In this document: positions 1 to 34,672 of the stretch, piece after piece | How the letters are laid out: every line of letters starts with the position of its first letter | Numbering within the stretch: position 1 is the first letter of the stretch | Origin: Lachnospiraceae bacterium | Lineage (GTDB): Bacteria; Bacillota; Clostridia; Lachnospirales; Lachnospiraceae | Reading direction: 5' to 3' | Assembly (NCBI GenBank): GCA_015057085.1 | Contig: SVFB01000042.1 | Coordinates: 1-34,672, forward strand | DNA: 34,672 nucleotides | The notes under the pieces: model-generated | What the model saw: the letters and a program-made list of their open reading frames with translations, nothing else | Database searches by the model: none | Told to the model about the DNA's origin: nothing | Position numbers and translations under genes: made by a program

Positions 1-2
1 AG

Positions 3-245
3 AAGAAAAATTCGGTAATAGAAGAAGCGAAACACGTTGGTGCAATTTTCGCAGCAAGACCTTGTGCGGGAAGAGGGAATGTTGGCGTGGTTGCAAAACA
101 AAATCCGCCAATAAAGTCTATGGAGCCTGCACAAAGCAAGCACTACAAAGACCTGTTGCTGATCGAAATACTTCAAAAGTGGACTTATGACTGCGAGGCG
201 GCTAGAAATAGCGCCCTCGTGACCCGGAGAAAAATTCGGTTTAGA
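3..245 (+). other. Unassigned open frame at the window edge
   Basis: A reading frame is open from the first bases to a TAG at 243-245 (about 80 codons), with an internal ATG at 120. The peptide matches no family I recognise and has no Shine-Dalgarno site before the ATG, so it could be the tail of a gene starting outside the window or chance. A 13-base string (agaaaaattcggt) occurs near 4-16 and again at 228-240, followed each time by similar purine-rich sequence, which hints at a decayed repeat rather than a gene. I see nothing else in 1-330. Confidence 0.15.
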
Positions 246-332
246 AGTGAAACGCGAAGGGGGTGATCGGAGAGACAGATATGGAGCGCGGTAGCGTGTG
301 TAAGGTGGATGGGCAAGGGAATGGGGGAATTC

Positions 333-372
333 GAAAAAGAGTGCCACATCGTTCCATGGAGATGTGGCACTC
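333..372 (-). terminator. Intrinsic terminator of the mannitol-type operon
   Basis: A 12-bp perfect stem (339-350 pairs with 361-372) with a 10-base loop is followed, reading leftward, by a T-run (aaaaa at 334-338 on the plus strand). It sits about 50 bases past the stop codon of the dehydrogenase at 423, the last gene of the operon. Confidence 0.85.
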
Positions 373-422
373 GGGGGGGCTCCTACAGACAGAGTGCGGT
401 ATGTCTGAAGGACATATATCTC

Positions 423-1685
423 TTAGATCTCTACGTTAAAGTGGGACAACAGAATCTTCTCTGCTTCCGGATTCCAAAGCCCATTGTGTCTCTTGACACA
501 CTCATCAAGCTTTGCAAACAGAGGATCCGTCTTTCCCTTCTCCTCGAAATCGGTAAGAGCTGTCAAAGGGAGTTCAATCTGTGTATAGCACAGCTTCTTT
601 CCTCCCGGGATGTTTGGCAAGTTGCAAGTCGTATCTGCAACAGAATCCAAACCACCAATGTGGGTAACCATAACAGAAGGATTGATCAATCCCTGTGCAG
701 CAAGATCGATTGCTTCTTTCAAATCATCATTGTTGCCGCCTGTGGTTCCCAAAATATGAGTACTTGTATAATGACAATTGTATAAATTGATTTCTGCCTT
801 AAACTGCTGATCGGTAGGACCTGCAAAGAAATTCATGCAACCATCGAATGCCAAAAGACGATCACCCATTTCAGCTACCGGTCTAATCGGAACATAGACA
901 AATACATCATCATATCCGTGACCGTCTGTAATATCCATAAGCTTCTGCTCAGCATTTTCTACCGATGAATTAAAATAAATTAACTCGATTCCCTTGGCTT
1001 TTGCCTCTTCAGGTGAAATTACCTCAGCTGCACGAGCAAGCTTTGCCTCATCCACATCAGTTACCACGATTCTGGCAGGCTTGTTCTCGGTATATAATCC
1101 GTAGCTGACAGCCCCAAGTCCCATCGGTCCACAGCCTCCCATAATCAGGATATTTCCGCCGACCTTGGTACCCATTGCATGCTGATAATTTTGCTTATTG
1201 GTATGATAATTTGCGTGGTATCCGCCGATAATACAGCTCATTGGCTCACCCAAAGAAGCCTGATAATATGCCTCTCCGTTGTAAGGAAGGAGTGCATCTA
1301 ATTCCATCACTTCATGAGGCATGATGCAATAGGTTGCATCTCCGCCACACCAGCGATAGCTGTATCCCGGAGAATCCAATTTGCCCTGATAATTTAATGC
1401 CGGCTGAAGTGCCCACTTATCGCCTACTTTATATTTATCTTTCCACTTTTCACCGACCTCTACAATCACACCGGAACACTCATGTCCGGTGATAATCGGA
1501 TTTTGATCGATATCCTGCGGTGCTCTTTTATGTTTCTTTCCCTGCTTTGCAAGCTTGTAAGTTGACATACAAATACTGTCGCTGATGACCTTTACTAAGA
1601 TTTCATCATCTTTTATCTGTGGGAGTTCAAACTCTTCATAGCGAAGATCCATTTCTCCATACATGCGTACTGCTTTTGCTTTCAT
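423..1685 (-). CDS. Zinc-dependent medium-chain alcohol/sugar-phosphate dehydrogenase (sorbose-1-phosphate reductase-like)
   Basis: This 420-aa protein is a medium-chain dehydrogenase/reductase, probably oxidising a hexitol phosphate to a ketose phosphate with NAD(P) in the cytoplasm. Catalytic-zinc ligands are visible: Cys39, the GHE motif at His68-Glu69, and Glu147 in LGEP. A Rossmann motif (GGCGPMGLG) lies near residue 183. The four-cysteine structural zinc lobe of classical family members is absent. The overall look is that of the SorE/L-sorbose-1-phosphate reductase branch. It starts 77 bases after the IIA gene, with AAGAGG eight bases before the ATG, and closes the PTS operon, exactly where mannitol-1-phosphate dehydrogenase (MtlD, an unrelated long-chain family) would be in mtlARFD operons. 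Family is sure; the substrate (mannitol-1-phosphate by context, glucitol-6-phosphate by homology) is inference. Confidence 0.85.
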   Translation of the reverse strand: MKAKAVRMYGEMDLRYEEFELPQIKDDEILVKVISDSICMSTYKLAKQGKKHKRAPQDIDQNPIITGHECSGVIVEVGEKWKDKYKVGDKWALQPALNYQGKLDSPGYSYRWCGGDATYCIMPHEVMELDALLPYNGEAYYQASLGEPMSCIIGGYHANYHTNKQNYQHAMGTKVGGNILIMGGCGPMGLGAVSYGLYTENKPARIVVTDVDEAKLARAAEVISPEEAKAKGIELIYFNSSVENAEQKLMDITDGHGYDDVFVYVPIRPVAEMGDRLLAFDGCMNFFAGPTDQQFKAEINLYNCHYTSTHILGTTGGNNDDLKEAIDLAAQGLINPSVMVTHIGGLDSVADTTCNLPNIPGGKKLCYTQIELPLTALTDFEEKGKTDPLFAKLDECVKRHNGLWNPEAEKILLSHFNVEI

Positions 1686-1762
1686 ATTCTCTACCTCTTA
1701 ATCTTCCTAATCGTTTATCTTTCACTTAATGCTAAAAATTCATTAACAGTTGCTTTCAACCC

Positions 1763-2185
1763 CTATTCGGCTGCGAACAGCACGAAAATTTCCTCCTCTG
1801 TCATGGACAGAAGATGCTCCACTTCCGCTTCATCTGAAAGTGTCATCGCAATCTTGGTCAGCACATCCAGATGCTCATCACCGACTGCTGCAATTCCAAT
1901 GACAACCTTTACCTTTTCGCCGTTTCCCCAGTCCACGCCCTGCGGATAAGTCTGCAGAATCATACCTGTTTTCTTAATCTCACTGCGCGCAGCTTCGACA
2001 CCGTGCGGAATGGCAATTGCGTTTCCAATGTTTGTATTGAAAACCTCTTCTTTATCCACCATGGCCTGAATATAAGCTTCGCTTGTATAGCCCTGCTCAT
2101 AGAACATCGTTCCGATTTCGCGGATGATATCCACCTTAGCCTTTGGTGTACAGTTGATCTTTATATTCGCTCTCTCTAATACCAT
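1763..2185 (-). CDS. mtlF: PTS mannitol-type EIIA component
   Basis: A 140-aa stand-alone EIIA protein of the mannitol/fructose family (usual length about 145). It accepts phosphate from HPr and passes it to the EIIB domain of the permease encoded upstream in the operon. The phospho-accepting His61 lies in the family motif NAIAIPHG. The start ATG at 2185 is preceded by CGGAGG at a slightly long spacing. It follows the regulator by 27 bases and precedes the dehydrogenase, so it belongs to the same transcript. It probably also phosphorylates PRD and EII-like domains of the regulator, which in this family couples sugar uptake to transcription. Sugar specificity rests on the adjacent mannitol-type IIC. 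Confidence 0.88.
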   Translation of the reverse strand: MVLERANIKINCTPKAKVDIIREIGTMFYEQGYTSEAYIQAMVDKEEVFNTNIGNAIAIPHGVEAARSEIKKTGMILQTYPQGVDWGNGEKVKVVIGIAAVGDEHLDVLTKIAMTLSDEAEVEHLLSMTEEEIFVLFAAE

Positions 2186-2212
2186 GGCTCTTATTACCTC
2201 CGATTTTCTGCA

Positions 2213-4309
2213 CTAAAAATGATTTAAAAATCCATTGAAATAGTGTCTTAAAATGTTTTGGATTCTGTTACGAATCTCTTCTGTGTCTCCGGTTTCAATC
2301 AGCGGCAGGAAATCATCCTGATCAATCAGGGCGCTGCTGACTTCTCCCAGCATTTTTCCGTTTTCTTTGACTTCGTCATCATCCGGCATTGTCATGCAGA
2401 TGATAACTTTAATGTGTTTCATGCTTTCATCCGTAAATCCTGTCCGGCTGCGAGCTGTGGCAGTTAGAATACTGCATTCGTTCACCGCTCTGCTCTTGCA
2501 ATGAAATAGGCCGAATCCCAATTCAGGAAAAAGCTGACTCATAATCTTCTCACGCTTTTTGAAATCTGCATACAGGACCATAGAACTCATCCGATTGCCT
2601 GTAATCTTTTCCGCAAGCGTCTCGAGCACCTCATCCAAATTCATCTCCTCCGGCAATTTTGTATGCCGATAGCGTCGAAGCACTCCTTTGATTTTTGCTG
2701 TTATATAATTGATTTCATCCAGTTGTCTGGTAAAATCCGTCTCCGGTGTTTTCGCCGGCATATGCGCATACTCAGCGATTTTCATTCTGATGATTTCCAC
2801 ATCCCTTGCTGTTACAAGTGGAGAAATCGGCACCACATCCACCTTACTTCCTTCGATATTTAAGCTCGATAAGAAAAAGTCGGTTCTGCTTGTCACATAA
2901 GGCGTCAGTTCATCGATGCCAAGGGCAATCAGCTGCACATCTTCGTTTTTTAGTTCCCGTGACAGCTTTGCCATCATCAGTCTCGCAAGACCAAAGCCAC
3001 TGGCGCAAATCACTCCGATGTGAACACATCTACTGGTATACTTTCGGTCTCGGATTCTTTCCTCGGCAGCACCAAAGTGCATGGTCAAATATCCGATTTC
3101 AGAATCCGGAACCTCTGTATGAAATTCTTTTTTAATGACTTCAGCCACTTTTTTGCATCTTGCAAAGATATCCGGATACTCGCTCCGAATCTCCTCCAAA
3201 AGCGGATTGTGAATGTTCATTTGATATTGCAAACGTACGATGGCAGGCTTTAAATGCATCAAAAGACCATGTATAAATTCCTCATCGTACTTCAATTCGC
3301 TGGCGATTTCAGGATCATAGGATTCAATCATCGCATCAATAATTCCAAGCAACTTTTCTGTGTCGATTTGTTCCTCGGAAACTCCGTTGGAGTATTGAAT
3401 CTTCGCACCCTTGATATGGAGCATGATATTTTGCACTTCCTGTCCGGAAATTGTAATCTCAAACTCCTCTTCCAAACCCTTTGCAATGGTTTGTGCCAGT
3501 TCTGTGTCATCATCCAGGCGAAACAGTTCGCTGATATGCTCCTCTGTTTCCATCACTTCACCCTGCAAAATACGTTCCACGGCGATGGTGATATGGATGA
3601 TAAGACCCACATAAGCCTCAGATGCCAGGCGTCTTAGATGATCACTTTCAATCTGTTCCATCACGGTCTGCACACGACTCAGGATTTCGCCGTTCATTAA
3701 ACGGTAAATGTTGTCGTCAGTGTTGTTTTGTCTGAGGGATTGCAATACTACATTGCTACCATTCCTCAGGAATTCGCGTACAGACTCATTTGAAACATTT
3801 GCACTGATCAGTCGCTGAAGCGCATTCCTGAAATTTGTTTCAGAGCCCTCCAGCGACACGCCGTAACCCGGCTTCTTTAGAATGCGCATATGACATTCCT
3901 CGATCCAAGGTTCCACAGCTTCTAAATCCATGCTGATGGTCGCCTCGCTTACTCCAAGCTTCTGCGCATAATAATAAAGTTTTTGCGGCTCCTTACTTCC
4001 AAGCAATAACAGCAGTAACTGATTTCTGCGGATTTCTTTTTCGGCCGGGTCTGCCGGCTTTTGTTCATCAAGGAATCTGCGCAATTTGTCTCGCGCTTCC
4101 TCGTCTCCCAAAATCCGACTTCCCTCACCTTTCTTTCTATCCAAAACCAATCCATACTCCCGTAGCACTTCGGAAATGGAGTCCATCTCGCGAAGGACCG
4201 TGCGTTTGCTGACACCAATTTGGTCCGCAATTTTCTGATCAGTCAGGGATTGCCCCCGGCTGTCCAGCAAAATATTCAATATCTGATGAATTCTCGTTGT
4301 CATATTCAT
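2213..4309 (-). CDS. mtlR: MtlR-type PRD transcriptional activator
   Basis: A regulator of about 698 aa with the MtlR architecture: N-terminal winged helix (residues about 1-60, with LTDQKIADQIGVSKRT), a second HTH of the Mga type, two PRD domains with conserved histidines (IIHIT, MLHIK, LMHLKP, LTMHFG), a EIIB-like domain with cysteine in VICASGFGLAR, and a C-terminal EIIA-like domain with His in FGLFHCKS. In Gram-positive bacteria such proteins activate the mannitol operon according to phosphorylation by HPr and the EII proteins. A GTG six bases upstream could also start the frame, but the ATG at 4309 is better placed, eight bases after GGGGA. It lies between the permease (40 bases upstream) and EIIA, as in mtlARFD operons, so it likely controls its own operon. 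Confidence 0.85.
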   Translation of the reverse strand: MNMTTRIHQILNILLDSRGQSLTDQKIADQIGVSKRTVLREMDSISEVLREYGLVLDRKKGEGSRILGDEEARDKLRRFLDEQKPADPAEKEIRRNQLLLLLLGSKEPQKLYYYAQKLGVSEATISMDLEAVEPWIEECHMRILKKPGYGVSLEGSETNFRNALQRLISANVSNESVREFLRNGSNVVLQSLRQNNTDDNIYRLMNGEILSRVQTVMEQIESDHLRRLASEAYVGLIIHITIAVERILQGEVMETEEHISELFRLDDDTELAQTIAKGLEEEFEITISGQEVQNIMLHIKGAKIQYSNGVSEEQIDTEKLLGIIDAMIESYDPEIASELKYDEEFIHGLLMHLKPAIVRLQYQMNIHNPLLEEIRSEYPDIFARCKKVAEVIKKEFHTEVPDSEIGYLTMHFGAAEERIRDRKYTSRCVHIGVICASGFGLARLMMAKLSRELKNEDVQLIALGIDELTPYVTSRTDFFLSSLNIEGSKVDVVPISPLVTARDVEIIRMKIAEYAHMPAKTPETDFTRQLDEINYITAKIKGVLRRYRHTKLPEEMNLDEVLETLAEKITGNRMSSMVLYADFKKREKIMSQLFPELGFGLFHCKSRAVNECSILTATARSRTGFTDESMKHIKVIICMTMPDDDEVKENGKMLGEVSSALIDQDDFLPLIETGDTEEIRNRIQNILRHYFNGFLNHF

Positions 4310-4349
4310 CAGCACGTTCCCCGCTTTCTAAGAATGACGTTACTGTTGA

Positions 4350-5753
4350 TTAGTTATTTGCAAGTTCCTGTGCCAGCTGATCATATTCAGGTGCTGACAT
4401 AAAGTTGGAAATCAATACAAGACGAGCATTTGGAGCACTCTTTCTTGCTCTTTCCTGTAAATCCTTGTGTGTTACCACGATCTGTGTGCCCGCCGGAATG
4501 TCGGATACGGAAGCATGATTGACTTCGATATCTGAGCGTCCGACTGCAGCTAACTTTTTCTTTAATACGGTTGCGCCCATAGCGGAAGATCCCATTCCTG
4601 CATCACAAGCAAATACGATATGCTTGATATCAGCCGGTGCTACAGCCTTTACTGCATCAATGGTATGTACTTCGTCAACGGAAACGCCTTTTGCTTCAGC
4701 CTTCATTGCCTTCATCTGCTCAGCTGATTCTTCCAATGACTTCTTGCCATTTGAGAAACGAATGATTGGAGCTGCAATGATGAATGAAACAACTGCTGCA
4801 ATGACTGCACTTAAGAATACTAAAATGTGCTGTCCTTTTTGTGCCATACCTACGTATGCGATGATACTTCCCGGTGAAGCAGGTCCTGTCAAACCAAGTC
4901 CAAGGATTGTATTGAAGAACATTGCTGCAACTGAACCACCGATGGTTGCTAAAAGAAGCAATGGGTTCATAAGTACATATGGGAAGTAAATCTCATGAAT
5001 ACCACCGAAGAAGTGGATAATCAAAGCTCCAGGAGCAGAAGTCTTTGTAATTTTGTCCTTTGCGAAAAGCATATATGCTACAAGGACACCGGTACCTGCA
5101 CCAGGGTTTGTCTCGATCATGTAGAAAATTGACTTTCCTGCGTTTACAACCTGCTCAGCTCCAAGCGGAGTAAAGATTCCGTGGTTGATTGCGTTATTCA
5201 GGAAGAGTACCTTCGCCGGCTCTACAAAGATTGAAACAAGTGGAAGAAGTCCGTGATTTACAAGAACCTCTACACCTGCATTTAATACGGTTAATACTGC
5301 ACCCATGAATGGTCCAATCAGATAGAATCCAATGATTGCAAGAATCAAACCAAAAATACCAACTGAGAAGTTGTTTACCAGCATTTCGAATCCGGCAGGA
5401 ATCTTTCCATCTACTGCCTTATCGAATTTCTTGATAATCCAACCTGCAAGCGGACCGGCAATCATCGCACCCATGAACATGGTATATTCTGTTCCGCAGA
5501 TGACACCGATTGTCATGATTGCACCCATGACGCCTCCACGCTCTCCTCCAACCATCTTACCACCCTGGTAAGCGATTAATGTAGGAAGTACATAAGTTAA
5601 CATTGGGCCAACAATCGTATTCAATTTTTCATTTGGGATGTATCCCGAAGCGATGAACAATGCAGTCAATAAACCCCAGGCTATGAATGCACCGATGTTT
5701 GGCATGACCATTCCGCTTAAGAAACGGCCGAAGCTTTGAACCTTTTGTTTCAT
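4350..5753 (-). CDS. mtlA: PTS mannitol-type permease, EIICB
   Basis: A 467-aa membrane permease that imports and phosphorylates a hexitol, most likely mannitol. Residues 1-340 are hydrophobic IIC with family hallmarks, including NNAINHGIFTPLG (about 186-198) and the GGIHEIYFPYVLM loop (about 250-262), which match mannitol permeases closely. Residues about 376-467 are the EIIB domain with phosphocysteine Cys383 in FACDAGMGSS. There is no fused EIIA; that is supplied by the separate gene two positions downstream. It is the first gene of the operon, with a strong AAAAGGAGAAGG site before the ATG and a good promoter about 75-105 bases upstream. Confidence 0.9.
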   Translation of the reverse strand: MKQKVQSFGRFLSGMVMPNIGAFIAWGLLTALFIASGYIPNEKLNTIVGPMLTYVLPTLIAYQGGKMVGGERGGVMGAIMTIGVICGTEYTMFMGAMIAGPLAGWIIKKFDKAVDGKIPAGFEMLVNNFSVGIFGLILAIIGFYLIGPFMGAVLTVLNAGVEVLVNHGLLPLVSIFVEPAKVLFLNNAINHGIFTPLGAEQVVNAGKSIFYMIETNPGAGTGVLVAYMLFAKDKITKTSAPGALIIHFFGGIHEIYFPYVLMNPLLLLATIGGSVAAMFFNTILGLGLTGPASPGSIIAYVGMAQKGQHILVFLSAVIAAVVSFIIAAPIIRFSNGKKSLEESAEQMKAMKAEAKGVSVDEVHTIDAVKAVAPADIKHIVFACDAGMGSSAMGATVLKKKLAAVGRSDIEVNHASVSDIPAGTQIVVTHKDLQERARKSAPNARLVLISNFMSAPEYDQLAQELANN

Positions 5754-5826
5754 TTCCTTCTCCTTTTACATAATCCTCGTGCACGTCTGCACATGTGTTG
5801 TTTAGAAGAGCTCTTCTGTTAGCCTA

Positions 5827-5856
5827 ATTATATACACCGGAATTTCAATGTTTCAA
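5827..5856 (-). promoter_or_regulatory. Promoter of the mannitol-type operon
   Basis: Reading leftward, TTGAAA (5851-5856) and a perfect TATAAT (5827-5832) are 18 bases apart, about 75 bases upstream of the permease start. No catabolite-repression cre box was evident around it. Confidence 0.7.
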
Positions 5857-5888
5857 TCAATACATCTTCAAATTTGTCCCCTGCACAA

Positions 5889-5915
5889 GTGACACGCAAT
5901 AAACATAGATGTCAC
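5889..5915. promoter_or_regulatory. Possible operator dyad upstream of the PTS promoter
   Basis: GTGACA (5889-5894) and TGTCAC (5910-5915) form an inverted repeat with a 15-base gap, ending about 33 bases upstream of the -35 box. MtlR-type activators bind just upstream of the -35 region in related bacteria, so this is a candidate site, but the dyad is short. Confidence 0.3.
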
Positions 5916-5946
5916 GTATGATTGGATTTGTGTGAATTAGAGGAAA

Positions 5947-5990
5947 TGCGCAGCAGCGCGCAAGCATTAGCTTGCATATTCATCTGCGCA
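5947..5990. other. Nested inverted repeat, function unknown
   Basis: TGCGCAG (5947-5953) pairs with CTGCGCA (5984-5990), and inside it GCAAGC (5960-5965) pairs with GCTTGC (5970-5975). It lies between the hypothetical gene at 6086 and the PTS promoter. It has no T-run typical of a terminator. Its vocabulary (tgcgcag, cttgcatat) recalls the 161-bp repeat nearby, so it may be a decayed relative. Confidence 0.4.
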
Positions 5991-6020
5991 CCAGTCGCAT
6001 CCTGCACGGAGTGCTTTCTT

Positions 6021-6056
6021 GTATAATAGGAAATCCGAAGGAATTTCCTATTATAC
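6021..6056. other. 14-bp perfect inverted repeat containing TATAAT on both strands
   Basis: GTATAATAGGAAAT (6021-6034) is mirrored exactly at 6043-6056 around an 8-base spacer. It immediately follows the terminator of the gene at 6086. It could be a second hairpin stabilising the RNA end, an operator, or two back-to-back -10 boxes. Confidence 0.5.
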
Positions 6057-6085
6057 AAAAAAAGTCGGCCTATCACGGCCGACTT
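6054..6085 (-). terminator. Intrinsic terminator of the 148-aa gene
   Basis: A 9-bp stem (6062-6070 with 6077-6085, loop tatcac) directly abuts the stop codon at 6086 and is followed, reading leftward, by seven or more T residues. Confidence 0.85.
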
Positions 6086-6532
6086 CTATTCTGAGATTCC
6101 ACACCTCTGGCGCATCTCTTTATCCTCTCTTTTTGCCTGGCCTCTTGTGCTGATTTTAAGTTCAATTGCTCTTGTCATCAATCGCTTATTAAAATCGTAC
6201 ACTTCAGCCATTTGCACATTTGATTTCGGTTGCTGGATTTCCTGTACCAAACAGCGCTTTAATAAGAACACCGCCTGCTTTTCGTAAGTCCAACCATTTC
6301 TGACAGAAGCCGCAATCTCAGCATCCGTCATCTCCTTAATCTCATCCTTGGCGCGTACAAAAACGCGATCAATGTGTGTTCCTCGGTATACCTTTCTCTT
6401 ATATCCATCTACATATGCATTCAGCGTCTGATGCATGTCCTGTGTTTCCTTCACCTCAGGTGCGCTCACATACGCCAGATAGGAAGGCAATCCTTTCTTG
6501 CGCGCACGCTTAAAGCGGTCAAAAATACTCAT
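6086..6532 (-). CDS. Hypothetical protein, 148 aa
   Basis: I do not recognise this protein. It is soluble, rich in Lys/Arg and Glu, with no signal peptide or membrane segment. The first 14 residues are very basic (FDRFKRARKKG) and the C-terminus is again basic, so nucleic-acid or ribosome contact is possible but unproven. The start is supported by AGGAG nine bases before the ATG. It has its own promoter and terminator and no operon partner; its upstream side is the repeat region at 6606-7108. Confidence 0.75.
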   Translation of the reverse strand: MSIFDRFKRARKKGLPSYLAYVSAPEVKETQDMHQTLNAYVDGYKRKVYRGTHIDRVFVRAKDEIKEMTDAEIAASVRNGWTYEKQAVFLLKRCLVQEIQQPKSNVQMAEVYDFNKRLMTRAIELKISTRGQAKREDKEMRQRCGISE

Positions 6533-6566
6533 TTCTTGTTACTCCTAAATCATTTTCTATAGAAAA

Positions 6567-6595
6567 ATCATACCCTAAAAAGATGCAAATAGCAA
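6567..6595 (-). promoter_or_regulatory. Promoter of the 148-aa gene
   Basis: Reading leftward, TTGCTA (6590-6595) and TATGAT (6567-6572) are 17 bases apart and the -10 box is about 35 bases upstream of the start codon. The -35 box lies only about 10 bases from the 161-bp repeat. Confidence 0.5.
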
Positions 6596-6605
6596 TTTTT
6601 CCTTT

Positions 6606-6766
6606 TTATCTCAGTCGGATAAGACCCCTTCCTCTAAGCGAAGCGAAGTTAGGGGTCTTATCCGACTGAGATAAACGCTCCGCAAGGATGCGCAGAGATT
6701 TGCATATGAAATATGTCAGCTATGCTGACGCAAATCTCGCGCCAAGTCTCGCGAGCGAGACTTGAA
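6606..6766 (+). repeat. 161-bp multi-hairpin dispersed repeat, copy 1
   Basis: This segment recurs almost unchanged at 18535-18698. It contains a 24-bp perfect stem (6606-6629 with 6651-6674, 21-base loop), then a hairpin around a GTCAG/CTGAC core nested in GATTTGC/GCAAATC, then an 8-bp stem AAGTCTCG/CGAGACTT near the right end. No ORF of note runs through it. Both copies lie between two minus-strand genes and in the same orientation. It resembles REP/BIME-type or MITE-type structured repeats; no transposase is in the window. Confidence 0.85.
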
Positions 6767-7108
6767 CCTGTTTCTGCTGACCGCTCTCCCGCGCTGGCGA
6801 TGATTGGTCAGCATCTTTTCTTTTTTCGCCTTCTTCTGCTGACCGTTCTCCCTGGCTGGGAGGAATTCGTCAGCAGATTTTCCCTTTTTTACTTGTTCTG
6901 CTGACCGCTCTTCCGGGCGGGGAGGAATTCGTCAGCAGATTTTCCCTTTTCGCTTGTTTCTACTGACCGCTCTCCCGCACCAGCAATGATTGGTCAGCAA
7001 TTTTTCTTTTTTCGCCTTCTTCTGCTGACCGCTCTCCTGCGCTGGCGATGATTGGTCAGCATCTTTTCATTTTTGTCCTGTTTCTGCTGACCGCTCTCCC
7101 GCATCAGA
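6767..7108 (+). repeat. Tandem array of 62-bp hairpin units (5.5 copies)
   Basis: Five full units with an exact 62-base period (6767, 6829, 6891, 6953, 7015) and a 32-base partial unit (7077-7108) follow repeat copy 1 without a gap. Four full units hold an 8-bp outer stem (TGCTGACC/GGTCAGCA or CTGCTGAC/GTCAGCAG) followed on the plus strand by a T-rich tract; in the unit at 6953 one pair is broken (TACTGACC against GGTCAGCA). Two loop classes alternate: units 1, 4, 5 versus units 2 and 3, which have an inner stem such as CTCCC/GGGAG. The period is not a multiple of three, so it is not coding, and there are no unique spacers as in CRISPR. Confidence 0.9.
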
Positions 7109-7109
7109 T

Positions 7110-7150
7110 AAAACAAAAAAACAAGCAGACCGATATTTCGATCTGCTTGT
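7110..7150 (-). terminator. Intrinsic terminator of the zinc-ribbon protein gene
   Basis: ACAAGCAGA (7121-7129) pairs with TCTGCTTGT (7142-7150). Reading leftward the stem is followed by a run of T broken by one G. It lies about 37 bases after the stop at 7187 and forms the right border of the 62-bp array. Confidence 0.85.
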
Positions 7151-7186
7151 TCAAACATACTCATATTTAAAAAATGCTCTAAGGAA

Positions 7187-7705
7187 TTAGTAATAGCGTG
7201 GTTGCTCGTCTTGCATGCAGAGCAAGCAAATTCCTGCGACCAGATTTACAAATAATAATGTACAAATCTTAAATCCAATTCCGATTGGTTCATTGTTGTT
7301 TAATTTGCGGAAACATACCACTGTCATTGGAATGCACCATGCCAATGGAATGATGGACCAACCAATTGATACGCAACCAAGAATCATAAAAATCTTAACT
7401 ACTGTTGCAAGTGTGCTATTTCCCTGATTCATTCCGTTGTTTGGATATGGTTGCTGATATCCTTGCTGCTGGTAACCCTGTTGTTGGTAACCTTGCTGTT
7501 GATAGCCTTGCTGCTGATAGCCCTGCTGCTGATAGCCCTGCTGCTGATAGTTCGGTTGTTGATAACCCTGCTGCTGGTAACCCTGCTGCTGGTAGTTCGG
7601 CTGTTGATAGCTCTGTTGTGGAGCATTTCCTGCTGCTGTACCACATGATGGACATGCAGCTGCATAATCGTCCATTTGTGCACCACAATTTGAACATGTT
7701 TTCAT
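7187..7705 (-). CDS. Zinc-ribbon membrane protein with Q/Y/G-rich repeats
   Basis: A 172-aa protein in three parts. Residues 1-25 are a zinc ribbon (CSNCG and CPSCG). Residues about 30-90 are a low-complexity tract of QQGYQ/QPNYQ repeats of five residues. Residues about 98-165 hold two hydrophobic segments of a small two-helix membrane domain with a polar loop carrying FRKLNNNEP, like DUF4870/CD225-type proteins. The function is unknown; such proteins are often annotated only as zinc-ribbon domain proteins. The ATG at 7705 follows an ideal AGGAGG. The repeat tract is CAG/CAA-rich and prone to slippage, so length may vary between strains. It is separated by 106 bases from the signalling operon upstream. 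Confidence 0.75.
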   Translation of the reverse strand: MKTCSNCGAQMDDYAAACPSCGTAAGNAPQQSYQQPNYQQQGYQQQGYQQPNYQQQGYQQQGYQQQGYQQQGYQQQGYQQQGYQQPYPNNGMNQGNSTLATVVKIFMILGCVSIGWSIIPLAWCIPMTVVCFRKLNNNEPIGIGFKICTLLFVNLVAGICLLCMQDEQPRYY

Positions 7706-7811
7706 TACAATTTCCTCCTAAATATTCATCTTATAACTCACCTTTTTTATTATAAGTGATTCTTAATTCATTTGCATCCTATGATTTTTGAATCTTGTTA
7801 TTTTTTTAATC

Positions 7812-9512
7812 CTATGATTCTTTTTCAGAACGATAATAAGCTTCAAGTCGATCTTTACATCCCAAGAAAATCGGATACATATTCGGGTCAAACTGACTTC
7901 CCATGCTTTCCGTCATAATTTCCGTTACTTGAGGTACGCTCATAGCCTTTCTATAGCAGCGATCACTGATTAGCGCATCATATACATCTGCTACGGCCAT
8001 GATTCTTGCCTCGACCGGAATCATTTCGCCCACAAGTCCATCCGGATATCCGCGTCCGTCCCAGCGCTCGTGGTGATAGCGCGCTACATTGAAGGCCACA
8101 TTCACGAAATGTTCTTCCTCCACATCGTCCAAAATGATATGGACGAATTCGCCACTCTTTGCGGAGTGTGTCTTCATGATGGCATATTCTTCGTCTGTAA
8201 GTTTTCCAGGTTTATTTAAAATCGAATTCTCGATTGTAATCTTTCCTAAGTCGTGCATAGGCGCGGCACGAATAATATCTTGCGACATGACATCATCGAG
8301 CTGATACAGGCCTTGCTTTCGGATTTCTTCCACCAAAATGCGGATGATGTCGCTGGTTCTCTTTACATGACCACCGGTGTTGTTGTCTCGGTTATCAATC
8401 ATATTTGCCAGGCCGACAACAACTGTCTCTTGGATATTTTTGATGTTTTCCGTCTTCTGAGCGACTTCTTCGTTTAAGCTATCTGTGTAATCCTGCATAA
8501 CCTGAAGCACATGCTGCTCCTCGGTGATATCGCGTACATCAAGCAGATAGCCTAAAACTTTACTGCTTTTATTGATGGTAAATTCAGAAATTTCGCATTG
8601 GCAGTCCATTTCTCCAACCTTGAAATTTTTAAAGCCTACCTTGCGTTCCTGATATTCTTCGAGCAAGCTATATACGACCTTTGCAACATTTGTGCCTTCT
8701 TTTAATTTGGTATCCACAACCTGCATTTGCATTTCCGGAAAGAAATCAAAGATCTTGTTGTTGCAGCTTAAATACTGTCCTTTCAAATCGATGGCGAGAT
8801 AGCCTAAGCGTGTATCATCTTCCCGCTGCTTTGACACTATGCTGGTGATATCGTGGGCATGATCATGATCATAGCTTATCGCTATGATGGTATCGGCAAT
8901 CACATATAGAACCGGCAGCATAGAGAAATCCACATCCGCAAATGTTTCTACGACATACAAAAGCAGACCGATTGACAACAATACGGTATATACGATCAAT
9001 GTTTTTCGTGAAAAGGTACCTCTTCGAATCCATGCCATTATGATAATGGATACAATTGCCAAGAAGATAGCGGCCAAATATACCCAGTGAATTGATTTCA
9101 TTGGTCCACTTTCCATTTTGGTTGCAATTCCCAGACCGGTATCAATCAAGGTGATAGACTTGTAATAGGATTCATCATCAATGCCGTTCCAAACGATAAT
9201 CATATGGCCAAAGGCTAATGCATAAGCCAATACTTTTATCCATGCTTTGACATGAATTTTCATAAAATACAAAATTGCAAACAAGATAACGGTTAAAAGT
9301 ACCGTACTGTCCAGATAAATATATGCGAAGGTTACCTTTGCCGCTTCCGGAGTTGTCACTTTGGTTTTGAGCCAATAGCCTAACAAAATCAGCGGAACCA
9401 AAACTACGATGGTCCAATATCGTATATCAATCTGTTCGTAATTTTTACCGGCCATATATACCAAAACCAGTATCGAAATCATTAATAGTACTTCGTATAG
9501 TATACTAATCAT
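7812..9512 (-). CDS. Membrane HD-GYP domain protein, probable cyclic-di-GMP phosphodiesterase
   Basis: A 566-aa protein predicted to degrade c-di-GMP at the membrane. Residues 1-215 hold about seven hydrophobic segments like the 7TM input region of sensor kinases. Residues about 230-335 are PAS-like, followed by a short coiled coil. Residues about 365-560 are a complete HD-GYP domain: GGHVKR with His382, the HD pair His420-Asp421 in MHDLGKI, HHERWDGRGYP at 480-490 and DVYDAL at 509-514. Metal-binding residues look intact, so it should be active. AAGGAG precedes the ATG. It follows the response regulator by 24 bases and is the last gene of a kinase-regulator-phosphodiesterase operon, probably the output of that pathway. 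Confidence 0.9.
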   Translation of the reverse strand: MISILYEVLLMISILVLVYMAGKNYEQIDIRYWTIVVLVPLILLGYWLKTKVTTPEAAKVTFAYIYLDSTVLLTVILFAILYFMKIHVKAWIKVLAYALAFGHMIIVWNGIDDESYYKSITLIDTGLGIATKMESGPMKSIHWVYLAAIFLAIVSIIIMAWIRRGTFSRKTLIVYTVLLSIGLLLYVVETFADVDFSMLPVLYVIADTIIAISYDHDHAHDITSIVSKQREDDTRLGYLAIDLKGQYLSCNNKIFDFFPEMQMQVVDTKLKEGTNVAKVVYSLLEEYQERKVGFKNFKVGEMDCQCEISEFTINKSSKVLGYLLDVRDITEEQHVLQVMQDYTDSLNEEVAQKTENIKNIQETVVVGLANMIDNRDNNTGGHVKRTSDIIRILVEEIRKQGLYQLDDVMSQDIIRAAPMHDLGKITIENSILNKPGKLTDEEYAIMKTHSAKSGEFVHIILDDVEEEHFVNVAFNVARYHHERWDGRGYPDGLVGEMIPVEARIMAVADVYDALISDRCYRKAMSVPQVTEIMTESMGSQFDPNMYPIFLGCKDRLEAYYRSEKES

Positions 9513-9536
9513 AACAAGCGTATCTCCTTGTTCGTG

Positions 9537-9558
9537 TCAAGACTCGCTCGCGAGTTTG
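9537..9558. repeat. Fragment of the dispersed hairpin repeat inside a gene end
   Basis: These 22 bases match the right-end hairpin of the 161-bp repeat (reverse orientation) at 18 of 22 positions. They supply the last codons and the stop of the double-receiver gene. One base pair of the stem is changed on both sides (T-A to A-T) and another becomes G-U, so the stem is kept. Confidence 0.5.
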
Positions 9559-10307
9559 TTAAAGAACATCTGAATGCTATTCATAATAGACTCTTTTGGT
9601 TGTGTCTTGAGCAAATAGCCCTCAGGTTTCAGTGCCAACAATTCTCTTACTGTTTCCTGATCATTTCTTGAAGTCAAAAAGATGACCGGCGGTCTGACAT
9701 CCGTTGCATCGCTGTTTAACATTTCAAGAAATTGTGCTCCGGTGCATACAGGCATTTCGTAATCTAGCAAAATCAAATCCGGCTTTTTCGCCGAAATCAA
9801 CTTGATTGCAGCCATTGCGGAAGGACAAATCTGAACATTATAATCGTTTTCAAGCCATTCCAATACCGTGCGAAGAAATGTAGGAGAATCATCTACCACC
9901 ATAATGCTCTTCCGTATCTCGTTGTTCTTGATTTTTCCCAACAATTCGTCGATTGCATCTGCAGCTTCTTTTGCATTGATCGGGCGAATCAAAGTTTTTG
10001 CAATCAATGAAGGGGCTGTGATTGCGCTTACTTCATCGATTTCTTCCTGTTCTCCCATGATGACAAATTTCGCACCATGCTCAATGCAAAAGTCATATAA
10101 GAAAACGCGCTCCTTCGAATGCTCCATTAAAACATTTGCATCCACAACCACAAGCGGTGGCATCTCCTTCGGATGCTCCGATATGCTCTTTTTAATTTCC
10201 AATACATCCGTAAGGATTTCTTTTTCCTCAAGAAATCCTTTTAATGCACGGCTGACAAAGGATATGCTGCTTTCAATTAAAAATAATACCTGATTTTTTT
10301 CATCCAT
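9537..10307 (-). CDS. Double-receiver response regulator
   Basis: A 256-aa cytoplasmic protein with two CheY-like folds and no DNA-binding domain. Residues 1-125 look like a degenerate receiver: Asp56 in VVVDAN is present but the N-terminal acidic pair is missing. Residues about 132-250 are a full receiver with Asp139-Asp140, phospho-acceptor Asp182 in LLDYEMP, Thr212 and Lys234. It probably takes phosphate from the hybrid kinase encoded 20 bases upstream and acts by protein contact, possibly on the HD-GYP protein encoded 24 bases downstream. AAGGGAG precedes the ATG. The last codons (ASES, stop) overlap a fragment of the dispersed hairpin repeat. Confidence 0.85.
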   Translation of the reverse strand: MDEKNQVLFLIESSISFVSRALKGFLEEKEILTDVLEIKKSISEHPKEMPPLVVVDANVLMEHSKERVFLYDFCIEHGAKFVIMGEQEEIDEVSAITAPSLIAKTLIRPINAKEAADAIDELLGKIKNNEIRKSIMVVDDSPTFLRTVLEWLENDYNVQICPSAMAAIKLISAKKPDLILLDYEMPVCTGAQFLEMLNSDATDVRPPVIFLTSRNDQETVRELLALKPEGYLLKTQPKESIMNSIQMFFNKLASES

Positions 10308-10327
10308 ATCACGACTCCCTTGTAACC

Positions 10328-13297
10328 TTACTCTCCTTTAATTTGCCTACATATTTCTTCACATTTTGGGGCATCCAAATTTGCCACCACACCCCTAAGG
10401 GTCTCAAGCGACTCCTGCAACTTGGCATCATCTGTATATGTTCCAAGCTCTTCTATTATCGCATCCGCACTTTTCACATCATACGCATTCATACTGGTCA
10501 CAAGCTGATCCAATAGACTGATGAGTGCTTCCGGGCGAATATCTCCTTCTTTCTTATCGATTGTTTCGTTCATTCGGAAGAAATTCTTAAACTGCTCTGT
10601 CAAAGCAGACCATCCTTCCAGGAAATACTCCGTGGTTTCTACAATCTGCCTTACGCGAGCCTTACGTGCTGCCATCTCCAGCTGTGCTGCGGAGCCATAG
10701 ACTTGCAACGCGCCACATAATGCTGCAGAAGTTTTCATGGAATGTACTTTAATTCGATAAGAATTCAACGCATCCGCATCTTTTTCATCTTTCTGAAGCT
10801 TAAGCATATAATCTCGCAACTCTTGCTCATCCATCTTTCCAACTTGCGCAAACTGCTGCATCACGCGAAGAGCGCCATCCACACTTCCATTGTGATTCAA
10901 TGCATAGGTAACATCTACGCCTTCGATTTCCGGAAGCGCGCCCTCGTTGTCCATTTCCGGCTTCTTGGCTACCTTGCGCTTGCCTTCTTCAACCAGGTTC
11001 TCCGGCAGATATTGAAGAACGATTTCCTCTAAGCGATCTTCATCGATTGGTTTTGCAAGGAAATCTGTAAATCCTTCTTTGAGATACTCTTCTTTTGCTC
11101 CGTGCAATGCATTTGCTGTGAGGATGATTACAGGCGTCTCAAAGTTCTTTCCGCTTGAATCCTCCTTCAAGCGGCGGAATGTCTCGATTCCATCCATCTC
11201 AGGCATCATATGGTCTAAGAATATGATGTCATACTTTTTATCCTTGACCATCTCTAAGGCCTTAATTCCACTGATTGCTTTATCAATATGAATCTTGGTT
11301 TCTTTTAAGAGATTCTCGAATACCATCAGATTCATCTCATTATCATCTACCACCAGCAGATTTGCTTTTGGCGCGATAAATGAAACCTGATAATCTTCGT
11401 CATCCAAATCATCCATATGATCCCAATCCACTTTTCCGATTGGTGTCGGATCGATGATTTTTTGTTCCAGTTCGAAATAGAAATCGCTTCCCGAGCCATA
11501 TACGCTGGCTACCTTCAGCTGAGAATTCATCATTTTCAGCAATCCCTGTACCAGATTCATACCGATTCCGGTACCTTCCACGGTGCGATTTTTCTTCTCG
11601 TCAAAACGGGTGAATCGATCAAACAATTTCTTTTGATTCTCCGGTGTGATTCCGAGTCCGGTATCTTTTACAGAAATCAAAATATGTTCTCTTCCATCTC
11701 CCAATTCTTTTCCGAATACCCCAAGGCGAATTCCACCTTGGTCCGTATATTTCAGCGCATTGGTTAACAAATTGACGATAACCTGCTTCATCCGCACATC
11801 GTCTCCCAAAAGCTTGCTCGGAAGATTCTCGCTGACCTCGATGCGGAATGCCAGATTCTTTTTCTCGATGCGGTTTCTTACCACCGTCTCCGCTTCATAA
11901 ACCAGCTTCTTGATGGAATACTCACCTTCGATGATTTCCATCTTGCCTGCTTCCATTTTTGAGAAGTCTAAGATACTGTTAATCAATGCCAACAGCATAT
12001 TTCCTGCCACTTTAATATCACGTGCATAATGGCGGACAGTTTCATTGGTGCTCTCGCGCAAAATCATGGTATCCAATCCGAGAATTGTATTGATTGGCGT
12101 TCTGATTTCATGGGACATATTTGCAAGGAATGCGCTCTTAGAACTGCTCTCAAGTTGCGCCTGTTCCACCTGGCTCAAAATACGTTCCATTTCCATCTTT
12201 TCTTCTTTGATCTGCTGCGTTGTGAAAAGCACTTTCTTCAATCGACCGGTCTCACTTCGCTCCATTACGATAAACTGCAAACGACTCCATCCGAATCGTT
12301 CACTTTCGTACTCCATCGTAATACTGTTTCTCGACTCCAGGCGATCCTGTAACGTATCCAAATTCACGAATTCCAAAGTCAGTTCACGATATACTTCCTT
12401 TGGATCGAATGAGAATAAATTATCAAATTGTGCTTGTGCCGAAAGATGACGCGGACGCTCCTTATCATTTACGGATTCTACTCCCACCGGTGTAATGGTC
12501 TGCTCCACAATATCTACAACGTATACCAGGGAATATAATGCTGAAAGACATGATATACCTGATAATCTCAACTGGTTTTCGTATTGGGATTTGCGATAAA
12601 CATATCTCGCCACAATAATCATGGCCGCATAAAGAATCGTAATTCCGGTTAAGCCAAATGTCAGGTAAAATCCCAAGCCTGAATTATACTTTTGATAAAT
12701 ATGATAACGCAAAGTATAATTGGTAAAATCCGTTTCATCCCAGAAATAGAAAATACCACCGACGACCTTATTCTCTTTTGGTACTAATGTTGTTTCTTTG
12801 AATTGCTCTGATGGGTGATAAACGACATAATCTTCCGGATATAATGGAATCAACAAGTCAGAATCTTCCGTTATGTAATCTAATTCGATCCCATCCGGAT
12901 CATAATTTGCCAGATTAAGGGTTTGCACCTTTTCGATTCCTGCGTCGGCATATTGGTGAATTTCCACCTCACCGCTCCAGAATTGATTAATATAGCAGAA
13001 ATCAGCGATATGTATGGTTAATGTCCAATCTGTAATCGGTTGCTCTGAATTATTATTTAATACTACATCATAAATCCTTCCGATTAATCCGGATTCCTCC
13101 TTTTCCCAAGAGGATGTAGTATCCCCTCGAAAATGGATATCCGCATAAATCGGATCCTGCTCTGTGGCGCAATCCACTGTATGAATGCGCTGATTCACCG
13201 CGCTAACGTACAAAAAGTGAATAACCCCGCTTGCAATTGTAGCGAAAACCAATACAATCAGTACGATGGAAGCTCGTTTTACTTGCCTTTCATTCAT
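10328..13297 (-). CDS. Hybrid sensor histidine kinase with receiver and HPt domains
   Basis: A membrane hybrid kinase of about 989 aa, heading a three-gene operon. Numbering from the upstream GTG (13315), a membrane helix at about 14-40 is followed by an outer domain (about 45-210) and a second helix (about 214-240). Then come a linker, HisKA with phospho-acceptor His402 in ANMSHEIRTP, a HATPase domain with DTGLGI and GTGIGMNLV, a receiver with FLDHMMPEMDG, and a C-terminal HPt with HSMKTSAALCG. The outer domain pattern (DWTLTIHI, QFWSGEVEI) resembles family-2 cellulose-binding modules, which I consider possible, not shown. The ATG at 13297, with GGAAGG upstream, fits better than the GTG at 13315. 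Confidence 0.88.
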   Translation of the reverse strand: MNERQVKRASIVLIVLVFATIASGVIHFLYVSAVNQRIHTVDCATEQDPIYADIHFRGDTTSSWEKEESGLIGRIYDVVLNNNSEQPITDWTLTIHIADFCYINQFWSGEVEIHQYADAGIEKVQTLNLANYDPDGIELDYITEDSDLLIPLYPEDYVVYHPSEQFKETTLVPKENKVVGGIFYFWDETDFTNYTLRYHIYQKYNSGLGFYLTFGLTGITILYAAMIIVARYVYRKSQYENQLRLSGISCLSALYSLVYVVDIVEQTITPVGVESVNDKERPRHLSAQAQFDNLFSFDPKEVYRELTLEFVNLDTLQDRLESRNSITMEYESERFGWSRLQFIVMERSETGRLKKVLFTTQQIKEEKMEMERILSQVEQAQLESSSKSAFLANMSHEIRTPINTILGLDTMILRESTNETVRHYARDIKVAGNMLLALINSILDFSKMEAGKMEIIEGEYSIKKLVYEAETVVRNRIEKKNLAFRIEVSENLPSKLLGDDVRMKQVIVNLLTNALKYTDQGGIRLGVFGKELGDGREHILISVKDTGLGITPENQKKLFDRFTRFDEKKNRTVEGTGIGMNLVQGLLKMMNSQLKVASVYGSGSDFYFELEQKIIDPTPIGKVDWDHMDDLDDEDYQVSFIAPKANLLVVDDNEMNLMVFENLLKETKIHIDKAISGIKALEMVKDKKYDIIFLDHMMPEMDGIETFRRLKEDSSGKNFETPVIILTANALHGAKEEYLKEGFTDFLAKPIDEDRLEEIVLQYLPENLVEEGKRKVAKKPEMDNEGALPEIEGVDVTYALNHNGSVDGALRVMQQFAQVGKMDEQELRDYMLKLQKDEKDADALNSYRIKVHSMKTSAALCGALQVYGSAAQLEMAARKARVRQIVETTEYFLEGWSALTEQFKNFFRMNETIDKKEGDIRPEALISLLDQLVTSMNAYDVKSADAIIEELGTYTDDAKLQESLETLRGVVANLDAPKCEEICRQIKGE

Positions 13298-13347
13298 CTT
13301 ATTTACCTTCCCCACATTTGATAACTAAAAAAGCAATATCTAGGCTA

Positions 13348-13376
13348 ATTATATCTTTAGTACTAGTTTTATTCAA
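13348..13376 (-). promoter_or_regulatory. Promoter of the kinase/HD-GYP operon
   Basis: Reading leftward, TTGAAT (13371-13376) and TATAAT (13348-13353) are 17 bases apart, about 50 bases upstream of the kinase start at 13297. No terminator separates it from the gene that ends at 13393. Confidence 0.65.
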
Positions 13377-13392
13377 GCATAAAGCACTTTTC

Positions 13393-14736
13393 TTATTCCA
13401 AACATCGTTGAATCATAATCGGCTTTTTCGTTTTTTCATAAAGTTGCACCAGAGAGCTTGTGTCTCCGTAATAGCCGTCTGTACATGCAATTGCTCTGTC
13501 CAGGTTTGGCGTATCATCATAAATGCCCCATCCGGCAGCTTTATACTCCTCCACCGTGCGGGAGTACTCCTCCCAAAGTTGCGGCTCCATGTTGCGAATG
13601 GTGGCCTCCATAAGCGGATGCGGTCTCCACCAAAGCACAAACTCGTCCTGATACTGCTTCATCAAATCCAAGGTATCATGAATCTTTTGCATCATCTTCT
13701 CTTCTAAATTGATGAAAGCTGTCACTCCGGTATTGTACAAAAGTGCTTTCTTCCTGGTACCATCCGGCTTTATCATCAACGCTTTCCACTCATCCGGGAT
13801 CTCGAAATCTTCCTCCCTTAGATTCTCTACGCGATCAAACTTTGGCGAACCGGTGCCTTCAATCTTGTTTTCCCAATAGGCACGACGCGCTTCTCCCTCG
13901 ATTGCAGTCATGGTGTTGACATAGATTTGTTTGAGATTTTCGGACTGTACAATCACGCGATCCGCATTTTTCACCGCCGGAACCATGACAAAATGACGTA
14001 CATTCTCCACAGCTTTTGTATCCTTTGGATCGATGTCCCTCAATACAAAGTATGGGATATAAACCAGTTCCTCCGTCATTTCCTTTAAATTTGAAGAATA
14101 GAAAAACGGCGGTACCGTGGTGACGATATTGATATCATCATATGGATTATGAATATAAATCGCATCCGGATGGCGATTTTCAAAATCATAAATCTCGTAT
14201 CGAATGGCCGGCACATCTTTGGGGAAGTCTTTGATTTCATAATGCATTTCGCCAAGTGATCCATCCGGATTTTTATCGAAATACGGGATTGGAATCACAT
14301 ATGCCATACAGTTTTCTTCTTTTACAAGTCGGCGCCATTCGCTTTCTAAGGAATCCCACATGGACGCCTTATACGGAAGGAATACCACTTCCCGCTCTGT
14401 CGGAATGACATCACGAAGTTCTATTCCTGCTTTTTGAATCCACTGATGAAGCAATCCTGACATTTCTCCGGTATTTACTGCTTTTGCGTTGCACAAGGCT
14501 TCATGGCATTGATAAGCGCATTCACAATAGTTTTCCAAGGCATGAACCGCATCCGTTCCTTCCCCCTGGGCGCTTTCGATGGAATTTCCCACGCCAATAA
14601 CGGCTTGCTGGGTCTCTTCCAACAAACCGATTGCTTCCTGTATTCGTCCGTTTTCAATTGCAGATATGATTTCGTCGTTTGCCTCCTGAATCGTGTCGAG
14701 CATCTCGAGGCATTGTCTTTTATAATAGAGTCGCAT
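13393..14736 (-). CDS. CDP-glycerol glycerophosphotransferase-like protein
   Basis: A 447-aa cytoplasmic protein. An N-terminal helical region of about 120 residues precedes a two-lobed GT-B-like part. The second lobe carries LWWRPHPLME (about 365-374) and the late motif DGYYGDTSSLVQLYEKTKKP (about 420-439), which resemble the HP and TD-S-SV-DYxxLxKP motifs of TagF/CDP-glycerol glycerophosphotransferases that build teichoic-acid-like polymers. The closing acidic-Ser motif is present but degenerate, so the acceptor and even activity are uncertain. It begins four bases after the stop of the 26-aa microprotein, whose last codons include its AGGA site, so the two are translationally linked. The gene upstream is a HAD-like protein of the same surface-polysaccharide context. 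Confidence 0.6.
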   Translation of the reverse strand: MRLYYKRQCLEMLDTIQEANDEIISAIENGRIQEAIGLLEETQQAVIGVGNSIESAQGEGTDAVHALENYCECAYQCHEALCNAKAVNTGEMSGLLHQWIQKAGIELRDVIPTEREVVFLPYKASMWDSLESEWRRLVKEENCMAYVIPIPYFDKNPDGSLGEMHYEIKDFPKDVPAIRYEIYDFENRHPDAIYIHNPYDDINIVTTVPPFFYSSNLKEMTEELVYIPYFVLRDIDPKDTKAVENVRHFVMVPAVKNADRVIVQSENLKQIYVNTMTAIEGEARRAYWENKIEGTGSPKFDRVENLREEDFEIPDEWKALMIKPDGTRKKALLYNTGVTAFINLEEKMMQKIHDTLDLMKQYQDEFVLWWRPHPLMEATIRNMEPQLWEEYSRTVEEYKAAGWGIYDDTPNLDRAIACTDGYYGDTSSLVQLYEKTKKPIMIQRCLE

Positions 14737-14739
14737 TTC

Positions 14740-14820
14740 CTACTTTCTCTTATATCCCGTAATCATTGCCATAGCAAAACAAAAAACCGCTGCCCATGCA
14801 AAAAATTTATGCCATTTCAT
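14740..14820 (-). CDS. 26-aa single-pass membrane microprotein
   Basis: A short ORF with an excellent AAAGGAG site eight bases before its ATG. The product starts MKWHKFFAWAAVF, is hydrophobic through about residue 22 (one membrane helix) and ends in a basic YKRK tail, which predicts a cytoplasmic C-terminus. It ends four bases before the 447-aa gene and has its own candidate promoter. I know of no family. The strong ribosome site, membrane profile and tight coupling argue for a real gene; a leader peptide for the downstream gene is the alternative. Confidence 0.6.
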   Translation of the reverse strand: MKWHKFFAWAAVFCFAMAMITGYKRK

Positions 14821-14877
14821 TGAAAAATTCTCCTTTAAATTCTGCCTTCTCTTATTTTGTTTACTAATGTTAAGATT

Positions 14878-14907
14878 AGTATAAATGATTCTTGATTCTT
14901 TTTACAA
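14878..14907 (-). promoter_or_regulatory. Candidate promoter of the microprotein gene pair
   Basis: Reading leftward, TTGTAA (14902-14907) and TATACT (14878-14883) are 18 bases apart. The -35 box overlaps the stop codon of the HAD-type gene. A small hairpin (ACTAAT/ATTAGT) overlaps and follows the -10 box. Confidence 0.5.
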
Positions 14908-16944
14908 TAAATCGGTTAAATTTGTCATGCGCTTAAAGAACGGATCTTCCACCGTCAACTGCAGGAAATCACTATCCGTAATCCGCACATGTCCCACCAG
15001 CGCCAAAATCGCTTCATCCAGCGCCTTATTCACCTCTAAAGCCTGCGGTGGCAGGATGCGAATCAAATCATCCAAAAACTCTTCGATTCCCTCTTGCGCC
15101 CGGCCGAAACATTCGATATCTGTTTGACTTCTGGTTTCTTCCGCAAATACCGGATTGCCACCGGCCTCCCATTCCATCAACTGCGGATCAGGCGCCGTTA
15201 ACATCGTCTCTAAAATGTAATAATGATCGAAGATTGCGCTGTCATCCTTTTCGCTTTGACTGTAGAACGGCTGAATTTCAAGACCCTTGTCTGCCATGTA
15301 TTCCGGTTCTAATTGCAGGAAATAAAATCCCTTCATCGGCTGTCTGAACAATCTGCTCAAATACAGTTGCGTAGTTCCTTTCGCCACGAAATCAAAGAAT
15401 GCCAGTTTGGTATCCGCAATCGGCATACTCTTGATATAATCCTGATAATTCCGGCGCTGTTGCTTTGCCGCCTCCAAGATTGCCTGTGTTCTGGTGCGCT
15501 GATCCGCATCTGCCCAATCCACGCCAAAGCGAATCTTGGTTTCTTCTTCCATGGATCCAAAATATTTCATTCCATCAACATATGCGATATCTTCTTCCGT
15601 TTCCATTCCCGCACGAATCGCCGCAGTTCGCGAGGTCAGGAAATAGCATTCTCTTGTTTTTGTATCCAATTTGCGATAAAGCCGTTCGATCAAATATCCA
15701 TCGCGGGCTCCAAATAAAATCTGTTCGATTTTTTGCTCGTTGATCTGCTTTTTCATCCAAATCACAAAATCTGAAATCATAGGTCCGCAAAGTAAATATC
15801 CCACATCCTTTGCGCTGGCAACCGCAAGATTTTCCTTTTCAAAGCAAAACGGATCTGCAAACAATCGGCACTGAACCAGTCCGATTTTGATGCGATCTGC
15901 GAGACTGCGCGATTTTGGATCGCAGATGGAATCGATGCCCAATCCGCCAAGAGATTCCCACAAATCTTCCGCAGAATAAACTCGAAATGCCGATAAATGG
16001 TGGGCAATCGCGCATTCCACATCTGCCCATTCGTCGTCGCCAATATGAAGCACAATGCCATCGGTTAAAGCACGCACTTTTTCAAATAAATCGCCTGTCT
16101 TTGCTGTATTATATTCCGATGATACAAACAGCTTCTCGTATCCGAGAATATGCGCTTTCTGCAACAGTTGCCGTATTTGCTCCTGATGATAATAGCTGTC
16201 CGTCGTGATGCACACGCGTTTTCCGTCTGCACAGGCCCGGTCAAACAGCTCCACCATACTCGGTCGTGGAACAATCAGCGCCAAGTCTGCTTCCCACTCA
16301 AGGGCTGCCATCTTTTCCGGCGGCATCACATACCCAAGGCCGGCCAGTTCCAGCACGCGTTCGTAAATTGCCTCCAGCGTCGGCGCCGCATTCTTAGACA
16401 GCTCTTTTTCGGCTGCCATTCGGATGACCGCAAATTCCTGAATCTCGATTTCCTGTTCGCGCAGCTTCGCATCCACCAATTCAAATACATCCGTATAGTG
16501 CTCGCACTGACGCATCACCAGCGTATCAAACAGGTCAAAACTAATCACCTCTGCGGATTTCATCTTTTCGATCAGCGCAGTTTTACGTTGCGCCTCCACT
16601 CCGGAAAAATCATAGGAGATTTCTTTCTTCATCAACAGATCTTTTCCACGCACATCAAAAAGCGCCACGCCATGGGATTTGCATATCTCTCCGATGTTCT
16701 TTGCAATCACTTTGCAGGAGCCCGGTCGCGCAACCACTATGATTGCTGAGATATCTCGCTCTAAAGCTTCTTCCATGGTCAAAATCGGATAGCCGTAGAG
16801 TTCTCCTTCTACGCGATAGCCATCCAACAGGCCTACCACGGTCGTAAGTGAACCATATTCCTGCAAAAATCTCGGCGTCTCAGTTCCCAAGCCATACACT
16901 GCAATGGTTTGATGGTCTTTTAAGATTTCATTGATGTTTGCCAT
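14902..16944 (-). CDS. HAD-superfamily protein of the COG5610 type, probably surface polysaccharide related
   Basis: A 680-aa cytoplasmic protein. Residues 1-105 form a nucleotide-binding-like domain (VYGLGTETPRF). Residues about 130-330 are a HAD hydrolase core with all four motifs: SFDLFDTLVMR (Asp137, Asp140), CITTDSYY, a lysine in NTAKTGDLF, and HIGDDEWAD. The C-terminal 340 residues are a conserved but uncharacterised region usual for long HAD proteins found in capsule or teichoic-acid clusters. It is therefore likely a phosphatase, but the substrate is unknown. The start has a strong GGGGGAGAAGGG just upstream. The next gene pair downstream includes a CDP-glycerol-transferase-like protein, which supports a shared cell-envelope role. 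Confidence 0.7.
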   Translation of the reverse strand: MANINEILKDHQTIAVYGLGTETPRFLQEYGSLTTVVGLLDGYRVEGELYGYPILTMEEALERDISAIIVVARPGSCKVIAKNIGEICKSHGVALFDVRGKDLLMKKEISYDFSGVEAQRKTALIEKMKSAEVISFDLFDTLVMRQCEHYTDVFELVDAKLREQEIEIQEFAVIRMAAEKELSKNAAPTLEAIYERVLELAGLGYVMPPEKMAALEWEADLALIVPRPSMVELFDRACADGKRVCITTDSYYHQEQIRQLLQKAHILGYEKLFVSSEYNTAKTGDLFEKVRALTDGIVLHIGDDEWADVECAIAHHLSAFRVYSAEDLWESLGGLGIDSICDPKSRSLADRIKIGLVQCRLFADPFCFEKENLAVASAKDVGYLLCGPMISDFVIWMKKQINEQKIEQILFGARDGYLIERLYRKLDTKTRECYFLTSRTAAIRAGMETEEDIAYVDGMKYFGSMEEETKIRFGVDWADADQRTRTQAILEAAKQQRRNYQDYIKSMPIADTKLAFFDFVAKGTTQLYLSRLFRQPMKGFYFLQLEPEYMADKGLEIQPFYSQSEKDDSAIFDHYYILETMLTAPDPQLMEWEAGGNPVFAEETRSQTDIECFGRAQEGIEEFLDDLIRILPPQALEVNKALDEAILALVGHVRITDSDFLQLTVEDPFFKRMTNLTDLL

Positions 16945-17004
16945 ACCCTTCTCCCCCTTTGCGCTCTCTATAACAACATTATGCCATATCTTTTATGTGA
17001 ATAC

Positions 17005-17038
17005 AAAAAGAGGATTCATTTAAGAAAATGAACCCTCT
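17005..17038 (-). terminator. Intrinsic terminator after the TrpB2 gene
   Basis: A hairpin (17010-17021 with 17027-17038, one internal mismatch) is followed, reading leftward, by TTTTTGT. Between it and the stop codon is a 13-base direct duplication (taagatatttata at 17041 and 17055), the second copy covering the stop. Confidence 0.8.
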
Positions 17039-17062
17039 GATAAGATATTTATATTAAGATAT

Positions 17063-18433
17063 TTATACCTGTGGCAATTGTGCGATTGATGCTGCGATTT
17101 CTTCATCCGTTGGGATATAATCGCTCATCTCTCCATTGTTGAACTTCTCGTATGCAAACAAATCAAAGTATCCTGTTCCGGTCAGACCGAAGACGATGGT
17201 CTTCTCTTCACCGGTTTCTTTGCACTTCAATGCCTCGTCGATGGCAACGCGAATTGCATGTGAGCTCTCCGGTGCCGGTAAGATTCCTTCGATTCGTGCA
17301 AAGGTTTCTGCTGCATCGAATACGGAAGTCTGCTCAACGCTGACTGCTTCCATCAATCCGTCATCATATAACTTGGAAAGGATTGGGCTCATTCCGTGGA
17401 ATCTCAATCCGCCTGCGTGATTTGCAGAAGGAATAAAGCCGCTTCCTAAGGTATACATCTTCGCCAACGGACAAATCATTCCGGTGTCGCAGAAATCGTA
17501 TGCATAAGTGCCTCTTGTAAGGCTTGGGCAGGAAGCCGGTTCTACTGCGATGAAGCGATAGTCTGCTTCGCCTCTGAGCTTTTCTCCCATAAATGGTGCG
17601 ATCAAACCACCTAAGTTTGAACCGCCGCCGGCACAGCCGATGATGATATCCGGCTTCACATCATACTTATCAAGGGCAGCCTTTGTCTCAAGTCCGATGA
17701 CTGACTGATGAAGCATGACCTGATTTAATACACTTCCTAACACATAGCGGTAACCTGGATTTTTGGTTGCCACTTCAACAGCTTCCGAAATGGCACAACC
17801 AAGACTTCCTGTTGTTCCCGGATGTGCTGCAAGAATCTTCTTACCAACTTCGGTGGTCTCTGATGGTGAAGGCACAACAGATGCGCCATAGGTTCTCATC
17901 ACTTCGCGACGGAACGGCTTCTGCTCATAAGAGCACTTTACCATATAGACTTTGCAGTCCAAATCAAAGTAAGAACATGCCATAGAAAGAGCGGTTCCCC
18001 ACTGGCCTGCGCCTGTTTCTGTGGTAACACCCTTAAGACCTTGCTTCTTTGCATAATACGCCTGCGCAATTGCGGAATTTAATTTATGACTTCCGCTGGT
18101 ATTATTTCCTTCGAATTTATAATAAATCTTTGCCGGAGTCTGAAGTTTCTTCTCTAAGCAATAAGCTCTGACAAGCGGTGATGGACGATACATCTTATAG
18201 AAATCTCGGATTTCTTCCGGAATCGGAATATAAGCAGTTGTCTCATCTAATTCCTGCTGAATTAATTCATCACAGAATACCGGTGCCAAATCCTCTGCAG
18301 TCATGGGTTTCTTGGTCTCCGGATTCAAAAGCGGTGCCGGTTTATTCTTCATATCTGCTCTCAGATTATACCAATCCTTCGGCATCTCATTTTCTTCTAA
18401 ATAAATTTTATAAGGGATTTTCTTCTCTGCCAT
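17063..18433 (-). CDS. TrpB2-type tryptophan synthase beta chain-like PLP enzyme
   Basis: A 456-aa PLP enzyme of the TrpB2 branch (longer than the roughly 400-aa TrpB1), which joins indole and serine to tryptophan. The Schiff-base lysine is Lys117 in GSHKLNS, and the phosphate-binding loop is GCAGGGSNLGG. The N-terminal extension with PAPLLNPET is typical of TrpB2. The frame extends to 18463, but the AAAGGAG lies immediately before the ATG at 18433, which is the better start. There is no trpA or other trp gene near, so it may salvage indole rather than act in the alpha-beta complex. The ABC importer 1.1 kb away belongs to a class that includes tryptophan/tyrosine transporters; that link is only suggestive. 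Confidence 0.88.
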   Translation of the reverse strand: MAEKKIPYKIYLEENEMPKDWYNLRADMKNKPAPLLNPETKKPMTAEDLAPVFCDELIQQELDETTAYIPIPEEIRDFYKMYRPSPLVRAYCLEKKLQTPAKIYYKFEGNNTSGSHKLNSAIAQAYYAKKQGLKGVTTETGAGQWGTALSMACSYFDLDCKVYMVKCSYEQKPFRREVMRTYGASVVPSPSETTEVGKKILAAHPGTTGSLGCAISEAVEVATKNPGYRYVLGSVLNQVMLHQSVIGLETKAALDKYDVKPDIIIGCAGGGSNLGGLIAPFMGEKLRGEADYRFIAVEPASCPSLTRGTYAYDFCDTGMICPLAKMYTLGSGFIPSANHAGGLRFHGMSPILSKLYDDGLMEAVSVEQTSVFDAAETFARIEGILPAPESSHAIRVAIDEALKCKETGEEKTIVFGLTGTGYFDLFAYEKFNNGEMSDYIPTDEEIAASIAQLPQV

Positions 18434-18478
18434 TTTTTTCTCCTTTACCATTACATGGCCCAATACGCTCTACACAAA

Positions 18479-18508
18479 ACTGTAGCAAACCCTTTCCCCC
18501 TCTGTCAA
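18479..18508 (-). promoter_or_regulatory. Promoter of the TrpB2 gene
   Basis: Reading leftward, a perfect TTGACA (18503-18508) and TACAGT (18479-18484) are 18 bases apart, about 45 bases upstream of the start codon. I saw no T-box or trp leader between it and the gene. Confidence 0.6.
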
Positions 18509-18534
18509 GAATAAATACTCATACTCACCGCAAG

Positions 18535-18698
18535 TTATCTCAGTCGGATAAGCCCCCTTCCTCTAAGCGAAGCGAAGGTAGGGGTTATAATCTCCGACTG
18601 AGATAAACGCTCCGCGAGGGTGCGCAGAGATTTGCATATGAAATATGTCAGCTACGCTGACGCAAATCTCGCGCCAAGTCTCGCGAGCGAGACTTGAA
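18535..18698 (+). repeat. Multi-hairpin dispersed repeat, copy 2
   Basis: A 164-base near-identical copy of 6606-6766. Most differences are in the first hairpin, where the right arm holds a 3-base insertion (ggggttataatctccgac) that makes the 24-bp stem imperfect. The middle and right hairpins are the same apart from single changes. It lies between the 5' side of the TrpB2 gene and the 3' end of the next minus-strand gene; no 62-bp array follows it. Confidence 0.85.
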
Positions 18699-18714
18699 TA
18701 GCTCATCCTCAGAC

Positions 18715-19065
18715 TTACCAGCCTCCCACATCTTCCATAGCATCATCCACACCTGATGCATAATCATCATCTGTTTCGTACCGTTCTTGGTCGTAATCAT
18801 CCTCTTCGTAGACATCATTATATCCATCGTCGTAGTTTTGCGTTCGGGATTTCAAAGCTTTATTACTATTTGATTGTCCGGTATATCCGGTGCTTTTTTC
18901 GCCTCTATAACTGTACGAGGATGTAGGATAAGAATCAGAGCTATTGTTTAATTCCCAAACCTTTTTTTGGGGATTTGATTTATAGTCAATGCTCAACCAG
19001 ATTTCAAACAGGATATACATTATTAGTACCGAAATAATTAAGATTCTCTTCTGTTTTACGTTCAT
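18715..19065 (-). CDS. Small membrane-anchored acidic protein
   Basis: A 116-aa hypothetical protein. Residues about 5-26 (RILIISVLIMYILFEIWLSI) are a membrane anchor after a basic N-terminus. The rest is polar and disordered: a Ser/Tyr/Gly-rich stretch, then a highly acidic C-terminal half rich in Asp, Glu and Tyr (NDVYEEDDYDQERYETDDDY) ending in GGW. The frame reaches 19134 but a GGGAGAAGG site directly precedes the ATG at 19065. No family is recognised. It is transcribed away from the ABC importer; a -10-like TATACT is near 19110 but a -35 box is unclear. The dispersed repeat follows its stop codon by 17 bases and may serve as its RNA end. Confidence 0.65.
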   Translation of the reverse strand: MNVKQKRILIISVLIMYILFEIWLSIDYKSNPQKKVWELNNSSDSYPTSSYSYRGEKSTGYTGQSNSNKALKSRTQNYDDGYNDVYEEDDYDQERYETDDDYASGVDDAMEDVGGW

Positions 19066-19158
19066 AGCCTTCTCCCTTCTTGTTATATTTTTGATTTCTC
19101 TATCTATCTTTAGTATATTCAATGTTTGTCCCATAAATATCCCTGCTGTTTAATGCAA

Positions 19159-19390
19159 GTTACCATTCACAGCATGTATTGTCTAGTATCCTCAGCCCAT
19201 AAACCCGGTACCCCCCTTCACTTTGCAAGAATATTTTGGTTTTCATATATGCAAAAGCTCGCATCCTGATAGACATGTGTGATGCTCGCCTTTTGCATAT
19301 TGAAAACCTATAATATTCGCAAAATTGTGAAGGGGGGTACCGGGTCTATTGGCTGAGGATGTTTATCATAATACAGACTGTGAATGGTAA
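19159..19390. repeat. 232-bp imperfect palindrome, MITE-like
   Basis: The two arms match along their whole length: GTTACCATTCACAG at the left end is mirrored at 19377-19390, CCTCAGCC near 19190 is mirrored near 19355, GGTACCCCCCTTCAC near 19209 is mirrored near 19330, and ATATGCAAAAG near 19247 is mirrored near 19291. The loop is around 19268-19280. The element is flanked by ATGCAA on both sides (19153-19158 and 19393-19398), a possible target-site duplication with a 2-base offset. It holds no gene. It fills most of the 481-base gap between two divergent genes. Confidence 0.8.
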
Positions 19391-19454
19391 CTGATGCAAA
19401 CCTGAGTGAATCGAAGATATAACTTATTTTCATACCTAAACCGCGTTGTATGCA

Positions 19455-19483
19455 TTGAAAAACGAACAAAAATAGAGTATCAT
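19455..19483 (+). promoter_or_regulatory. Promoter of the ABC importer operon
   Basis: TTGAAA (19455-19460) and TATCAT (19478-19483) are 17 bases apart, about 60 bases before the start codon at 19547. The spacer and the start region are bracketed by the arms of an 11-bp inverted repeat. Confidence 0.55.
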
Positions 19484-19530
19484 TTACTTTAGTCATTTAA
19501 AGTGGCATAGACTCTATTTTTTTATATTTT
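19468..19530 (+). terminator. Terminator-like hairpin in the leader of the ABC operon
   Basis: AAAAATAGAGT (19468-19478) is mirrored exactly at 19511-19521, with a smaller inner stem ACTTTA/TAAAGT, and is followed by a T/A tract to 19530. It stands just 17 bases before the first ABC gene with no gene upstream on this strand. It is either an attenuator of a transcript begun further left, or, if the promoter at 19455 is used, a DNA-level operator dyad around the start site. Confidence 0.5.
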
Positions 19531-19546
19531 TAAGGGAGACAATTAC

Positions 19547-20551
19547 ATGAAAAAGAAACTGATTGCAGCAACTCTTTGCTGTGTTATGAGCCTTTCCACA
19601 GTTGCTTGTGGTGGCAACGCAGCATCAAACACTCAGAGCTCCAGCTCTAGCACAGTAAACTCTGATGCAAAATACACAGTTGGTATTTGTCAGCTGGTAC
19701 AGCATGAAGCATTGGATGCCGCTACACAAGGCTTCCAGGATGCTTTGACCGAAAAGCTCGGCGACGATGTTACATTTGATTATCAAAATGCACAGGGCGA
19801 TTCCGCTACCTGTTCTACCATCGTAACAGGATTTGTTTCAAACAATTATGATTTGATTATGGCAAATGCAACACCTGCTCTTCAGGCTGCTGTATCTGCT
19901 ACCGATTCCATTCCGATTCTTGGAACTTCCATTACCGATTATGCAACTGCATTATCTATGGAAGGTTGGGGCGGCACCTCAGGAATCAACGTTTCCGGAA
20001 CTTCTGATTTGGCACCGCTTGATCAGCAGGAAGATATGATCTTAGAACTTTGCCCGGATGTAAAGCAGGTTGCTATTTTATACTGCTCTGCAGAAGCAAA
20101 CTCCAGCTATCAGGCAAAGCAGATTGAAGGCTATTTAGATGAAGATAAGGTTGCTTATAAGGAATATACCTTCTCTGATTCCAATGATATGCAGGCTGTT
20201 GTAACAAGCGCAGCTTCAGAATGTGACGTATTCTACATTCCAACCGACAATACTGCAGCATCTAATATGACAATCGTAACAAACGTATGCCAGCCTGCAG
20301 GAATTCCTGTCATCTGCGGCGAAGAGAACATGACTGCTTCCGGCGGACTTGCAACTCTTTCCATTTCTTATTATGATTTAGGATACGCAACCGGTGAAAT
20401 GGCAGCAGATATTTTGGTAAACGGAAAGGATCCTGCCACTATGGAAATCCAGTATGCTTCCGCTACTACCAAGAAATACAACGCTGCTTATGCTGAAGCA
20501 ATCGGTATGACAATGCCATCCGATTATGAAGCTATCGAGGTTGAAGAATAA
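19547..20551 (+). CDS. ABC transporter substrate-binding lipoprotein (COG2984 type, TrpX-like)
   Basis: A 334-aa lipoprotein that captures a small molecule outside the cell for the permease and ATPase encoded next. The signal peptide ends in the lipobox STVAC with lipidated Cys21, followed by a Ser/Asn-rich linker. The mature part (about 45-330) has the two-lobed periplasmic-binding fold of the ABC_sub_bind family, with YTVGICQLVQHEALDAA at its start and DNTAASN and GEENM in the second half. Family members in Gram-positives include tryptophan/tyrosine binders; the ligand here is not settled by sequence. AAGGGAG precedes the ATG. First gene of a three-gene operon with a structured leader. Confidence 0.88.
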   Translation: MKKKLIAATLCCVMSLSTVACGGNAASNTQSSSSSTVNSDAKYTVGICQLVQHEALDAATQGFQDALTEKLGDDVTFDYQNAQGDSATCSTIVTGFVSNNYDLIMANATPALQAAVSATDSIPILGTSITDYATALSMEGWGGTSGINVSGTSDLAPLDQQEDMILELCPDVKQVAILYCSAEANSSYQAKQIEGYLDEDKVAYKEYTFSDSNDMQAVVTSAASECDVFYIPTDNTAASNMTIVTNVCQPAGIPVICGEENMTASGGLATLSISYYDLGYATGEMAADILVNGKDPATMEIQYASATTKKYNAAYAEAIGMTMPSDYEAIEVEE

Positions 20552-20594
20552 TCTATTATTTAGAAATCTTTAAGACGAAAGTGAGGATTTTATA

Positions 20595-21563
20595 ATGGCA
20601 GCATATTTTCTGTCTCTGGATCCTGCAGCATTGGGGCGCGCCTGCCCCGGCGGAATTGCACAGGGATTAATCTGGGGAATCATGGCATTGGGTGTATTTC
20701 TCACCTATCAAATGCTAAACTTTGCAGACTTAACCGTAGACGGTTCGTTTGCGACAGGTGGTGCAGTCACCATCATGCTTGTAATGAACGGCTGGAACAC
20801 GGAAGCCTCTTTGATTTTTGCATTTTTGGTCGGCGTAGTAGCAGGTTTGATTACAGGTCTGCTTCATACATTACTCGGTATTCCGGATATTTTGGCAGGA
20901 ATTTTGACGCAGATTGCTCTTTTCTCCATTAACCTGAATATCATGGGTATGGCTAACCGCGCAATCAATGTCAACACGGTTCACCCTCTGATCACATCCA
21001 ATATCATTCACTCCACCAGAACCATTCTGGTGATGTTAGCAGTTTGTGCAATCGTCATCGCATTGCTGTATTGGTATCTCGGAACAGAACAGGGTTCCGC
21101 CATCCGTGCAACCGGTATCAATCCTAAGATGTCCCGTGCACAGGGTATCAACACCGGCAGAATGAAGGTCATCACACTTGCTCTCAGCAATGGTATGGTT
21201 GCTTTAGCCGGCGGTATCTTGTCTGAATATCAGGGATTTGCTGATGTCAACATGGGTCGTGGTGCCATCGTCGTAGGACTTGCCGCAGTCATCATCGGAG
21301 CAGTGCTTGGCGAAGCAATTTTCCGCAAGCGCATGAACTTCGTATTGCGTCTGTCCTTCGTGGTTGTGGGAAGCATCATCTACTATCTGGTATATGTGTT
21401 TGTCCTTTGGCTCAAGTTCCCTGCAAACGATATGAAGCTTTTGACCGCGATTGTGGTTGCAATTTTCCTCGCAGTACCATATTTGAAGCAGCAAAGACAA
21501 AGTTCTTTCTCGCGCATCGCGAAGGAGAATATCAAAAAGGGATTAGATAAGGAGGTCAAATAA
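20595..21563 (+). CDS. ABC transporter permease (COG4120 type)
   Basis: A 322-aa integral membrane protein with about eight to nine hydrophobic segments, of the branched-chain-amino-acid-like permease superfamily. Recognisable parts are the N-terminal GIAQGLIWGIMALGVFLTY and NFADLTVDGSFATG, and the cytoplasmic coupling loop AIRATGINPKMSRAQGINTG near residues 170-190. It forms the channel for the substrate delivered by the lipoprotein. It starts 43 bases after that gene behind GTGAGGA, and its stop overlaps the start of the ATPase gene, so the operon is tightly coupled. Confidence 0.9.
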   Translation: MAAYFLSLDPAALGRACPGGIAQGLIWGIMALGVFLTYQMLNFADLTVDGSFATGGAVTIMLVMNGWNTEASLIFAFLVGVVAGLITGLLHTLLGIPDILAGILTQIALFSINLNIMGMANRAINVNTVHPLITSNIIHSTRTILVMLAVCAIVIALLYWYLGTEQGSAIRATGINPKMSRAQGINTGRMKVITLALSNGMVALAGGILSEYQGFADVNMGRGAIVVGLAAVIIGAVLGEAIFRKRMNFVLRLSFVVVGSIIYYLVYVFVLWLKFPANDMKLLTAIVVAIFLAVPYLKQQRQSSFSRIAKENIKKGLDKEVK

Positions 21564-22363
21564 TGTTAGAAGTAAGAAACATCTCAAAGACCTTCAATCC
21601 CGGAACCATCAACGAGAAGGTCGCTTTAGACAATGTAAGTTTTACCCTGAATGACGGTGATTTCTGTACTGTCATCGGAGGTAACGGAGCCGGCAAATCC
21701 ACGATTATGAATGCGATTTGCGGTGTTTGGCCGGTGGATTCCGGCGCCATCTTAATCGATGGAAAAGATGTCTCAGGACTTTGCGAATACAAGCGCGCAC
21801 CTTTCCTCGGTCGCGTATTCCAGGATCCGATGACAGGAACTGCTGCCGGAATGCAGATTGATGAAAATATGGCATTGGCAGCACGACGCGGACAGCGCCG
21901 CACCCTTCGCTGGGGTGTTACCTCTAAAGAACGTGAAGAATATCGTGAACTTTTAAAATTCTTAGATTTAGGTTTGGAAGATCGTTTGACTGCAAAGGTC
22001 GGCCTTCTCTCCGGTGGACAAAGACAAGCATTAACCCTTTTGATGGCCACCATGAAAAAGCCTAAGCTTTTGCTCTTAGATGAGCATACTGCAGCACTGG
22101 ATCCAAAGACTGCAGCAAAGGTTCTCGAAGCAACTGACCGCATCGTAGAGCGCGATCACTTAACTACAATGATGGTTACTCACAATATGTCTGATGCCAT
22201 CACACATGGCAATCGTTTAATTATGCTAAACGACGGAAAGATTGTGGTAGATATCTCCGGAGAAGAAAAGAAGCACTTAACCGTAGAGCAACTCCTTCAC
22301 AAATTCGAAGAAGTTGCGGGAGAAGAATCTGTCAGCGACAGTATGGTGCTTTCACATCCGTAA
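21563..22363 (+). CDS. ABC transporter ATP-binding protein (COG1101 type)
   Basis: A 266-aa ATPase that powers the importer. Walker A is GGNGAGKST (39-47), the signature is LSGGQRQAL, Walker B runs into LLLLDEHTAALDP, and the switch histidine is in MMVTHNMSDA. The DEHTAALDP form is usual for ATPases paired with COG2984/COG4120 proteins. The ATG overlaps the last base of the permease stop and is preceded by AAGGAGGTC inside the permease gene. The operon ends at a strong hairpin shared with the convergent reductase gene. Confidence 0.92.
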   Translation: MLEVRNISKTFNPGTINEKVALDNVSFTLNDGDFCTVIGGNGAGKSTIMNAICGVWPVDSGAILIDGKDVSGLCEYKRAPFLGRVFQDPMTGTAAGMQIDENMALAARRGQRRTLRWGVTSKEREEYRELLKFLDLGLEDRLTAKVGLLSGGQRQALTLLMATMKKPKLLLLDEHTAALDPKTAAKVLEATDRIVERDHLTTMMVTHNMSDAITHGNRLIMLNDGKIVVDISGEEKKHLTVEQLLHKFEEVAGEESVSDSMVLSHP

Positions 22364-22366
22364 CAT

Positions 22367-22408
22367 ATTTTAACGCAGTCGGGGTACAAGCCCCGACTGC
22401 GTTAAAAT
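22367..22408. terminator. Strong hairpin between convergent genes
   Basis: An 18-bp perfect stem (22367-22384 with 22391-22408, loop tacaag) ends the ABC operon from the left. Its right arm covers the stop codon of the reductase gene from the right. Both sides are A/T-rich (TTTTAA...TTAAAA), so it can work in both directions, though T-tracts are short. Confidence 0.75.
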
Positions 22409-24093
22409 TTGCAGACAAATTCATCTGTTTTCTCATCTTCCTTTACATGTGTAGACATGTAGAAACGCATTCCCGCAGGATAAACCTTCACATGTTTAAA
22501 TCCATGCTGTTGCAATAATCTTGCGGTATTATATGCACGCACGCCGATGGCACAAAATACAACATACTGCTTGTTTGAATCTAACTCATCAAGATGTTCG
22601 CGCAATATGCTAAGCGAAATATGCTGCGCACCCGGAATGGAGAACATCTTCAGTTCCATGTCTTCGCGCACATCCAATGCAACCACATCCGGATTGGTTT
22701 CCAACTCATTCCAGGTTGCAAAGGATACATATCCACGCAACATGTTTTCAGCCACATATCCTGCCATGTTGACCGGATCTTTTGCAGATGAATATGGCGG
22801 TGCGTATGCAAGTTCCAGATTGGTCAAATCAGATACCGATGCGCCTAAGCGAATTGCAGTTCCAAGGGTATCGATGCGCTTGTCTGTGCCGTCTTTTCCT
22901 ACAATCTGAGCACCGTAAATCTTGCTTCCATCCATAGAGAATACCATCTTTAAAATCAATGGCTTTGCTCCAGGATAATATCCGGCGTGAGAATTCTGTG
23001 TGATAATCAGCGCACGATAGTCCTGATCCTTCACCATGCCTCTTTTCTGCAAAGCCTTTTCATTTGCACCGGTGGATGCCGCTGTCAAATCAAAAACCTT
23101 TGCCACAGAGGATCCCTGGGTTCCCTGATAGGTTGTCTCGAATCCGGCAATCTGATGCGCAACGATGCGTCCCTGTTTGTTTGCAGGTCCTGCAAGTGGA
23201 ACCATGGTCTTATCTCCAAAGATGAAGTCATCCACTTCCACAACATCACCTGCTGCATATATATTTTCATCTGCGGTTCTCATATGCGCATCTACCTTGA
23301 TGCCACCTCGCTCGTTTAATTCCAAACCTGCTGCCTTTGCAAGCTCGCTATTTGGGCGAACACCGATGGCGAGGATAACCAAATCTGCTGCCAATGCTTT
23401 GCCACTGTTTAAATTTACTACAATTTCGTCCTTTTGTTCTGCGAAGCTTGAAACGCCATCGCCCAATACCAGCTTCACGCCATTTGCGCGAATATTCTCG
23501 TTTAAAAGCAGCGCCATCTCGTAGTCAAGTGGAGCCATCACCTGGTCTGCAGCCTCCACAATTGCAACCTTAAGCCCTGCGTGATGCAGATTCTCTGCCA
23601 TTTCAAGGCCGATGAAACCGCCACCTACCACAATGGCACGCTTTACATTCTGCTCTGAAATCATTGCCTTGATTTCGTCAGTATCCGGAACGGTCCAAAG
23701 TGTCTTGACTCTTGCGGAATCAATGCCTTCAATGCGAGGCTTCACCGGAGAAGAACCGGTCGCAATTACAAGATGATCGTAAGATTCTTCGTATTCCTTT
23801 CCGGAGTTTTCGCGAACTTTCACGGTCTTTTGGGCGCGATTAATTTCGGTAACTTCACTATTATCACGCACATCGATATGAAAACGCTTCTCCATAATCG
23901 GCTTTTTCATCACGAGCAAATCTTCTCTGTTTTTGATAACGTCGCCCACATGATAAGGCAATCCGCAATTTGCGTAAGAAATATACGGACCTTTTTCCAA
24001 CAAGATGATTTCTTCGTCTTCCTTTAATCTGCGCAGACGAGCCGCACAACTTGCGCCTGCTGCAACACCACCAATGATGACTGTTTTACTCAT
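22402..24093 (-). CDS. CoA-disulfide reductase/persulfide reductase with rhodanese domain
   Basis: A 563-aa flavoprotein. Residues 1-450 are the FAD/NAD(P)H pyridine-nucleotide-disulfide oxidoreductase fold: VIIGGVAAGASCAARLRR at the N-terminus, single active-site Cys43 in YANCGLPYHVG, an NAD(P) motif VVGGGFIGLEMAEN and a FAD motif IYAAGDV. Residues about 465-545 are a rhodanese domain with Cys514 in VFCAIGVRAY. This fusion reduces CoA disulfides, persulfides or polysulfides, with rhodanese moving the sulfane sulfur; it acts in thiol and sulfur balance of anaerobes. AAAGGAG precedes the ATG and a clear promoter lies upstream. It is a single-gene unit. Confidence 0.9.
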   Translation of the reverse strand: MSKTVIIGGVAAGASCAARLRRLKEDEEIILLEKGPYISYANCGLPYHVGDVIKNREDLLVMKKPIMEKRFHIDVRDNSEVTEINRAQKTVKVRENSGKEYEESYDHLVIATGSSPVKPRIEGIDSARVKTLWTVPDTDEIKAMISEQNVKRAIVVGGGFIGLEMAENLHHAGLKVAIVEAADQVMAPLDYEMALLLNENIRANGVKLVLGDGVSSFAEQKDEIVVNLNSGKALAADLVILAIGVRPNSELAKAAGLELNERGGIKVDAHMRTADENIYAAGDVVEVDDFIFGDKTMVPLAGPANKQGRIVAHQIAGFETTYQGTQGSSVAKVFDLTAASTGANEKALQKRGMVKDQDYRALIITQNSHAGYYPGAKPLILKMVFSMDGSKIYGAQIVGKDGTDKRIDTLGTAIRLGASVSDLTNLELAYAPPYSSAKDPVNMAGYVAENMLRGYVSFATWNELETNPDVVALDVREDMELKMFSIPGAQHISLSILREHLDELDSNKQYVVFCAIGVRAYNTARLLQQHGFKHVKVYPAGMRFYMSTHVKEDEKTDEFVCKF

Positions 24094-24126
24094 TGTACAC
24101 TCTCCTTTATGATTCTGGTCACCTTC

Positions 24127-24154
24127 ATTATATGTGGTATAAAAAATATATCAA
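24127..24154 (-). promoter_or_regulatory. Promoter of the CoA-disulfide reductase gene
   Basis: Reading leftward, TTGATA (24149-24154) and TATAAT (24127-24132) are 16 bases apart, about 35 bases upstream of the start codon. Confidence 0.7.
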
Positions 24155-24168
24155 GTACGCAAAAAAAT

Positions 24169-24200
24169 TACACCTGGTCAGTTTTTTCTGACCAAGTGTA
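24169..24200. terminator. Terminator hairpin
   Basis: TACACCTGGTCAG (24169-24181) pairs with CTGACCAAGTGTA (24188-24200) with one mismatch, flanked by a run of A on the left (T-run for leftward reading, after the esterase remnant) and a T-run shortly to the right. Confidence 0.8.
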
Positions 24201-24232
24201 TATCATTTTTTTGCATTATCAATTTTAGGCAA

Positions 24233-24628
24233 TCATCGCATCATCTTGCGGAAGTAATCACATTCTTCATCATTGCAGATTCTTGCATCTTCTTCCTTAA
24301 TGCGTAGCATAAATACATGTCCTAATTCATGCTCTTCGTCTCCATAATAGTGAAACTCATGTGGCACCTTGTTTTTCACCAGGGCGGCGCCAAGCTTTGG
24401 AGCATGAAACGAGAAGTTCTTTGCATACTCCGGATTAGTGCACATTCCACTAAACAATCCCAAAAGATGTGCGCCGGCAGAATCACCCACTGCAAAAATG
24501 TTGTTCGTGTCAAATACCATACATGTATCTTCCAATGATGATGGGAATCTGTATTCCGGTGCCAGACGATATGTGAAATTCACCACCGCAAATCCTCTCT
24601 GAGCCAGATTCATACAATATTTCATCAT
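24233..24628 (-). pseudogene. Decayed alpha/beta-hydrolase (hormone-sensitive-lipase-type esterase)
   Basis: A 131-codon remnant of an esterase that is normally about 300 aa. Preserved blocks are the RGFAVVNFTYRLAPEYRFP strand-helix region, the nucleophile elbow GDSAGAH, and the C-terminal part with GDEEHELGHVF that would hold the catalytic histidine. The N-terminal HGGG oxyanion block is gone: an in-frame stop lies six codons before the first ATG and no ribosome site is seen. Two internal in-frame losses are apparent, a short one between VFD and TNN and a long one between NFSFH and APKL that removes the usual catalytic-Asp region. It is unlikely to be active. A terminator remains downstream. 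Confidence 0.75.
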
Positions 24629-24728
24629 CTTTGATAAATTTGTTCACGCAATCGTAATCACGTGTTAGAATAGGCTTGTGAGACTATGTATTTAATTATG
24701 TATGTGACTATTCATAAGAGGTTTTTAC

Positions 24729-25811
24729 ATGAAATTGAATTTTATCGTTCCAAAATCAGAGAAGGCTGATTTTTATCAATCAAAATTTGATTATTATCGA
24801 ACGCTGAGTTTCTACTCTGCGATTCTTACCGTTTTGATGCAGACAACATACTTTGTCACGGACTGCCAGATTTTTGGACGATTTGCCACCGAGACTTTGA
24901 TTCCGCGCTTTTCGGTGCTGGTGCCAATGCTGATCCTGATCATCATCAATCCGAAAATCAAAAGTTACCGGGTTGGTGCAGTCCTGTATTATCTTTTTCC
25001 GCACATCGCCATGTGGGCTACCATCTGGACCATCTGGTATCTGCCAAACAGAGACTTCGCGCGAGAAGGCTTCATTATCATGCACTTTGCATTCCTCGCA
25101 GTCGGTATGGGAATGCCGCTTGTTTACCACGTGATTGCCCACGGACTTTTATTCGCAAACATTATCGTATCGAATCTCTGGATTCACTACGAAACCTTCG
25201 ACATGATGATTACACTGGCCGCTCCGCTCTTTGTCGGTTGTGTACTGATGCTCCTCTTCAATCACAAAACCTATCTTGATCACTATCGTGTCGTCAAGAA
25301 AATCGAAAAGGATGCTCTCACCGACCAGCTAACCGGCGCATTCAACCGCAATATTTTGACCGAAATCTTTGATGAGAATTATCATACATTAAAGCCTCAG
25401 TTTTCAACGAGTAAACACGTTATCACTCTGATGATGGATTTGGACAAATTCAAAGAAGTCAATGACACCTACGGACACGAGGCCGGCGACCATATTCTTC
25501 AACTCCTAAGCGATACACTTAAGCAAAATGTAAAGGACACCGATTATGTCATCCGTTGGGGCGGCGAAGAATTTGTAGTATTTTTGATGGGATACACTTA
25601 TGAAGAGGGCGCTCAAATTGCAGAGCAAATTCGCTCACAAATTGCCACAACTGATACCGGCGTCTGTCCGATTACCGTATCCATTGGAATGAGCCTATAC
25701 AAGGGTGAAGACTACCATAAAACCATCCGAAAAGCCGACCGCGCACTATATTATGCAAAAGCGCATGGTCGAAACCAGGTCATTCGCGCAGAAGAATTAG
25801 AAAATGACTAA
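24729..25811 (+). CDS. Membrane diguanylate cyclase (GGDEF)
   Basis: A 360-aa protein predicted to make c-di-GMP. Residues about 28-178 hold five to six membrane helices without a recognisable sensor domain. Residues about 192-355 are a GGDEF domain with DALTDQLTGAFNR, MDLDKFKEVNDTYGH and the active signature GGEEF at 278-282. At the inhibitory I-site the usual RxxD is KDTD (269-272), so product inhibition is probably weak or lost. AAGAGG precedes the ATG. It is a single-gene unit with its own terminator, divergent from the decayed esterase. Confidence 0.9.
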   Translation: MKLNFIVPKSEKADFYQSKFDYYRTLSFYSAILTVLMQTTYFVTDCQIFGRFATETLIPRFSVLVPMLILIIINPKIKSYRVGAVLYYLFPHIAMWATIWTIWYLPNRDFAREGFIIMHFAFLAVGMGMPLVYHVIAHGLLFANIIVSNLWIHYETFDMMITLAAPLFVGCVLMLLFNHKTYLDHYRVVKKIEKDALTDQLTGAFNRNILTEIFDENYHTLKPQFSTSKHVITLMMDLDKFKEVNDTYGHEAGDHILQLLSDTLKQNVKDTDYVIRWGGEEFVVFLMGYTYEEGAQIAEQIRSQIATTDTGVCPITVSIGMSLYKGEDYHKTIRKADRALYYAKAHGRNQVIRAEELEND

Positions 25812-25850
25812 AAAAACTCTATCCCATCACATTGTGGGATAGAGTTTTTT
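25811..25850. terminator. Bidirectional intrinsic terminator
   Basis: A 16-bp perfect stem (25811-25826 with 25835-25850) with A-run on the left and T-run on the right separates the convergent cyclase and HTH genes. Its left end touches the stop codon of the cyclase. Confidence 0.9.
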
Positions 25851-25865
25851 TGCCAATTATTTCTT

Positions 25866-26495
25866 TTATCTGATGCACTCATCCGCTTCTCTTCTCAGCA
25901 CTTTCTTCTGCCAGCTTCGTTTGCCGCACTCCGGACATTTCATATATCTGGTTCTACCAACATGCATCGCAAGATTCACCTGCCAATACGTTGGAATATA
26001 GCGATGATGACAATGCTGGCATTCATAATATCCTGCCTTCTGCTCAATGCTCACCGCAATAAATGCCATCACAAAAACCATTAGCACAGCAAACACAATC
26101 AATAAAACTCTACACACAATTGGCATTTCAATATATGCCGCAAGCAATATAATCAACAACGCCGAAATGATCACCGGAATAGAAATCACATACTCCATTC
26201 TCAACATCATTTTGTTCTTTTCATCCAGCTCGTTTTTCATCGCCAACAGATTTTCTTCCGCCTTCTTATAATAGGTATCCTGCATAATCTTCTCGCCCGA
26301 CAGGAGTTCATTCACATTAATCTCCAACAATTCGCATAGCTCAAGCATCAATCCGGAATCCGGCATGGATTTCCCATTTTCCCACTTCGAAACAGCGCGA
26401 TTACTGATACCAAGTTTCTCCGCCAATACGGCCTGGGTCAACCCCTGCTCCTTTCTACATGATGCAATAAATTTTCCTATTTTCATTTGGTCCAT
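25866..26495 (-). CDS. XRE-family HTH protein with two membrane helices and a zinc ribbon
   Basis: A 209-aa protein with a Cro/CI-type helix-turn-helix at residues about 5-60 (QAVLAEKLGISNRAVSKWEN), a charged helix, two membrane helices at about 100-150, and a C-terminal four-cysteine zinc ribbon (YECQHCHHRY and KCPECGKRSW). A DNA-binding head tied to the membrane suggests a regulator answering to an envelope or metal signal; targets are unknown. The frame extends to 26528, but AAAGGAGGG stands just before the ATG at 26495. No operon partner is on this strand close by. Confidence 0.75.
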   Translation of the reverse strand: MDQMKIGKFIASCRKEQGLTQAVLAEKLGISNRAVSKWENGKSMPDSGLMLELCELLEINVNELLSGEKIMQDTYYKKAEENLLAMKNELDEKNKMMLRMEYVISIPVIISALLIILLAAYIEMPIVCRVLLIVFAVLMVFVMAFIAVSIEQKAGYYECQHCHHRYIPTYWQVNLAMHVGRTRYMKCPECGKRSWQKKVLRREADECIR

Positions 26496-26586
26496 ATCGG
26501 GCCCTCCTTTCATGTCTTCACTATACATTCAAAAGAAAAATCTGAACATGAACCAATAGTTGATATGCTGCGAAAGCCGGAAAATC

Positions 26587-28251
26587 CTACTCGTTTTGGC
26601 GTCTTCTATCCTGATGCATTTGATAATATTTTGCTTTGCACTGGTACATTTCTTCGTCTGCTCTGCTGAATACGCTTGCGAAGTCTATGTCTTTTTCAGG
26701 ATCATAGCTGGCTGCGCCTTTGGAGATTGCCAGCTCTTCTTCGTAGTTGCTGTTTTCGATATTAAAGAAGCGCAGCTGTTCGTCGAAGCGGGCGAATTGT
26801 CTCTGGATTTCATCATCGGATTGCTTTTCGGTGAGCACGACGAATTCGTCGCCGCCGATTCGATATACCCCATTTCCAAAGATTGCACGGATGCATTGGG
26901 CTGAATTTTTGATCAGCAGATCTCCGTATTCATGACCTTTGGTGTCGTTCATGCGTTTTAAGCCGTTTACGTCAAATACATATATGGTGAATGATGCCAT
27001 TTGTTCTTTAATTAGATGCTCGAGGCGGGCTTCTTCTGCCATATATGCAGCTTTGTTGCGGACACCTGTCATGGCATCCACGTATGCTTGTGCGTTGATA
27101 TAGTCGATGTATTTTTTTAATTCTACTGATATCTTTCGGATGCTGTCGGCCAGAGATCCGATTTCGTCGTGGGACTGATATGCGATTTCCTGTCCCAGCT
27201 CGCCCTTTGCGATGCGTGATGATATCACGGTCAAATCCCTGATTGGTGTGACTATTTTGTGGGTCAGGCGGACGGAAACTGCCACTACGAGCACGATGGC
27301 TACCACAAAAATCAATAGGATTTGGAAAACCATATGGTCACACATCCGATAGAGTGAGGCTTCCGGCGTTGATATGGCCAAATACATGCCATTATCCAAC
27401 TGAGTTACTATGATTCGATACTGCTTTGAGCCCACGCGATACTGATAATTTTGTCCGGTGTTGATGTATTCTACTTTAAAGAATTCACTCTGCGCCTGAA
27501 TTTCCTCCGGGAATTCCGATTTGTCCAAACCACCGGTGTAGTCTTGGTTATACAGCAGATTTCCTCCGGAACTAAACAAAGAGGCAGTGCTGTTTTCGTA
27601 ATATAACTGGTCTATGGATTGATGGACCAAAGTCATATCAATGTCCATTCCGTATACGCCGAGGAACACATTTCCGATATAAACCGGCTTTACATAAGAA
27701 ATGATGTATACGCCGATGTTTTCGTTCGTGTATGGTTCCATCCACATCTCAGATCCGTTTTCGATTGGCTGATAATACCATCCCACATGTGCGGTATCAT
27801 CTGTTTCATACTCGAGGATATTAGTTGGTGTCAAGCTTTGCACTTGTCCGCTACTATTTTCTGCCAGGAAAAATCCTGCAGTGCCTCCGTAAAGCTCCGG
27901 GTCAGGTCGATAATAAACCGACAGGGCACATTCGATGATATCCAAGGCTCCTGAAGACTGTCTTTCGAGGCTTTGATATAACTGTTCGCGATACTCACTG
28001 CTGCTTTGGAACAGTTCCACATCAACTTTGTTGCTCAAGTTATCGCTCATCGCATTCACTGCGCGCTCGACAGCCAGAAAATATGTATTCAATTCTCCTG
28101 TTTTTTCTTCGCTTAGCAATTGCATTGATTGTGCAGATTGCGTATCAATCGACAGCGTCAAATAATAGATGCCTACGGCTGACATCACGAGAAACAATCC
28201 TAAGATTGCACCCGCAAACGATATCACCAATCTTGTCCGAATTGATTTCAT
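26587..28251 (-). CDS. Cache-HAMP-GGDEF diguanylate cyclase
   Basis: A transmembrane receptor of 554 aa that should make c-di-GMP on binding an outside ligand. A membrane helix (about 10-33) leads to a double-Cache sensor domain (about 40-300, with GWYYQPIENG and ISYVKPVYIG typical of dCache), then a second helix (about 307-330), HAMP (about 331-385) and GGDEF (about 390-550). The signature GGDEF at about 466-470 is intact and FDVNGLKRMNDTKGHE is present; the I-site RxxD is absent. An ATG at 28251 follows GAGGGTG and is preferred to the upstream GTG at 28260. It is the third gene of a module with the Cache/degenerate-GGDEF protein and the kinase-DegV fusion; the 64-base gap before it is filled by 11-bp tandem repeats. 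Confidence 0.9.
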   Translation of the reverse strand: MKSIRTRLVISFAGAILGLFLVMSAVGIYYLTLSIDTQSAQSMQLLSEEKTGELNTYFLAVERAVNAMSDNLSNKVDVELFQSSSEYREQLYQSLERQSSGALDIIECALSVYYRPDPELYGGTAGFFLAENSSGQVQSLTPTNILEYETDDTAHVGWYYQPIENGSEMWMEPYTNENIGVYIISYVKPVYIGNVFLGVYGMDIDMTLVHQSIDQLYYENSTASLFSSGGNLLYNQDYTGGLDKSEFPEEIQAQSEFFKVEYINTGQNYQYRVGSKQYRIIVTQLDNGMYLAISTPEASLYRMCDHMVFQILLIFVVAIVLVVAVSVRLTHKIVTPIRDLTVISSRIAKGELGQEIAYQSHDEIGSLADSIRKISVELKKYIDYINAQAYVDAMTGVRNKAAYMAEEARLEHLIKEQMASFTIYVFDVNGLKRMNDTKGHEYGDLLIKNSAQCIRAIFGNGVYRIGGDEFVVLTEKQSDDEIQRQFARFDEQLRFFNIENSNYEEELAISKGAASYDPEKDIDFASVFSRADEEMYQCKAKYYQMHQDRRRQNE

Positions 28252-28266
28252 ACCAATCACCCTCGT

Positions 28267-28310
28267 GTCTCAATTTTGTCTCAATTATGTTTCAATTTTG
28301 TTCCACTTTT
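28267..28310. repeat. Four 11-bp tandem repeats before the cyclase gene
   Basis: gtctcaatttt, gtctcaattat, gtttcaatttt and gttccactttt stand end to end, each 11 bases, filling the gap between the stop of the degenerate GGDEF gene and the ribosome site of the next gene. Eleven bases is about one helical turn, so repeated protein-binding sites on one DNA face, or repeated RNA sites in the transcript, are possible. Confidence 0.7.
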
Positions 28311-28315
28311 CTTTA

Positions 28316-29695
28316 CTATTGTTTTTTCACGTTATTGCCGCCGAGTTCTTTCACGAGATACATATTTCGAACGGAGCGATAATAGTTCTTTTTTAAGGTG
28401 TCATCCAGCTTGATTTCGGTCAGGCCCACTGAGACGGTCACGTCTCCGATGGCTTCGACGCGTCTGCAGAATTCGCGACACAACTTCTCCGCTTCTTCCA
28501 CATCCGGCTCAATGAGCACCACGAAGGCGCTCTTATTCCAGCGGACGATTTGACCCTGCTGACCGAAGATTTCTCGCGCGACGCGCACTACGGAATGTAC
28601 AATGCGGCCGCTGCCTACCAGCTTCTCCACGTCTTCATAGTCGTCAATGCTAAAGTCTGCTATGCTTTGGTATTGCACGGTATTTAAGGTTCCGTTTTCA
28701 CCATAAATTCTGAAGATATATTCTCTCGTCGGAAGTCCGGTTTCTGAGTCCATGTCTCCTGCCAATTGGGTCTGATTTGCAGTTTGCGGTTTTATTTTTC
28801 GTCCTGCAAAAAGAAGCACGATGGCGCCAATGATCATCAAAACAGTCTGAACAAAGAAGAAGCGATAATTATAGCTGACATCTCCGTAACCGGTTTCGCT
28901 TCGCACAATCAAATACCAATCCACATCAGCCACATAGCGCACCACAGAAAATCCACCGATTCCATAAGGTTCATATACATAGCTATCGTAGCTTTTCTCC
29001 GGCAATTCCACACCGGATACATAGGAGGATCGAATAGAAGCCTCGTCGCTGCCCAGCTGCACCAGGCCATCCTCATCCACGAAATCTACTTTGACACCAT
29101 ATTCCGTTTCGTAGCCCTTGATGATTTCAATCATGTTGCTGGTTTCTACACCGACTCCGGCGACTCCTATCGCCTTTCCGCTTTCATCCTCGATTCGACC
29201 ATCCACAAATATGGTCATCCTATTCAGGTTTGCCTCATCCACAGACGAATCTACCTGATAAGCCTTTCCCGTCAACAAAAAGCTGGTGTACCAGGTATCA
29301 ACGGAATCGGAAACCGGATTGATGGTCTTATTTAATCCCATATATGAATAATAATTTTTCGTCGCATCAGAGATGATATAGGCCGTCGCGAAATTGTATT
29401 TCTTTTGCACACGGGACAGATAATCACGAATGCTGCGCACCAATTCCGTTTCGTTGGTAGACTTTTCCTGCTGAAGCAAATCGCGCACGCAGTCATCCTG
29501 ACAAACCATTTGCGAAACGGTGACAGCCTCGGAAATTTCTCCAAGCACGGTTTTTTCAATGCTCTCCGCCATCAAAATTCTCTTATTCGATTCCGCGTCC
29601 ATATCAATGCCCATATATACGTATGCAATGGTGGACACTAAAAATGCGCCCAGATATAAAAGCACTGCCAACCATTTGAATGGATTCTTTTTCAT
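28316..29695 (-). CDS. Cache receptor with degenerate GGDEF domain
   Basis: A 459-aa membrane protein: helix at about 8-30, a Cache-type outer domain (about 35-270, with TWYTSFLLTGKAY and VGVETSNMIEIIKGYE), helix at about 283-300, and a C-terminal GGDEF-like fold (about 318-455). The domain has lost catalysis: the GGDEF signature reads NKSAF in VRWNKSAFVVLIE, and the NxxxGH part is unrecognisable. The later VSVGLTEI strand keeps the fold. It likely works as a ligand-controlled partner or c-di-GMP/GTP-binding regulator for the active cyclase encoded next. It starts 18 bases after the kinase-DegV gene behind GGAGAG. Confidence 0.85.
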   Translation of the reverse strand: MKKNPFKWLAVLLYLGAFLVSTIAYVYMGIDMDAESNKRILMAESIEKTVLGEISEAVTVSQMVCQDDCVRDLLQQEKSTNETELVRSIRDYLSRVQKKYNFATAYIISDATKNYYSYMGLNKTINPVSDSVDTWYTSFLLTGKAYQVDSSVDEANLNRMTIFVDGRIEDESGKAIGVAGVGVETSNMIEIIKGYETEYGVKVDFVDEDGLVQLGSDEASIRSSYVSGVELPEKSYDSYVYEPYGIGGFSVVRYVADVDWYLIVRSETGYGDVSYNYRFFFVQTVLMIIGAIVLLFAGRKIKPQTANQTQLAGDMDSETGLPTREYIFRIYGENGTLNTVQYQSIADFSIDDYEDVEKLVGSGRIVHSVVRVAREIFGQQGQIVRWNKSAFVVLIEPDVEEAEKLCREFCRRVEAIGDVTVSVGLTEIKLDDTLKKNYYRSVRNMYLVKELGGNNVKKQ

Positions 29696-29713
29696 AACAT
29701 CTCTCCGTTTATC

Positions 29714-32245
29714 CTAAAATTGCTTATCCATATAGATAATGCCAAAGGTTCCAACACCGCAGTTAATTGATATCGCAGCAGATGCACGGCGAAGGTAGAC
29801 ATTTCGGAAATGACCCTCCGTTGTCAATCGCTGCTCCAAGCCCATCAATTCTTGCTGCTTGATTCCAACGGAACCCACGAATGCGCGGGTGTGATCCACC
29901 TTCGCATGTCGTTTCAAAATCTTATTCACATAGCGATCCTTTGCGCGCTCCATGCTGCCAAAGTAGAAGCCTCCGATGGACATGGCATCGCGACGCATCA
30001 CGATGACCGGATGAATCATCAAACCACGAGCCAGGATACTAAGGCCTTTGCTCACACGACCCACGTAAGCCAGATGATCCAGATTGTCGATGAGGAAAGT
30101 GGTTCTCACCTTCGGCCGTATTTTTTCAAGGAATGCGAGAATTTCCTCCGCAGATTTCCCTTCCTTTGCCTTTTCATCTGCCTGCAGCGCCATCATTGCA
30201 ACGCCGCCCGAAACCTGTCCGGAATTGAAGACATATACATTCTCCATCTGCTCCGCCACCTTCATCGCTCGCTCATAGGAAACGCTGACGCGCTTTGCGG
30301 TGCTGACATAGATCAGCTGTTTCGCATAGCGAAGCTGGAATGAAAAGAAAGCTCTAAAATCATCCTCGGATGGCGCCATGGAATGCATACTGCGATTCTC
30401 CCTGAAATGGCTAAGTGCACACTCCTGAGACATTTCTATTCCGTCTAAGAAGTTTGCATGCTCCGTAAAGATTCTAAAAGGAATCACCGGAATTCCTTGC
30501 TTCTGCGATATCTCCATGGATAAATCCGACATACTATCCGTCATAATCATCACATTGCGGCCGCCATACATACGAATCTCACGATCCTTAAGAGATTCCG
30601 CATTAATATTTTGCGAACTATCTTTTTGCGCTTTTGCATTATTTTTTCGGCGATCTGCTGTTTTTGCACATTCCTGAAGCGCCAGCAGAAGTTCTGCCGA
30701 ACCAAAAGGAATCGGAATCTGATATGCTTTGCTATTCTTTAGTACAACCAGATACACATCCAGCTTTTCATAATAATCAGGATTCTCCATATAATGATAA
30801 TCCTTCACAACCATGCAAACGCGGCGATAGACGCCCAAAAGTTCTCTTAGTTCGCCTTCGTTTTGAATCGCATAAGCCGGAATGCTGAGCTTCGTAGTCA
30901 TATTGTAAAACAAATCCTCATAGAAACGATTGAGACCAGTATTCTCAAATTTATGATTTTCATAAACCAAACAAATATTGGTATGTCGGTCAAAGGACAT
31001 ACATGGCACCGCATCCACAACGCGCTGCGGAATGCTGACAATAACCGATGTGCCTCTTCCCCATTTGCTCTCGATACGATAAAAACCGCCCATACACTTT
31101 AAGAAACCGGTGGTTAAAAACAGTCCCAGTCCAAGACCGCCCGGTCGATATTCCAAGGTCTTGCGATTGTCCAGATCCTCCATCAATCGCTCCAAGTCCA
31201 TCTGAACAATGCCGATTCCGGTATCATTGACCTCGATGACCAGATTACATTGCTCGCCGTAATTTTGCGTATAGATTTTCACTTGGATTCCACCCTTTTT
31301 GGTATAGCGAATTCCGTTGGAAATCAGATGACGCATAATCTTAATGATCTTATTTCGATCCCCCATCATTGCCTTCGGAACCATCGGATCCAAGTCGAAA
31401 ATCATGTTCGGAATCATTTCGTCCTTGTGTGTTTGACGCTCCATCCTCAATTCCGAAAGTAAATCCAAAATTTCATAGACTTCCGGCTCGTTTTTGGTCC
31501 TGCCGGAAACCATATCCGAATAATCTCGTAAATCAATCAGCTCATTCGTCAGCACCCGACCGTAGGTAAAGATGCTCTTCAAGGAATCCGGAATCATCTC
31601 CTCTGATATATCATTGTAAATCTCATTGCGAAATACAATCAGTTCCCCTGTCATTTTATTTGAAATTGCCCCAAGTTCTCGCGAAACCACATTCACCTGC
31701 TCCTTCGCAAGCCACTCCTGCTCGAGCATTTCCTTTTCCAAATTGCGATGACGCTTAAACTCCCGGTTGCGCTCCCTGACATAGAAGTGACTTACGCCGC
31801 CGGCCATCAATACCAGCGCACATTCTAAGATTAGCTGTGGCCAATCCAATTGGTAAGCACTCTCCCATCTCCAATCCACCCGGGCAAAATTAAATATCAT
31901 CGTGAGAAAATAGGTTAATACCGCCATCCAAATTAATCCGATAATCCTTGTGGCAAAATAGATCAAAATGATGACCACAATGGCCAATGACAGCACCGCC
32001 AGCCTGCTTTGGTGAATGCCGTAATAGAAATATGCAAGCATCATAAAAACGGCATACAACCACATACGTTGTACACCGCTATATTTTTGAATAATCGTTA
32101 AGCACCACGAATAAACCAATGCGCATACCACTAACGGTAGAACGAATCGGTCCCACTTATGCACGATTACTTCCGCACACAAAATCAACTCAGTAATTGA
32201 AAACGCGATTAACATCAAAAGATGTGCGCCATCTCTGTTTTCCAT
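29714..32245 (-). CDS. Membrane pseudo-histidine-kinase fused to a DegV domain
   Basis: An 843-aa fusion. Residues about 8-155 hold five to six membrane helices and no outer domain. Residues about 160-245 align by eye with HisKA, but the H-box reads KMTGELIVF, with Gly200 where the phospho-acceptor His should be. Residues about 260-408 are a HATPase domain with N-box Asn310, DTGIGI (341-346) and GGLGLGLFLT (369-378) intact. Residues about 420-525 look like a receiver without its acidic residues. Residues about 564-842 are a DegV-family domain (VMIMTDSMSDLS, FLDGIEM, LAYVGRVSKG, GVGTFGIIYM), a family that binds fatty acids, as FakB. It heads the three-gene module. AAGGCG is a weak ribosome site before the ATG. 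Activity and ligand are inference. Confidence 0.82.
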   Translation of the reverse strand: MENRDGAHLLMLIAFSITELILCAEVIVHKWDRFVLPLVVCALVYSWCLTIIQKYSGVQRMWLYAVFMMLAYFYYGIHQSRLAVLSLAIVVIILIYFATRIIGLIWMAVLTYFLTMIFNFARVDWRWESAYQLDWPQLILECALVLMAGGVSHFYVRERNREFKRHRNLEKEMLEQEWLAKEQVNVVSRELGAISNKMTGELIVFRNEIYNDISEEMIPDSLKSIFTYGRVLTNELIDLRDYSDMVSGRTKNEPEVYEILDLLSELRMERQTHKDEMIPNMIFDLDPMVPKAMMGDRNKIIKIMRHLISNGIRYTKKGGIQVKIYTQNYGEQCNLVIEVNDTGIGIVQMDLERLMEDLDNRKTLEYRPGGLGLGLFLTTGFLKCMGGFYRIESKWGRGTSVIVSIPQRVVDAVPCMSFDRHTNICLVYENHKFENTGLNRFYEDLFYNMTTKLSIPAYAIQNEGELRELLGVYRRVCMVVKDYHYMENPDYYEKLDVYLVVLKNSKAYQIPIPFGSAELLLALQECAKTADRRKNNAKAQKDSSQNINAESLKDREIRMYGGRNVMIMTDSMSDLSMEISQKQGIPVIPFRIFTEHANFLDGIEMSQECALSHFRENRSMHSMAPSEDDFRAFFSFQLRYAKQLIYVSTAKRVSVSYERAMKVAEQMENVYVFNSGQVSGGVAMMALQADEKAKEGKSAEEILAFLEKIRPKVRTTFLIDNLDHLAYVGRVSKGLSILARGLMIHPVIVMRRDAMSIGGFYFGSMERAKDRYVNKILKRHAKVDHTRAFVGSVGIKQQELMGLEQRLTTEGHFRNVYLRRASAAISINCGVGTFGIIYMDKQF

Positions 32246-32303
32246 ATCACGCCTTTTCTAGGAATCAACACATATTGCGTTTTTCTCGTTTTATAACATT
32301 GAT

Positions 32304-32309
32304 ATTATA
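32304..32309 (-). promoter_or_regulatory. Possible -10 box of the kinase-DegV module
   Basis: A perfect TATAAT, reading leftward, is about 60 bases upstream of the start at 32245 and is the best of several A/T-rich candidates. No convincing -35 box stands at the right spacing. Confidence 0.35.
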
Positions 32310-32361
32310 ACACATTTATAGCATTCGTATAGGACTAAAGTAATACTTTCCCGGTTATCTC

Positions 32362-34512
32362 TTATAGTTTAATTCCTCTCTCCATATATGCTCCGCTTAC
32401 AAGATTAACGCAGCACCCTCCATACATCAGCGCAGCTCCGGTATATATGCCCTCTTCGAAGCGATAGGACGCTCCGGCGTCGAGCCCTTTTAATTTCACA
32501 TGCTTTACTTTTCCATTGGCCTGCTCTTTTTTGACCACAATACAGAGTAGAAATTCACGCTTGTCTTTAGAAACAATTTCCCATGCTTTATAAAACTCAT
32601 TCTCATCCACTTCTGTCAAACGATAATAATCACCATTTGTAATCAACGTATCCATTTGATGAAAAGTTCCGATTTGATCCCTGATTTTCGCCTTCTCTTC
32701 ACCTGATAGTTTTGTGATATCCAGTTCATAACCAAAGGTTCCACTCATCGCTACCACACCACGTGTATCCAGCGATGTCACTCGTCCGGTCTGATGGTTT
32801 GGCACAGCCGAAACATGACTTCCCATGGTGCACACCGGATATCCAAAAGAAGTCCCCTCCTGAATCTCTAAACGCTCAATCGCATCGGTGTCGTCAGAAC
32901 ACCAGATTTGCGGACAATAATACAGCATTCCTGCATCAAAGCGGCCTCCTCCTCCGGAACACCCCTCTATCATAATATCCGGATAAGCATCCAAAAGTCG
33001 CTGAAGCAACTTATAAGTTCCAAGCATAAAACGATGTGGAACTTCGCCCTGTCGATTCGCCGGTGTATGATGCGAATACACATTTGCAAGACTTCGATTA
33101 AAGTCCCATTTAATATATGAAATATGCGCACTTTCTAATACTTTGCAAATGGAATCATACAGATAATCCACAACATCAGGATTGCTCATGTCCAGAACCA
33201 GCTGATTTCTGGCCATTGTAGGAGGTCGATTCGGATCCGTAAGAACCCAGTCCGGGTGCATGCGATAAAGGTCTGAATCTTCGTTTACCATTTCAGGTTC
33301 AAACCACAGTCCAAATTTCATCCCCATTTTTTCAAGTTCATCCGCAATATACTTCAAGCCTCCCGGCAATTTCTTTTCATTGACAGTCCAATCTCCCAGA
33401 CCTGAATTGTCATCATCTCGTTTTCCAAACCATCCATCATCCAATACAAGCATATCTATGCCCACCTCAGACGCCTGCTTTGCGATTTCGATGATTTTTT
33501 CCGAATCAAAATGAAAATATGTAGCCTCCCAGTTATTGATTAAAACCGAACGCTTTTTGTCCCAATACTTTCGATGGCAAACATTTCGACGAATGATATC
33601 ATGATAGAGATGGCTTAATTGACTCAATCCCTTTGATGTGTAAGCCATAATAACCTCAGGTGTTTCAAATGTACACCCCGGCTCAAGAAGCCATGAAAAC
33701 TGTTCATTATGAATTCCTGCCACGATTCTTGTACTACCGGTTTGATCCAGTTCAATTTCAAATTTATGATTCCCGGAATACATCAACATCATTCCATAGC
33801 AGTCTCCATAATCCTCACTCGCATTACGATCGCAGATGATCACAAATGGATTTTCATGGTGACTGCTCATGCCTCGCGTTGAGCCAATCACCCTGATTTC
33901 TTGAGTCAAATGATTTCTCGTCACCTGTCTTTCCATACAATGTCTTCCTGCAAAATGAATCTCATCCCAATGACTGTATGGAATGTCTAGCATTGCAGAG
34001 GATGCCTTCTCGATTTGAAGACATTGGGTACCTATATTTCTCATTTGAACGTGACGCGTGATGATATCTTTTTCCTCAAATACGCTATAATACAATTCCA
34101 CACCCAATCCGATCACCGGATCATATGTATAAATGATTAAAGTTTGCACCGTATCCTCATCAGAATCTTCGTACACACGTACTGATGGAAGTCCCGGTAT
34201 TTTTGACTTGCCATCTACTATCACATGTCTGTGATAACGCAAATCGCAGCTTCTGCTACCATTTTCTGAAGTCACTTCGATAGAGTGCACCCGATAATCA
34301 CCCACGCCGCATCCTGAATACTCTTGTGGGAGCACATCAATAGAACGCCCTCTATCGTATCGATTCTCATTTAGATTTCCGGAGAATCCGCGATCAATCG
34401 ACAGTATTTGATATCCCATATCCTGATTGGCCACCGGTTGACCGTAGTAGTTATGAATCACCAATCCGATTTCATCAATCGCAATCTGATATTCACTATT
34501 TGCTGTATTCAA
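32362..34512 (-). CDS. GH36 alpha-galactosidase
   Basis: A cytoplasmic enzyme of about 716 aa that removes alpha-1,6-galactose from raffinose-type sugars. The N-terminal beta-sandwich (about 1-300) precedes the barrel with DDGWFGKRDDD (about 358-368), GLWFEPEMV, nucleophile Asp470 in YIKWDFNR, and the acid/base Asp540 in IWCSDDTDAIERL. Length and motifs are those of bacterial GH36 group I. The 5' end is odd: the frame as given begins at a TTG with no ribosome site, while the family pattern seems to continue upstream (FENNIFHL before it) to a point about 30 bases further, where no ATG, GTG or TTG is found and a strong hairpin begins. It stands alone; no transporter is in view. Confidence 0.88.
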   Translation of the reverse strand: MNTANSEYQIAIDEIGLVIHNYYGQPVANQDMGYQILSIDRGFSGNLNENRYDRGRSIDVLPQEYSGCGVGDYRVHSIEVTSENGSRSCDLRYHRHVIVDGKSKIPGLPSVRVYEDSDEDTVQTLIIYTYDPVIGLGVELYYSVFEEKDIITRHVQMRNIGTQCLQIEKASSAMLDIPYSHWDEIHFAGRHCMERQVTRNHLTQEIRVIGSTRGMSSHHENPFVIICDRNASEDYGDCYGMMLMYSGNHKFEIELDQTGSTRIVAGIHNEQFSWLLEPGCTFETPEVIMAYTSKGLSQLSHLYHDIIRRNVCHRKYWDKKRSVLINNWEATYFHFDSEKIIEIAKQASEVGIDMLVLDDGWFGKRDDDNSGLGDWTVNEKKLPGGLKYIADELEKMGMKFGLWFEPEMVNEDSDLYRMHPDWVLTDPNRPPTMARNQLVLDMSNPDVVDYLYDSICKVLESAHISYIKWDFNRSLANVYSHHTPANRQGEVPHRFMLGTYKLLQRLLDAYPDIMIEGCSGGGGRFDAGMLYYCPQIWCSDDTDAIERLEIQEGTSFGYPVCTMGSHVSAVPNHQTGRVTSLDTRGVVAMSGTFGYELDITKLSGEEKAKIRDQIGTFHQMDTLITNGDYYRLTEVDENEFYKAWEIVSKDKREFLLCIVVKKEQANGKVKHVKLKGLDAGASYRFEEGIYTGAALMYGGCCVNLVSGAYMERGIKL

Positions 34513-34544
34513 ATGAAAAATATTATTTTCAAATTGAACTAAGT

Positions 34545-34590
34545 CGCTGCGCGACGGCCTGCCAAGGCTGTGGCGCAGCGTTTTTCTTTT
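34545..34590 (+). terminator. Terminator-like hairpin pointing away from the alpha-galactosidase
   Basis: CGCTGCGC (34545-34552) pairs with GCGCAGCG (34573-34580), with a further inner stem GCCT/AGGC, followed on the plus strand by TTTTTCTTTT. It has the form of a plus-strand terminator, yet no plus-strand gene precedes it; it lies directly in front of the minus-strand GH36 gene. The remaining bases to the window end show nothing I can name. Confidence 0.65.
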
Positions 34591-34672
34591 ACTTAAAAAG
34601 CAGTAGATAGTGAAACTCTGATGATGTATGTTTAAGTTACCACACCAAAACTGAACATTACCAAAACCACTA

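Follow-up and report, generated by a model that had tools for sequence, protein, structure and literature searches.

The closest described systems include receptors for nucleobases and proteins of the FakB/DegV type. McpH (PDB 8BMV) belongs to the dCache_1PU purine receptors, in which both a lysine at the second and an aspartate at the fifth motif position are found in tested members (PMC11245519). The dCache_1UR uracil receptors include that of Roseburia intestinalis A4 (PDB 9HVJ), and a diguanylate cyclase with such a uracil sensor is also reported (PMC12415202). In FakB, Ser95 and His270 form the network that holds the fatty-acid carboxylate, Arg205 serves docking to FakA and to the membrane, and Arg173 is required for phosphorylation by FakA (PMC8892158, PMC9136124).

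The window, by which we mean the whole stretch of 34,672 nt that was analysed, carries on its minus strand three closely packed open reading frames. The first encodes a fusion of a pseudo-kinase with DegV, the second a Cache protein whose GGDEF domain is broken, and the third a Cache-HAMP protein whose GGDEF domain is intact. Their features are as follows.

29714..32245, minus strand: gene 1, a membrane protein of 843 residues that joins a pseudo-histidine kinase to a DegV domain (ORF list, Pfam, orthologues)
31736..32245, minus strand: membrane part of gene 1, predicted to form five to six helices between residues 4 and 170 (AlphaFold2 model)
31679..31681, minus strand: Arg189 of gene 1, at the position of the HisKA phosphoacceptor histidine (orthologue alignment)
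31025..31363, minus strand: HATPase_c domain of gene 1, residues 295-407 (Pfam 7e-16, alignment)
30626..31000, minus strand: segment of gene 1 where a receiver would stand, residues about 416-540 (alignment, model, profile comparison)
29729..30553, minus strand: DegV domain of gene 1, residues 565-839 (Pfam 3.7e-38)
28316..29695, minus strand: gene 2, a 459-residue dCache protein with a degenerate GGDEF domain (ORF list, profile matches, orthologues)
29021..29572, minus strand: dCache domain of gene 2, Pfam stretch 42-225 (dCache_1 below cut-off, 1e-8; purine motif)
28325..28759, minus strand: degenerate GGDEF domain of gene 2, residues about 313-457 (NCBIfam, PDB profiles, orthologues)
28523..28537, minus strand: N387-K-S-A-F391 of gene 2, at the GGDEF position of active cyclases (alignment)
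26587..28260, minus strand: gene 3, a Cache-HAMP-GGDEF protein of 557 residues from GTG, or 554 from the ATG at 28251
27346..28140, minus strand: dCache domain of gene 3 (Pfam MCP-like_PDC_1; 9hvj, the uracil receptor from Roseburia, is the nearest solved structure)
27127..27267, minus strand: HAMP domain of gene 3 (Pfam)
26629..27087, minus strand: GGDEF domain of gene 3 (Pfam 9e-23; GGDEF motif at 26842-26856)

The ATG at 28251 is the start kept among gene 3 orthologues. Genes 1 and 2 are separated by 18 bases and genes 2 and 3 by 64 bases from this ATG (55 from the GTG); the corresponding spacings in the four other genomes with the module measure 12 and 4 bases. ORFs, Pfam and profile matches thus bear out the layout and domain make-up of the original prediction, including its broken GGDEF domain in gene 2 (motif lost in 5/5 genomes), its intact GGDEF domain in gene 3 (RIGGDEF, kept in 5/5) and its reading of gene 1 as a pseudo-kinase (Arg or Lys in place of the phosphoacceptor His in 5/5, ATP motifs kept). 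Not part of that prediction were Arg189, the receiver-position segment of gene 1 and the DegV-phosphorelay loci found elsewhere in the genome. No terminator-like site lies in either of the two gaps; across the window there are 16 such sites compared with 7.8 in shuffled sequence, one of 13 pairs lying inside gene 1 (32048-32080), and 19 promoter-like sites compared with 20.1. The window holds no tRNA and no Rfam match.

Co-occurrence in relatives had been set beforehand as one test on which the prediction could fall, and genes 1-3 were found together, in unchanged order and with 48-61% identity, in five genomes including that of the window. The retention of one order in five genomes argues that the module is not a chance arrangement. 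Five is a lower bound, since the scan of genome contigs that recovered the orthologues relied on two peptide patterns; it gave seven relatives, two of which (L168 and L169) agree with L109 and L108 in the arrangement of genes and the length of the contig and were counted once, and in L166 a contig end cuts gene 3 at 546 residues. Eubacterium oxidoreducens DSM 3217 is a named strain with the module. The module is nevertheless rare: the full set is present in 3/397 genomes of a Lachnospiraceae family sample, and the window's genus (62 genomes) gave 39 fused-type DegV matches without another window-type form, 37 of these matches being read with their flanks and two (G047 and G030) as short loci only. 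Gene 3-type cyclases occur in 18/397 genomes (at 1e-90) and full-length relatives of gene 2 in four, so that gene 3 is mostly found without gene 2. At L193 the purine/uracil receptor pair stands without gene 1, the gene 2 relative having an intact GGDEF motif, so that the pair does not depend on gene 1 in every case.

The best solved relative of gene 3 by sequence is the uracil receptor 9hvj (1.2e-49), and the Cache domain is homologous to 9HVJ over residues 38-302 (2e-36). The eight uracil contacts, which we placed by hand through the alignment, fall at R115, F128, T143, W158, Y174, N176, N178 and D203 (numbered from the ATG), and all eight (RFTWYNND) are kept in 5/5 genomes. An acetate pocket was considered and rejected: the window has Thr, Asn and Tyr at the positions of Tyr225, His238 and Tyr273 (Lys280 was not placed), and across the five genomes Tyr225 is present in one and His238 in three. 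The cyclase domain contains RIGGDEF, FDVNGLK (with the metal-binding Asp) and GHEYGD; no RxxD inhibitory site was seen by eye in gene 3.

Gene 2 is most closely related by sequence, among solved proteins, to the purine receptor McpH (7.8e-15); its sole Pfam match, dCache_1, lies below the cut-off. The purine motif is represented by Y115, K123, W135, F163 and D165, and YKWFD is found in 5/5 genomes; these positions were placed by hand on McpH via a profile alignment, comparing residue identity and not motif spacing. The original prediction of two Cache receptors reading two outside ligands is thereby sharpened, as the residues predict different ligands, a purine for gene 2 and uracil for gene 3. 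The C-terminal domain of gene 2 retains traces of a GGDEF fold, with a weak NCBIfam match to SiaD (residues 310-455, 1.8e-4) and PDB profile matches to GGDEF proteins over about 314-454, and the preserved motif of the L193 relative marks it as a broken GGDEF domain. In all five genomes N-x-x-[AS]-F (NKSAF in the window) replaces GGDEF and FSIDD replaces the metal-Asp motif FDxD. The C-terminal region of the dead domain is strongly conserved among the orthologues.

In gene 1 the kinase half keeps its ATP-binding site and has lost its phosphoacceptor. N310, D341, G343, G345, G370, G372 and G374 of the N and G boxes are invariant in nine aligned rows. The phosphoacceptor position is R, K, R, K and K in the five orthologues, and Pfam detects no HisKA domain even with E values up to 1 allowed. 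The segment between the HATPase and DegV domains has no receiver Asp motif in any of the five orthologues; compared by hhalign with a home-made receiver profile, residues 416-540 score a probability of 1.1 with a P value of 0.049, the values for four other templates being 0.15-0.22. There is no Hpt match in gene 1. The AlphaFold2 model of the full-length protein (m6beefba5057e; mean pLDDT 67.8, pTM 0.40) places helices at 4-28, 35-52, 57-77, 82-99, 102-122 and 135-210 and is weak at the receiver-position segment (pLDDT block means about 50-72 over 421-510 and <50 over 505-559), and the kinase fold has structural matches to HK853 and RetS.

The DegV domain has a clear relationship in fold to FakB structures (Foldseek 3e-15). 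At the FakB positions Ser95, Arg173, Arg205 and His270 the window has A650, R730, F762 and N828, and the hydroxyl at the Thr62 position is kept (S622). Ser95, Arg205 and His270 are all absent from 66 of the 77 fused DegV domains, with one kept in the other 11, whereas all three are kept in 27 and two in 6 of the 33 stand-alone domains. The Arg205 position is Arg in 0/77 fused domains and in the stand-alone set comprises 28 Arg and 5 Leu; the Arg173 position is Arg in 38/77 fused domains. Among the five window-type domains, the latter is R in three and K in two, and Ser95 is kept in two. These counts omit L173, L174 and L175, which duplicate window-type proteins in truncated form, and two rows wrongly grouped as stand-alone, L005 (a truncated copy of a DegV-Hpt protein) and L097 (a short frame with a fused-type DegV); they score one stand-alone row with a masked letter at His270 as not kept. 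The FakB1 Ser171 position is uninformative here because nearly every stand-alone domain has Gly there (33/35 rows, in an earlier tally still holding the three duplicates). FakB-type activity has likely been lost from the gene 1 DegV domain, judging from these residues, and although it may still bind some other hydrophobic ligand, we dropped FakB-type lipid sensing as the leading reading. The original suggestion that the operon reads acyl-lipid state is accordingly not upheld: like most of its fused relatives, the domain is without the carboxylate-binding and FakA-docking residues.

Gene 1 belongs to a wider set of Lachnospiraceae proteins that combine DegV and components of a phosphorelay in one chain and whose genes often adjoin c-di-GMP genes; we found no description of this set in the literature. 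Open frames of at least 400 residues with a fused-type DegV match occur in 69/397 genomes of the family sample (domain make-up checked in the fetched loci), and the window's own genome has two DegV-phosphorelay loci elsewhere, with an intact pair on contig C47. The second proteins of such pairs have the HisKA motif in 64/67 cases and the receiver Asp motif in 59/67. Locus architectures were drawn with home-made profiles, a subset being confirmed by Pfam. The neighbourhood count, which includes near-identical loci such as L131 and L132 and whose P value is for that reason too low, finds the fused DegV in 64/65 loci (L163, with a short-frame fused-type DegV, fell out), 55 of them with at least six neighbours; of the 51 loci outside the window type, 11 have no GGDEF, HD-GYP or CheA gene within four genes. 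In a quick tree sampling 22/51 first-gene and 18/47 second-gene kinases, the gene 1 kinase half joins the first-gene kinases with support 96 and is separated from the second-gene kinases with support 100. The DegV domain falls on the fused-DegV side (support 100) of a quick tree of 22/33 stand-alone and 33/66 HK-receiver-DegV rows, including the duplicate L175; a single origin of the fused domains rests here on a narrow sample, since the stand-alone set comprises loci of the window's own genus. These relationships mark gene 1 as a branch, devoid of phospho-residues, of the Lachnospiraceae DegV-phosphorelay family.

On balance we think it probable that the three genes form a conserved operon through which nucleobases outside the cell set c-di-GMP, uracil acting via gene 3 and a purine via gene 2, with gene 1 in a regulatory role. 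Gene 3 would be a uracil receptor whose GGDEF domain makes c-di-GMP. Cyclases of the GGDEF class act as dimers, and for this reason gene 2, a predicted purine receptor with a dead GGDEF domain, is most likely the dimer partner of gene 3, which it would tune or block depending on purine. Gene 1 would descend from the membrane sensor kinase of the DegV-phosphorelay family and, because its ATP motifs are kept in a protein with neither phosphoacceptor His, receiver Asp motif nor Hpt match, most likely works through protein contact, its shape set by ATP and ligand; its target may be the two receptors or the intact DegV-phosphorelay in the same cell, and its DegV domain would be a regulatory or ligand domain rather than a FakB fatty-acid carrier. 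In favour of a c-di-GMP output, the genome holds two PilZ c-di-GMP receptor matches; against it, there are 30 GGDEF matches (29 above cut-off), implying that many proteins may set c-di-GMP. A bolder version, which we offer as speculation that would more probably fail than hold, is that in Lachnospiraceae phosphorelays DegV has given up carrying fatty acids and become a new kind of signalling domain, and that gene 1 arose by fusion of two adjacent genes of such a phosphorelay with loss of all phospho-residues. It would now be an ATP-gated DegV scaffold on which the dead cyclase, sensing purine, and the live one, sensing uracil, compare the two nucleobases, so that c-di-GMP would report the outside purine/pyrimidine balance.

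Several other explanations must be weighed against the operon reading. RetS is a pseudo-histidine kinase that acts on GacS as a dead hetero-dimer partner, and by analogy gene 1 might serve mainly the intact C47 phosphorelay, its place near the cyclases reflecting a common output and not contact. The sensor-kinase half is indeed nearest to the first kinase of a C47-type pair, present in the same genome, and the structural match to RetS fits; the adjacency of genes 1-3 in five genomes is harder to accommodate, and we regard this as a serious but minority possibility. Somewhat less probable is that gene 2 binds c-di-GMP or GTP and feeds back on gene 3 rather than being a purine-gated partner. Strong conservation of the C-terminal region of its dead domain would suit such a role, as would the lack of a visible RxxD site in gene 3, given which feedback could lie elsewhere, but the catalytic and metal positions of gene 2 are replaced in every genome.

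Sensing of acyl lipids by a FakB-like DegV domain in gene 1, relayed to c-di-GMP, appears unlikely. In its favour are the clear fold, R730, S622 and one Dak2 (FakA-type) match in the genome; it is difficult to reconcile with the Ala, Phe and Asn at the Ser95, Arg205 and His270 positions and with the retention of these residues in stand-alone domains and not in most fused ones. Finally, genes 1 and 2 might be relics decaying neutrally beside a working uracil cyclase, as their shared loss of catalytic residues would allow. Five genomes, with about 50% identity in these genes, keep full-length frames together with the ATP-site and purine-site residues, which makes this highly improbable.

The operon reading replaces the vague idea of a lipid plus two ligands with named predictions, a purine for gene 2 and uracil for gene 3. 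Two dead enzymes beside a live one in five genomes also provide a natural case for pseudo-enzyme regulation, and if DegV is a signalling domain in these Lachnospiraceae proteins, this would be a second role for a family known to supply fatty acids to FakA.

Set against the known systems, gene 1 corresponds to the sensor-kinase half of the first protein of a DegV-phosphorelay pair joined to the DegV domain of the second, but unlike those second proteins it has neither the HisKA His nor the receiver Asp motif in 5/5 orthologues. It resembles pseudo-histidine kinases and pseudo-receivers (PMC12632262) in keeping the HATPase domain whilst losing the phosphoacceptor, and differs in its C-terminal DegV domain and its place beside c-di-GMP receptors. 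With the FakB/DegV fatty-acid binding proteins it shares the fold and Arg173; unlike FakB, it is fused to a kinase half and is changed at Ser95, Arg205 and His270 (PMC8892158, PMC9136124). Gene 2 matches the dCache_1PU receptors at all five purine positions, but unlike McpH-type receptors its output is a GGDEF domain without its motif (PMC11245519). Gene 3 shares Cache homology and the eight uracil contacts with the dCache_1UR receptors; it differs from 9HVJ in that the short-chain fatty acid pocket is not preserved in the window (Thr for Tyr225, Asn for His238), and from the family in having a dead cyclase and a DegV pseudo-kinase as its neighbours (PMC12415202).

Three minus-strand genes of the window, listed here in order of transcription, form a unit that is conserved in relatives:

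29714..32245 (-), gene 1, membrane pseudo-histidine kinase fused to DegV, 843 aa
28316..29695 (-), gene 2, dCache protein with a degenerate GGDEF domain, 459 aa
26587..28260 (-), gene 3, Cache-HAMP-GGDEF protein

An ORF check of the window returned these positions, and gaps of 18 and 64 bases, as originally predicted. Pfam assigns HATPase_c and DegV to gene 1, a weak dCache match to gene 2, and PDC, HAMP and GGDEF to gene 3. An alignment of three orthologues, used to scan named bacterial genomes, yielded seven relatives. Four are full-length: Eubacterium oxidoreducens DSM 3217, Lachnospiraceae RUI286, and the Butyrivibrio MAGs RUI043 and RUI559. The genes co-occur in the same order, gene 1-gene 2-gene 3, in 5/5 genomes including the window (counting RUI043, where a contig end cuts gene 3), with identities to the window of 50-52%, 48-52% and 57-61%, respectively, and with intergenic gaps of 12 and 4 bases in the four other genomes. 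The gap before gene 3 (28252-28315), at 64 bases in the window compared with 4 in the four orthologues, carries AAAATTGAGACA-like near-repeats, each about 12 bases long. When the 49 ORFs lying within 7 kb on either side were compared across loci, 21 matches emerged, of which 20, at 21-45% identity, join a few ORFs at differing positions (transporter paralogues, at a guess) and one is close (67%); the shared unit is therefore the three genes themselves. The close match, extending over 219 aa, is between a FAD-dependent reductase-like window gene at 22402-24093 (-) and a protein encoded at 19339-20000 of the E. oxidoreducens locus, downstream of the three genes at a distance of a few kb.

The Cache domain of gene 3 most closely resembles the Roseburia intestinalis uracil receptor (9hvj; 2e-36 when the window protein is compared by itself). 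The residues that contact uracil in that receptor, eight in all (PMC12415202), correspond to R115, F128, T143, W158, Y174, N176, N178 and D203, and this RFTWYNND set is present in 5/5 genomes; the receptor's acetate pocket is not kept in the window protein. Among the 12 gene 3-type loci examined of 19 matches, RFTWYNND is exact in 10 and has one or two changes in the other two, and gene 2 is a neighbour in four. The GGDEF domain is intact, as predicted (R[IV]GGDEF, FDxNGLK and GHEYGD in 5/5), and no RxxD site was found by eye in gene 3 at the position known from PleD. At five loci (L230-L234) uracil-type Cache-HAMP-GGDEF genes lie beside receiver genes instead of gene 2, with histidine kinase pieces in 3/5.

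For the dCache domain of gene 2 the nearest sequence is the purine receptor McpH (8bmv, 7.8e-15), which is also the first structure retrieved with a predicted model (moderate quality, pLDDT 73.8). The purine motif of McpH, given as Y121, R129, W140, F167 and D169 (PMC11245519), reads Y115, K123, W135, F163 and D165 in gene 2, and YKWFD occurs in 5/5 genomes. The broken GGDEF holds throughout, with N-x-x-[AS]-F and FSIDD in 5/5. Full-length relatives (1e-100 or better) were found in 4/397 family-sample genomes, all four beside gene 3. In one genome, G063, the same two receptors are adjacent without gene 1, and gene 2 there has an intact RWGGDEF; over the six loci seen, the gene 2 active site is lost where gene 1 is present (five loci) and kept where it is absent (one locus). 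At the G063 locus (contig C2, 8489-15144) the purine/uracil pair is followed by a gene for a 1195-aa HD-GYP protein. Elsewhere, a Cache-GGDEF gene overlaps a lone gene 2-type GGDEF gene of 156-159 aa in two genomes (L194, 8399-10740; L195, 1622-3936), and at L196 and L197 a gene 2-type Cache is joined to HisKA-HATPase-receiver-Hpt.

Building on the gene order, motifs and motif losses observed in the module, we infer that uracil would set gene 3 and purine gene 2, that gene 2 would act on gene 3 through GGDEF pairing, and that gene 1 would act by contact. The same genome has two PilZ matches and 30 GGDEF matches, 29 of them over the cut-off. Within the open-licence literature, the names of these receptor families turned up together with diguanylate cyclase only in the two papers that define them.

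Several other window genes lie near the module or resemble its parts:

25866-26528, HTH gene that follows gene 3 after 58 bases, its tail being membrane and zinc-ribbon-like, with a strong terminator-like hairpin (25810-25851) at its end
24729-25811 (+), membrane-like GGDEF protein (1e-38, a strong match), convergent with the operon
24233-24628 (-), 131-aa alpha/beta hydrolase piece, apparently shortened (Pfam)
7812-13315 (-), HisKA-HATPase-receiver-Hpt (995 aa), receiver (256 aa) and HD-GYP-like (566 aa) in a row, as drawn from home-made profiles

The HTH gene may be co-transcribed with the operon; at the four orthologue loci, none of the flanking ORFs matches it.

The genome has two further loci in which DegV is fused to phosphorelay parts:

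L009 (contig C47), 7571-14322, HisKA-HATPase-receiver-DegV (896 aa) behind a membrane HisKA-HATPase-receiver-Hpt (907 aa), with an MCP at the locus
L010 (contig C52), 7615-11891, DegV-Hpt (434 aa) between HK-receiver and receiver-GGDEF

Relatives of these loci are widespread in the family. At an E value no higher than 1e-60, a fused-DegV profile matched 39 times across 27/62 genomes of the genus, always in open frames of at least 419 aa (next match 2e-56, frame 304 aa). In the family sample 77/397 genomes match at 1e-58, 69 of these with a frame of at least 400 aa; in the phylum sample 8/398 match, three from the window's own family with long frames and five others with frames of 288-300 aa. 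The usual arrangement at fetched loci is membrane HisKA-HATPase-segment-receiver-Hpt, then HisKA-HATPase-receiver-DegV, a pair often preceded by receiver-HD-GYP or receiver/CheA/MCP genes. GGDEF or HD-GYP lies within four genes at 31/55 fused loci compared with 3/20 stand-alone DegV loci (Fisher P 0.0016), or at 27/51 fused loci without the window-type ones (P 0.0037), the rows of both counts not being independent. Those 51 loci have HD-GYP near in 19, GGDEF in 11, CheA in 16 and none in 11. Among the open-licence papers listed in literature searches (the best 20 of 445 for the broadest one), no description of DegV-histidine kinase/phosphorelay fusions was found.

The original prediction was that the operon could read acyl-lipid state, DegV/FakB proteins being known to bind fatty acids. 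In FakB, Thr62, Ser95, Ser171 and His270 belong to the network around the fatty-acid carboxylate, and two arginines, Arg173 and Arg205, are completely conserved (PMC8892158); FakB1 R173A exchanges fatty acid but shows no activity in the kinase assay, and Arg205 docks FakA (PMC9136124). Placing these positions by motif rather than structure alignment, we find Ser95, Arg205 and His270 all kept in 27/33 stand-alone domains and two of them in 6/33 (Arg205 is Leu in five), compared with none in 66/77 fused domains and one in 11/77. Arg205 occurs in 0/77 fused domains, and Asn stands at the His270 position in 68/77. The window domain has A650, F762 and N828 at the three positions and keeps R730; Ser95 is kept in 2/5 window-type domains. 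These replacements do not favor FakB-like lipid sensing: they argue against FakB function of the gene 1 DegV, although not against any ligand.

The kinase half of gene 1 matches histidine kinases in NCBIfam and PDB. Of the HisKA-HATPase-like architecture first proposed alongside DegV, HATPase_c stands in Pfam but a HisKA match is absent at E up to 1. The phosphoacceptor His is R or K in 5/5 orthologues, the receiver Asp motif is found in 0/5 and gene 1 has no Hpt match, whereas the second proteins of the pairs keep the HisKA motif in 64/67 and the receiver Asp motif in 59/67; ATP-site residues are invariant in 9/9 aligned kinase rows. The segment at residues 416-540 may be a decayed receiver. 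A low-confidence model of the 843-aa protein (pLDDT 67.8, pTM 0.40) retrieved HK853 and RetS with its kinase part and FakB structures with its DegV part. In trees, the kinase half clusters with first-gene kinases of DegV-phosphorelay pairs (support 96; 14 rows, nine first-gene and five window-type), apart from the group of second-gene kinases (support 100), and its DegV falls on the fused side, apart from all 22 stand-alone domains used (support 100). Judged from these alignments and trees, gene 1 looks like a collapsed DegV-phosphorelay pair.
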